NCBI GenBank assembly: GCA_006384855.1
Contig: VCJN01002769.1
Coordinates: 1-64,000 of the forward strand
Reading direction: 5' to 3'
Source: Tetraselmis striata
Lineage: Eukaryota; Chlorophyta; Chlorodendrophyceae; Chlorodendrales; Chlorodendraceae
DNA: 64,000 bases
In this document: positions 1 through 64,000 of the stretch, in pieces
Layout of the letters: the number at the start of each line of letters is the position of its first letter
Numbering within the stretch: position 1 is the first letter of the stretch
Notes under the pieces: generated by a model
Seen by the model: the letters and a program-made list of their open reading frames with translations, nothing else
The model's database searches: none
Told to the model about the DNA's origin: nothing
Translations under genes and position numbers: made by a program

Positions 1-1619
1 TGCCCAAAATACGCACCAAATAGGCTGTCGCGAGTCTGGTCGGCTGAGCTCGGCGCCATCAATTGCTCTTGGCCCGAGCGAAAGATGACGGGCCAACATG
101 GTCAGCTCTTTTCTGCCGTCGTTCTTGCTGTCCACGAATAGGTCCTTACGTACTTTGGCAACGCTTAGTAGGCGACGCAACCAATCAATCACAGTGTGAC
201 CGTTCCTCCCCACACGACGCAGTTCAAACACCTGCGTTGCTGGGGCTCCGAGGTGAACGTCCCCTTCGGCGCCTCATTTGGACGACTACTCGGGCTGGGT
301 GCCATGATGAGGTCGGGCAGTAGTGTGAAGAGCACGAGCGGGTGGGTGCGAGACGGTAGTCTTGTAGCGATATCTGAGCGATTACAACCGGAAGTGAGCC
401 GGATCTTGCAGACCTCCTTACTATTTGTAGTGGGATAGCCAAGGATCCTACGACCCCCGCGGCCGACTACACCCTGACCTAGTGTCGCTTGATCTTCCTC
501 TTCCGTCACTCCTGTGGTCGTGTGCCCGTTGGAGGGCAACGCTTCAGCTGGTTCAGCTGTCGCAGCAGCTGTCGAGAGGCGATACTATATAGCGTATTAG
601 TTTTAACTATTCGCAAATAATTATTAAATCATAATTGGATTTTTATATTGTTATCGCTAATTAGTTTTATTATAAATTATTCGCAGAGCTTAATTATTCG
701 CAAATTATATTGTCCAGCGGAGCGCGCGCAACGCGCGCGGCTCTGCCGCCGCTGCCAAAAACATTATTTGGCCACCACTGTCACCACAGCTCCGCGAAGT
801 CAACGAAATAATAGCGACTATATATTAAAATCGACGAAATAATGTACCGTACAGGCAGTAAAAGTCAAGTTCGCCCCGGGCGGGGCATCGGCCGAAGCCG
901 CCCCAGCACTTCACATCTTGCGCCAACTGCAGTCGTAGGTTTAGGGTTTAGGGTAGTCTGGCATAGCCCGTAGACCATTGCCTCAAAAAAAAAAAACCAT
1001 TGCCCCATTCGAACCCCGAAGGGCTAATGCATCAGCCGGGGAAACCCAGGACACGCCGTACGGGCAGTGTAGCGACTACAGGGTACCTGTATATAGCAGC
1101 AATTTAGCGACTGCTACTAAATAATAGGCTAAAAGCGACTACTGCGGGCTCTGACGTCCGCCCGACGACGAGCCGACGCGTCGATTAGCGGCAACTGGTG
1201 TGAATTACAACCGGCAACTGGTACCTGCCCTTGTACCTCAAGCCGATTGACGTCGATTATTATTAGCGAATAATCCTTACCACTTGCGCTACGCTACTCG
1301 CTACGTGTACTAGTCGCTACCAACTCTGCCGCCTCATTCACCTCCTCATCACTACAGGTATATCAAACTCTTGATGCGCACCGATGCGCCATAGCTCGCG
1401 GAACTGCTGCTGATCTGTGACCTTCGAGTACCACTCCTCGGTCAGTAGTCGCTGCCCTTGGCAGCCAGACTGCTCCACGCCTCACGCACGCATCCCAAGG
1501 GAGACCCCCCCCCCCCCCCCCCCCCCCCCACCCGGCTTCCGTGCGCCGCTCTCGCCCCCCCCCCCCCCAACCACGCACACCACAACCCTCGCGGACCGGC
1601 GGGCGGGCGCGCTGCTGAC
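1..1619. other. Intergenic region without a supported gene
   Basis: No reading frame here shows a recognisable domain or a credible exon structure. The stretch from about 590 to 850 is AT-rich with recurring 'attattcgc' motifs. A dispersed repeat copy lies at 886-1037. Poly-C tracts at about 1505-1530 and 1556-1568 lie just upstream of the V-ATPase-like start codon and could be in a 5' UTR or leader intron. Nothing else can be supported. Confidence 0.5.
886..1037 (+). repeat. Dispersed repeat, copy 1 (inverted partner at 43093-43191)
   Basis: The block running from 'catcggccgaagccgcccc' to 'gggctaatgcatcagc' matches the reverse complement of 43093-43191 closely. This copy carries two extra pieces that the other lacks: a stretch with two TTTAGGG units (about 942-955) and one ending in a run of 12 A (about 986-997). 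The reverse strand contains 'ggggttcgaatgg', which resembles a tRNA-type B box, so a SINE-like origin is possible. The sub-motif 'gggctaatgcatca' recurs at about 59738. Confidence 0.6.
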
Positions 1620-2844
1620 ATGGCGGAACTGGCGCTTGCGAAGCTGCTGGCCGCGGAGAAGGAGGCCAACGCGGTGGTGAACGCCGCGCGCAGGCAGCGC
1701 GCCGATATGCTTAAGGTACTGCGGATGCGCGCCGGGTTGGCCCCGCCGGAGAAATATAGGGTTGCTCGGCTCGCGCTCGCTGGGCATCCCCGCCCGCCTC
1801 GTCGGCGGTCCCCGCGGGAAGGGTCAGCAGGCAACGGCAGGCACGCGAAATATCCCCGCTGGTCCCTGCTTCACTTTCGCCCGCCCCATACTGTGGGTGA
1901 GCGGGTGTGATTCGTTGCTTCTCACCTTGCCCCCCCCCCCCCCCCCCCCAAGAAGCGAGAAGCGCCATCGGCGTCGTAAATACCGCCGCGCACCCGCCAA
2001 AAAAATGTAAGGTGTACGGTGTAGCACCCATGAAAAAAGACATTTAGTGAGGAGGCGTGCGATGCTTTTGACGAAGGCAAAGGGAGCGTCCCGTCGTGAT
2101 AATTTATCCGCACACCCCGCCTTGACAAGCAGCGAGTGCCCTCTAGGTGCACTCGGCTGCCCCGCGAGGCAGCATCGGCTGTTTACGCACTGTTATTTAA
2201 AACACTTCCCATTGTTTTCGAAATGGCAGTTACTTTATGCGCCATTCACGCGCTAGTTACGCAACGTATGTTTGCGCCAATAGCAAAGCGGAAGGGGGGA
2301 GGGGGCTGACCGTGGGGCACCGCTGCTTTGGCCGCAGGCGGGGCGTGAGCAGGCGCAGGCTGAGGTGGCGTCGGAGCGGCTGGCGGCGGAGGAAGCCTTC
2401 CGCACACTGCTGGCGCGCTACGACTCGGAGCTGGCGGGCCGGGTGGCGGGCCTGGAGGCGGAGCAGCAGGCGGCGCTGTCCAGCGCGGCGCTGGCGCCCG
2501 ATCTCGCGCGCTCCGTGGCCTCCGCGCTGCTGGAGGCGACGCTAACGGTGCGCCTGCAGGCGCCGGAGCGGCCGCTGGCGCCCTTTGGCAGCCCCGTGGC
2601 CGCGGTGGCGGAGGAGGCAGAGGCGGAGGCGGAGGCGCCGGCGGCCGCCGCGGCGGAGGGCGGTCTGGCGCCAACGGCAGAGGAGGCTGCCGCTGTCGAG
2701 GGTGCTGCTGCTGGTGAGGATGTGGCGGGCGAGGAGGAGGAGGAGGAGGGAGGCGAGGAGGCCGCCGCCGCCGCCACTGAGCCGCCGACGCCCGGCAAGA
2801 GCAAGAAGAAGCGGCGCGGCAAGGGCCGGGGCGGGCGCGGCTGA
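1620..2844 (+). CDS. V-type proton ATPase subunit G-like protein with extended C-terminus
   Basis: Two exons, 1620-1715 and 2338-2844, joined in phase 0, give about 200 residues. Subunit G is part of the peripheral stalk of the vacuolar proton pump, which acidifies endomembrane compartments. Residues 1-32 (LLAAEKEANAVVNAARRQR) match the conserved N-terminal helix of the family, which typically reads LL-AE-EA---V--AR. Exon 2 continues with an AREQAQAEV-like stretch that fits the stalk helix. The usual length is near 110-125 residues. Here the last 80 or so residues form an Ala/Glu-rich acidic segment (including a run of six Glu) and a basic KSKKKRRGKGRGGRG end. That tail is atypical and could mean a different coiled-coil protein with a G-like start. 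The start ATG is the first that preserves the family N-terminus; upstream in-frame sequence is proline-rich poly-C. The 622-nt intron has GT-AG ends and a C tract at about 1930-1949. The apyrase gene lies downstream, tail to tail. Confidence 0.6.
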
Positions 2845-4707
2845 GGGCAGCGGCTTGGGGCTGCGAAGACACGGGAGGGGCGGGGGGAGCGAGGCCGAGG
2901 GGGATCTTCAGGGCTTGACGAGAGAGCGACCACCTGTAGTAGAAGGGGGGAAGGGGAGGGGGGTATATATTTGCTGCCAGGAGGCCGTCATGCTGGGCTG
3001 GCTGGCGAGGAAGATGTAAGCAGGTGCTCTCCTCATGTAGATGAGCCGACGAGGGGCTGCAAACACTGCGAACGAGCACCGGTCCCATGCATGCCAGAGG
3101 CCCAATGCATGCTGAGCTGCTGCAGAGCAGTTGCGACTGTTTCTATGTGTGGCTTTGTACCCCAATCGGTGGCCCTCACTCCGGGTTCCATCGGCCGCGC
3201 CGGCATCTGTGCCCCCCCCGCACCCCCTCCCCTCCCCCCTCGGTCCTTGACAGTACACGGTGTGACGCCGAATGGACAAGACAGTCCCCGGTAAGAAAGC
3301 ATCAATCTTTTCCTGCCCAAATGCAAAGAAAGCAACAAAGGCATCAGTACGAATACTACGTCAGTCCTTCAGATGACCCAGGAAAGGCTAAGGGTGCCGA
3401 CGCTTTTTGAGGGCGTCAACTTTTCCTGTATTCAAGATGGGGTGCCGGCACAGCATTCGTGAATACGTCGTATATCCGTGATTATTTTGCCAAAAATTCA
3501 GCCAGAAAGGCCATGACACAGGCGCGTCGTCGGCACCCGTGCCCAAGCGCACTACACGTTCGTACTTTCGTACTGCCCCACTGTAACCTGTGTACAAACC
3601 TCACACCGTATACAAACCCAAAACCTCACACACCCATGTACCGGCGATACAAGGCAGGCAGGGATGCGCCGCGACGCCGCCCCCCTCCTTATCCAGGGGA
3701 AGCACGGCTCATACCCGGCGCCTGTTGCTGGCTGGGCGAATACACCGGGGCCCGCCCATTCCGCCTGCCAGCGCCCTAGCGCCCTCTGTAGTAATCGAAA
3801 CCCGCGTTTGATGTACCTGCATTGCTTCTGACCGGCCCGCGCAAAGAGAACAACTTTTGGACACTCTTGACGCCCGCTCGTCTTTAAAACCGTCCACGCT
3901 GAAACTGCGCGATTCCTGCGACCCGACAAGACATAGCGACCGCAGGCGGCAAGCAGGCCATTCTCTACCGGACCAGCGAACGCAACTCGATCAATGGGGC
4001 GGGAACCCTTGGCGCCTGTCTGGCGGGGTCCTGCATCTCACGGCGGAGTGGGGGGCCGGGGTCGTACGGATATATATTCCCGACCGCCGCCCACCTACCC
4101 TCCCTTGCTGCCTTTCGTCGAGCGAAGCGCCCCACATAACCAAGGCTGAACGACAATTCTATTGCGATTCGGGAGTTTGAGGGACGTGTGCCTGAATATG
4201 CCCAACTGTGCCCGACCATGCGCTCCGTGTGCGGGTGCGAGTGGGACATATTTTTGACGCGAGAAATGCGCTAGTCGCCGGCACTTCAAACATGAACCTG
4301 GCGATGCATCTTTATTGATAGACGTGTTTCGTCCAACTTTGAGCCCTGTTGAAGGGCATGGCGCGTTCTTAACGCCGCCGCGCCGCGCGAGCACCCGCCA
4401 TGGCGTCTAGCCGACTATCTCCTTTGGGGTACGTGTCGGCAGGGTATCCTTTTGGAGCACTAAAGTAGCGACTGCAGCAATGCACACCCTTAATCCGCTT
4501 CGTCGTATCCAGCATATAAACATACGGCAGTATGCTGGAGAGACGCCCGCGCGCGCGTTCGCGCGCTTTCTCTCGTGCCTTGGGTGCAGAAGAAAGGAAG
4601 GATGGGACGAGTCTAGGCCGGAATGCGCCTCGGCAGCAGTGGCATCAGTGCCCCTCCCTCCCCCTTCAGCTGCGCGGCGGAGCGGTGCGTAATAACGTAA
4701 TTACAGC
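2845..4707. other. Intergenic region between convergent genes
   Basis: This stretch separates the ends of the V-ATPase-like and apyrase genes. I see no coding signal with a recognisable domain. A TGTAA motif, the polyadenylation signal of green algae, lies at 3013-3017 on the plus strand, about 170 nt after the V-ATPase-like stop codon. On the minus strand a TGTAA (4705-4701) sits only two bases past the apyrase stop. Neither can be proven functional from sequence. Confidence 0.4.
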
Positions 4708-5866
4708 TCAGGCCAGGTAGCGGTACCCGCCGCGCTCGACGTCGTAGTAGGCGCGCGAGCCGCGGCCGCTGCCTGTGCCGCGGCAGAGCGAGACCACCAG
4801 CAGTCGTCGGCCGCGAGTCTGCGAGTCAAGCAAACGGACATCAGGGGCCACCACAGGACACGGCGACGGGTGTCAGCATCCTTAAATCCCCCCCCCCCCC
4901 CCCGGCTCAAACCCAAACACACAGAAATTTTGTTAAGTATATTCGGAGCGTGAATCCAAGAATCAGAACAGAAAAGAACACCGGTCTTATTCTGGGCGAT
5001 TCGACAAGGAACAGGGCCATATTAACCAACGGAGAAAGTATTCGGCAATGCCCTCCGCTATTTCGGAGGCCCTGTACGCGAACCTACGCATGGCGCAAGC
5101 GTGCCGAACTCCACGTAACAAGTCCCACCGAATTCCAGGTGTTCCGCTCCGCCTGGCGGTGCTCCGCTTTCGGGCTTGATACGCCGCCTGCGATCCCGGC
5201 GCTTTCTTTCCCGTGGTCGATCTCTGCCCGACCGCCTTTCGGTCTGTCTGCGATCCACGTCGATCTCTATCCGTCCAATCCTCTACACCCCCCCCCCCTC
5301 TCACTGCCTCTCATGTTGTCTCTATAACTGCTCTCTGTCTGCCCCTCTCGCACGATCCCCTTCCACCTGTCGTGGATTGCGTGGAATGTTCTGGGCACCG
5401 ACGGCGCACCTGCTTCCAGACGACCGCCAGCGCCGCAAGCGCCACGGTGGCGGCCGCCATCAGCTCCAGGCGCGCGCGTAGGCGCGGCTGGCCCACCACC
5501 GATCCCGGCCCCCGCTGCGCGGCCGCCACCACCACGTGGCCCATCGCCCAGTCCACGTCCACCGCGGCCCCGGACGGCGGCGCCACCTCGTTGGCGAAGC
5601 GCAGCCGGCGCTCGTCGCCCGCCACGCCCAGCCCCTCCGCCAGGAAGGTCACGATGTAGGCGGCGGAGAAGCAGTACTTGAGCAGCTCCACCTCGCTCTT
5701 GCGGCTAGAGTAGCGCTGCTGCAGCTGCGGCCAGCTGGTGGCGCAGTACGCCTCGCCTGCATGGGGACGCGCCGCACGACTAATTCAGGAGCGCTCAGAA
5801 ACGAGGATGAGAATGACACCCCATCCCCAAACAAACAAACGTGCGCGCGCACGCGCCCGTGTGTGT

Positions 5867-5905
<39 letters not shown>

Positions 5906-8900
5906 TGATATCATTCTCCTAGTCTTCCGGAATGGTAGCATTCACTCATATGAAGAGAGCGCGTATCATAAGCCTCAAACTGGGCCTGCCCCAAAAGAGC
6001 GCTCGTTTAAGTTTTGTCTGCACTTGACTTCTCTAAGCCTGGGCAGGTTCTTGATATACACTAGACGATCTTTGGTGGAGAAGTGTAATGCAACAGGCAC
6101 CCCAATAATATGAGGCGGTAGCAGTGCGGTACATCAGTGCATCTGTTGTGGTAAGGCAGCGTTGAAGGGAATATCAAACGACTGGCGTATGCATGGGATG
6201 TGTGGAGATGTGTTTGGGCGCCGTGCTAAAGCTACGCGAAGACACATGTGGTGGTTTTAATACCACGAGTAACGGCGGAGTCGTGAGAACGCTGCCAACG
6301 ACTACCTGCCCTACCTGGCAGAGGTCAAATGCAGACGAAACTACAGCAAGTCTTCCTGTAGGTGGCACGCAACCACGACTTGAGGCTTGTGGCTGCTTCG
6401 GCGCCCGCAGACCATACGTAATGTCAAAGATAGGCAGCATGTGTACGGCGAAGAATTTTAGCGACTGCATTATTTCGGGCGAGGGTTTATAATTTGGGTT
6501 CTCTGCAGACCCGGTTGCCGGGTATCAGTATTGTTGAGCCCTAATTTGGATAGACCTGGGAGGGAGGGTGGCTGGAGGGCGGGGAGGCGCGCCCCACCCG
6601 CGGCCGCGATCTCCTCCAGCGTGGGCGCCTGCCCCAGGCCGAGCATCTCCGCGGTGTAGTGGAAGTTCTCGATGGCCAGCATGGCGCCCTCCCAACGCGG
6701 CACGGGCGTGCCGGCGATGCACGAGTGCGCGGCGCTGGGCGCGCAGCCCTCGTGCGCCAAGAGGTCCGCCGCCACGGCCCGGCACGCCGTGAAGTTGCCC
6801 ACGCCCAGGCCGCCGTCGTCGTGCACCACGCCCGGGGGGTAGCAGGGGTCCAGCTGGGCAAAAGGAGGGAGGCGGGGGTGCGGATAGAGGGCGATGGGCA
6901 CAATCATCAGGCATGTCGGCGCCCGGGGAGACGGTGGCAAAGTGCCGTACTTTATGAAATCCAATTTGGGTTGCGCCTATAAAATGCCACCGCATTCGTC
7001 TGCGTTTGTGTGGCTTTGCGGGCCGCACACGTGATGAATTGTTTCGCAGCACCGAGTCGGAGATTCTGTGGTATCTTCGTGTTGTATTCTTACGTGATAT
7101 ATTTGTTGTGTTACATGTCCAGATGAATTGGGTGTCTCATTCTCCAGGAGGGGGTCACAAGCAATGGTACGTAGCGAACACACAGCGTGGTTACTACGGT
7201 ATTAATGATGGCCTGGCCGTGGATCTCAGGGTATAAGAGGTTTTGGGTCAAACCCTTAAATACAGGCGGAAGACCGAACACTCCGATAATCCACTTAACA
7301 TCTAGCTGAATGTACGTTGCGCATAATAAGCGTGGATACTATGTTGCTACCGTATAAATGACCGCCTGACCCTGGCTCTCAGGGCTCAGGAGGTTTTGGG
7401 TCAAACCCTTAAGCGCGGGGGGAAGACAAAACACTCCAATTATTCACAAAACATATATCCGAACATACCACGACATACGGAGCACTTCAAAAAGTTTGCC
7501 AATATGGGCAATAATATATGACAATTCTTCCATCCGCAGCGCGTCTCTGTTACTCTCCACGATACCATATGGGTGAGCTTCTGGCTGATGGGATTCAGTC
7601 TTCCTTGACCTCGTGTGCTCTTTAAAGGGGGAAGGGGGGCGCGCGGGGGGGGGGGGGGGGGGGGGGTACTGTCTCCCGGCTGGACGAGCTCGGCGGATGG
7701 GTGGCCGGGTTCCCATCTATGTTGTATTTGGTTGCTGGTTCCTTTTGGACCATTGCATATTTAGATGATCTTTGAGATTATTCCGCCGTGATGTTGCTTC
7801 TAGCGCACGTAAACAGTTGACAATGTCAGTAAACAGTGCTGTGAAGGCAATGTGAAGCTCTACGGTGAGACCCAAGTGGGGAGGGGGGGGGGGCACCTTG
7901 ACGAATATGCCCTGCGAGGGGTCGCCGTCCCCCCGCTGCGCGCGCCACGCCTCCTGCCACGCGTCCGTGGCCACCAGCTCCTGTGCGCGCACCTGCGCCG
8001 CCTCCTGGCCCGCCCCCAGGAAGGAGTGCGTGAACATGGGCAGCGGCCCCATGGCGCGCCCCACCTGCAGCGTCGTGGCCGGCGCGCCCGAGTTGCCGCT
8101 GCGGACACACACACACACACACACACAGGGGGGGGGCGGGAAATGAGAACGGAAACCCCATCAAATACGCCTGGCTGCTCGCCGATCTGGTCACGGGGCG
8201 GTGAAAAGCGGGGAAATCCTCATCTCAGCGGCGGAACGGACCACGTCAGCGGCTCTGACGGGTGCACGAGACATGGGGGGAGCGTGTGGTTGTTGTCCCG
8301 CGCTGGACGATATTTAGTAACAGCAAACTAACATGTCACAAAATGCAAGACAGTGCATGAGAATGGTGCACGACACTATGCGCAAGTGTGGTGCTCAGGA
8401 CGTGTCTCGTTGCGCCATCGCAGGAAGCTCCTCAGCGATCTCCTAAGAAGCCGCGGTCGAATAGACCATCAGCTGCTGCCTACTGAATGGGACCCTGCAT
8501 CGCCTGAAGTCGGGCACGTAAGTCGTCGCAGCGCGTATGAGGGGGGAGGGGGGCATGCGGAGGGCCGCGGGGGCCCTCGGAGAGGAGCTGGCTGACGCGC
8601 CAGGCGCGGACGACCAGCATGGTCGGCGCATGGCATCCATCGCCCACCACTGCTTGCACCCCACGCAGGCAGGGCTTGGCACCGTGGCAGTACCAACGCC
8701 GGTGGGACTGGGCTGGCTGGAAGTTAAAGGGCAGCCAGGTAGGGAGGACGCCGCGGGGCTAAGTGGGGGGCGGCGAGAGATGCGGCGGCGTATGGGTGCC
8801 TATCGTCTGTACCAGGCGCGGGGATGCCGGCGGCGCGGTGCCTTCCCGGGCAGGGGAGGGCGGTACCTAGAGGCGTCGTCCAGCACAAAGGTGACCTGCG

Positions 8901-10437
8901 CGCTGGCGCCGCCCATCTCCGCCACGGCAAGGCCGCGCTGACGCGCCGGCTGCTGCTGCTGCTGCCGGCCACGCGCGCTGCGCGCCATCTCCGCCAGCCG
9001 CCCCGCGCCGTAGTTGGCGGCCACCCAGCCGTACAGCCCCTCGTTGGTGCCGCTCAGCACGGACGCCCATTCGCGCTGGAAGCGGAACGGCCCGCCCAGC
9101 AGCGCCCCGCGGCAGCTCTCCAGGATCGCGCCCGCCGTGGCGGGCCGCAGCAGGCGCAGCCCCGCGGTCGCGTACAGCGTCAGCGGCGTGCGGCTCCGCG
9201 CCCACGACGGCACCTGCGCACACCCGGACGGTGCCCGCGCAGTGATGGGGGCATCCACCTCTACTCAGGAACCTTCCAAAGGCGACTTGCTACCTTGCTG
9301 GCGATAACTACGCGCGGATCGGTGTGCGGCTGCTGACGCAGTAATACAAATACTTGAATAAGAACCTGCCCAACATTACAGAGGTCAACAATAGACGAAA
9401 CCGTACTGGGACCACAGTGAATGCTCCTACAGCCAGCATGCAACCTCCAGGCTAACGCTGCAGGTTCTCGTTAGGTCCTCACTAGGTCCACACAGTGTGC
9501 CGGCACCTGCAGTGTTAGCTGCGCCCTGCCCCTAAACGCCCAGCGCGCGGTGACTGCAGTGCTCAGAGCCCGGCCTAGCAGGCAGCCATCCTATAGCCAT
9601 CCCACGTTCCCCTCATGCCTCGGCATTTCCTCCCCCTTTTGCCAGCTGCTGCGTGTGAGGAAGGAGCCGCTCCCTGGCGACCGCCCACTCTTGGCAGGCG
9701 AATACTCCTGGCATGACGGCCCGTGCCACCAGTCCCCCCCCCCCCCGGCCCGCCCCCCTTCGCCTCCTTGCGCCCCTCTTACCAAGCAGCCCGATCTGTG
9801 TGCTCATTCATCTAGCAATAGAGCTCTGCATGCCAGCTTCCTGCCTCTGCATCCTGCCCTCCGTTATTTGGACCGGCCCTGCCGGCATTGTGGGGTGGTG
9901 GGGGGGGGGGGGGGGGGGAGGACAGGCGCACCTTGGCGGCGGCAAATTCCAGCAGCGGCGTGAGCGACTCGCCCGCGTCGCGTGGGTGCGAGGCGAAGGA
10001 GCTCAGGCCCGGCTTGACCTTGAGCGCGTCGTCCGGGAAGAGCAGCTCCGGCAGCGCGCTGCCCGGGGAGAAGGTGTAGCGGAAGACGTGGACCCGGCTG
10101 CCAGAGCTGCCCGCGTCGATTACCACCTCGTACTGCACGCCGCTGTCGCCGCCTGCGGGCAGGGCAAAACGGGATGGACAGGAGAGGCAAGGCTAAGATA
10201 GAGCGCCAACCGACTTGTCCGTGCCATGCCGGAAGTGGGGCCAAGGGACTATGGCGCTAATGGGGAGTGGGGGGGGGGGGGACTCGCACCGCTGAGCGCC
10301 CCCGTCAGGCCGCGGCTGTAGATGTACAGCAGGCTGGCAGGCAGCAGCGCCAGCGCCAGCGCGTACAGGATGGCCTGGCTGCGCGAGCGCGCGGGATGCA
10401 GCGGCTTGGTTTTCTCGGGCGGCGCGTAGCGCAGCAT
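4708..10437 (-). CDS. Apyrase / ectonucleoside triphosphate diphosphohydrolase (GDA1/CD39 family)
   Basis: Hydrolyses nucleoside tri- and diphosphates to monophosphates, in the secretory lumen or outside the cell. Seven exons keep phase throughout: 10437-10290, 10152-9932, 9213-8867, 8098-7897, 6853-6598, 5756-5410, 4818-4708. Together they give 543 residues, close to the family length. All five apyrase conserved regions are present: DAGSSGSR (62-69), ATAGLR (138-143), GTNEGLYGW (178-186), GGASAQVTF (224-232) and DWAMG (460-464). A hydrophobic segment near residues 20-42 and another near 488-505 give the two-membrane-span, CD39-like topology, with most of the protein lumenal or extracellular. 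The C-terminal tail SRAYYDVERGGYRYLA is tyrosine-rich. I chose the ATG at 10437 because it puts a short basic tail before the first membrane span; an in-frame stop lies upstream. Several introns begin with GTGCG or GTGCC followed at once by a long C tract. No catalytic region is missing, so the gene looks intact. Confidence 0.92.
5859..5901. repeat. (GT)n microsatellite
   Basis: Nearly pure GT dinucleotide run inside the intron between apyrase exons 5 and 6. On the transcript strand it reads as (AC)n. Confidence 0.95.
7184..7449. repeat. Two direct repeats of about 118 bp in an apyrase intron
   Basis: Units at about 7184-7300 and 7329-7449 share 'agcgtgg', 'aggttttgggtcaaaccctta' and 'gacnnaacactccnat' in the same order and spacing. 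They differ at scattered positions, so this is an old tandem duplication. It lies in the intron between apyrase exons 4 and 5. Confidence 0.75.
8104..8127. repeat. (AC)n microsatellite
   Basis: A dinucleotide run directly at the 3' end of the apyrase intron before exon 4. On the transcript strand it reads (GT)n right up to the 'ccgcag' acceptor, replacing the usual polypyrimidine tract. Confidence 0.9.
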
Positions 10438-12723
10438 GTCCTCGGAGCGGGTGCGCTGCGGGGCGAGGCACGGGGGAAGGCTGCGTTAGAGTAGAGGGGG
10501 TCAGTGGTGGTGGTGGTACTTGTCCCAGTCAGGCGACTGCTCAGCAAAGGCGCGGCAAATGCCTGTTGGCGCGGTCATCGAGTCACAGCACATGCCACAC
10601 GCAGGGAAACATGAAGGCGCCACATCCCCACGAGCAGCTGTGTGAAGGGCTGGGGGTCCACTCCATTGACTACGGCATAGCCAGACGACATCGTGGCCGG
10701 GTTGGCCACGTCAGCCGGATGGGCTTTGAGCGCCTGCCCTGGCCTCAGGATGTCGTCTTGGTTGAATCTCGAGTGGCCAAAGGGCAGCCCCGATGTTACG
10801 CACGCCGCGCGGCTCGGGACGGTGTTCTTTAGAGGCGTGGCGTCGATGGCAGGGGAAAGACAAGAGCGACAGGCCGCGCAGTGGAGACACAGGCGAATCA
10901 CAAAGGTAGTAACTATGATATATGTACCCTAGCCTCACGAGGTGGTATTTCCACCTGTTTTCTTGAGAGGAGTCCGCGCCTTTTTATTACCGCATCGTCC
11001 GTGATAAGACGCGTGGCTATATGGGCGACTTGTCAAGATGCGAGCCGTCCCGCTGCCGCCCTGCCCCCTGCCTCGCACATCCTGGCGGCCACCGCAGAAA
11101 GGGCGCAAGCAAGCCGCGCGAGCGCGCACCTGGTGCGGGTCGACGCCACCCTTGGCAACGACTCCCTGGCTGCCGGACCGCTGCATCGGGCCTGCAGCCC
11201 CGCCGCCCCCTCAGCCCGCCACCGCCGGAAGCCCCGTCACTCCCTCCCTGCGCGCGCCAGGAAGCTGCTTCCGCACGCCTTGGCGGTGGCAAAACTCCTA
11301 CCGCTTCCACCGCTGGAGCGCGGCCGGCTACTCCAGTGCGGTGCTAGCTTTGCGGGTAAGGCCTCCCTAGCTCTAATAAGTCATAAGCTGGGCCTCGACC
11401 TCCGCGAAGCTGGGCTACCGTACGTACTGGTACTGTGGGCCGACCGCACCGCGCAGGGCTTGCTGACCGCGCGTGTGCTGCAGTCGTGGTTAATATCAGC
11501 CTCAACCACGAAGCTGGGCGGCGGACAGCGGCTGAAACATATGCCTCATTATCATGGCGTTATATATGCTACAAATTTCCGTGATACTATCGGTATTTAG
11601 TACAGATTACTGATGTAAAATATTACAGCAGGTGAAGGTCAGTGAGGTTATGAGGTGTGGCGACGACCTTCCCATGTCGCTGCTCGTGACTTGGAGAATT
11701 CGAGACGAACCGATAAAGCGATTTTATACACGCTACCCGTACGCAGGTGGTTATAATCTATAGCAGGGACTTGCCAGGCAGGTACCGGCCGTGTAGCTAA
11801 ACGAGACAGCGCACAACTGCTGCACATCGTGGCCGGTGAATTGTACCAGATACGTCCGCACAATCCGCTTTAAAGAAGCTGTCAGGGTTACTTCCTGTAC
11901 CGTAGATAGTAAGGATAAAAATATATCAACACATGGTATGGGGTACTGTAGTCATACGGAGTACAGCCGTCCATATCAATAAGTACCCGCCGTCCAGGTA
12001 CAGCCCTGCAGGACTACATATATCATGCCAGCGACGTGTTCGCCGCTGGGCGATCGTTCAGGTCGTTGGGCAAATGCGATGCGTCCATTTATTAGCACCT
12101 GCTGGGTGGCGAGACAATGCTGTGAGGCAGTTGAGAACATGAGTAAAACTACTGGCCAGGGCCTGCACACACGATGATATGTTCACATGGCGGCACCTCC
12201 TAGTCCAAAGAATTCACTACTCTATTAAATGAGAGGAAAACTCGGCGTGTAGAATCCGATGATAGATTGATAGGCAGTGTCCGCCACTACCAGTGTGTAA
12301 GGATTCCTACACATGCGGACGGCTTGAAGCTTCTCATGCTTCCTCCCATCAACATTTCATTCACATTGCCGGCATCTTACAGCAACTGAGGTGACACCGC
12401 ATACATATGGTGTGCTGATTTTCAGGCCACTTCATTCTTCATCCTGTCGCCCCAGACATTGTTATGCTTCTTGGGGTCCTTCATCTCTATCGTCTTGAGC
12501 CTTAGCTGAGCCGTCCAGGTCTGCATGCAGACTCTGCATTCGAGAAGAAAAAATCATCTATAAATACATCTAAGCTCGTCATCTGGTATACTCCGGGATC
12601 AGCCACAACTTCCGGGGATCCCAACAAATCCCCACACACGGTGCCCGTGCGCCCCATGGCCATGACACAGTAGAGACTTCCCGGCCGCCTCGCAGCCGGG
12701 CACCCACTTCCCTGTGCGGAGGC
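10438..12723. other. Intergenic region upstream of apyrase
   Basis: It must contain the apyrase promoter, but I cannot recognise a TATA box or other element with confidence. A reading frame on the minus strand at 10575-10901 has fairly balanced composition but no recognisable motif. The block at about 11030-11350 is GC-rich and proline-rich in several frames, again without a domain. No gene is called. Confidence 0.4.
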
Positions 12724-15328
12724 TCAAAGCTCCGATTCGCCGGCTTGCGGTGCAGCCTCGCCGCAAGGCTCGTCTATGAAGGGCCTGCGGGCGCGGCGCG
12801 GCGGCGGCGTGGCATGTCAGTGCATGTGGGGAGAACGGGCAAGGCTGTGCGGGGCGCCTGCCGCACAGCTGCTGCGCAGGCAGTGGTGGCCTTCCGCAGG
12901 CCCGCAGGCAACCGGCAGCAATGAAGACCGGCATGAAACGTAATTGGCAGTTATTGTTAGGTATCGACAATAGTATACCACTCCATAAAAGTACGTCCAC
13001 TCGCCTATTAACACTGTCTTGCAGAATCGCTGAGTAAAGTCCGGGTTTCCGAACTGCATTATGCCACACATTTGGCGGCTTGTTTTAAACCCAGTTTCCT
13101 CCCTCTGCAGACAGTACTCCAGGTGTGTTCTCCGAGAGGCACACAACGGCGGATGTAATTGCGCGCACCAGGCGAAGTGGAACCCGGGGTTCCGGAACGG
13201 CGTCCTCATGGCAGCCATGCCGGTGAGCCAGGTGCAGGGCAGCGGCGCCTGGAAGGCGTTGGTCTCCGGGGTGCCGTGGGGACCGGCCGCGCCGCGCCGG
13301 TCGTTCAGGTTGAGCGCCCTCAGGGAGCCCAGCGCGCCCCACTCCGCGGGCAGCAACCCCGTGAAGAAGTTCTTGTACAGGAAACTGCCCACGCACGCAC
13401 ATCTCGATCAGCCCGGATGGTCCACAGGCAGAGCCTGTGGCGCAGTGTTAGTCAGAAAAAGGATGTGTGTGTGTGTGGGGGGGGGGGGGGGGGCATACAA
13501 CATCCGCAGGCGGGACATGGCGCTCCAGCTAGGCGGCAGTGTCCCCGTCAGGTTGTTGTGGTAGATGTACCTGCCAAGAGGCGGGGAGAGTTGAGCTGGC
13601 GAGGGGACGACAAGGGGAAAGGGCAGAGAGGGAGATGGATGTGAGGAAGGGGGGGGGGGGGGGGGGGGGGGGAGCCCGGTGGACTCACATTTCACTCAGG
13701 ACGGGGAGGCCGCGGCCCCATGCATCAGGCAGGCTGCCAGAAAGCCGGTTGTCGTTGAGGTGCCTGTGGTGTGAGCATGGCAGCGTGGCGATCAGCGCGC
13801 ATCTAGGAGAGGTCGCCCTCTTTTCCATCGATGGGAAAAATAAAAATATTGCTGGTAGTGGCTCGGCCAGTGGTTACCACAAACAAGTATTACTTGTACT
13901 GTTAGGCCAATGTCATGACATTATCCAAGCAAAACGATGGAATCCCTCATTCCATCGTGCAGCACGAGGAGGTTCCGAACATTTTGGGTTCATGGGTTCA
14001 TGGTCACCAGTGTGAAATCATCCATGTACAGCTCATTCAGCGCGTGTCTGCATCAGTACATTTATATTCAACACATTGCGAAGTGTGCTCAGCCAATATG
14101 ATGTGGCTGAGGGTATAAGGGGCGCGGGGGGGGGGGGGGGGGGGGGGGGGGGGGCGCACATGGCTTTCATGCTGTACATGGCGGACCAGCTGTCCGGCAG
14201 CCCGCCTGTGAGCTCATTCCCGTCTAGCCGCCTGCCACCGAATGCAGGTGGTGAGGCCATGCACGTCCATGCCATGGCCCCTGCGCACGAAGCGTCCCCC
14301 TCCCGGCGCACTGTTAATCCCGGCAACGTTTGTCGACAAGGTTGGGGGGGGCGGGGGGGGGGGGGGGGGGGGGCAGTCTGGGCGTGGTGCCTACATTTTG
14401 TCCAGGCGCTTCAGGGCGCTCCACCCCACCGGCAGAGAGCCGCGGAGCTTCTGAAAGGGAAGCTTTCTGTGATTGCAGCGCGCAGATATTGGACGACATT
14501 GCAGTCAGCCCTGTGAAGCGTCAAACACTGACCCAGGGCGGCCGAGAGCCTAACCAGCGGGGCTTACATCTCAACGACAAAGTCGTTCTCATCGCAGATC
14601 ATCCCGAGCCAGTCGCAGTGGTGCCGGCCGCCCTCGAGCCACATGTCCACCAGCCTGACTGTGCCGTTCTCCAGCGTGAGATGGTTATCCGCCAGCAGCG
14701 CCGCGCGTTCCAAGTCCCGCAGCTGCTCCGGGATGGCCAGTGCGGCGTCCTGACTCGCCTCAGCCGCGGCCTCCTCCTCCTCCTCCTCGGGGGATGGTAA
14801 CACACAGACGCCGGGAGCGCCATGGTTGTGCGTGCTGTCCTCCTTGGACACCGGCTGCACAGTTGCTGCGCTTGCCCCTGCTACAGAAACCGACGGACAC
14901 GCGGCAGCAGCGGGACTGTCAGGATTTCATTCAGGCCGGGTAACACACGTCCTATCAGGGACGTCTGGACCGCTGTACCAGCTCTGCGTGGACGAAGTCC
15001 CGCTCAATAAAAGTGCATATTCTGTGGAAACGTCTGGTCCTGGGGTCGTCACGACGCCAGCCTCATTCTTTCCTTCGGTATGTAGCAGGGGTTATCTGGC
15101 CCGCTCGGTCACTGCTACTGCGAGTAGCGACAACTACTTGTACTGAAGGCTGCTGAGGAATATTCTAACGGCTGCTGGTCGCTGCTGTGCGCAAGCGGCA
15201 GTTCGCCCACCTTCCACGCCGAGCCCGCCAGCCTCCGACACGCGCGCGGCCGCAGGTTCGGGTAGCCTGGCCGCGCATAGCATCAGCGCCAGTAGCGCAG
15301 CGCACCATCTTCTCGGCACGCGCTGCAT
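12724..15328 (-). CDS. Secreted leucine-rich-repeat protein, plant type (3' end tentative)
   Basis: Exons 15328-15211, 14880-14568, 14466-14395, 14231-14160, 13763-13689, 13570-13499 and 13384-13169, with a tentative last exon 12784-12724, give about 332 residues. The N-terminus (QRVPRRWCAALLALMLCAA) is a good signal peptide. An acidic stretch with six Glu follows, then a capping motif of the plant LRRNT kind (HHCDWLGMIC). At least six repeats of the L-x-G-x-LP-x-x-W type follow, for example LTGGLPDSW and LTGTLPPSW. Four internal exons each encode exactly one repeat (72, 72, 75 and 72 nt), and every intron among them splits its codon after base 2. Such proteins normally bind ligands or partners through the repeat surface; no kinase or membrane span is visible. 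The last exon is a guess: an alternative acceptor would end the protein at 12817. Start at 15328 was preferred to an in-frame ATG at 15484 because it begins the signal peptide. Confidence 0.75.
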
Positions 15329-17561
15329 CCCTCCCGCCGCGCACCCGTAGTAGTGCGCCCCCGTCCGTCCTCGCGCCAGCGATGACTGACGTTTGATATT
15401 AGGGACGTCGAAGCTGAGCTCCAGAGGTACAGCCTGCACAGCAGGCGGCTGTATGGACTGCTGATAACGGAAGCGACGGGGCAAGGGGAGAAAAGGAATT
15501 CGGATGCACGCAGATGAGGAGCCGTCGAGGCAAGGTCGTCAGGCGAAGTCCTGCCACGCTATTCGGCGTGGCGTCAACGTTCGGTTATTTACTCACTACG
15601 GCAGGCTGCCGATAGCCTGCGCCCGCCCGGACAGGCGGCCAGGCCCGGGCTGTTTAGTGACCACATGTCCTGCCGACGACGACTACCGTACGGCGCGCGG
15701 ACCGACGCGCGCGGCGACAACCGCGAGCGGCGCGGATCGAGATATGATGACGACGAGGAACGACGACTCTCGAGGGCGCGCGCAGCAGCCAGTAGTAGGA
15801 AGAAGAACGCGCTGCGCTGCCTACTGCTAATATACTTCCATAGTGAAATACAGCAGTTCACAAAAGTCCTTGCACGTGCGTTTTCAAGTGACGGCTCGTC
15901 GTCTATTTCGGCCGGTTTTTCCCGCCCCCGGGACAGGACTGGCAACGGTGAAACCCTTGCAGGGTCTCTACGACGGCCGTTTAGGCAGCGATCCACTTAC
16001 GGAAAGCCCTGGGTAGGCGACGCTCCGTGATTACAGTCGACCAGCAAATTGCCGAAGCATGCATGTTGCAAGACTAATTATTGGAGGCAAGTAACAAAAT
16101 TTCCAACACTATTGGATCACCGTCTATAAAATACTGCCATGAAAATACCCGGCACTGACCACGAAAGGTCCGCCCTAGCCGTTTGGGCGTCAGCCCAGCG
16201 AGTAACGCGAGTTGGGGCAAGCCCCATCCCGCGAAGCAAAGCATTTCGGGAGTGCGATACATGTGCAACAAAAAAATGCGATGTGAGGGAGATTATAATC
16301 ATTTTTGTCAACCATGGCCTTCGCCCCCGCGGCCGCGCACTTCGTGCATCTGCGATGCGTAGACATGGTGCCCTGTGTCCGGGGAGCCCCTAGTAGTTGC
16401 GTTGGTTGTGCTCTTGGTACAAGAGCTAATCCATCAGCGGTGCTGTGAGTTCCGCCGTTTATCAGCGGTGACAGTGCTGAATTTGCCATCTTGTTATATA
16501 CCATTGTAGTCATGAGCAGGCAGCGGGAGTGGATAATCATTTGTTATTATTCTACTACAGCGGCACACTTGTGCACATAAATGCACGATATTTCACCACG
16601 CCCAAACCCAATAATTCTATCATGTTACGGAAAACATTACCAAACAACGCAAGCTCGCCACGTCGGGAGCATGATGTAATATCGCGCGGCGGTCGACATG
16701 CGGCCGCCGATAGGGTCACGGCGCGAGCACTGCTTCTCGCATATTAACGGCCATTATTGATATAGTATCATATACGATACTCTACATCGTATTTACGGTT
16801 TTCTATTTAATAGCAGGCGCGCGCGCGGGCCTGATGAATCAAAAATAAGCCGCCCGCCCGCCGATACCGCCATTGCACGCGTTCGCCTAAAATATCCATG
16901 CACGCTCCATCGATAAGACTTGGTTTCAGCCGGCGTTGCCGTGGCGTACAGCCCCGCCGTCTAGCCCAGCGGACGGAAGCATCAGAACGAGCAACATGCA
17001 GGCATCTTCTGCTAGGGTATCGTCGGAGATATATGGCAGGGCTGGCCATAAATTAATATTATGAAATAAGAGGCAGTGTGATTGTACCGCCCGCCGCCTA
17101 GCAAATCATGCAAACGGGCAGCGCGTAGTGGGCGAGCATGAGCACGGGCAGGAGCACGGCGGCTAGGCGGCGGAGCAGTCTACTCATGTTGCTAGTACGG
17201 GGCGGCGGTAGTTGTGCCAACAATAACGTGCGGTAACAATAGTAATAACATTGCGGACGACACAAACATGCCATGCTGGCCTGGTCATTTGATGATTGTC
17301 ATGGTCAAATATACTTTATACGATGTATAAACAAATATATATATATACCATAGCAGAACTCTCGAAAGTGCTCTCATAGGTTTTATTCAGAAGCCCACTT
17401 GCTAGCTCATCAAGTAAATGATTACATGTGCTAGCTGCAACAGTTAAAATCCCATACATAAATCTAGAAGGAAATCCAGCTACGGGCCACCAGAGGCGGG
17501 AACCTCCATGTCAGCCACCGACCAGGCATCGCCACCCGCCAATCGCCGCTCCAAGCAGTAG

Positions 17562-17904
17562 AGACGCTCCCCCCAGCACACAATCCTGGGCCATTCCAAT
17601 AGCGCCACTAGGCCGAATGTGAGGTGGAGGTAGGTGCCGACAGGAAAGGAGCTTCGAACATTTCTCGCAGCAACAAGGAGCGGAAACGGGGGGGGGGGGG
17701 GGGGGGGGGGGTTCAACCCAGAACGGGGCGCCACGGGCGGGTAGAGACCGACGCGGGCCTTCCAGCGCCAAATCTGCCGCCAACTCGGTCGCATCCCCTT
17801 GCTTCCGTCAAACGTAGAACTCCCTCCCCAGCACAACATCCCGGGCCACTCCAATAGCGGCACTAGACCGAATGTGAGGTAGAGGCGCCGACATGACAGA
17901 AAGG
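17562..17904. repeat. Degenerate direct duplication flanking a poly-G tract
   Basis: The copies at about 17562-17649 and 17816-17904 share 'ccccagcaca', 'gggccantccaatagcg' and 'ccgaatgtgaggt', followed by a 'gccgaca...gaaagg' end. Between them lies a run of about 24 G (17687-17710). The minus strand encodes similar short peptides in both copies (LLEWP..(V/L)CWG), which could be old paired exons or just shared repeat descent. Confidence 0.65.
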
Positions 17905-18384
17905 GAGAGGGTGCTGAACGAAAAGCGAACGAGAAGTTGACCGGACCAGCAACGACATATGATGCCGGTGTCTAGTTCGCACTGCTCCTCCGCGGCGGTG
18001 GCATCACGGGCGGGTCCAACTAAGGCTACCAAGGTGCTACCCGTGCATGAACCCCGCCCCCATGCCCGGCCGGGAGTGGAGGCGGACGGCGGGCTTCCGA
18101 TTTAGAGGGCCGAGGACGGTCGTCGAGTCCACCCAGCAGGCAGCGGGTGGGTGGGGGGAAGTATTATGAAGTAACTAGATACCCAATTTTAGGCTTATCA
18201 TAGTATGAGAGAAGGGTTACTGCCGTAACATATTCAAGGCGCGTCGCGGCACTACTACACGTACCCGTAGCGTAACGACAATAATACGAGTTCGATGTAC
18301 TACGGGTTAGTACGAGTACGAAGTGTACTACGAATACTATTACAATGACGTGTACCACCGTGCTTCAAACGGCGATCATATGCT

Positions 18385-18593
18385 GTGACAACTTGTAACC
18401 TTAACATTTTTCTCAATCAACAAATGTTGAAGCCTCTTGTCTTTGCACCAGCGCGCCGTCCGAAATCAGTGAGTTCTCGCGATGGAGACACAAAAACCAA
18501 ATAAGGTGGTATTATGCAGCGGTGGTGCAACAAGAGGCTTCAGTTGTTGAATGATTGAGGATAACAAAATTGTTACAAGTTGCAAGTTGTCAC
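18385..18593. mobile_element. Foldback (MITE-like) element with about 65-bp terminal inverted repeats
   Basis: The left arm (18385-18450) begins 'gtgacaacttg' and the right arm (18523-18593) ends 'caagttgtcac'. Their reverse complements align over about 65 bp with small gaps, including 'gaagcctcttgt' and 'tgcacca' at the inner ends. The spacer is about 70 bp. There is no coding capacity. This is the structure of a non-autonomous DNA transposon. A target-site duplication is not obvious. Confidence 0.75.
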
Positions 18594-19570
18594 TCGTAAT
18601 CTAGTATCAGCAGGTACATCACATCGTACTAGTACTACTCGAACAACATCGTACTCGTACTCACCGGTATCGGTATACAGTATATCCAGGGTATATCGTA
18701 CTCTCGTACTATTGTCACAGAAGTAGCAATGCCCCAAAAAGTCGATAGAATCCGGGGCCCGTGCTGCGGTATACTCGTAGTGCGAGTGTAGCCGCTTTTC
18801 ATTCTTACCAGGAAACGATCTACCGCGCGCGAAGTGCTGTCCCATTATGGTATGTGATATGAACAGCGCACGATAACGAGGCTATATGTCTACTTTTTAA
18901 TGGTTACAGCAACATCGAGAATTGCGAAATGCCCGCAAAAGCCAAACGCGCCATCAATAAACGGAAAGCGCGGGGGTAACTTGTCACACGCGAACGCAAC
19001 ACGATAACGCCTCTGCCCCGCCTCCCGGAGGGCCAGGGGCGGGGAGGGGGGTGGGGGCGGGGGCGACAACACTCTCTCTTATTGGATTAGGGACATGGCC
19101 GTCATCAGAGGGCTGCATGTTACGCGCCTTCAGTAGCGGACCCTATGCGGGTTCGTGCCGCCGGGATATAAGACAGCCGGCAAGTTTAGCTAGACCAGGC
19201 AAGAACAAAGTTGTAAGAAATTCATTCATCAAATCACATATACTTATGTACACACTCAGATACATGTAGTTACACAAGTATATATTTGTACATATGTATA
19301 TATATATTCATATTCATAATAATATGTACACAGCTAACTACTGGGCCTCAAAAAGCTTCAAAGATTGACACGCCAGGCCGCCAAGGCATGCGTACGCTTA
19401 GGGTGCCATCATAGATCATCCTTAGGGGTAACTTAGGACCTAAGGCACCTCAGTGCCGGGCCGTACGGTCCCTGAGTCAGTCAGCGCCTACCCTGGAGGC
19501 GGGCCGCGGGGGGCAGGTCACATGCCGCGAAACCCGTTTAACACCACCATGTAACAAAGCAATTCAACCT

Positions 19571-19948
19571 ACCTCGTCTCTTGGCCGCCCTGCAAGCGTC
19601 AGCCATAGGAAGAGGCAGCAAGCACCGCCTTAGGGAGGCTGTCGATGGCCGTCGTGGCGCGGGAGGTCGCTTTGGCGCGTCAGCGCAGCCGTCAGTACTG
19701 GCGGCGGCGGGCCAGCCGGGCATGCCATCCGTACAGCCGCCGCCGCCACCACCACCACAGCAAGCGATCCACCAACGTTCTGCCCGAGATGAAAGTCTCA
19801 TTACGAGCCTTCAGAACGCTGGTAGATCCTCTCGTGAGACGCTGAAGAATGCGAAGGAGGCGTGGAGGCTGGATAAGGCTATGTTGCTGGACGAGGCAAC
19901 CGACGCGAGGCAGCAGCATAGTCGGGTTGTTGCACAGATGCGTACATA
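19571..19948 (+). CDS. Unrecognised coding-like block with Gln/Pro-rich and helical segments
   Basis: An open frame of about 120 residues on the plus strand. It contains a polyproline stretch (near 19731-19757) followed by a charged helical segment (SLQNAGRSSRETLKNAKEAW and onward) that reads like genuine protein. It ends in TAA followed shortly by 'aataaa' at 19947. It may be an exon of the same gene as the block at 20157-20409, but no clean donor links them. I do not recognise the family. Confidence 0.3.
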
Positions 19949-20156
19949 AATAAAGCAGCAAGGCGACTTACTCTGGAGCCACAGGCAGCGCTAGCAAACA
20001 GTCTCACATATCAAGAATCACGCAGGTAACTTCGTACAAGAAGGGAAATAGAAGGTGTGTCCCGCTGCTGTGCCATTCACATGCATGTATGCAATAATAT
20101 ATGTCTATTCTAGCATGCTTTGATATGATGTTAACCTTTGCTGTCATGATGTGCAG

Positions 20157-20409
20157 AGAGCCCGGGGCCCGTACAAGACTCCCATACCTGTGTGGCCTGC
20201 AAAGGAAACCGTCAAGGAGCACGAGATGAGCAGGTGCATGCAGATTGGGATCGAGGAGTCAGAGGATGGCATGTCTGCAGTGGTCACTGTTTTTGAGGCA
20301 GCGCTCAGGAGAAGGCTTGAGCAGGTCCCGCGGGCAGCGCTGCCCGGGGACTTTGTCATCAGACTGCAGGTCCTGGCAGATGCCACTATGATCTACAAGA
20401 AGGGGGAGG
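20157..20409 (+). CDS. Unrecognised coding-like exon
   Basis: After a good acceptor (gatgtgcag) the plus strand encodes about 84 residues of balanced composition, including PIPVWPAKETVKEHEMSRC, VVTVFEAALRRRLEQVP and LPGDFVIRLQVLADATMIY. It is followed by GTATAG, a possible donor. In the same frame beyond one stop, another coherent stretch (VVVIKAIIERRNAHGKGMDD) follows, so the unit may be longer or decayed. The composition differs from the GC-rich, Ala-rich host exons nearby, which may point to a mobile-element protein. Function unknown. Confidence 0.35.
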
Positions 20410-23400
20410 TATAGATTTCCGTGGTCGTGATCAAGGCAATCATAGAGCGCAGGAATGCACATGGAAAAGGGATGGATGACTGGTCCATCAATTGCCACAA
20501 CAATTGCAGTAAAGTGTGCTTGTAGGAAGGTGCGATAATTGCATGTAATGCAGATTGTGGTTTGAAATTTGCTGGGCATCAATGCAACATTACTTACAAT
20601 TGCATTCCTGCTGCTATATCTATGTTTGGCATGCGCGAAGGTGGTGACAGCTACACGGACTTTAGTGCCAAGGAGGGAGGCGTGATCTAGCAAGTCTGAA
20701 AGCTGCAGAGGGATGGCATTCAGCTGCGCGGCAAGTAGTTCTCTGTGCTGCTGCGGCTTGGATCCGGGAGCATGGCTGCATCAGCAATTATTTTGCCAGG
20801 GGGTGGAGCACAGTCACATCGCAGTCAAGGATGTAGCGAGGCGTCGCTGCAACAAGCACAAGAAGGGCGACAGAGCAGGAAGTGGATCGTAACGGCTAAG
20901 GCCGACACTGCAGGGAACATTCACGCCAAGGCCGATGCCGTGCTGGGGGTCGGGCTGGCACATATTCAGCGTCAGAGCATAGGGCGCAACGGCAAAAGCA
21001 ACCAGACAGCTAGATCTTTAGTCAATACAAGTTTGCAGCACATCCATGTAATTCAAACATGATCCCATTCCATACTGCCCCATGCATGGTGCCGCACACA
21101 GCATTGCAGCGATGCAGTCCCAGAGAGCGAGCGATCAGAGGTAAATCAAATGAATTACATGCCAGTCCAGTCCTGTGCCGCGGCACAAGCCAGGTCTACA
21201 GAATGGTCAAAAACTAGTTGACCGCCAATGTCTCTCACATTCCTGATCCTTTGCTGCACATGGTGCATGACATGGTTTTCTATCGCATTCGCGCATGTTG
21301 GTGTTTCACGCCAGCGCGACTTGTCGTCCACACCAGGGCAAGCAGCCAGAAGCTCTATCTTCGCACCTCATACTTCAGACAGAGAGACAACACTGAGCAT
21401 AACGATAACTTCCTGCCTAACCCACATCGCAACATGCTCATCCACACCACCCAGTCGCCGCTCAACAATGGCGGGACAGGGATAGCCATATCACCCGTAG
21501 GGAAGCATTTTATATTCCACCAAGCTGGTGGCTTGCCCTCCCCCCTCTAACCTTTGGAACTGGCACATGTCCTCTAGGGCTGAAAAATCCTCAGTCCAGA
21601 AGGCAGTGCGCCTATTACCTGGGATCTGCCGTGTAGGGAAGTGCTTCCACCTGGAGTCCTCTGCGAAGGTCTGGTGGAAGGAGTAGAGCATGGGCACCGT
21701 CCAGCGCGTCACTCCCAACGCGCTCGGCGCCCTCAACTTCCGGTGAATAACGTAGGCAAGCTCTGCTCTGCACGCCGCTCGTCGCTCAGGACGGTCCGGA
21801 CACTTAGGGGGGTGTCGCAGGCCGTGCATCGGCCGTGCGCGGGGGGTAGGTCGCTGAGTCGCTCAGCGGCGCAACGCACGCATCGCCAAGAACCAGACAT
21901 AATGCACCTGCACACAGCAACATATATGCACACACCACAGGTCACACAGGGGGTCGACACATATTCTGACCGGCAGAAACTTTGATATGGTTCTAAACTG
22001 CCGGATTCTGAAGTTTGACTAGGGCGGGTGCCGGATCGGGTCCAGGGATCACTTTGACAGCGAGGGGAGGAGGGTCGCGGTTAGGCAGAAAGTCAAGTGC
22101 GCACTGTGACTCGCCCGCGCTCACCTGACAAGCTTCGGCCGTGATCCGCCTGGATGATGGCGACAACCACCGTGGTGGCAGGCTTTAGTGTCCTCGAGAC
22201 GGTGTGCCGGGCCTTGAGTGACCGGACTAAGTATGGTCGCCCCACGAGCGGCGGGCGTGGGCGGGGTGGTGATGGCTAACTGACTGTTCCGGGCGCGTCG
22301 CGTAAGCATACAGTTATACGGGCCGCAGCGAGGGCATACACATATTATTATAAATATACGAATATGTCGAGGATATATGCGACAGTCTCCGCCGTTTAGA
22401 GACGACTCGTGACAAAAAATTGCGTTGTGCAGTTGTGGTGCAAAGACAGATCATATTGTTTTGAGAATACAATTGATATGATTCGTTGTCACACGCTTAC
22501 TACATAGCAGCGCATTATATCGCACATATACTCATTGCTCGTAGTCTCAGGTGCACATCGCACATATACTCATCGCTCGTAGTCTCTAGTACTTGTACAC
22601 ATAGTACTCGTACTAACACGTAGTATATCGTACTCGTAGTATAATTTTTGTCACACATATGTATATATCGGATATACACGTACATAGGATGCATACATGA
22701 TTATGCATATACACCCCCCCCCCCCCCCCCCACCACACACACACACACATAAGTCCGGGTTTTGCATTTTCGATCGAAAAGCGCATGCATGGGCGAGGAT
22801 ACCGCCGGCTGCATGTGCATGCATGCTAACTGCAGTGGGAATAGTGCGGGCAAACGCCTATTGTGCGCTTTATACCTACCCGCGCGACAACACGACCATT
22901 TGTAGTGGGCGCCCTTTAAAAAACGTGACATCATTGCATGATATGCGTTGGCGCTAGAAAATTATGGGTTGCGCCAACCGTCCAAACCTATGGAAATAGC
23001 GGCTCTCGTCGCACCAAACTCGGTGAATACGGTCCTTGGCATAAGTTGCACACACCGTGCGTGTAGGCCACTGAAAGCATGTCGCTATAGGCACGACGTG
23101 ACACCCCAACGACAGGTTGGCCACTGTGGGAAGCAGTTTTGGGGTGAAAATGCTGCTGTTTCTGTGGCGCGAACGCACGTAGGAGAGGTGTTCAATGGTC
23201 CCCTTGGCGTAGGGTGATGCTTTACTATGGGGGCGCGTGGTGGAATGCCAGTTGCACAGTTTCGTGGGCGGGGCGGCGCGGTAGGGCGTGGACTTCAATT
23301 AATATGAATTCCTTGAAAAATGCTGTAGAAAATGGCATTTAGGCTGTGAGATGTGTGTATCGCTAAGAGGCGGCACATGCCAAGTGTTGGTGATCCATTG

Positions 23401-24700
23401 TCATCCACACACATGACGCTCTCGCACAGCCGAGAATGGGGCTTAGACATGCACTTGGCGCAAAGCCACGCGCCCGGCACATGAGGCAGTGAGGGGCAAT
23501 TTAGATGATCATCTTTGGGGATTTTTCCGGGGCCCCCAAAAATAAAATTGTTGATTTTTGGAAGATTGGTTTCGGCGCAGACTTGAACGAGCAATTGCGT
23601 TGTATTTTTGAAACAATTTTCTGAGCAAACCCTGAGAAATTATAGCGTTTTAAAGCCAAGGAGGTGTTGCTGAGCGTGGCGGACACTGATGCCATGCCAG
23701 TATCGCAACGCGACATGTACTAGCCGCCGCCCACACGGCTGCACCCCAACCAAATGCACCCGAGCCCCTCGCCAATGTGTTTCCTCTCGCGTTCATGGCC
23801 ATCCCGCCGTTTGGTCGTCTATTCACGCGCGTCGGCGTGTGCGTGATACCGACCCTAGTTTTCGTGCAGTTGAAGGCGACGCCCCTCCACGCACCAAGTG
23901 CAGCGTGACACCCTAGTCAAAGGTCTTTAAGCTTCGGTTTGAGCCACTCGTCATGCAGGTCTTATAAAACCCTCTGAGATTATAGGGTTTCATCCCATAT
24001 ACCCTACGTTCAGGACCCTAGACTTCTGAAGTCTTGAGACTGCCGAAAAGGGACCCCAAACTTATGTGGTGGGGTGTATAGGATATGTATATATGCGATA
24101 AATGTACAGAGGATATATACTGCGATATATATCCTATTCATCGTTTCATCGTCCTACACGATATATATGCGGATGTATAATGACTCCACCAGCGGTGTTG
24201 ATAACTGCCAAGTCTGCTGATTGCTTGAAACACGAGTACGCTGCTCAGCTATATCAATGCTATTGCTATACTGCATGTCGTTGCTGTAAGTACCTTGCTA
24301 CTGTGCTGATAATGCCGCAACGCACATATAATATACAAGGATTATGATAAGGATTACTCAGCACGGCAAGTCGCTGTGAATCTGTGATTCTTCTCGGCAG
24401 AGCCGACAAAGACGATAATGTGGCGGCTCTCGCGCTGCTACGAGTTTTATAGTATGTCGCGACCTATTACAGTGTTGTACCTACCGCCAGTCAAATTGCC
24501 ACAAAATATCTGCGCAGTGATGACGTTGACGGTGCCTATAGTATTTACAGTGAAACGCCGCCACTGGCCTTGGGCCTATTTTATACTCCGGTAATTCTGG
24601 CTGTGAGGAAGCAACTCTGCTGCTACTGCCACACCTGGTGGCTGAGACTGTCTTCATTAATCACTGAGAGCATTTGAATCTTCATCAAAGTGTTTCACAG
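20410..24700. other. Region without a supported gene
   Basis: Contains scattered short frames such as one on the minus strand at 21491-21829 (balanced composition, no known motif). There is also a short duplicated piece at about 22521-22588 ('cgcacatatactcatngctcgtagtct' twice) and a C tract with (CA)n at 22713-22750. The 5' exons of the downstream coiled-coil gene probably lie in its last kilobase but could not be identified. Confidence 0.35.
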
Positions 24701-26163
24701 GTAGAACAGGCCCGAACCAGTGCCGATATAGTTCGCCGGTGCCAGCAGGCCCGAATCATGCAGGCCCGAGAGTTGGTACGTCATACGCCGGCAGACGACT
24801 AGCAATAAGCTTGCAATGGCAAAAGAGTCCTGCTGCACCGAAGCCGCCGCTTTCAGCGATGCCGACCAGTACGGCAGGCGCGCAACTGGCCGCCGAAACG
24901 AAAAGACACCACCGTCAACCACGGCGCCTTCTCGTCGAGAAGCTGCGCTCCAGGTAGGTACCCCTCAAACTGCGCGCGGTCATTGACCGCACATCATGCT
25001 GTGCCCCACGGCGCCCAGCAGTCTTGAGCCGGGGCTCCGATGTATCATAGCATCTGCTGCTGGTTTTAATCGTCTACCGTATTGGCACCGCCAAGAAAAC
25101 GTCAGGGCGGCAAATTCGCATCGGCACCAATTTTCAAATTGCTCATTGATGGGCATCACTACTGATTACTGCTGATCATCCAAGGCTGTGACCATCATCA
25201 CTGATGGCCGCCCAAGTCTTGTGATTTAGCACAATTTGTTGGTCTTGATTGAAAGGCTGCTAGGTCAATGTTGCATCGTGGTCAGACGCCATATAGTCCT
25301 ACTGTATAACTGTTTGTCAACGATGTCTCATTTCAGTATGTTGTCAGCTGAGCCGCAGGGTGTTCAGCAGTATGACCACTTCATTGCATTTATCTAAAGA
25401 CAGGTTAAATACCCCCCCAGGGCGGCGAGTCAATGACTGGCTGCCCTCCGGGACGACGACGAATGTTTTGAAACAACCTCCGAGGCCCTGGCTTGCCCTG
25501 GTTCGCAGGTTGCACAGCTGGAGAAGGAGATCGCCGACACTGTGGCGAGGCGCGTGGAGCTGCGGCTCCAGACAAATGCGCTCCGGCAGGCGACGGCGAC
25601 CTCGGCGCCGGATGACCACGACAGCGCGCAAGACGACGCGCCCTGTGTGGAGTTACTCAGGCACACCGAGTGAGTAGAGAAACAAGCGGCTGTCAGGTTG
25701 CGCTCGCCACTATTATAATACGGCGATCAACGTGGCGAAACACGGTCCGACCCGCCATGCTGATAATACTGTAAACTGTCAATATGTTATCCTGCTTTGT
25801 ACGGTCGATAGCTTTTTTTAGAGATATCGAGCTTGTTTCACATTTCCGACTCCTAAATCGCAACACTTCATAGTCTCATCTTCAAGCTACCTTACGTATG
25901 TGCTGGCACACTCGCTGCTTGCAACGACGAAAATCTTCGACGGATTGCCATTCGCTTGTCCGAGAAGGAGGCAAGACACCGGTCGCCCCCATTCGCACGC
26001 TTACCGGCATCAGTGATACCCACCGGGCATCCAACGCAGTTTCCAGACGTGCTGTGCCTGCCGTCTGCATGTGATTGCATTGCAAATGCGTGTCCATATC
26101 ATGCAGCCTCGAATTGTGCTATCAGGATATATATACATATAGGATACATCAGGATACATCAGG

Positions 26164-26218
<55 letters not shown>

Positions 26219-26219
26219 C

Positions 26220-26250
<31 letters not shown>

Positions 26251-27326
26251 TATGTTTACATTTATATAATATATATGCGAGGAAGACGCGGCGCTCCGTG
26301 TCATGATGCTGTTGCTGTATGTCGCAATGTTGAAGCTGTGGTGCGTATGAGTATCAGATCCATCGTCTGAGATCCCCAACCACGAAAATAACCAAGCACA
26401 CCGGCCGACTCCACCCAGGTGGGGACGAAAGACAGGACAGTGCCTGATTATAACTTCGTTATTCAGAAGGAAAGCGCCCGCCTCGTCGTCCACTAGCTGA
26501 TGGGCACAGCGTTACCGCTGACACTCTGGCGCCCTGGCCCTGGCAGCGTCACATGGTGGGCGCCCCCAGCGGGTGGGTTCACCTGCTCCAGCAGTGTTTA
26601 CCACATGTATACATGCCGCCCCGCGTGGTCCCCCCGCAGGCTGAGCCGCAGGGCGGCCGCCGTGGACCGTGAGACGGCCGAGCTGCGCGCCCGCGTGGAC
26701 AGGGAGCTGGAGGAGGAGGACGGCATGCGGCGCGCCAAGGAGGCGTTCTTCGCGGACAAGGCGGCGGAGGTGGCGGAGAAGCAGCGGCGGCTGGCAGAGG
26801 TACCAGTATCCGGGGCGGCGGCCGACCCCTCCTCCGCGGTGCTCAGCAGTGTGGCCAGTAGATGCTCATGACATTGCACAGCAGCTTGATGCTGCCAGCG
26901 AAAGACGCACAATGACATACATACCCCCCCCCCCCCCCCCCCCCCCCCAAACCAACAGTCAGTCGGTCCATCAGTCAGTCAGTCAGTCAGTCTGTGCGAG
27001 TTACACACGTCCCATCAAGACAAATGTCCACAGGGGATGGGCCGTGTCCGGCTACCCGCACATCGAACCTCTGGGACCGTTTCTGATGTGATCCTGGGTG
27101 GCGTCATTATCCAAAGGCCCTCTAGTTCAGCTGACACTGTTTTGAAGAAGCCGCGGCGTTGAGTCCGGGCGGTCCACACTCGTTACTCGCGGGACACTTA
27201 TGGATGGAGCGCTCACAGACGGAGACAGGGGGAAATCCAGCTGGGGGCCTCTGTGTTGCTGCTATCCTTCCGGCAGGCGGAACACCGCCACCACAACACA
27301 TACACACACAAGAGAGAGAGAGAGAT

Positions 27327-27388
<62 letters not shown>

Positions 27389-29524
27389 AGAGGAGGGGAG
27401 GGGAGGGAGAGAGGGAAGGAGGGGGAGAGACAGAAGGGGGCGGAGGGGGAGGGAGAGAGGCAGAGAGAGAGAGAGAGAGAGGGGGGGAGAGAGGGAGAGG
27501 GAGGTGGGGAGAGAGGGAGAGGGAGGGGGAGAAAATAATGTCAATATGGATGTGTCTATGTCGCCCACGACCCGCGTGTCGATCGACATCCCAAATCTCA
27601 AGAACGTGAAAGCTTCGCTTTACAGCACTAAAGCGCACGAACTCCTCTCTATAGCCCTTGTCACTTTTTAAGGGAGCCGGCCGGTGCGCACATCGGCCCA
27701 AGTATGCGTGGGTGCCCACACACTTGTTTTCATGCGGACACTTATTGTCACGAGCCTGCTCGCAACCTACATTAGCAGCGTTCGCTACAGCTCCGATACA
27801 ATCGTGTCTGACCTCTGTCAGGCAGGGCAGGGCGGTATTTGCAGTGCTCTTGCCAGCGCGCCGGCGCCTGTGCGCATCCGATGTGGCTCTGCGGGTGCGG
27901 ACCCGACAAAAAATAAGAAAACTGTTTAAGGAACGCAGCATCTCCTTGTTTGGTCCAATGTCAGACGAATACATCACGATACCACGATAAGAATGAAGAA
28001 CAGCCGCTCTAGCACCCCATTTCTGATAGCAAAAAAAAGGTTCTCATCGTCGGGTCGGCACCCGTACACGCAGTCACACGCGCACACACGTGTACTTAAC
28101 GACGCCACCTGCGCTGGTACCTGTGGGACACTGTCACCACTCCCGAGCGCAGGCGGTGCTGGCCCCCTCCCCCTCTCACCTACGAGCATGCCCCACCCCC
28201 CCACTGACCGGGCGCCTGCCTTGCCGGCCAGGTGGAGGGGGAGATCGCGCAGCTGCAGGAGCCCGCCCACCGGCAGCCGCTGCTGGACTCCATCGAGGAC
28301 CTGAAGGACCAGACGCAGCTGGCGATGGTGGAGCGGGAGCGCCTCCTGGATGCGCTGGAGTCCGCCAAGTGCGCCCCGCAGTGCCGGCTGATACATGACC
28401 ACATGCGCACACACCTGTGCCGGCGTGCGCTCACGCACATGACTGTGTGGGACCCACCGATTCACACAGACACAATAATATTACGTACGCGGACATCATA
28501 TTATATACCCATTCGCGGCCTTACATATACGGCCAACTATGTATGATATGCATATATTTGCGCATACGTGCACGAGCATAGCAAGGAGAGGTCAACATGT
28601 TGGTGTGCCTGCATCACGTATATCATAGAGACCTATTAACATATATACTTATGTTATATCGAACTACTGCTTAGTTACAGGTATAGTCAGAATTGGTACA
28701 TATGTATTAAGTCCATCATATGTATAATGTGTACTTATCCTATTTATGTTCATGTAATAAGATACCTATATATGATTATATCTATTTACGGTAAGAAGAC
28801 CACTGCCCTAATGAAATCCTGCCCTGCCTGCCCGAGGTCAAATCGAGTTGAACCTGTAGCGCAGCTATCGCAAATGTTCCTGTGTTCATTCCAGGTTGCT
28901 GGCGCACGCCCGATTCGAGGTTGATAATAAGGGTTCTTATCGGCGCGTCGACACCCCTACGGGAGCTCACCTGCGTGCGTGCTGCTGGGATGTAGCAATG
29001 ATGGCCTTTGAGGCCTCTCGGTCTTCTCTCTCTCTCTCTCTCTCCGTCCATCGTTGCACATGTGCGTGTGTGTATTCGTGACCGGCGATTGTCCGGCCCG
29101 ATTTTCTGGGGCGGCGCAGGCGCGGTCGGTACGCGCAGCAGGCGGAGCTGGCCCAGATGGAGCGCATCAAGAGCACGGACCTCAATGAGATCCGGAACAA
29201 GATCAGCGACGCGGAGACGCGGCTGGTGGACCTGCTGGCGGAGGAGCGGGAGCTGGGTGACAGGTCGGTGCTGGCAGCGCCGGCCCGCCCGCCACTCCCG
29301 CTGCTTCGTCTCCCACCCCGCCAGCCAGACCCAGGCGGGGGGGCGGGGGGGGGGGGGGGGGGGCTCCAACCATGTCACCCCCCACTCCCCCCCCCCCTGG
29401 TGCGCCCCACAGGATCGACGAGCAGCAGGAGCTCAACGTGGAAAAGCAGCAGGCGCTGGAGGAGAGGCAGATGGAGTGCGGCAAGCTGCAGACCGCGCTG
29501 TCTACGCTGGCGGGCGGCGGCTGA
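24701..29524 (+). CDS. Coiled-coil protein, 5' end not identified
   Basis: Six exons keep phase: 24701-24775, 25509-25669, 26640-26799, 28232-28368, 29120-29263 and 29413-29524 (stop TGA). They encode at least 262 residues. Almost the whole product is predicted alpha-helical coiled coil rich in Glu, Arg, Leu and Ala, for example VAQLEKEIADTVARRVELRL and AETRLVDLLAEERELGDR. There is no enzyme motif. Such rods usually serve as structural or scaffold proteins, or as tails of motor or tether proteins; the family is not identifiable. Donors include a perfect GTGAGT after 25669. An alternative exon at 24810-24953 would stay in phase but needs a 34-nt intron and was left out. The true start must lie upstream of 24701. 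The gene ends about 1.5 kb from the GBP gene, tail to tail. Confidence 0.6.
26164..26270. repeat. (CATATA)n hexanucleotide microsatellite
   Basis: About 16 units of a six-base CATATA/TACATA repeat with a few substitutions, inside an intron of the coiled-coil gene. Confidence 0.95.
27309..27535. repeat. (GA)n-rich purine tract
   Basis: About 225 nt of almost pure purine on the plus strand, grading from (GA)n to GGGAGA variants, in an intron of the coiled-coil gene. Long mirror-symmetric purine tracts of this kind can form triplex DNA. Confidence 0.9.
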
Positions 29525-29550
29525 GGCGCGGCGGAGCTTTAGGGTTTCTA

Positions 29551-29582
29551 GTTTAGACACAAATCCTAGAAAAACCCTAAAA
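29551..29582. other. Hairpin containing telomere-like TTTAGGG motif after a stop codon
   Basis: 'agggtttctag' and 'ctagaaaaaccct' form an inverted repeat around a loop of about 10-13 nt, starting some 25 nt after the coiled-coil stop codon. It could shape the 3' end of the transcript. The arms contain GGGTTT/AAACCC telomere-type sequence, so it may instead be an old repeat insertion. Confidence 0.5.
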
Positions 29583-30460
29583 CCTACTGCGCCCGTGAGG
29601 CGCCCGGCCCTCGGTAAGCCCGTGCCGCTGGGGCGGGCGCGGCGGTGGCGGCCGCCAGAGCAGCGGTCCGGCAGGCGCTGGTGGCGCAGCGCTTTTGCTG
29701 CGTGCGGAGCGCCTGCAGCGGAGCAGCGAGCCCCTGCGCGCGTGGCGATCCTACGCCTATGATTCGTGACTATAACTATGAAATGGGGGCCGAAACGGCG
29801 GAAGTGAGCGCACCGCCAATAAGAGACTGCCCAACCTGTCAGGTACAAAGATAAAGTAGTGGGGCTGTGGAAGCTGCGGCAAACATTCCGATAGGTGGGA
29901 TGCAGGCCCGGTTTGTGGGCTGTGTATCTTGTGAGTGGTGACCGGCGCTGCGTCGGCGCACGGGGCCGTGATGGGCACCCTGCAACCAGTGCCGGCCTCG
30001 GCATGTGTGCAGGGGCCACCCATGCTGTGCCTCCGCAGAGCGCCAAGCTGTGTGCAGTGACTGATGATGTCAATGGTGGCGTGATCGGCAGAGATGCTGT
30101 GGGGTGATGCAACATGATCGCGGCGATAATGATTCGATAGTGATGCTGTGGGGTGGTGCATTACTGTCACGTGGCGATGCTGGGTGGGGATGGTGCCGCT
30201 GAGACCGTGCCGGTGACGGGCGATGTGGGCTATGTGTTTTTCCTGCTGTGGCGGACTATCGAGGTGTGGAGTGGCGGACAGTGGCGGACATGGGATTCAA
30301 AACCCCGCACTTTGGCATGCGGTGAGCCCCTGGACACCCCCAGAATCGTCCTATCCGTACACAGGGCTGTTTAGGAGTCAATGTCTGTGTTAGGCGGCGG
30401 CGGGGGGTTGCTTTGACGAATCGAGGTGCAGAAACTTGCGAGGACCCCCCCCCCCCCCCC

Positions 30461-30757
30461 TGGCAGAGGCAACTCAGTTCATGAGGGTAGATAAGGCACA
30501 GTGTTCCTGAAGGTAGGCTGAAGGGAAACCTACAAAACGTCGACCAACATGTCCCCCGGGGGAGGGAAAGGGGGGGGGGGGGGGGGGGGGCTTTGACGGG
30601 GGGTTCCTCGCAACTCGCAAGTTTCTGCAACGCCCCCCCCCCCCCCCCCCCCCCGCCCGGGGTCAGAGGCAGCTCAGCTCATGAGGGTAGACAAGGCACA
30701 GTGTAGCCACGAGACTGAAGGGAAACCTACAAAACGTCGACCAACATCCCCCCCGGA
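30461..30757. repeat. Direct repeats of about 96 bp in the intergenic region
   Basis: Copies at 30461-30556 and 30662-30757 share 'cagaggca', 'tcatgagggtaga', 'aaggcacagtgt' and 'gaagggaaacctacaaaacgtcgaccaacat'. Each is preceded by a poly-C tract. The unit is about 200 bp counting the homopolymer tracts. Confidence 0.8.
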
Positions 30758-31006
30758 CGGGGCGGATAGCTTGCCATTGGGAATTGCTTGCAACGGACCA
30801 GCTCGGCGCTCTGTGCCGCCAAAGTGGGGTTGCTCTACTGCTCGCCAAGCTGCGAGGCGGGCCTACTACCATGCTAGGTCGTTGGTGCAGGTAGGATTTG
30901 TGTGCCTCCTCCGCGGTTGTTCGTGCCGGTTCCCCCGGGGGGGGGGGGGGGGGGGGGAGCATCGGTGCGGAGGTCTTGGGGTCGGTGCCAACCCGCGCCG
31001 CAGCGC

Positions 31007-33791
31007 TCAGCGCGCGTGCTGCTCCATGGCGTGGACCCAGTCGGCCTTCTTGGCGCGGTTGATGGCCAGCTCCGACACGAGGTCCTCCTTGCCGTGCTTC
31101 ACCAGCCAGTCCTTCATCTGCGGGATGGTCATGCTGCGCATGTCCGGCACGGGGGAGCCCATGTTGGGCTGCTCCAGGCCCGCGTCGGCCACTGCGGGTC
31201 GAGCCAGGACGGGGCCGGGGGGGCTTGAGCACTCACATAAAGGTGGACCAATACCACCATCTAAGGAACTCCAACATGAGCACCCGCAACCTCCGCGGCA
31301 CCCCGAGCACTCTGCCGAGTTGATACCAGTTGGCCAAACGCGAGACGCTGCGCTTCAAAATTGCTCGCAGTATATCTGCCGTAACACTTTGTATCCGAGG
31401 TGTATTTTGACCGGCTGCCGCAACTTTCCTTCCGCGCAAGGAGGTCGATCACAACGGCGCACACGAGGAGCGTACCCAAGGTGTGGTTACGGCAAACGTT
31501 GCACCAGACCACGACCAAAATGTCGGCCATCACACCACGCCCCATCCATGCCATAGCTTCCCCGCATGTCGTGCGCTCGCACATTAAAAAACAGGGGTTG
31601 CCCACATGCCCTCACTGAGTATCTCCACGGCCACGTCGTCGCGCGTTTCTACGGACTGGCGCGGTGCACCCTGCTGCGGGCCAGCGCGTGCTGGCGGGTG
31701 CCCGTGTGCGAGTGCGTGCCCCCCCCCCCCCCCCCCCCCCCCCCCGGGTATAAAATACCAGCTACTAATATTAACATTACTTAATAGTTGTTAATAGTTT
31801 TTAACATTACTTAACAGCTTGCTATTAGTTGTTATTGCTATTTATAACAACTAATGATACATACGTCTAACCTCTAACCAATCCCCGTACCATTGATGCA
31901 CAGGGTGCCGGGGCGTGAATGAGGAGATAGCTACGTTGGCCTGCGGAGGCTCCGCCCGTCGCACGGCAATGCGGACCCATCCCATCAAAGGCGGTCGGGT
32001 CAGGGGCCGCCCCTTCCCTGATGCTGGGTGAAGCCGGTTTGGCAAAAACAGCGCCCTTGGTCTCGGCACTCCCCATCCCCATGCCCATGCCACCCCCCAG
32101 AGCCGCGCGGTGGCAGGCAGGCACGGCGCGCACTTGGGCTGTGGAACTCGTCGGGCTGCGGCGACCTGCCCCGGGGCGGCGGCGATCGCGCCGCGGCGCC
32201 GCCCGCGGAGGGCGCCTCCCACTGCCCGAGGCGCCGGTTGAAGTCGCCGGCGGCCTCGTTCAGCCCGGCGCGCGCCGCCTTGGCCTCCGCCTCCGCCTTG
32301 GCGGCGCGCGCCGCCTCCGTCTTGGCGGCCATCTGCGCGGGTCGGGGAAGCGTGGGGGTCACGTCCCGCCACCGGGCGCTGGCGGACTTCGCGCGGTACA
32401 CATAAATGCACACGCACACACGCCGGAGTGGTGCATGCCCCGGTGTGTTGTCACTCGTCCCCTGATAGATACCCACACGCGCCCGGCCACGCGACTCTGA
32501 TGGCACAACGGGGCGAAACCGACGACCTTTTCATTGTGAACCTCTACCAGTGCCGCCACACGGAGCAGCACGCCACCCCCTCTGCCGGGGATTCCCGTTC
32601 CTGTCCGGGTTCACGACCCCCGAATCCCAAACCTCCAAACCCCGAAGTTGCGTTCCGCCCTCCCCACTGGATGGATGGCCAGTGTTCGGTGGAAACGTAC
32701 CTTGCCGGCCTTTAGTTTTCGTCACCTTATCACTCGGTTGTTACCGAGGTGTGGTTTTTTCGGACCATCCCAGCCCCTACAACGTAGTAAGCCCCTATTT
32801 AAGGCAATGGACATATCCAAGCCTTAAAGTACTGTGCTGAGCGGTAGGAGGCAACGAAGGTGTTGGTAATTACCAGATATATTTATAATTACCTTATAAT
32901 TATCCTACCGCTCAGCACAGTACCCTAAGGCTTGGATATGTCCATTGCCGTGAATAGCCGCCGCGCACGGGCAGTACCGGCCGCCGCCGGTCGGGCCGGT
33001 CGTCGCCGTTAGTCAGGTCTACGGGGCGGGCATGGCGCGAAGCGCCGAGCCCGCCGCGTGGAACTGAACCGGACGCCGGACGCCGTCGTTCGTGCATCAA
33101 CGGACGCCGGGCCCCGGGCCCCGGGTCGGCGGACGCGGGGCTGTAAAATGTACGACTACTACGATTGATCCTTGCAGCTCCCTGGGTTATACACTCCTGC
33201 AACGGGTCTACCTGTTTCCTGATAATTATCTGGTAATTACGTAATTGACAACACATTTGTTGCCTCCCACCGCTTAGGACAGTACTCGAAGGCTTGGACA
33301 TGTTCATGGTCACAACTACGGGTGGATGTGCGCGCATCGTTGTGACATACAACATCGCCGTTGTACTTAAGGAGCCAGGGGGAAATGACCAATATACATG
33401 TATCACCAGCCGTTATTACCAGCCCGTGTTAATCACCAAGGCAAGGCGAGTCGATTACCGCTAACCACCAACACAGCCTTCCACCGGACACTGTGGACCC
33501 CAGTTATCCACGCTTGTCACCGTGTCCCCGCGCCGCACGCCATCGCGGGTGACGGCCAGGGTGGCACAGAGGTGCGACTGGACGCCGTCGCTGGCGGCAG
33601 GCTCATGCTTGCACAACCAAGTCACAAGGCCGTTGCGGATTCATCGGGAACGGCGTCGCGAGTTCGAACGCCGCAGGCAACGCCATCTGGAGCAGTGCTA
33701 GACGGTCCTTCGAAGTGCGACGGCACTGGTACCACTTCCGCGTTCTCAGCAATATCAAACGTGTACCGGATATCTCCTGACGTATTGCAGT

Positions 33792-33858
<67 letters not shown>

Positions 33859-34528
33859 TGTGTGTGTGAGAGAGTCCGGGGAGGGGGGGGGGGGGGGGGG
33901 GGTCCTCTATGGGGTTGCAATCGCGCAGCACTTGACTCCAAGGCAGTGGGAGCGTGTGAGGTGGAATGTGTAAATGGGTGTGTTGGGCAGGACCGGGCGG
34001 GGGGGGGGGGGGGGGGAAACTCCTCTATGGGCTGTTCCTCTATGGGGTCACAACCGCGCAGCACTTGACTCCAAGGCAGTGGGAGCGTGTGAGGTGGAAT
34101 GTGTAAATGGGTGTGTTGGGCAGGACCGGGCGGGGGGGGGGGGGGAAACTCCTCTATGGGCTGTTCCTCTATGGGGTCACAACCGCGCAGCACTTGACTC
34201 CAAGGCAGTGGGAGCGTGTGAGGTGGAATGTGTAAATGGGTGTGTTGGGCAGGACCGGGCGGGGGGGGGGGGGGGAAACTCCTCTATGGGCTGTTCCTCT
34301 ATGGGGTCACAACCGCGCAGCACTTTACTCCAAGGCAGTGGGAGCGTGTGAGGTGGAATGTGTTGGGCAGCGACCGGGCCGGGGGGGGGGGGGGGGGACC
34401 TGAGCCTGGGAGGCGCGGGCCTCCGCCTCATTGCGCGCCTCGATGGCCGACAGGCGCTCGCGCTCCGCCTTCTCCGCACGCTCCTGGACGGCGGCGCCGC
34501 AGACAGTGTGTGTGTGTGTGTGGTGTGT

Positions 34529-34559
<31 letters not shown>

Positions 34560-36407
34560 TGAGGGGGGTGAGGCCCAGACTTGTCCTTGTTTCTGTCCTT
34601 CCGTGTTGTGATTAGCACCTGCAGTACCCATATGTACTAAACCCTAAAATACGTACCAAGGCATGAACCCACAAGGAGGTGGCTCTATGAAGACGATGCT
34701 GTGAAATCGAGTTAATCACTTCCCATTGTGTGGGGGGTAATGTACATCTCCCCGAGGGCGGTCCATTGAGCCCATCGGAACCTGAGGCGGACCACAAAAT
34801 GTCCCGGCTCCCAAAGGGGGGGAAGAGGGGGGGGGGGGGGGGGGGGGCGGGCGCACCCGGTACGCGCGGATCTCTTCCTGCCCCGCGCTGCCCATGCGGC
34901 CCAGCGACTCGAGCTCCTGCTCCAGGGCGCGGCAGCGGTGCTCCGCATCGATCAGGCGGCGCTCCTTCTCGTTCAGCTGGCCCTGGGCGCGCGCCAGCTC
35001 CGCCCGCGCGTTTGCCATCTGGATGAGGCCAGCGCGGACATCCCGGCGAGGCGGTCAGAAGACCAGCAGCGCTCCCGGGACGAAATGTACAAAACATGGC
35101 AAACAGGGCAAAATGCGCGCATCCACCATGAGAAGGGAAGGTTTATATTGCGAATCCTCACAAGCCGTTCAGAAGCCAACGCTCCCCATGCACATCCGCA
35201 CTTATAACCTCAACATCCCCACCTATGCCCAAATACACTGTCCCATTAAATACCGGTCCTAAACTCTTTTGCACCATTGAGTGGAAAATTCGGTACTCAA
35301 GGTACATTTCGAGATAGTGCAATAAAACATTGTGCCTTCTCTCCGCACTTTTGTAACCTTAACATCCCCACCTACGCCCAAATACACTTCCCCATGAAAT
35401 ACCGGCCCTAAACTCTTTCGCACCACGGAGTGGAAAACTCGGGACTCAAGGTACATTTTGATATAGTGCAATACAACATTGTGCATTCTCTCCGCACTTG
35501 TAACCTTAACATCCCCACCTACGCCCAAATATACTGTCCCATTAAATTGCGGCCTTAAAAACGATAAACTCTTTTGCACCATTGAGTGGAAATTTCGGTA
35601 CTCAAGGTACATTTCGACATAGTGCAATACAACATTGTGCCTTCTCTCCGCACTTTTGTAACCTTAACATCCCCACCTACGCCCAAATACACTGTCCCAT
35701 TAAATACCGGCCCTAAACTCTTTTGCACCATTGAGTGGAAAATTCGGTACTCAAGGTAAATTTTGATATAGTGCAATAAAACATTGTGCCTTCTCTCCGC
35801 ACTTGTAACCTTAACATCCTCACCTACGCCCGAATACACTGTCCCATTACACACCGGCCCTTAAAATGATAAACTTGTTTCCACCCCGGAGTTGAAAATT
35901 CGGTACTCAAGGTACATTCTGAATAGTGTGATAACACAGAAGGCCTTCTCTCCGCACTTGTAACCCCAACATCCCCACCTACACCCAAATACACTGTCCC
36001 ATCAAATACGGGCCCTAAAAAAGATAAAATTGTTTGCACCACAGAGTGGAAAATTCGGTAATCAAGGTACATTTTGATATAGTGCAATAAAACATTGTGC
36101 ATTCTCTCTGCGAGGGCGCAGGGTGCGCTGATGGTGAGCCTACATAAACAGGTGAGCAGGGACCTATTCACAGCGCACACACATCCGGCAACATCAAGGG
36201 TGGGGGAAACACCTCTGCGCGCACGCCCACGAGCTGTGCCTCCAGGTTGGCCGCCATCTCGCGCTGCTCGGTGTCCTTCTGCGCCAGGGTGGCGTGCAGC
36301 TGCAAGAGGGGAAGGGGGGGGGGGGGGGGCACAGGTCTCAGGGCAGCACCCAAAGCACGATTAGTTTGAGTACAGGAACTGATGAGAGTACGACTGTAAA
36401 GGGGGGG

Positions 36408-36448
<41 letters not shown>

Positions 36449-39400
36449 CCTCCCCGCACCGCACCTGCTGCTGGTAGACCTCTGTGTTGTTGCGGATCAC
36501 CTGCTCTGCAGCTGTCAGCTTGGCCTTGAGCGCTGCAGTCTCCTGCGCAGCGGGTGGGGGACCAGCGCAGCGGGGGGGCAGCGTGGCGCCTTGAGGGGGG
36601 GACGAGGAACATGTGGTGAATGGGGTAGGTCATTCGATATTAGGGTTAGTCTTAGGGTAATGGACTACATCATTCGGTTAAGATGGGACGGATGCGTGAC
36701 GTGTGCGACATTCCCCTTCCTGGTCAATAAGGGTCTAGAAAGCCCTAAATAATCCTGGCCACCTTAGGGTGTTCAAGTTACCCTAATAGAAGCCCAGGGC
36801 ATGTGCCCCCTTTCAATACTCCGCCCCCGGCCCCCCCCCCCCTGCCTGCCCCGGCAGCCGCGCTCCGTCTTCTCGTCTGGTTTGACAACCTTGCGCGTGG
36901 CGTAGGCAGCCTCCTCCGCGGCGGCAAGGCACTGCCGGCCCTCCTCCGCCTCCTCCGCCGCCGCCCGGGCGCGCGCCTCTGCAGCCTCAGCGTGCGCAGC
37001 GGCGGCCCGCGCCTCCTCCCCCGCGGCGGCGGCGGCCGCGTTGGCCTCGGCTGCGGCGGCGTTCGCCTCGCGCGCTTCCCCGCGCGCCACCTCCGCGTCC
37101 CACTGCGCCGCCTGCGCGTCGGCGCCACGCGCGGCCGCCTCGGTGCGCGCCACCTCCGCGGCCGCGGCCGCCGCCTCGGCTTCCGCCGACGCTGAGCGCC
37201 GTGCCTCGGACGCCGCGGCCTCCGCCGCCAATCGACCGGCCTCCGCCTTGGCGGCCGCGCCCTCCGCCTCGCGCACTGCCGCTGCCGCGGAGACCTGGCA
37301 CTCCTCCGCCGCAGCCTTCGCCTCCGCCGCCTCGGCGCGCGCGGCGTCGGCGTCCTCCAGAGCCACTGCCGCTGCCCGTGCGCTCGCGGCCGCCTCCGCC
37401 TTGGCGGCCTCCGCCATGCCCAGCGCCTCGCTGCGAGCCTCCCCGGCCTCCGCCACCTCCTTCGCCGCCGACGCCCGGGAAGCCTCTGCCGCCGCCTGCG
37501 CGGCCCTTGTCTCGCGCACCGCCTCCTCTGCCCGTCGCTCCGCCGCCGCCGCATCGGCACGCGCCGCATCCGCCTCCGATGATTTCTCCGCCGCCGCCTG
37601 CCGGGCCGCCCGGGCTTCCTGGCGGGCGGCGTCCGCCTCGGCGCGCGCAGCCTCCGCCTGCGCTAGCGCCTCCTTGGCATCGCGCCGGGCGGCGTCGGCC
37701 TCAGCGCGGGCTGCGTCTGCCTCACCCAGTGCTTCTCCGGTCGCCCGCTGCGCCGCCGCCGCTGCCTCCAGCGCGGCACCCGCCTCGGCCCGGCTAGCAG
37801 CCGCTGCGGTACGCGCCTCGTCCGCCTCCGCCAGAGCAGCATCGGCACGCGCCGCCGCGCGGTCCGCGTCCGCCTTGGCGACCTCTGCCTCGGCGCGCAC
37901 CGCCGCAGCCTCGGCCGCCGCGCCCTCGGCGTCCGCCAGCGCCGACTGCGTTTGCCGCAGGTAGCCCTCCGCCTCCGCCAGTGCCTCCCCCACCGCGGAC
38001 TCCGCGCGCTGCCGGACGGCCGCTGCCTCTGCACGCGCTGCCTCTGCCTCCGCACGCGCGGCAGCCGCCTCCACGCGCGACTCCTCCGCAGCAGCGCGCT
38101 CGACAGCAGCTTCTTCGCGCGCGGCCTCTGCAGCCTCGGCGGCCGCTTCGGCCCGCGACCGCTCGGCACGCGCCGTCTCAACCGCCGCGGCCGCCTCCGC
38201 GCGCAACTCCTCTGCCTCGGCCCGCGCCGCTTTGACCTCGGCGCGGGCGGCCTCTGCCTGCCGGCCCGCATCGTCCGCCAGCGCAGCGCCAGCTTCCGCC
38301 TCGGCGCGCGCTGCGGCGGCCTGCGAGCGCGCCGCGTCGGCCTGGGAGCGGCTGGCAGCGGCCTCTGCACGGCACGCGTCCGCCTCCCGCTCCGCCGCCT
38401 CGGCGCGCGCCTGCGCGTCCTCAGCGCGGGCGGCCACCTTGGCAGCCGCCGCCGTGAGAAGGCCACCAGCGGCCAGAAGACTCACTCCAGGCGCACGACA
38501 GGGCAGCTCCGCCGCAAGCTGCGCTAAGGGACCCCCATCTATGACCTACCTATTAAGCCTAACGTGCCTGCTAATGTGCGTATGAGGGCGGAGAGAGGGG
38601 AGGAGAGGAGAGCGGAAGCTATTAGGGGGAAGGGGGAGGGGGCTACCTTGCGGCCCTCCTCCTCCACCTCGGCCCGTTTGCTTTTCTCGCGCTTGGAGAT
38701 GTCCTGCAAACACATTAGGGGTCAAGGTGCATGAGTGACTCCCCAACGGGTTTCAGCAAGGCACAGCCACAAGGGTCCAACATCATGTCATGGCATCAGC
38801 TGGCGCAAACATGCGCTTTAATTCAGTGTGGCTGCTGCCCCCCCCCCCCCCCCCCCCCAAACACACACACACACCACACCACTAACCACAGCATATGCAA
38901 CCAGGCAAGACGGTGCCTGCTTCTGGTATCTCAAAGTCGCTCCACATTCTATGCTCTCATCGCTCCCTCTAGCACTGTTTTAAGCAGCTTACATTCCGTT
39001 GGTTCATATGATAGAGCGGTGTAACAGTTTGATTGCACATATTAACGACCAGACAGCAATCCAGGTTCAGGCTAGGTTGCCCTGCAAGTTGCGCAGCCGC
39101 TTGGCAGAGATGGCACCTGGTGCTCCTTCAAGGGAGCCGCACTTGTGTGGGGGCATAACCAGCACGCTCAGGCAGCCGGCGACACCCGCAGCGCCGCCAT
39201 AGGGCAGGCCTCAACGGCATTTTCATGTGCCAGCCTGGACGATTGATGCCACAGTGAACGGTTTGCATCGCAGGGCGTGGCGCACCTCCAGCGTGGCGCT
39301 GAACGAGGTCTTCATAAACTCCTCCAGCCGCTTCCACTTGGTGGGGCCGACCGCCTCGCTCGAGTTGCCGTAGGCGCTCATGAAGGCGTTGAACTCCTCC

Positions 39401-41193
39401 GAGATGCTGTCCATGCTCATGCCCTGCCGCGTCATCTGGTGCAGCCGGTTCTGCGCCGCGCTGAGCATCTGCTCGCACGCCAGCTCCGCCTGCGCCAGGC
39501 GCTTGTCACGGAAGTTGGCGAAGCGCGACTCGCATGCAGACATCCAGCGCTCCCGATGGGCGTTCTGCGCCAACGGGAAGGGGGCCAGGGTGCGGCACAC
39601 ACCCTCAGCACCGTTCAGTGAGCCAACTACACAGTGACAGGCGGCTGCGAGCGAGCCATTGGGGGCCAGGCAGAGGGCGGCCCACACCTTGATGCGGTCG
39701 TCGCCCACCGCGATGTCGGCGTACACGGCGCCCGCGACCTCCAGGCAGCGGCGGTGCTCCTCGTTGAGCTGCTCCAGCTCGCCGCCGCAGCCGGTGTTGA
39801 ACGACTGGCTGTACGCCGCCTCGGCGGCCTCCGCGCCGCGGCGGCACTCTGCCTCCGCAACACCCTGCAGCAGCGCGTGGAGCGATCGTGTGCATGCAGA
39901 CACAGGGGGGGGGGGGGATCCTTGTATTAGCAGCAGCACACGCCACTCTAGGATGGCCAGGCTTAAGACCGCCAACAGCTACCCAGACACTGTGTGACAG
40001 AGAGAAAGAGAGGGAGAGGAAGATATGGAAGCAAAGAGGGGGAGAGAGAGAGAGGCTCTGCGTCGCTGTGCAGTCCCACACGCACTATGCGCACTCGCTC
40101 ACATCCACATACAGTGCACGCCGGCGAGGGACTGGACTGGCTTGCGTGATTGTGAGGTTCTCAATTGCCCATGGTGGCACCTATCTCAGGGAAGCCATGC
40201 TTCGAACGACATTGCATCACCACACCCGCACCTTGCAATCACAACAGCGCTCGGATAGAAACGGCCCGATACACAAAGACGGATCTGTGTGCCAGGGGGT
40301 AGAACATAGTGGAGCATTTATAAATACTAATACTGATTGAGCTCCGGGCCCGGCCTTCAGCCGAGCCAATTGGGGCCGGGTGATTCCCTTTAGCCAACTC
40401 TACCATACCAGGAGCTCCGAGGCACTGCTGATGCTGGCGATGCTTGACACTTGACCGGGAGCGCTATGAATTGGCCGAGACCATCCCATCCCCGCATCCA
40501 TCCATCCATCCATCCATCCATCCATCCTTCTCCCTCCCCGTATAAAGATGTACGTAGATATAGATGCATCCTGAGCGCACCTGCCAGGCGGTGGAGATGC
40601 ACGGCACGGCGCCGTTGTTGATGGCATCCACGTACGCCTTTGTGATCCCCGCCAGCATGGGCCCCGTGAGCGTCATGCTGCCCATGCGCTTGGGCTGCCC
40701 GCGCTGGAAGATGGCCTTGGTCAGCGCCGCGAGCTGTGCGCGGAACTCGGGGCGCAGCTCAGACGAGTCTGCCGTCTCCAGCCGCTGCAGCAGCTTCTCG
40801 TCGTTGACAGGCCGGACCTGGGAAGGGCGCACACAGCAGGGCCCCGTTAGCGCTGCGTCGCCGCGGCTGGTCCGTCCAGCCGCTCACCCGGCCGGGCGCT
40901 CGCACCAGGGTGAAGCACTCGCGGTCTGGGAAGAGGTGCTTGATGGAGGCGCGGATCTGGTTCTTGGCCTCCACGGAGGGGCCGCTGCCGCCGACGGGGC
41001 GCAGCGCGGTCTCCAGGTAGTCGCGCGGCGTGAGGTCCACGCCGTCCTCCTCCAGCTGCAGGTAGAAGTCGCGAAGTAGCCAGATGAAGGAGGGCGTGAA
41101 CTCGCCCAGCTCCCAGTCATTGCTGCTGGCCTCCCTGCACATCCATGCCACACTCGCTCATTGGGCGGCTCCAACCCCCCCCCCCCCCCCCCC

Positions 41194-41252
<59 letters not shown>

Positions 41253-42172
41253 CCATAAAACAGAGCAGTTCTCGCCGGGAATGAGCTCTATGTATTGTCC
41301 TGCTTCTGCTTCCGGGTGCTCATCAGTGCTTGACAGCGGTTGGCGAGACACCCGCCGAGCCTCCGCCACATTCACACCGCCCAGTGTGCGGGCACGAGGC
41401 AGCCGCACACCCGCACAGGGGCTCAGAGCCAAAGCGCACCTGCCGCCCTGTGCGCGCACGCGGATGTGGCGTGTCATCTCCGTCACCAGCGACAGCCGGT
41501 CCAGCGCCGCCTCGTCGATGCCACCCATCTGGTTGTACACAAACAGCGACGAGAGCAGCACCGCCAGGGAGAATATCTGTGTGCTGTACTGCCCGGTCTG
41601 CGGGTGCGCAAGAGAGGAGGGGGGGGGGGGGGGGGGGGTTGGTCCAGTTGTAATCACGCGGCATGCACAGATGTGTATCTTTGGGACGGCCCAGGGGGGG
41701 GGGGGGTGCACCTGGTCGTAGGCGTCAATGCCTTCGGTGTCTAGCAGCACCTACACGCAAGAGCGGGTGGTGAGAGGGGGGGGGGGGGGGGTCAACTGGC
41801 TTGTTCAGATGAAGAAGTCCGATTTGCTCTCGGAAAGATACGGGATTCAGAGGGAGGGGAGGGGGGGGGGGGAGGGGGGCTCACCATGTGGTAGGGGCTG
41901 CCGTCGGGAGCGGTACGCGGCACAGGTGCCGACCACATCCAAAGGCCCTTGGTGCAGGGGCGATGTGTGGCGGCCACGCGGAAGCCGCTGCTCTGGCCCA
42001 GCAGCTGGTTCAGGATGTAGCTCTTGCCCTGCCGCGCGCGGCCGCATACCGCCACCACGCCGACGGGCCCGCGGTGCGCCGACAGCGTAGCCAGCGCATC
42101 GTGCCCGACCTCGAACTTGCCAGTGGCCGCATTGAAGCGGATCAGCTCCTCGGGGTGCGCCTGGCCTGCCAT
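31007..42172 (-). CDS. Guanylate-binding protein (GBP) GTPase with giant Ala-rich coiled coil
   Basis: Large dynamin-superfamily GTPase; relatives act in membrane or condensate assembly and immunity. Fifteen phase-consistent exons: 42172-41885, 41750-41712, 41597-41440, 41134-40906, 40817-40581, 39864-39688, 39564-39286, 38703-38647, 38518-36890, 36542-36465, 36299-36213, 35018-34857, 34483-34400, 32332-32134, 31191-31007. They give 1295 residues. Visible motifs are the P-loop GRARQGKS (44-51), switch PCTKG (72-76), DTEG (100-103), TLVRPV (237-242), and the helical-domain match PCISTAWQ near 310. Residues 489-1031 are one exon of Ala-rich heptads. More coiled coil follows, then a short helical end (TIPQMKDWLVKHGKEDLVSE) that resembles a SAP-type motif. 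The ATG at 42172 begins the family match; the frame stays open upstream to an ATG at 42733, so a longer start is possible. The donor after exon 9 (GTTGTC) is weak. Introns hold tandem repeats and a foldback element. No CaaX box is present. Confidence 0.88.
32803..33309. mobile_element. Foldback element with nested inverted repeat, in a GBP intron
   Basis: Arms at 32803-32848 and 32903-32949 are near-perfect inverted repeats (about 46 bp, containing 'caatggacatatccaagcc' and 'tactgtgctgagcggtagga'). They enclose an AT-rich spacer. A third, more diverged inverted copy lies at 33240-33309. It matches the left arm over a longer stretch that includes 'gaggcaac' and 'aattaccagata'. So the outer element (about 507 bp) seems to have TIRs of about 70-80 bp, with a GC-rich interior and an extra internal arm. 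No protein is encoded. Confidence 0.7.
33795..33868. repeat. (GT)n microsatellite
   Basis: A 74-nt run of TG units with one interruption (TTTG), within the GBP intron between exons 13 and 14. On the transcript strand it is (CA)n. Confidence 0.95.
33902..34380. repeat. Four tandem units of about 130 bp, each with an internal poly-G tract
   Basis: Units begin with 'tcctctatgggg' at 33902, 34036, 34165 and 34295. Each contains 'cgcgcagcactt', 'ccaaggcagtgggagcgtgtgaggtggaatgtgt' and an 'accgggc' plus G tract of 14-20 nt. They are nearly identical apart from the tract length, so the array is young. The last unit abuts the GBP exon 13 donor, so the poly-C after that 5' splice site belongs to the repeat. 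Confidence 0.9.
34506..34543. repeat. (GT)n microsatellite
   Basis: A dinucleotide run followed directly by a G tract (34544-34559), in the intron upstream of GBP exon 13. Confidence 0.9.
35201..36112. repeat. Six-unit tandem repeat (147-156 bp) in a GBP intron
   Basis: Units begin at 35201, 35348, 35497, 35653, 35802 and 35957, each starting 'ctt(tt)gtaaccttaacatccccacctacgcccaaatacactg' or close to it and ending 'ttctctccgca'. Unit lengths are 147, 149, 156, 149, 155 and 156. Two length classes differ by a small insertion near 'aaaacgataaac'. Units diverge by roughly 5-20%, so the array is moderately old. It fills most of the intron between GBP exons 11 and 12. Confidence 0.95.
36401..36447. 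repeat. Exceptionally long poly-G tract
   Basis: About 46 G with a single C interruption near its start, in the intron between GBP exons 10 and 11. It reads as poly-C on the transcript strand, starting about 17 nt after the 5' splice site. Confidence 0.9.
36890..38518 (-). repeat. Heptad-coding minisatellite forming GBP exon 9
   Basis: A 1629-nt exon encoding 543 residues made almost entirely of seven-residue units such as AEAARAE or AEADAAR, which corresponds to a 21-nt DNA period. Alanine appears to make up about half of the residues, with Glu and Arg filling most other sites. The opposite strand is also open because of the repeat structure, but that frame is a shadow. The array is diverged enough that units are not identical, which suggests selection has kept the helix rather than recent expansion. 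Confidence 0.85.
40496..40528. repeat. (ATCC)n tetranucleotide microsatellite
   Basis: Eight tandem ATCC units within the intron between GBP exons 5 and 6. Confidence 0.95.
41195..41249. repeat. (AC)n microsatellite next to poly-C
   Basis: A 55-nt AC run preceded by a C tract at 41176-41193, in the intron between GBP exons 3 and 4. On the transcript strand it is (GT)n followed by poly-G. Confidence 0.95.
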
Positions 42173-43092
42173 CGTCCTTCCCCCACCTGCGCCAGGCGAG
42201 TCGGCCGGGGTCAACGAAGTAACAATCCATATGTATGAGGACCGCCGCTTACGCAGCGTCGCAGCGCCAGGTAGCAACAGCTCGAAAGGCAGGCGGTCGC
42301 GGAGAAGCGGGGCGGAGGCTTCTGGCATCCACGGCGCCGCGTGAGTGGCCAGGGTTGACTCGGGTATGGTGTGTACCCGTACTCGTAACACAGCTGGCAA
42401 CAATACCGTCGATATCGGGGGCGCAGTGTCCGCCGGGATCTGCCTCGCGACGACGAGTGCCGCCGCCACTGACCGAGCAACACTACCGGCCTCGACGGTA
42501 AAGTGGCCTTTGGAACGGCAAGCAAGCGAATGCAGATCTGCGGCGGGTAGCTTTCCGGAAAGGTCGAGAGGAGATTGTCCAAGTGGGCTGGGGCGCGGGG
42601 GCTGCGCTGTCGGCAGCGCAGTCGTGGTTATTATTTTTAAAATACCGGCAGGACCTGTACAGGTACCTTGTACCACCAGGGGTCGTGCGCTTTTGACTCC
42701 TATGTCGAGCAAGCTGCTGGACGACTCGCTCACTCACCGGTGGAGGTGTCTTGCGCGGTCGGCTGACGCGTGTGACTGCTGCCACAGGAAGGATTGGCAG
42801 GGGGTCAGGGTCCGGCCTGTAGGGTCGGCTGGCGGCGTCGGGAGATCCCGCGTGGGTAAGTGTGGGGCCCGCCCAGCATACCATACAGTAGGCGCGTGCA
42901 GCAGTCATCTCCGCCACAACTGCGGCGCCGCGGCGACCGCGCCGCGGCCGCTGCGCGTGAATCAATGCGACATTGATACGGAATGTAAAATATCCTCCTC
43001 ACTATATACTGCAGCTAAGTTAAGTCATCATACTGTGTGACGATATGTTATACCATATATGCTGATGTATACTGTATATATGAAGCCCTGCT
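42173..43092. other. GBP upstream region
   Basis: Expected to hold the GBP promoter and 5' UTR. The minus-strand frame stays open from the GBP start up to 42733, but the added peptide has no recognisable similarity and is rich in Ser, Ala and Pro. No promoter element is recognised. Confidence 0.35.
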
Positions 43093-43191
43093 GTTGATGC
43101 ATTAGGCCTTCGGGGTTCGAATGGGGCATGCCAGACCTACGACTGCAGTTGTCGCCCAAGAGGTCGAGTGCTGGGGCGGCTTCGGCCGATG
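43093..43191 (-). repeat. Dispersed repeat, copy 2 (inverted partner at 886-1037)
   Basis: Matches the reverse complement of 886-1037 in order and spacing: 'tgatgcatta', 'ccttcggggttcgaatgggg', 'cctacgactgcagttg' and 'gctggggcggcttcggccgatg'. It lacks the TTTAGGG and A-run pieces of the other copy. The segment 'ggggttcgaatgg' is like a tRNA B box. Confidence 0.65.
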
Positions 43192-43244
43192 TGCTGATGT
43201 CTAGGGTACCCAGTACCTTACTTTTACCCCCTGCTGCTGCAGCG

Positions 43245-43640
43245 ACCAGGGTTGGGCTGCAGTATCTACTGCACTGCAGACTGCAGAAACTGCAGCCTGC
43301 AGTTAAGCTACTGCACTGCAGCCTGCAGTACTTCCCGAAAAGGGGCTGCAGTGCAGTTACCCAAAGTGCCCCACATATATGCCCTTCTCTGTCCCGCCCT
43401 TCCCTATAATCAACAGTTTCAGTGCTACTGCAGTCTGCACTGCAGCCTGCAGTACTGCAGCCTGTTGACTGCAGCCTGCACTGCAGCCTGCAGTATTGCA
43501 GCATGTTGACTTCAGCCTGCACTGCAGCCTGTTTGCAGCCTGCAGTACTGCAGCATGTTGACTGCAGCCTGCACTGCAGCCTGCCTGCAGCCTGCAGTAC
43601 TGCACTGCAGCCTGCAGTACTGGAAAGTGGACTGCAGCCC
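43245..43640. repeat. CTGCAG-rich tandem repeat array
   Basis: Dozens of CTGCAG and TGCAGTACTGCA palindromes. From about 43430 a unit of roughly 41 bp ('gcactgcagcctgcagtactgcagcntgttgactgcagcct') is repeated about four to five times with small insertions. The long frames seen on either strand here arise from the repeat and are not genes. Confidence 0.9.
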
Positions 43641-43678
43641 AACCTTGATAGCGACCATAGCCCGATAACTATGTACAG

Positions 43679-44040
43679 TTACATGAGCTAGCTGCAGAAG
43701 GCGATCATGAAACCACCCGAATAGGCAATAGGAAACATCCACTACAACAGTTGCGAGGTGGAAGCCACGCCAGAAGAGGGCGCGGAATGAGCACGGGCAA
43801 ACGCATCCGACTTGGCCGTCTGCACTCCGGCAGAGAGGATGCCGCCCAAGGTACCATGTACGCAAGCAGAGACTCGCTGTAACAACCCGGCCCGCCGCAT
43901 GCGCGACAGGTGATGGCGGACGGAACTCAGCGGGCTGACTGGCAACAAAGTTTCGAAGAGCATGGACGGACTGACCACGAAGGAAGCATGAAGTCGGGGC
44001 GGAAGGACCGCCAGGGAAGTTGCGCACAGCAAGTAACACC
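43679..44040 (-). mobile_element. Short 3'-end fragment of the LINE-like element at 52.8-57.1 kb
   Basis: About 360 bp that matches 52822-53170 at roughly 85-90% identity in the same orientation, from 'ttacatgagctagctgcag' to 'aagtaacacc'. The low-coordinate boundary is the same in both copies. It is therefore probably the element's 3' end, with this copy being 5'-truncated. It is broken and non-functional. Confidence 0.7.
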
Positions 44041-45545
44041 GATAACTGCCAGTGTAAACAACTGTGGTTGTTACACAGAAACCCTGGCATGAAACACTTG
44101 CGTGCCATATTTAGTCGCTAAAATCGCTATTTATTTTTCAAACGGCTTGCGCCTTTGGCTTAATTAATACACGTAGAATTAAAACGGTTCGCAGGGCCCC
44201 AAAAATATGAATTATTTTGCACCTTCGCGTCGGAATATTCGTGCCTAATTCTTTATTATAATGTTTCCTTTTTCATATAGTTTTTTCGAAGAGGATCCTC
44301 TTCCCGGGGGGGGGGCGGGGGGCGGGGGGGGGGGGGGGTTCCTCGAAAACGTTATTTATCCGCGCAAACCGTTTGTGTTTGCACGGGTACTGGTGTCGGA
44401 ACGTGGGTGTTGTGTGTTAGTCCAGGCGCCGACTCGCCGTATTGGGCGCGGGCAGGCGGCGCGCCCCACCCATGCTGGACATGTGTCGGGTGGGGAGAGG
44501 TTGCAGTGACTCTGCGGCCACTACATATATTTATCTCGGCCTCTTTGCCCACCGGCTCACAGAGGGGGCCGTATCTGGACCGCCTAGATAATATGATAGC
44601 TGGCTCGAAATGTTGTTCATCTAGTACATTAGCAGTACCTCCCGGCCGTATTCGTCTCACGCTCCGTCTCACCGCCGCAAGCCGCAACCGATTGCGGGGG
44701 GTGCGGGCTGCTACATTCAATCTCCGCCGCCACCCACACAACCGGTGATGCGCGCTAGCTAGGTCACCCACCCAACTCGGATAGGCAGCAAGCTAACGCC
44801 GGCAAGAAGGCAGATCTCGAGGAAATCCTTGTCAAAGGCTGGCAAGCCGATGGGCGGTAGGCCCCATCTATATGTCCGGGCACTAGCTGAGGAGAGTTGC
44901 GGGGCCACACGGATTATGAATTGCTGGAGTACCAATACGTGGCGAAAGAGATAAACCCGCAAGTTTCGTTCGATCTAGTAGACTCCAACTGCAGCTAGCC
45001 GCCCAACACCCTCACGTTCAACAACCACATGCCAACAACTATATGTGATATGTTGTGAAATATCAGCGTTGTAATGAGGTGGTATGTGCTCTATGAAGTT
45101 GCTCCCATTGAGGTACATGCCCATCCTCATGCACATCAAGTCCCTGCTGCTGCACAATATGGAAGCCATTCTGCCTTAATCCCCCCCCCCCCCCCCCCCA
45201 ACCCAACCTTGATAGTTTTCGGAACAGAGCTTTACACAGAATATTGTGCAGCTACAAAACTATTGAAAATGGGCCAAAATAAGAAGGGGGGGGGGTCCTA
45301 AAACGGGACATTTTTCAAACATAGTTTTCACTATTGGCCTGTATTGACCTTATTCCTTGGTAGTTGTACTCAAATCGCAGCATGTCTGTTGCCACTTGCC
45401 AGTCGCGCGCGTTGATGATGATGATGATGTTGGCGGGCGGCTGCGCGCCACATCAGCACAGCCCGACCCCGCCGCCCGATGATTAACTCCGCTAGCAGGT
45501 GGCGGGCTGTCGTATGGCTGTTGGAGTGTCGGACGGGGCCGAGCG
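44041..45545. other. Region without a supported gene
   Basis: AT-rich to 44280, then a G tract (44306-44337), then short frames without recognisable domains. A C tract lies at 45182-45199. Nothing else can be supported. Confidence 0.4.
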
Positions 45546-46282
45546 TTGGCCGTGCGCCATGTAAGGATTAGCGATGCCCGTTATTTACTTGATATGGTGC
45601 GAGTTCTCAATCCGATACATGAAGAAGATGAGGAACTCCGCCCGGAGGTCGTCAGGCAAGTCGCTAATGTGGTGGTAGTGTCCTCCGAGTTGGTGGAGGG
45701 TGTCGTGCGAGACCTTGCCAGGGCGTTTCCGAGCGTTGTGAGCTTGGAGCTGGAGCGCTGCCAATGCAGTCATGCATCAGGTGTACGGGAGCTGCGAGGC
45801 ATCGCTGGCCTCTAAAAGCTAATTGTTCAGGAATGCCCTGTGGTGAGACCTCTGGCCCCCCAGGCGGGATGAAGGTCTTCCCGGCACTTGAGAGCCTCGG
45901 CATTACTGGGATCAACAGCTCCGGGCTGCTTCCAAATTGAGACATCTCTCTGCTGGTGTCAAGATCCCTGATATATGCATGCAGCCATCCTTTGGTAACG
46001 TCCGAAGCAAGGTATATTCCAATGATTTTATGCAGGCCATCATAGAGGCTTGCACCTTGATGGACATCAGTATCTACGGAGTCCTGCAGTTGGACCCGCA
46101 CTCGGGCTCGCTGGAGGAGGACACCTCACCAAAGGCTCACGCACCCCGCAACGCACCTGGAGACTCTGCGTAACATGTGGAGGCGGTTGATGGAGGCGCT
46201 GCCACCCCTAAAGGTCCTTGATATTGATGGTTTTGCTTGGGAGAGGAGAGGCCACAATGGAGGTGCCCAATCCAATAAGTAG
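45546..46282 (+). pseudogene. Decayed leucine-rich-repeat (F-box/LRR-like) gene
   Basis: The plus strand encodes consecutive pieces of a leucine-rich-repeat protein that lie in different frames. They are 45546-45815 (ends with AFPSVVSLELERCQ), 45869-45940 (KVFPALESLGITGI), 45937-46173 (LRHLSAGVKIPDIC) and 46154-46282 (LPPLKVLDIDGFAWERR). The LRR character (spacing of Leu around 'L-x-L') continues in order through all pieces. The breaks between pieces are too close for normal introns, so frameshifts are more likely. No partner domain is visible. It could instead be a real gene whose very short introns I misread. Confidence 0.45.
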
Positions 46283-46898
46283 CAACTTCAGAGCGGGCCA
46301 TCAGCGGGACGTCCATATAGCAGACCGGAATACAATATATGCACATGGGCATGCAACTGGTTAAAAATCCTCTTTCACACGCCGACATGTTTGCGCGCTG
46401 CGCAAGTTCCTTCACGCTCATGCCGCTGTTATAGTATATCTGGATTAGCAGTAGCTCTGATAAGCCCAGAGTTATTTAGGCACCCTTATGGAGGCACGCA
46501 CCGACGAGTCGCTACGATGCCGCTGCGCTATTACTTGATGCACCTTCCTGCATTTTTGTTGTTATTGTTGTCGTGCCTAAAAAACCTGCTTTTGTGGCAT
46601 TACCGTGATGCTACCTTACGCGGGATAACTTACACCCTACTTGCACTACTTGCGCTGATATGATATATATAATATGATATATCATCATACATTATTTACA
46701 TATATTGCAATGCAACCTACAACATAGATGTTTTCTTGTATCGAATACCATCTGGATATATATGTATATTCGGCGCGGACAGTGCGTATTACAAGTAGCT
46801 AGTGGGACGTAGTAGTATTGATGAATTGCGATTATATAATATTCTGGCGATGGGAATAAATTGTAATAATAATAGTAAGCCACCAACAATAACAGTCG

Positions 46899-47252
46899 TA
46901 TTCCGGTTTTCAAGCGACCGCGACTAAAAAACCCACATCAGACAACTCCAGACCACTCATCCATATCCCAACAAACCATACATGTTGTTTGAACATTTGT
47001 AGTAGTCAGACCAGTTTCAGGGCCAATAATGTAGTACACAAACGGTTTGAGTTCGAGTATCTTATAGTATACAACCGGGTTAGTATGTCAGTAACTTGGC
47101 GCAGGGCACGCTGTTGTTGAATGTTGTTTAATGTCGCCATATAGTTGGATACAGTACTATTTGGTGTGGTTTGGTGACTGTGGTTTTTGTTGTAGTTAAG
47201 CCCTTCATATCGAGCGACTTTTTACGGTGTCGCGGTCGCTATAACCGGAATA
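46899..47252. mobile_element. MITE-like element with inverted-repeat ends
   Basis: The left end 'tattccggttttcaagcgaccgcgac' (46899-46924) and the reverse complement of the right end (47227-47252, 'tattccggttatagcgaccgcgac') match with a small gap. The 354-bp interior is AT-rich with no coding potential. The structure fits a small non-autonomous DNA transposon. A target-site duplication is not clear. Confidence 0.7.
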
Positions 47253-49066
47253 TGAGTTAATGATAGTAATTTGTCGACAATATTAATAGTAACCCGCCCT
47301 ATGGTTTTGGAGCAGTTTTTGGTCCCTGTGATGCTGCAAAAAGCGACGTACTATACGACAGTACTGACGGGACAATGCTCGTACGAAAACAATTACCTGG
47401 TAGTGTTATATACTGCTGTCCCGACCTCTATATCTGTTGGCAGCAGCGGCGGTGCCGCGGAGCTCGCAGCGGATGGGGACAGGCCCATGCGGTGTATGCA
47501 CGCAGCGGCAGACCTTGCCGCCTCATCATATATTGGGCGGAGCGCACCGAGCGCCCCATTCGCCGATGAAGCCGACGACGCGTTGGCAGATTGCCAGTTC
47601 CCCACGCGGGGCAACTAGCACCGTCTCTGGTTTCTCACCGCGGCCATCACCGCGCGAGAGACGTGATTCTCCAGCGCGAGCAGCCCGCGGTCGCCGGGAG
47701 ATGTCACAGTACTTCCTAATGTGGGGGCGAGCTGCGGGTCGTGCGTCCCGTGGCTGCCTGTGGCGGAGAATGTCTGCCTATTTGTATTCCTCGCTCGGCG
47801 CGCGCTGGCTTGGCAACTGCGGCTTAAACCTAGTCACATGCTGCTTTGATCTGAGCACATTTATGACTCTCTGAAACATGAGGTTGAAATCCCTTTGCTT
47901 AAAGGCTCTGGGGTTCGCTATATGATATCATGCATTCTTTGACCCCCACAATATGATGCCATACAGCCAACCCGCCGCCTTGCATTGAGGCTGCGGCGGC
48001 GCTCTGGCGCACTTGGCACCATGCTGTATGGATTTTCATGGGAGTGTGAATCAAGACTGCAATGGGAGGCGGGAAACGTGCTGACAGCGGGTCGTCGCGC
48101 TGAACGATAGGATTAAGCAAGTTGCCTGCGGCTCCGCCTCTTCCACCGTTTCGTCTGATGGCAGGCTGATATACCCCCTCCCCCCCCCCCCCCCCCCTCC
48201 ACTACTCCGACGCACCCCGGTCTCCATCGCTGCGTAGTCCTTCACGGCTTGAGACAGTTACCCCTTGCTGCCTGTCGCAGTGGACTGAATTGCTCTGTAT
48301 GTTACTATACCACGCGGGCGCTGCATCCATGACAGTGCGGGTGCCGATGCACTAACAAGACACTGGTCATAGCAGGCTTTTCGAGGGTGCTTAACGGCGA
48401 TTTCTTAGTTTCAAAGTATCATAGTTTGGTTTCAGGAGGGCGCTTCCTTTAACGTTTCCATGCGTTTTATGTCAGTATGGTGCATCGGCCCCCAAAGCAG
48501 CGATCACAAGCAGATGCCGCCATTCCAATGGGGGCTCACACTGGACCAATATGCAATCGTGCCACGGGCAGCACGCAAAGCTGTGTGCAAAAGGACAGCC
48601 ATGTCCTCCCAGAAATGAGCTGTGGATCGACACCACATCGCATTCGAGTGTATTCAATCCTTACAGCGCAATATGCCATTTTGCGCGTGTTTTTGCAATC
48701 GCATGGGCTTGCCATGTCACAACAGGCGAATTCCCAGTCGTGTTAATAATCCTATTGCAGGCAATGTGAACAATCGGCACCGAATGGGGGACAACCGCTC
48801 CCTCTGAGCTATGCTGATACGCGCAGATGTCAGCGCGCATCAGGCGTCTTGGGCAGCGCTCTTGCTATTGGTCTAGTATCACTGTCCTCTAGATGTCATA
48901 GGACAGGATGCTTGAATACTGCTCGGCTTGATCTATCTTGAGCTTGATAAAATGCTGCCATGGCCTACTAATGGTCGGCCAGGGCAGCACGCCATTGATG
49001 ACGAATTCGGCTGCCGCGTGAGTGGTAGTGCGGAGCAAAGAATAATGGTTCAATGTCTCCTGGACA
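47253..49066. other. Region without a supported gene
   Basis: A plus-strand frame at 47271-47618 (Ala-rich C-terminal half) and another at 47437-47874 overlap but show no recognisable domain. A C tract lies at 48178-48198. The 3' UTR of the phosphatase gene should start at the right edge. No gene is called. Confidence 0.4.
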
Positions 49067-51813
49067 CTACGACGTGGGCGTAACGGTATTCGTTGCGGTA
49101 GGGATTGGAATTGGCGATTCCCCACTGTTGGGTGTGGCAGTAGGAATATCAATGCTGGTTTCATTCAGCGGGAAATCTGGAGTAGAGGTAGAACGGGGGA
49201 TGATTTCTGAGGTGTAGGCGCTTGGCGTCGTTGTGGCTGCCGTTGAAGTAATCCCAATAGCGGTGTCATCTGAAATGTCAGTGGCGGCAACGGCTGCGTC
49301 GACGATCGTGTCGGTCGTCGTGCCAGCTTGTGCAATGGAATCCTCAGGGGGATCGACCTGAGTAATAGTAATGTCTGTAGGCGTAGGGGTGGGTGTTGCT
49401 GCGGGGCCGGCTGTCGCGGTTGTTCCAGGAGTCGTGGTGGCGCTCGCGCGTTCCTCCTGCATATATCTACCAACAAACGGCGTCGGCGAAGGGGTGTCGA
49501 TATCGCCGTGCTCGACAGTAGCGACGAGCGGCAGATTCGTCGTCGCCATAGGCGTTGTCGTGGCCGGCCCCGTCTCGACGCTGTCGACCGGCAGCTCTGT
49601 CGTTGAGGCGGGCGTCGTTGTGACTGGTTCCGTCTCGATGCCGTCGATTGGCGGCTTGGTCGTCGTTGGGATAGATGTCGTCGTAATGAGCTCCGCATCG
49701 GAGCCGTCGACGGGCTCTTTGCACCCTGGCCGAGCGCACAACTGGAATGCGTCCCGCACGCCGCCGCTCGTGTCGAGAAAGCTCCACAATAACTGGCGAC
49801 GGTCGGCCTGCAGGACGCCGTAGCCGTGCATCTGGATGCAACCCGTTGCAGAGTACTCCTGCGGAGGCAAAGCGTTCACAGAGACCCGCTCAGTTGGACG
49901 CCGTCGCTGTGCTTAATGCCCGCCTGCTCGTGGTGGTTTCGGGGTATTAGTAGAGTACGAGTCGCCGTGTCGCACAGCTTTGCCCGACTCGAGACGCCCC
50001 AGAGTCGCCGAGTCGACGGCAACATACCTCGCGTCCGCAGCGCTCCCTTATATCCCGACCACCGGTGCCCACCACCACCCGGATGGTGTCCGGCAGGCTG
50101 CTCCCGTCGCCCTCTGCCGCCAGGAATCCATACGGCATGTACAGCTCGCCGCGGTGTGAGGTGGTGCGGCGGCCGTCGTGCACCGGGTAGGTGCGCTCGT
50201 AGTGGTGCTCATGCCCAGCGAGCATGAGGTTGACGCCGTACTTGCGCAGCAGTGGGTCCAGGGACCCCATCAGGCGCCGACTGCGTCGAGAATCGCATGG
50301 ATGGGGGCAGGGTGTCCCGTTTTGGCATAAATTGCTGTTCATCCGACGATTTTAAAGGCTCTCCGGCCTCACGTGGGTGTATTTTTGGCGATCAACGTGA
50401 CAAGCAGGCGGGCGGGGTGCTCACTCTTCTCCGTGCCTTCCTGAAGAATAGTCGGGCGTGTGTATCGCCCCCACAATCCAAGGCACCGCCGAACGCCGGC
50501 CTGGATCGGCCGCCTGCGCCAAGTCCGCCTCGAGCCAGGTGTGCTGCTCCGAGCCCGGCTGCATACTGTGCTCGCTAGATAGAGAGACGAGGTGCACGGC
50601 GCCCTCGTCGCGACTCCACCAGTAGCGCGGCTCGCCTGGCGCCGGGTGCCGCCAGCGCTCATCATACGCCTGAAACCCCCCGAGTTCCTCCTCGTGGTTG
50701 CCCACCAGCGCCATGACAGGCACGCGGCTGTACAGCGGCTCCACGACGTCCGCATGCCTGTCCCACACGCGCTGGTCGCCGTCGGCGTACGATATGTCGC
50801 CGAGGAGCCAGACGAAGGAGAACGGCTGCTTGTCGGCATCGCTCAGCAGCCGGTCTCTCACTTGCCGAGTGTCATCCGTGGTGTCCTGCAAGAGATGACG
50901 ACGGTTAGTAAGAGGGGGGGGGGGGGGGGGGGGGGGTCAGGCAGCGCATACCGTGGCAGGGGGTTGATTGTTTGTGTCGACGCTCTTGCCCGTACCAGAA
51001 CGGAAAATGAAACTCTAGCCCCCCCCCCCCGCCCCCCGCGCCGCCAGCTGGCACAGGTCAAAGGATGTAGGGCGCAACGCAGCTAAGGAGGGCTGCAGCC
51101 GGAGCAGCGGCAGGAGGTGGCGTGCACCATGAATGTTTGCACCGGCAGCATGCAGGAACGCACTCCTCTAAGACGGCGGGGTGAGGATGGCTGAGCTCGC
51201 GTGGGGCGTTTGGGGGATGCCACGACGCGCCGGTGTTCCTCGGACCAAAATACACGACGACGAGCCTGTGTCACGTGCTTACCTGGTCGCCAAAGACGGC
51301 AATGCGGACGAGCTCATCGGCGTTGCCACCGCGGGTGACGAGGGACATCACGTCCGACTGGTAGCCTTTCCAGTTATCGACCTGGTAGAAGACGGTGATG
51401 CCAGGCTGAGTGGGCAGCCCGGTGAGCAGCACCGTGTGTATGTATTCGCTGTTGTAGTAGCCCGCGTACGCATCGTCGTCGTCGTCGCGCCCGCTGCTGG
51501 AGCGTTCGCTGCTGGCTGGGACAGTCTCGTACCGCCGCTCGCGACCGTTGTTGGCGACCGTCAGGTTCAGCGCGTCAGGCGAGAAGCCATAATGCACAAC
51601 ACTATGATCGGAGCTGATGGGAGACATCCACCAAACCAACACCTCGGCGGGATTTGGCGTGGGCTCCAGGTGGAGTCGGTGCGGTCTGGGCGCCCAAGAC
51701 GCGCTGTCCGCTTCGGAGGACATCGCGGCCGGCACCGCGCACATGCAGATCTCGAACAACAGTAACGCCAGCGGAAGCCCGCTTGCGCAGCGAGCTTCGC
51801 GGGCGCGGCCCAT
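49067..51813 (-). CDS. Purple acid phosphatase with mucin-like Thr/Pro tail
   Basis: Binuclear metallophosphatase that releases phosphate from esters, probably secreted or in the cell wall. Exons 51813-51283, 50885-50425, 50280-50028 and 49858-49067 give 678 residues. Residues 1-30 form a signal peptide (PLALLLFEICMCAVPAA); a fibronectin-like N-terminal domain follows. Metal ligands appear in the expected order: FGD (174-176), GDISYAD (206-212), GNHE (239-242), His319 (AIHTPDY) and GHEHHYERTYP (353-363). Residues from about 466 on are over 200 residues of Thr, Pro, Ser and Ala with TTT and TPTPTP motifs, a likely O-glycosylated stalk absent from typical members. At the exon 1-2 junction the usual Gly after GDx is missing (FGDQ-DTTDD), so a tiny exon may have been overlooked in the 397-nt intron. 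The start ATG is the first in frame. Donors are strong (GTAAGC, GTGAGC, GTATGT). Confidence 0.9.
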
Positions 51814-52821
51814 CTTGCTTTCTGGGGAGGTTTCCTGGTCGTGGCTTGCAGGAAAGGGCCCCGGTGGTGTTATGGGGACTTGTGTGGAATATAGTCGCTA
51901 GCCGAAGAGCTGCCGAGGTTGATGTTGGAGTTTGCTGGTTAACACAGGGCGGGTAGGTCGGGCCAAATGCAAAGTACTACGGGCGGCGGGCCAGGGGGAG
52001 GGGTTTTGATACTTGGGTGGCGGCCGTCAAATCGTCGTCCTGAACCCGTGCCGGTGATTCGTTGCCCATGATAGCTAGGAATGCGAGTCGTCTTTATATA
52101 TCGCTAACCCGTTGTAGACGTTATATAAGGCACAAAGTGCCTAGTGCCGATACGGCTCGCACCCCTGACGTACCGGTACGATTAGCCGCTCGCGTAGTTT
52201 TGGAGCAGCTGCGGCCGGAGAAATTTATGCTGATGATGAGATACCCGGGTAGGCGCGACAGGAATATATATCCTTCACGAATCCAAACGCATCAATATCC
52301 GTCACGTGGCACCGCCGTCTCCAACTAATCCTTATTTATTTATGGTCACTAGTACATTTATCGGGACTGCTGTACTTTAATGAAAGATAGTACTGTAGTC
52401 GCTATTACAGGTCGCTGAAGTCGTTGCAGCAGTCCGTGTATAATCCCAGTCGCTACTTCTCATCGTCAGCACAGACGAGTCGTCGACTACCGTACACGTA
52501 CCCGGTACCGTACTACCAGCTGGCGGCTGTCGTGCTGACGAGCGATATACATGATCATATGGTGTGGTGACCAGACGACTGCCAGACTGTACCGTCAGAC
52601 CGTCGGCTGACCAAGTATATGGCGGGTACGCGTACCCGCACCTGGTACCATAGTCGCCATGGGATAAGGATAACCGCCAGTTACCTGGCTGGCAGTGGTA
52701 CCGGGTAGTACTCCGTAGCAGGCGGTCAGACTGTCATCCAGCGCGGGTGCGTGCGCGGCGCGTGCTGCTTGCAGATGCGGGCGGCTAACTACTGCTTTAG
52801 TGGCACGCTCTAATATACTAT
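51814..52821. other. Phosphatase upstream region
   Basis: Should contain the purple acid phosphatase promoter. A possible TATA-like 'tatata' occurs at about 52096, on neither strand convincingly placed. The stretch 52380-52700 is rich in short 'gtacc' and 'tcgctac' motifs. No gene is supported. Confidence 0.35.
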
Positions 52822-55800
52822 TTACATGAGCTAGCTGCAGAAGGCGATCAGGAAACCACCCGAATAGGCAATAGAAAATGTCCACTACAGCAGTTGCGAG
52901 GTGGAAGCAGCACCAGAAGAGGGTGCGGAATGAGCACGGGCAAACGCATCAGGCTTGGCCGTCTGCACTCCGGCAGAGAGAATGCCGCCCAAAGTACCAT
53001 GCACGCAAGCATATACTCGCTGCAACAACCCCCGCCGCGTGCGCGACAGGTGGTTGCGGGCTGGCTGGCAACAAAATTTCGAAGAGCCTAGACGGATTGA
53101 CCACGAAGGAAGCATGAAGTCGGGGCGGAAGGACCGCCAAGCAAGGAAGTTGCGCACAAGAAGTAACACCGCGAAGATGTAGACCACCGTTAAAGCGGAT
53201 TTTCCGAGGCGGCCGCGGTCTTCAACCACAAAAGGGTAGTACCGGTGAACACCCTGCACCGGGGCGGAAGACGCCCGGTCCGCCGCTAGCTGGTTGCGCT
53301 CCGCCCCGGTCGCCGCGATCCTCAGGGTGCACCAGCAGGGGTCGTTGCCCCAAGTGGGGGTCGTGGAGGACACCCACGCAAAATCGATCATGCAACTACC
53401 GCACTACGCCGCCCCCCCCACCCCGCCAGCGTCAAACCTGACGGCCGCGAGCGGTCCGCTGGGCGCAGCCCACTCGTCTCAAGGGTCAAGTCGCCGACTC
53501 CCGAGCGGTCCCGGTCGAGTACCGCCCCCGCTTCGATCGCCATGGAAGCCCACCCATTTTTCAAAGCGATATGCATGCGGTGCTTGTAGTTCGCAACGTG
53601 GCAGATGGGCAGATGATCCACGACGAAATCCGTGGCATTCCGGCTCGAGCCAAGCCATAAGGGGTCAATTCCACACGTGTGGCCATGACATGTGACAAAC
53701 ATGGAACTCCCACGCGGGCGAAGGCCCAGCCTCCGCGCACCGGCGGCCGAATAAGCAGCATGGGGAATCTTGCGGGCTGACTTGAGATCCGACTGGAAAA
53801 ACGATAGGGAGCCCGGCCCGCGCCGCACGCGATGTACACGCGCCGGGTATCAAGGCGCGAGGCCGCGGCACCCATACGCTATAAGCCAAGAGCGAGGGCC
53901 ACGAAGTCACGCAAGCGAATCGCACGGCTGAGGTGGCGTTGGACAACCATGGTCGTCGTTGGTTGATCATCGGAGGCAGCGCACGTACCCGTACCCGAGG
54001 GCGGAGCTGTAGTATCGCTTGGTTGCGGTTCTAGTAGGGAAGGATACCACTGACGAAGGGGGTGCCACTAATTCGCGGGGCGACGGTGTCTTGAGAGCTA
54101 CATAAGCGCATGAAGTAACGGTATTGGCAGTACTCATACCACCGATAGGAAGCGAATGTTAGGCAACAGAGGGAGCCTCACCAGTACCAACTCCATGGGG
54201 AGTGGCCGTAAAAGGAGATGTGGTGACGCGCATCCTCCGCTAGTGCTCGTATCCGTACGGGCCGTAGTATCAGCTGACGGATCCGGTGCGGCGGTGGTCG
54301 TAGCATTACCGACCGTAAGTAACTCGAAGATCTCGTGGGCGTGCCCGTTCGCGCGGCGCGTGCGCGCTGCACATCTGCTTGTAGTAACGTAGTAAGGGCC
54401 CGTATAGTCTCGTGCATGCGGCGCGTCTCGCGCGCCCATGGCAAAGCACTCGTAGCCACGGACGACACCTCGGCGCGCACCGCCTCGTACAATAAGGGGC
54501 CGAGGGCGGGCCCGTACTCCCGTACCAGCTTTGGCAGGACAACCGATTGTGCGGAATAAAACGCCGCGGGGACCTCAGCCTGCAGCAAGGCCATATTCAA
54601 ACCGCCAAACTCCGCGGGCATACTCCTCTGGACGATCGCAGCCTCCATGCGCGGTGTAGACTGGCCGCAAGCGTCCAAGCCAAGCAAAGAAAACGCAGCC
54701 GAAATGTTGGCGGCGTCCACGGCCTCCAAGAAAGGGTCCAGCTCCGACGGCGGCATCATGCGGCTGATGAGGAAGCCGGTCTGCCGCACCGCGCATACTA
54801 CCAGCAGCCGCATGGGCCCATGGTGGCAGCCGCATCCCGACGTGCCAAAGGAGGCGATGCGCTCCAACAGTGCGGCGTGGGCCACCCGGTGCCGCCCCAA
54901 CGCATCGGTCATCCACCTGGGGTAATGGCTAATCGGAGCACCCATGTACACGGCGCCATCCTGGACATGGTCGTCGGCCGGGGTTCGAAACCCTCCCGGG
55001 GCCAACTTCGCCCGCACTGCCCGCAACTCAGCCTCCCTGTCACCGGGGTAGCGAGCGTACCGCGTCTTACTGTCCTTTACTACCAGTCCGACTTTGAAAA
55101 GCTGCGTACAATAATCCTTACTCGTCAAAAACACGCGGAACGTGAGCCGCGGCAGTAGCCGCGCCGCAATCATCTGCGAAACTCTGGCAGAAAGTATCAG
55201 CGGCGGTCTGAGCCACTACCGCTTGCACCGGGCCCGCGATAGCGAGGCAGAAATATAGCGGGACCAATACATCACCATGCATGGCGCACACCCGTACGAG
55301 ACTGTAGGGTGGCGCGCATAGTACCGGGATCATCCGGCGCATAGTAATACATGTCGGTAGGACGATCGTACAACATCCGGAAAAAAGGATCAGGCCATGT
55401 GGACGCGGGCGCTGAAGCAAGCCGTAAAGTATCGCACCCCGGGATACCTCATTGAAGGCATTCCGAATATCCATGGGTAGTAGCCCTTTCCCGCCAGTAC
55501 CACGCCCGCCGAAAAGCTGCAGCGCCACCCGCATGCTCATATACGCCGTCTCACGGCCAGCTCCCGACTAAAAGCTGCGTTGCACGACCGGGCCCATGGC
55601 CTCCCGCGCATCCGCACCCACCTGCACGAGAGCGTGGGCGGAGGCCAGGCGCACCAGCACGGAGCCGACGCCAAGCGGGCGTACTCGCAGCGGCTCGCCG
55701 GTCTTCGCCCGCTCCTCGCGCGGCGGGGTTGTCCTTGTGGAGCGCAAAGACGGTGCTGCTCGCCAAAAAAGCCGCAGTGCGGGAGTCGCACCGCCCCGCT

Positions 55801-57090
55801 AGGCAGCGGCTCACCCACATGCGCCATGAAGGTACGTCTAGGTCCCTGATGTGCTCCCAACGCCACATGTCCACATGCCCAGCGGAAAGGCGGGGAGCAC
55901 GGCGCAGAACCCGCCTCTGGTCATCCCCCCACCGCCGAACCTCATCCAAATTGCCACCCCACCCCATTGCGGCGCCCGCCGTAGGTCCGGCGGCTCCTCG
56001 AGAGGGGAGTACTCCGGGTCGGTGGGAGCAGAAGGCGGATGGAGGGCTTCAAGGACAGGGAGCGCCGCAGCGGCGTCGGACACCATACCGAGGTCGGCGG
56101 TATCTAGCGCATGGCGAGCGCGGCGCAGCTCCTGCACGGCGGTGAGCATCTACCACCGCCGGCGGCAGCCCATCCGCCGCAGCATCGGCGCCCCCCTCCG
56201 CAGCTTCTGCAGAAGCCGCCCGCGCCTTCGCAGACCGCCGGCGTTTCCGCCGGCGGGCACTCCGAGACGTGCCCGCCGGCAGCTCTCCCGCCTCCATCTG
56301 GTAATTATGTAGCTCGCTGCCACCCCGCGACTCGCGCCACAATTGCTGCATCCCGCACACCGAGAAGCCGGCGCGCACTGCATCCCCCGCCTCCCACAGC
56401 CGCACTTGCCGCTTCGCCAATTTCCGCACAATTGCGGGGCTGCTGGATGGGTAGGATCGCAGTAGTAGCCCCGCAAATACGCAGACAGCGCCTTCGGCCC
56501 CACGTACGACGACCGGTCGTCGGTAGGAGGGAAGCGGTCAGCATAGGCAAGCGTACGGTCTAGAAGGGGGGAGAGGACATGCCGAGCCGCGGGACAGGCG
56601 CCGACAACCGTACCCCGCAGCGACGTACGAGGCATCTTGCTGTAGACGTCGTTGATAGCGCACCACCGATCGGTGGCCGCGAGGGCGGCATCATGGGCGA
56701 CTGAGGCAGCAGCCGGCGCGTGCTTGCGCTGCAGCGCCCGCACGTCAGCTTCCGACGCCCGGAGAGCCACACCGGGGGGCGGAGCCGTGGGGGGAGGGGG
56801 GCTCGCAAGTGGCGGCACGGGCCGCCGCTCGCGCGCCATGGAACAAGCGAAGGCCCGAGAGCGCAGCCGGCTCGTGGGCCGCACCGCACATACACAAAGG
56901 GGTCGAAAGTCGCAGCGTAGGCGAGGTGCATGGCAGCCTACCGCCGGGTCGTCGGACTACATCCCGTGGTTCACGTGCGTGCACATGGGGGGCGGGCCGC
57001 TTGTAGGTGCGTCCGCAGCTGCCATCGCAACACCGGAACTGCCAGTTAACGCCCCCGCCGGGCGTCGACGACTGCACCCGCGCCATCGCT
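52822..57090 (-). mobile_element. LINE-like (non-LTR) retrotransposon, broken
   Basis: The minus strand encodes a reverse transcriptase of the non-LTR kind, recognised by AFNEVSR after an aspartate and by FADD in the palm. A downstream thumb-like region runs to about 54180. Upstream, near 56.3-57.0 kb, Cys/His clusters resemble the zinc fingers often found at the start of such elements. A 3' region runs to 52822 and shares its end with a second, shorter copy at 43679-44040. The frame is interrupted at several points, so the element looks dead. No long terminal repeats or tract of A were found. The 5' limit is uncertain. Moderate divergence from its fragment suggests an old rather than recent insertion. 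Confidence 0.65.
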
Positions 57091-57989
57091 TCGTTCGCCG
57101 CGCGCCCACCACCACCGCCGCCCCCGCCGGGACCGCAAACCCCAAGGGAGGTACCCTAGCAGAGGGGCCGGGAGGGGCCGGAGGACGCCCCACGGTGCGG
57201 AACCCCCACCGGCCACTCCACAGCCAGAAGCCGGGGGCCGGGGGTCGGGTCCCGCTTTATGATGTTTACTACCATTGACCGATAGTAGTTGGGGTTTGGT
57301 TTCCCTTGTCTACTTAGCATGCGCGGGACGGTTGGACGGCGGCGCAAATACGGTAGTGCTAATATGTCGGTGCTAGTATGCCGTACCGCCCGAGGAGCTG
57401 CATCGACACTGTACTCCCGTACGACATCTCCGCGTACAATCCCCGACGCAGCCATCCCGGGCAGCGCTGCTCCCGCGTGTTGCTTCGTCGTGTGCTTAAA
57501 AACACCAGGGGGCTTGTCTGTCCCCATCTTCCTTTATCGCGGCGCACTCACCATGGGGTCGCGCCGCGAGAGAGCTCGTGCCTTCGTGACAAGTCTGGTT
57601 ATACAATCCACTCAGAAGTGAAGCCCCGCGCCCAACTCGAGGATATGTTTCGTTGGCCGGGAGGCGGTCGACGATCGTCCAGAGGGCACCATACGCCAGC
57701 TCTTCGCGCCGACAACAACCAGTGTCCCACACGGCGGACAACCGTTCGACTGATTCGGGGGGAACGCTCTTCACGCCTCGCGACACAAGAGTCCCCGCCC
57801 CATGCCGCCGGCCTTCGGCTCGCCGGTGAGGAAGCCCGCCGTTATTTCTGGGCAGGAACGATTTTTGCGCCGGTGGGAACTGCGGCTTCAACGCACTACT
57901 CCGCGCCACAACCGGGCTGCTGCCCCTCACGGCCACAATAACTGGTCGACGCCAATTGGCCACCACGCACTGTATTTCGCCTCCGGGCA
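57091..57989. other. Region between the retroelement and the minisatellite
   Basis: Several short overlapping frames on both strands but no domain. It may still belong to the 5' part of the retroelement or to unrelated repeats. Nothing firm can be said. Confidence 0.35.
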
Positions 57990-59050
57990 CCCGCGCTGGT
58001 CGGCGCCATCAGCCCGTCCATGCACCATGTGCCCCTAGGTTGGCTCCGCGGCATGGGCACGCAGCTGGCGGGCGCCAAGGGGCCACCACTGCACGTTGTG
58101 CCTCAATTACCTTCGCAGCCCCGGACACGCAGTTGGTCAGCGCCATCATGCCGCCACTGCACCCCATGCCCCGGTCGCTTCCGCGGCGTGCCCATGCAGC
58201 TGGTCGGAGCCGTCAGGCCGTCACATCACCTTTTGCCCTGGCCGCTTCCGCCGCATGCGCAGCAGCGGGTCGGCGCCAACGGGCCGTTCCTGAACACTGC
58301 GCCCATGTCGCCTCCGCGGCATGCGCACTCAACTGGTCGGCGCCAACGGGCCGCTTCTACAAAAGGTACCTCAGTTACTTTCGCAGCCCCTCGCACGCGA
58401 ATTGTTGGCGCCAACGGACCGCCACTGCATCATGTGTCCGGGCATGCAGCTGGTCGGCGGCTGCGGGCCGGCGCCGCACGTTGTGCCTCGATTGCTGTCG
58501 CAGCCTCGGGCACGTAGATGGTCGGCGCCGTCAGGCCGGCATTGCACCATGTGCCATGATCGCATCCACGGCCGGGGAAGCAGCTGGTCGATACCGTCAG
58601 GCAGTCCTTGCGCCATGTGCCAAGGTCGCCTCCGCAGCTTGCACACGTAGCTGGTCGGCGCCAACCGGCCGCCACTGCACCATGCGCCCCGGTCACGTTC
58701 GCGGCATGCGCACGCATCTAGTCGTAACCCACGGGCCGTCACTGCACCCTGGGCCCTAGTCGCTTCCGCGGCCAAGGCACGTAGCCGGTCGGCGCCGTCA
58801 GGCCGTCCCTGCACCATGCGCCGCGGTCGCCTCCGCGGCATGCGCACGCAGCTAATCGGCGCCAACGGGCGGCCTCTTCACAAGGTGCCTCTCTTTCTTC
58901 GCAGCCCTAGGCACGTAGCTGGTCGGGGCCAGCGGGTCGCCACTGCACACGAATGCCTCGGTTGCTTTCGCAGCCCCATGCACGCACCAGCTGGTCGGCG
59001 CCAACGGACCGCCACGGCATCGTGTGTCCCGGTCGCTTGATGAAGGGGGG
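57990..59050. repeat. Minisatellite with a unit of about 68 bp, some 15-16 copies
   Basis: The consensus runs 'ctggtcggcgccaacgggcc', 'gccactgcaccatgtgcccc', 'ggtcgcttccgcggcatgcg' and then 'cacgcag'. Units vary by substitutions and a few short indels. Because 67-68 is not a multiple of three, all frames cycle through the same peptides (for example LVGANGP and WSAPTG), which explains the long open frames on both strands. The array ends at a G tract (59046-59069). Confidence 0.9.
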
Positions 59051-59734
59051 GGGGGGGGGGGGGGGGGGGACACCCTCCGTGCATCGCTTGCCGTATGCTC
59101 GCCGATCGAGCCGCGGTGCCGCTAGTGCCGCAATACACCAGTGTCGGATCGCCCGACGCGCGGCAACCACCTGCCCACGCTCATAGCCGAGGTCACCGCC
59201 CGAGGGCGGCTTCCAGGCCCCGTGCACGGTTGGATTTATTACCGCCGCCACCGTGCAAGGCTGTGCCGAGTTTTGGAACGCCCCATGCACGGGGCGGGTC
59301 GCACCCAAGTACAAGAACACGATGATTTAATTTCGAACAGCCCTCGCAAGTAGGATGCCCGCTCGTCCGAGTCATACACACCCCCTCCCCATCCGTGGGC
59401 GCATCTCGGAGAGGCCAACGCGAGGCTAAGGTCGTACATGAATTATTTTTTATCACCCCCCGTACCTATCCGGCTGTTGCATGCCCGGTGGCGACATGAG
59501 GCGCTAGTATTGGTTGAAAATCCTCCCGTAGGGATCCCCAGTCGTCGCCAGATCCGAGGATCAGCAGCAACCGGCCACTCCGCTCAACGCCCTTCTACCG
59601 CACCTAGCCGGGCACGGGTCGCAGGGGTTACAATCGCCCACCTAGAGGTGGGGATGGTGCCGTCTAGCCAACCGCAGTGAAGATCCTCCGCTCCTAGTGG
59701 GCCGCGGCCTGGTGGCGGCGGGCGGCCCAAAGGG

Positions 59735-59865
59735 CTAATGCATCAATAAGGTAAACTCGGGACACGCTGGGCCAATATTGCCGGAATACATCAATATTAG
59801 CTAGAAATCGATCCCGGGACCTCTTGGATAAGACGCCATCGCTCAACCGAGTGGCGGACACGGTA
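59735..59865 (-). mobile_element. tRNA-derived SINE-like sequence
   Basis: On the minus strand, about 59861-59810 resembles a tRNA 5' to T-arm segment. It has 'cggttgagcgatggcgtctt', close to an A box and anticodon arm, and then 'ggtcccgggatcgat', close to a B box. It continues into a tail ('gcgtgtcccgagtttacc', 'tgatgcattagccctttggg') that reappears on the minus strand near 1019-1063 and partly near 43093-43110. A pol III promoter head plus a shared tail is typical of SINEs. Confidence 0.5.
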
Positions 59866-62800
59866 TGTGCCTTGTAAAGGATTGCCGGTATTAAGTGAAC
59901 ACGTTCCCGTAATCCGGACAGATGGCCGCCTAGGCGAGCGGGGACCGCCCAGCCTATCCACGCATCGGCCTATTTTTCAGGTCCACATTCAAGTCGTATG
60001 AGATGAGACAATACCGGTACGTACGACTAAGCACTCACGGCCCGGCCGATCTCGAGCCGCCTACTTACATATTCGTAGTGGCTATCCAGCTATCCAGCAT
60101 AGTTACAACACTTCCACACTCAAACACCCAATGAAACCTAAACCCTGTCCACTGTCAACATGATATATAGCGTCGCCGCCTATCACGTCTCATGAACGTG
60201 GCGACGAGGTCATGTAGACATATGACGACACCAAACCGTTGCCTGCAACATGTTGTCACTGCATGTTACCCATTGCATCATCTAGTTCCATGCATATTCA
60301 GACCGCAGTTTGGCGCGGCAGTTCGGTGGTAGCTCGGACCGAACTCAGTTCGGTTCGGGCAGTTCGGACAGTTCAATTGTTCGGTTCTCGGCCGAAGTGA
60401 GTTCGCCACAACCCTGCTGGTTCGAACCCCCGATTTAACGCCCCGTCGTGGTCACTCGCTGGATCAATATAGATAGATCCCCTCAGCATGCCGCATATAG
60501 TACTGCTGGTACTCGATATACGGCGGCCACACCTATACGGCGGATTAAATGCAGATCCGTACCGAAAAACCGTGCATCATCATTATTGGCTAGGCGTAGT
60601 TCAGCAATATTTCGCGAGAAATCAATTTTGTTTCCCTTATACGTAAGGGTCCCGTATTTGTTTTCACTTGTCAGACCCCACCCGCCTTACAAAGCGCCGC
60701 CCGCTAGTACGCGGATCCCCCTCTCGCCCCTCCCCGGCCCGCCATACGAGGTGCAGTTTATTCTGACTGGAAATAGATGGTGACATATTTCTAAATATGA
60801 AACGTTTGTAATCTATATGATCGTACATTCATCGTGACATCGGTACGCGGTGGTGCCGAGGTGGCGAAGCTGGTAGATGCAGAGGAGCAATATACTCTGC
60901 CGGACCAGCTGCTTGATGACTAAATACGACGGGGCTCACTGCTAGTGAGGAGCGCCATGGCACAGCAGTATTGCAACCGGCGATGATGCCACTGAGCCAT
61001 CCCGTGACCTAGCACTACGCATGATGATGGTAAGTTGTCATCAGAATGTGAGCATAGTGTAAGTAAACATGTTGGCGAGAAGCAGTTGTGCGATGCCACA
61101 GCCATTGATGGCCCATATGCTAGTCAATATTGCTTTCTTTTAAATACCACCTAATTTATACGACCGTACAAATAGTTGCTATATCATTTGAGGGTGTCAA
61201 AACTTGTACGCGGTACTGCTTATTCGCTTCTCGTATCGTTGCCGTATCCAGGTCCAATGTAATTTGTAATAATACATTGAGACTAAACGACTGCTGCGGG
61301 CAATTTATTTTGTACGAATTTCGAAATCTATAATACTTTTGGGATCCCCTCCGGAATCATATTGTGAAACAATTTGGTGCCCCCACGGCATACTCAAACA
61401 TCGACATCATGTTCACAAATTACCATTATTTACCGAATCCCCCGGCCAATCCAAAACACTGTACCGTCACAATATATCTGCTCAGTGCACGGCGCTGAGC
61501 TGCGGAGCTGTGGATGGCGGGCCAGGCGCTGCTAGGCAAAAAATCTGCCACGCATTGGCCCCGGGGAGTGGGTGGCTGCTCTTGTGCGAAGCAGCCGCTG
61601 TACGGAGCGTCATGGTCTGAGAGCTTCGGATTCCGGAGGCGGGACCTTACGCGCAGAGCTATGCCGGTGCGCGGAGGGAATCATCATGCCATTCCACTTT
61701 CCACGTGACGCACTGCCGCCGCATTGACATCATGTATGAATAGAGGCCGCCAGGCACGCAGGAACATCATTGCGTCGCGCTATCATCCGCCGGGTGACAA
61801 GCGGATGCCTGTTTGACGGTGTTTTACTGCCGACGTAGTGCAAGGCACTGGAGGGGCAGAGCCAGGGGGGGGGGGCGGGGGGGGGGGGGGGGGGGCGGAG
61901 GCATCTTGCAGCAAACCATGAATAACATTGCTGGTGTCTCTGGGACGTGCTGCAGCGCGCCTGCTGACCCGCAGGTCCATGTTAGCCGATCAGAGGTGTG
62001 GTGGCGTTGTCATTTGAATACGCGTGAATACGCGGCATGGGCGCGCGCATGTGCGGATGGGGCATCGGCGGGAGGCATTGTTGGCAATGTTATGGGTAGA
62101 GGGACATTTTCTGCATGGCATAACTATACCCACATATGAGTATACTACTATGTGCATATATTCACTGAGTACATGTTACTACATTACCCTGCCCTCCCCC
62201 CCCCCCCCCCCCCCCGGCTCGGCCCTCCCTCTGCCAACTGATTTCTTAACATTTCCCAAGATTTCCACAGCACAATTTCCAGATGTATCTATTGTAACAA
62301 ATATCTTTCCACACCCAACGCGCTCACGTCAAAAAAAAAAGTCCTGGATGTGTGGTAGCGATGTGAATATGCTTCCCATCATACCCCAGATGCGAGCCCT
62401 TTTGTTCGCGAACCATGCTTGTATAAGTGTGTGCGCTTTAGGAAATTGCGAAAGATGTTTGAAGATCTGCGATTGGCCTAACGAAATTGTAGGTGCAGCA
62501 ACCATCTGTTGTACTACACGTATTCCCTTCATTCATGCCTTGTCAGTTTTGTGGAATTATGTATTGCTAAACTATCCCTCAAACCATGGACAAAAGGCTG
62601 TGCAGATTTTAGCCTGAGCAATACCCGCCACTGTTGCAACCTCTGGTATTTTAAAAGAGAGTACAGCTTATTGGGTTTTTGCTGCTGTATAAGCGGGCAA
62701 CGTGCGCGGAGGCATGATTAAGCGGTGCTCCGCTTCAGTGCGATGGGAGCCTAGTATCAAAACACAAATCTCAAGTTAGGATGTGATGTCCCCCGCCCCA

Positions 62801-63620
62801 CCCCCCACACCCTCTACTGTCCCACCACTTCCAATTTGGCACGCACCCTCCCTAGCTGCCAAGCGCAGCATCGCTGTCTAGCGCATAAGCCAATCTTTCG
62901 AGTCATGGGTGTGTGGCCGGCCGGAGGCAGTTGCGGGGTTGCAGGCCGCGCTGGGCTATTGTGCTCGCCGTGCGTTGGCAGCGCAACGGTGTAGACATTG
63001 GAAGATGGCGCATATTCATTAGCTGCTGCTGAATGTGGTCTGTAGAGGGGGTGCGGGCGAAAGGGCTGATCAACTGCACAACTGTCGCCACCTGATGAGG
63101 AAGCAAGAAAGAACTATGCACTCCTACCAGCAACAAGCGCATGCCACGGCGCGCGAGCTCCCTCAAACTGGCATGTGCCCGCCTATCATTGCGCTACGAG
63201 ATAACTCTTGACACTGGCGCGTGGATGGCCACACGAGGTGGATTGTATCCCCAGGGTCGCGCCAGGCGTCAGAAAATTTATAATGACACCGGCTTTGGGC
63301 ATGCCTTGGGCCAGTGGGATAGAGTTCTAAAGGCGTTAACGGTGCCGCCCGGGCGGCCACCCCCTCCCCATTCTCGACGCCTACCCAACTGACCACAAAT
63401 TCCACAATCTCCCTACCCTCGATGCCCCGATAGGCACCATCCTGCTATCAATGCAGGGACACTGTTACAGAATACACGTAGCACTACTATATGCAAATGG
63501 CAGGACCGCCGTGTGGAACTTTCGCTTTGATGTCGGTGTTGTTGGACAGACTGGCGATTGCCTGCTGGGTGAATCACGATTGGAAACAATATACTGACAA
63601 CTTGATCTGAGACCTATAGA
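59866..63620. other. Region without a supported gene
   Basis: Includes a block rich in 'gttcgg/ccgaac' motifs (60310-60400), a tRNA-Leu-like fragment (about 60854-60912), a G tract (61865-61895) and a C tract (62198-62215). A plus-strand frame at 62024-62617 is long but runs through the C tract and has no domain. Another at 63141-63392 is also unrecognised. Confidence 0.4.
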
Positions 63621-64000
63621 TTATTTAGTGATTTTGTTGGCTGGGCCGGTGGCATCGCTGGGATCTGGAGTGGGGGTCGCGGGAGGAATGGCTGTGGTGC
63701 CGGGAGGTAATGAAGCGACTGGAGACGTGTCGGTACTTGGTGTTGCAGCACTGCTGGCTGTTGTTGAGGCGGGGACACCAACGACGGCGTCATCTGACAC
63801 TGCGGTAGTTGCTGCAGAGACTGAGGCGACAGCGGGCGTGCTGCCGAGGTTTGCAACACGGGTAACCATCACGTCGTCGAGGTCATCCCCAGGGGGGTTG
63901 ACATCGGGATTCGTGCTGACAGTTGTGACGACTGTCGGGGTGGCAGTCGGCGCCGGCAAGGGGCTTCTGTCTGTCGCTGTGGCGGCCGGGTTAGTGGTGG
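63621..64000 (-). CDS. C-terminal Thr/Ser/Pro-rich tail of a gene running off the window
   Basis: The minus-strand frame is open from the window edge to a TAA at 63621, about 125 residues. It is composed mostly of Thr, Ala, Pro, Ser and Val with motifs such as TATPTVVTT and TTAIPPATPTPDP. Composition and phrases (AVSDDAVVG here, DISDDTAIG in the phosphatase) resemble the tail of the purple acid phosphatase at 49067-51813, which has the same orientation. It is probably the end of a related secreted protein, possibly a second phosphatase, but the catalytic part lies outside the window. Only the tail can be described. Confidence 0.5.
   Translation of the reverse strand, partial: TTNPAATATDRSPLPAPTATPTVVTTVSTNPDVNPPGDDLDDVMVTRVANLGSTPAVASVSAATTAVSDDAVVGVPASTTASSAATPSTDTSPVASLPPGTTAIPPATPTPDPSDATGPANKITK

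Follow-up and report, generated by a model that had tools for sequence, protein, structure and literature searches.

Organization of the gene

The window, meaning the whole 64,000-nucleotide stretch of Tetraselmis striata DNA that was analysed, carries a minus-strand gene extending from 42172 to 31007. The gene model, predicted from the genomic letters alone, comprises 15 exons, all on the minus strand, which encode 1,295 amino acids and a stop codon; all introns have GT/AG ends and the phase is unbroken. An independent rebuild gave the same numbering as the initial annotation, including the assignment of residues 489–1031 to exon 9.

Exon 1 (41885..42172; residues 1–96), with the start codon at 42172, encodes a part of the G domain that includes the P-loop and covers GBP profile positions 3–70. 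Exon 2 (41712..41750; residues 97–109) contains the G3 box DTEG at 41741–41730, aligned to human GBP1. The G domain continues in exon 3 (41440..41597; profile 93–140) and exon 4 (40906..41134; profile 152–221), the latter carrying the LLRD motif with RD at residues 183–184, and ends in exon 5 (40581..40817), where the GBP_C helical region begins (37.1 bits). The helical region occupies exons 6 (39688..39864) and 7 (39286..39564), followed by a charged linker of 19 residues with the KREKSKR motif in exon 8 (38647..38703). Exon 9 (36890..38518) encodes an alanine-rich heptad rod, and exons 10 (36465..36542), 11 (36213..36299), 12 (34857..35018) and 13 (34400..34483) appear coiled-coil-like by eye. 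In exon 14 (32134..32332) the Ala/Glu-rich stretch ends and gives way to a linker rich in Pro, Gly and Arg, while exon 15 (31007..31191) encodes the C-terminal tail and the stop codon.

The donor of exon 4, CTG/GTGCGA (the slash marks the exon end), was chosen because FTLVRPV results. Ending this exon at CGG/GTGAGC was rejected; by eye, it inserts VRAPGR ahead of the aligned RPV, although its donor score is 7.9 (full donor matrix) versus 6.1 (leave-one-out) for the chosen site. Two variants of exon 9 were also rejected: an optional 48-nt intron in its head (GGA/GTGAGT; donor score 0.1) and an extension to GTAACT (donor score −0.7).

The donors of exons 8 (GTAGCC), 9 (GTTGTC) and 11 (GTGTTT) are weak, which would fit a model in which the exons from 9 on form a transcript of their own, with a short GTPase gene ending in intron 7 or a short isoform produced by alternative polyadenylation. 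TGTAA, the algal poly(A) signal, occurs at 38993 (intron 7) and 35851 (intron 11); there is none between 31007 and 29500, and the next one on the same strand begins at 28679. However, 39 TGTAA lie on the gene strand within the 64-kb window, a density at which 2.3 kb free of the motif is not unusual, and in this alga the signal is a putative one. Moreover, phase 0 was found at every junction entering exons 5–14, and the open frame of exon 9 contains no Met before residue 856. The GC3 of exons 11–15 (0.89–0.98) exceeds that of all 68 same-strand open stretches of at least 26 codons in introns 9–14 (highest 0.81); exon 10, with 0.77, is not distinct from them. In PMC9629626 and PMC12489281, plant GBPL1/3 proteins are described as carrying their coiled-coil extension within one chain. 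A separate transcript is regarded as quite improbable, and the one-gene reading of the initial annotation is retained.

GTPase and helical region

In the spliced protein, residues 19–279 match the Pfam GBP profile with 227.4 bits (E 2.3e-67; curated cut-off 21.1), and residues 284–464, up to a point encoded by exon 7, match GBP_C with 85.2 bits (E 7e-24; cut-off 24.3) over profile positions 1–182 of 297. The alignment with human GBP1 spans residues 15–343 (E about 1e-63). Within it, the G boxes of both proteins are aligned: the P-loop GRARQGKS (42020..42043, minus strand; residues 44–51), whose Arg47 corresponds to the Arg of GLYRTGKS in human GBP1, then CTKG (Thr74 being equivalent to Thr75), DTEG and LLRD. 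As judged from these sequence features, the GBP G domain is intact and the proximal GBP helical region is present, in agreement with the initial annotation.

The closest relatives with solved structures are animal GBPs, and no plant GBP occurs among the 27 PDB sequences listed. Scans of the GTPase part (488 residues) against viral and prokaryote contigs, which detect close relatives only, confirmed no relative.

A search of the 224 Mb assembly at an E-value of 0.001 detected two GBP loci, namely this gene and a second one (contig C225, L007) with a GBP GTPase exon of 81.5 bits. About 5.8 kb beyond this exon, on the same strand, lies an open frame encoding hydrophobic helices, whose mean hydropathy over 19 residues reaches 2.38. 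The second locus may therefore be of the membrane-anchored AtGBPL2/atlastin type. Matches to the RHD3 GTPase profile occur on a third contig (138.2 bits). The rbcL of the same assembly has 1gk8, from Chlamydomonas, as its nearest PDB sequence, in line with a green alga. The GBP set found in this alga is small, comprising one protein with a rod and one that may be of the membrane type, and is simpler than that of Arabidopsis with its three GBPLs.

The alanine-rich rod

Heptad periodicity in the rod exceeds chance. Self-identity at lags of 7, 14 and 21 residues is 0.36, 0.37 and 0.41, compared with 0.21–0.31 at the remaining lags up to 22. A register trained on residues 665–860 scored 27.3 on the held-out residues 525–664 and 0.9 on residues 861–1031, whereas the best of 100 shuffles reached −18.9 and −24.2, respectively. 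The heptads carry Ala at position a in 93% and at position d in 70% of cases, with basic residues at e and acidic residues at g; Ala makes up 47% of the rod, which is predicted to be helical. These lag identities and register scores bear out the initial description of a long Ala-rich heptad rod in one exon, with the restriction that it had been placed over residues 489–1031: the heptads hold from approximately residue 525, and by eye exon 9 opens with about 36 residues that are not heptad.

At the DNA level, exon 9 contains degenerate short arrays of 18–42 bp with 67–86% matches, so that the term minisatellite-like, used in the initial annotation, applies only in part. Such arrays, together with the high Ala content, would be expected if the rod had arisen incidentally, by slippage in GC-rich DNA, and were tolerated without a specific role. 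This origin appears unlikely in view of the ordered pattern of basic e and acidic g positions, the presence of just four register breaks across 507 residues, and the agreement of held-out blocks; nevertheless, repeats of common descent would match held-out blocks too, and the rod pattern is thus no proof of selection. Furthermore, a 329-residue piece of the rod found only itself in the same genome at E 0.001, in a search where 122 of 1,038 first-look candidates were scored and low complexity may mask some. The rod would also be a naturally occurring, very long coiled coil in which Ala fills the majority of a and d positions.

The C-terminal tail

The last 60 residues were modelled with AlphaFold2 from the single sequence, as was the rod. 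The tail is predicted to be compact, with three helices (residues 1252–1295; 31141–31010) and a pLDDT of about 92 over residues 21–50 of 60. The nearest solved folds include SAP domains (Tho1, 2wqg; Hcc-1, 2do1) and SAP-like domains, though no match is significant. In a comparison with the viral fold library, all 38 matches had E above 1; seven of them are named Rho N-terminal, LEM-like or HeH/LEM, which we take to be SAP-like folds.

By sequence, the tail is not a SAP member. It gave no match to SAP (PF02037) in a Pfam scan at E 10, and it is not among the 35 matches of the SAP profile in the same genome. HeH (PF12949) scored 16.3 bits, below its cut-off of 28.9, and covered only the first helix (profile 2–17 of 35). 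The SAP-like end proposed in the initial annotation is consequently kept as a feature of the predicted fold, while its expected profile support was not found, and nucleic-acid binding by the tail is putative. An NCBIfam scan of the tail returned no match, and a scan of viral contigs, able to detect close relatives only, confirmed none. BrxA was considered as a relative and found unconvincing (best E 0.05 of 13 PDB sequence matches). Copies of the tail elsewhere in the genome were sought at E up to 10, and only the tail itself was recovered; as both tail and rod piece match only themselves, there is no paralog or allele for comparison.

The C-terminal unit could also have the shape of a SAP domain and the function of a protein-binding module, in which case the rod end would dock on a protein partner rather than on DNA; this deserves serious consideration, at somewhat below even chances. 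A broader proposal, put forward with similar reserve, is that the entire nuclear GBP clade of the green lineage, AtGBPL3 included, carries the SAP/HeH-like end as an old and so far overlooked C-terminal module for binding chromatin or a partner; the members would then be tethers made of GTPase, rod and chromatin hook. AtGBPL3 may likewise finish in a comparable C-terminal stretch (L-T-V..LK..L.K ... N-K-K..I..LYE); a literature text search for peptides of this kind gave no match. Among the literature matches listed, none paired GBPL3 with a SAP domain, SAP motif or SAP-like. The terms guanylate-binding protein and SAP domain both occur in PMC6170816, which by its title concerns foot-and-mouth disease virus. 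The 2025 review (PMC12489281) states that plant GBPL3 binds chromatin "most likely" via SMC-like domains. A folded SAP/HeH-like end would offer a small, separable test piece for chromatin binding.

A possible nuclear tether

A role in the nucleus and control by GTP are inferred by analogy with the plant proteins. We give a little better than even weight to a one-gene chlorophyte scaffold of the GBPL1/3 type, acting as a GTP-tuned long tether at the nuclear periphery with its distal end on a nuclear partner or chromatin. In such a scaffold, two G domains would pair on GTP binding, a behaviour reported for both human GBP1 and AtGBPL3. The protein would probably be a dimer whose rod, Ala-filled at positions a and d and with acidic g opposite basic e, zips into a thin two-stranded coiled coil of about 80 nm, or up to about 110 nm if exons 10–14 are included. 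The distal SAP/HeH-like end would dock on its nuclear partner or chromatin, and the GTP-tuned pairing would operate in a long tether comparable to AtGBPL3, which links nuclear basket, nucleoskeleton and chromatin.

According to the excerpts of PMC12489281, self-association of AtGBPL3 depends on nucleotide and occurs through the GTPase domain. In those of PMC9629626, the protein resides at the nuclear basket, and in yeast its C-terminal part interacts with CRWN2 and, weakly, with Nup82. An allele truncated at residue 696 of 1,082 causes stunting and sterility there, as do two alleles with earlier stops. The excerpted sources disagree on enzymatic activity: GTPase is considered essential in PMC9629626, whereas the 2025 review (PMC12489281) describes the role in nuclear architecture and the nuclear-envelope localisation as independent of it, which counts against a GTP-controlled tether. 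The nuclear-tether explanation is also weakened by the position of the tail below the SAP profile, by the lack of a match to the TPR/Mlp basket profile in the genome (exon-split coiled coils could escape this search), and by the basic clusters, which are only short (at 395, 452, 473, 1104 and 1280 in a simple pattern scan for NLS).

The scan thus revealed no strong NLS, as would be expected of a cytoplasmic or membrane/cytoskeleton scaffold closer to the animal GBPs that were its closest solved relatives among the listed PDB sequences, without a nuclear role. We judge this rather unlikely. The protein ends in EQHAR, with no CaaX, and has no clear membrane span (hydropathy over 19 residues peaks at 1.67, at residue 500 within the uncertain first part of exon 9), and long coiled-coil extensions are, in the excerpts of PMC12489281, a mark of the nuclear plant clade.

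Comparison with known GTPases

Human GBP1 (1dg3, 1f5n) resembles the algal protein in the G domain and the start of the helical region, but its solved chain has 592 residues and no rod, compared with 1,295 residues including a rod. HsGBP1/2/5 end in CaaX (PMC12489281, excerpts), unlike the algal protein. Atlastins are GBP-superfamily GTPases too; their PDB matches to this protein have E of about 1e-12 and weaker. Proteins of the AtGBPL2/atlastin type have membrane helices (transmembrane helices in AtGBPL2, in the PMC12489281 excerpts), in contrast to the rod protein in the hydropathy scan.

The tail resembles SAP, HeH and LEM domains (Tho1, Hcc-1) in how its helices are predicted to be arranged over some 40 residues; it differs in falling below the SAP and HeH sequence profiles and in the segment joining helices 1 and 3, which is itself helical in the model (residues 35–43 of 60).

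The AtGBPL1/3 clade is described in the PMC12489281 excerpts as having 1000–1100 residues, a GTPase, a helical domain, a long coiled-coil extension, one or two C-terminal NLSs and no CaaX. With these proteins, represented by Arabidopsis GBPL3 (1,082 residues), the algal protein has in common the GBP GTPase, the helical domain, a long C-terminal coiled-coil extension (seen in the heptad analysis and predicted helices) and the lack of CaaX and membrane span, whereas the simple pattern scan found no strong NLS. Compared by description, not by sequence, it is longer than GBPL3, its 47% Ala rod is encoded in one 1.6-kb exon, and it has a SAP-like end, which the excerpts of PMC9629626 and PMC12489281 do not mention for GBPL3. 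Coiled-coil-tailed nuclear GBPs are an already described plant clade in these excerpts, and the "unusual scaffold" of the initial annotation is accordingly narrowed to its unusual features, the Ala-rich rod and the SAP-like end. With placement based on architecture and described features and not on a tree, the gene most likely encodes a local, chlorophyte form of the nuclear GBPL3-type protein of plants and not a novel kind of system.

Gene Model and GTPase Region

The gene rebuilt from the raw sequence is predicted to comprise 15 exons on the minus strand, running from 42172 to 31007 and encoding a protein of 1,295 residues. All 14 introns are bounded by GT/AG, and the frame is unbroken across every exon junction, with phase 0 at each junction into exons 5–14. 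Third-position GC reaches 0.89–0.98 in exons 11–15 and is at most 0.81 in all 68 same-strand open stretches of at least 26 codons in introns 9–14; exon 10, at 0.77, is not set apart from these stretches by this measure. Donor scores are low at exons 8, 9 and 11 (2.6, 2.6 and 1.5, respectively; one in four of the region's 624 GT sites scores 2.2 or more). TGTAA, the algal poly(A) signal, occurs at 35851 and in intron 7 at 38993, about 230 bases past an in-frame stop after exon 7; from the latter site, a short isoform without the rod could conceivably arise.

The GBP G domain named in the initial annotation is recovered by the Pfam GBP profile at residues 19–279 (227.4 bits, E 2.3e-67). GBP_C follows at residues 284–464 (85.2 bits, E 7e-24), covering only the proximal part of its profile (1–182 of 297), and the rod stands where the remainder would be. 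Human GBP1 aligns over residues 15–343 (E about 1e-63), while atlastins match much more weakly (best E 1.1e-12). In the GBP1 alignment the P-loop, GRARQGKS, is intact, with Arg placed as in human GLYRTGKS, and CTKG, DTEG and LLRD are also present.

Two intronic repeats accompany the gene. A tandem array of 149/305-bp units (35195–36108; 6 and 3 copies, 84–86% matches) takes up the greater part of intron 11, and a 129-bp repeat (33903–34363; 3.5 copies, 97% matches) sits between exons 13 and 14, adjoining a 74-bp TG run. Elsewhere in the window, several arrays of degenerate 67-bp repeats (68–76% matches) lie at 57995–59019. A 345-codon minus-strand open frame at 54178–55215 lacks any Pfam match at E 0.1; to the eye, it resembles a piece of a mobile-element protein.

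The Alanine-Rich Rod

Exon 9 encodes residues 489–1031, the limits first proposed, and consists of 47% Ala, 16% Glu and 11% Arg. Its first 36 or so residues appear non-heptad by eye. Identical residues recur most often at lags of 7, 14 and 21 (identity 0.36, 0.37 and 0.41), against 0.21–0.31 at the remaining lags up to 22. A heptad register trained on residues 665–860 and applied to 525–1031 covers this stretch wholly, with four register breaks. Held-out blocks score 27.3 and 0.9, versus −18.9 and −24.2 for the best of 100 shuffles each. Ala fills 93% of a positions and 70% of d positions, with larger hydrophobics at a further 11% of d. Basic residues make up 46% of e (acidic, 4%), and acidic residues make up 55% of g (basic, 10%). 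Read from sequence, this pattern is a coiled-coil layout with an Ala core and putative g-to-e salt bridges. A register match alone is no proof of selection, as repeats of common descent would match too. A single-sequence AlphaFold2 model of 542 of the 543 residues contains four long helices (mean pLDDT 74), supporting helix formation but not dimerisation.

An α-helix rises 0.15 nm per residue, which gives about 81 nm for 543 residues. The description of the exon as minisatellite-like is fair but loose, because its DNA holds only short, degenerate 18–42 bp arrays. The initial annotation was correct in observing a gene that joins GTPase and rod; its wider interpretation, with a SAP-like end, is partly right.

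Genomic Context

The assembly (224 Mb, 2,903 contigs) contains an rbcL with 1gk8, from Chlamydomonas, as its best PDB match, which identifies the host as a green alga. It yields two GBP loci at E 0.001: the window gene and a minus-strand locus on contig C225 (L007, a stretch of that contig, 1542–8583; about 83542–90583 of the contig). The latter has a GTPase exon at L007:7846–8583 (GBP 81.5 bits) and, about 5.8 kb beyond it, an open frame whose helices are strongly hydrophobic (L007:1542–2072), both on the minus strand; together they possibly mark a candidate AtGBPL2/atlastin-type gene. Contig C2629 carries matches to the RHD3 GTPase. Searches of the assembly found no second match to the tail (E up to 10) or to a 329-residue rod piece (E 0.001, among the 122 scored of 1,038 initial candidates).

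Matches on different contigs often form pairs with equal or nearly equal scores (C749/C2052, C474/C1624, C2075/C1057, C890/C2473 and others); many SAP matches and two weak RuBisCO-like matches are of this sort. Judged by these scores, the assembly may in places keep two haplotypes or recent duplicates. Despite the paired SAP matches elsewhere, the window gene was found in one copy only.

Proposed Function and Comparison with Plant GBPs

The predicted protein combines intact GTPase motifs, a heptad rod and a tail that is folded by prediction. GTP would pair the G domains of two such proteins, the rod would be two-stranded and 80–110 nm long, and the tail would dock on chromatin or a nuclear protein, so that the protein would form a long spacer positioned at the periphery of the nucleus. 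The SAP/HeH-like end could be the element that surprises a specialist. As a lead only, AtGBPL3 may share it; if so, it would offer a direct test of the hold of nuclear GBPs on chromatin.

Against this proposal, a simple pattern scan finds no strong NLS in the protein, and an insensitive search of this genome finds no TPR/Mlp match. A 2025 review (PMC12489281) describes the nuclear-architecture function and envelope localisation of AtGBPL3 as independent of GTPase activity, which speaks against a GTP-paired spacer; the opposing view, that the GTPase is essential, appears in PMC9629626. That paper also places AtGBPL3 at the nuclear basket as a nucleoskeleton binder. In yeast, the C-terminal part of AtGBPL3, made up of the helical domain and the disordered coiled coil, binds CRWN2 and shows weak binding to Nup82. 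Plants with an allele that stops at residue 696 of 1,082 are stunted and sterile, as are those with two earlier-stop alleles (PMC9629626), a phenotype that transcript loss could alternatively cause. The tree in that source includes Chlamydomonas reinhardtii GBPs; the existence of an algal relative is therefore no novelty in itself.

According to PMC12489281, plant GBPs form two clades and lack CaaX. AtGBPL2 has about 600 residues and membrane helices, while AtGBPL1/3 are nuclear proteins of 1000–1100 residues that bear a long coiled-coil extension as well as NLSs and a disordered region. The predicted T. striata protein fits the AtGBPL1/3 layout, a likeness drawn to the clade's description rather than to its sequences.
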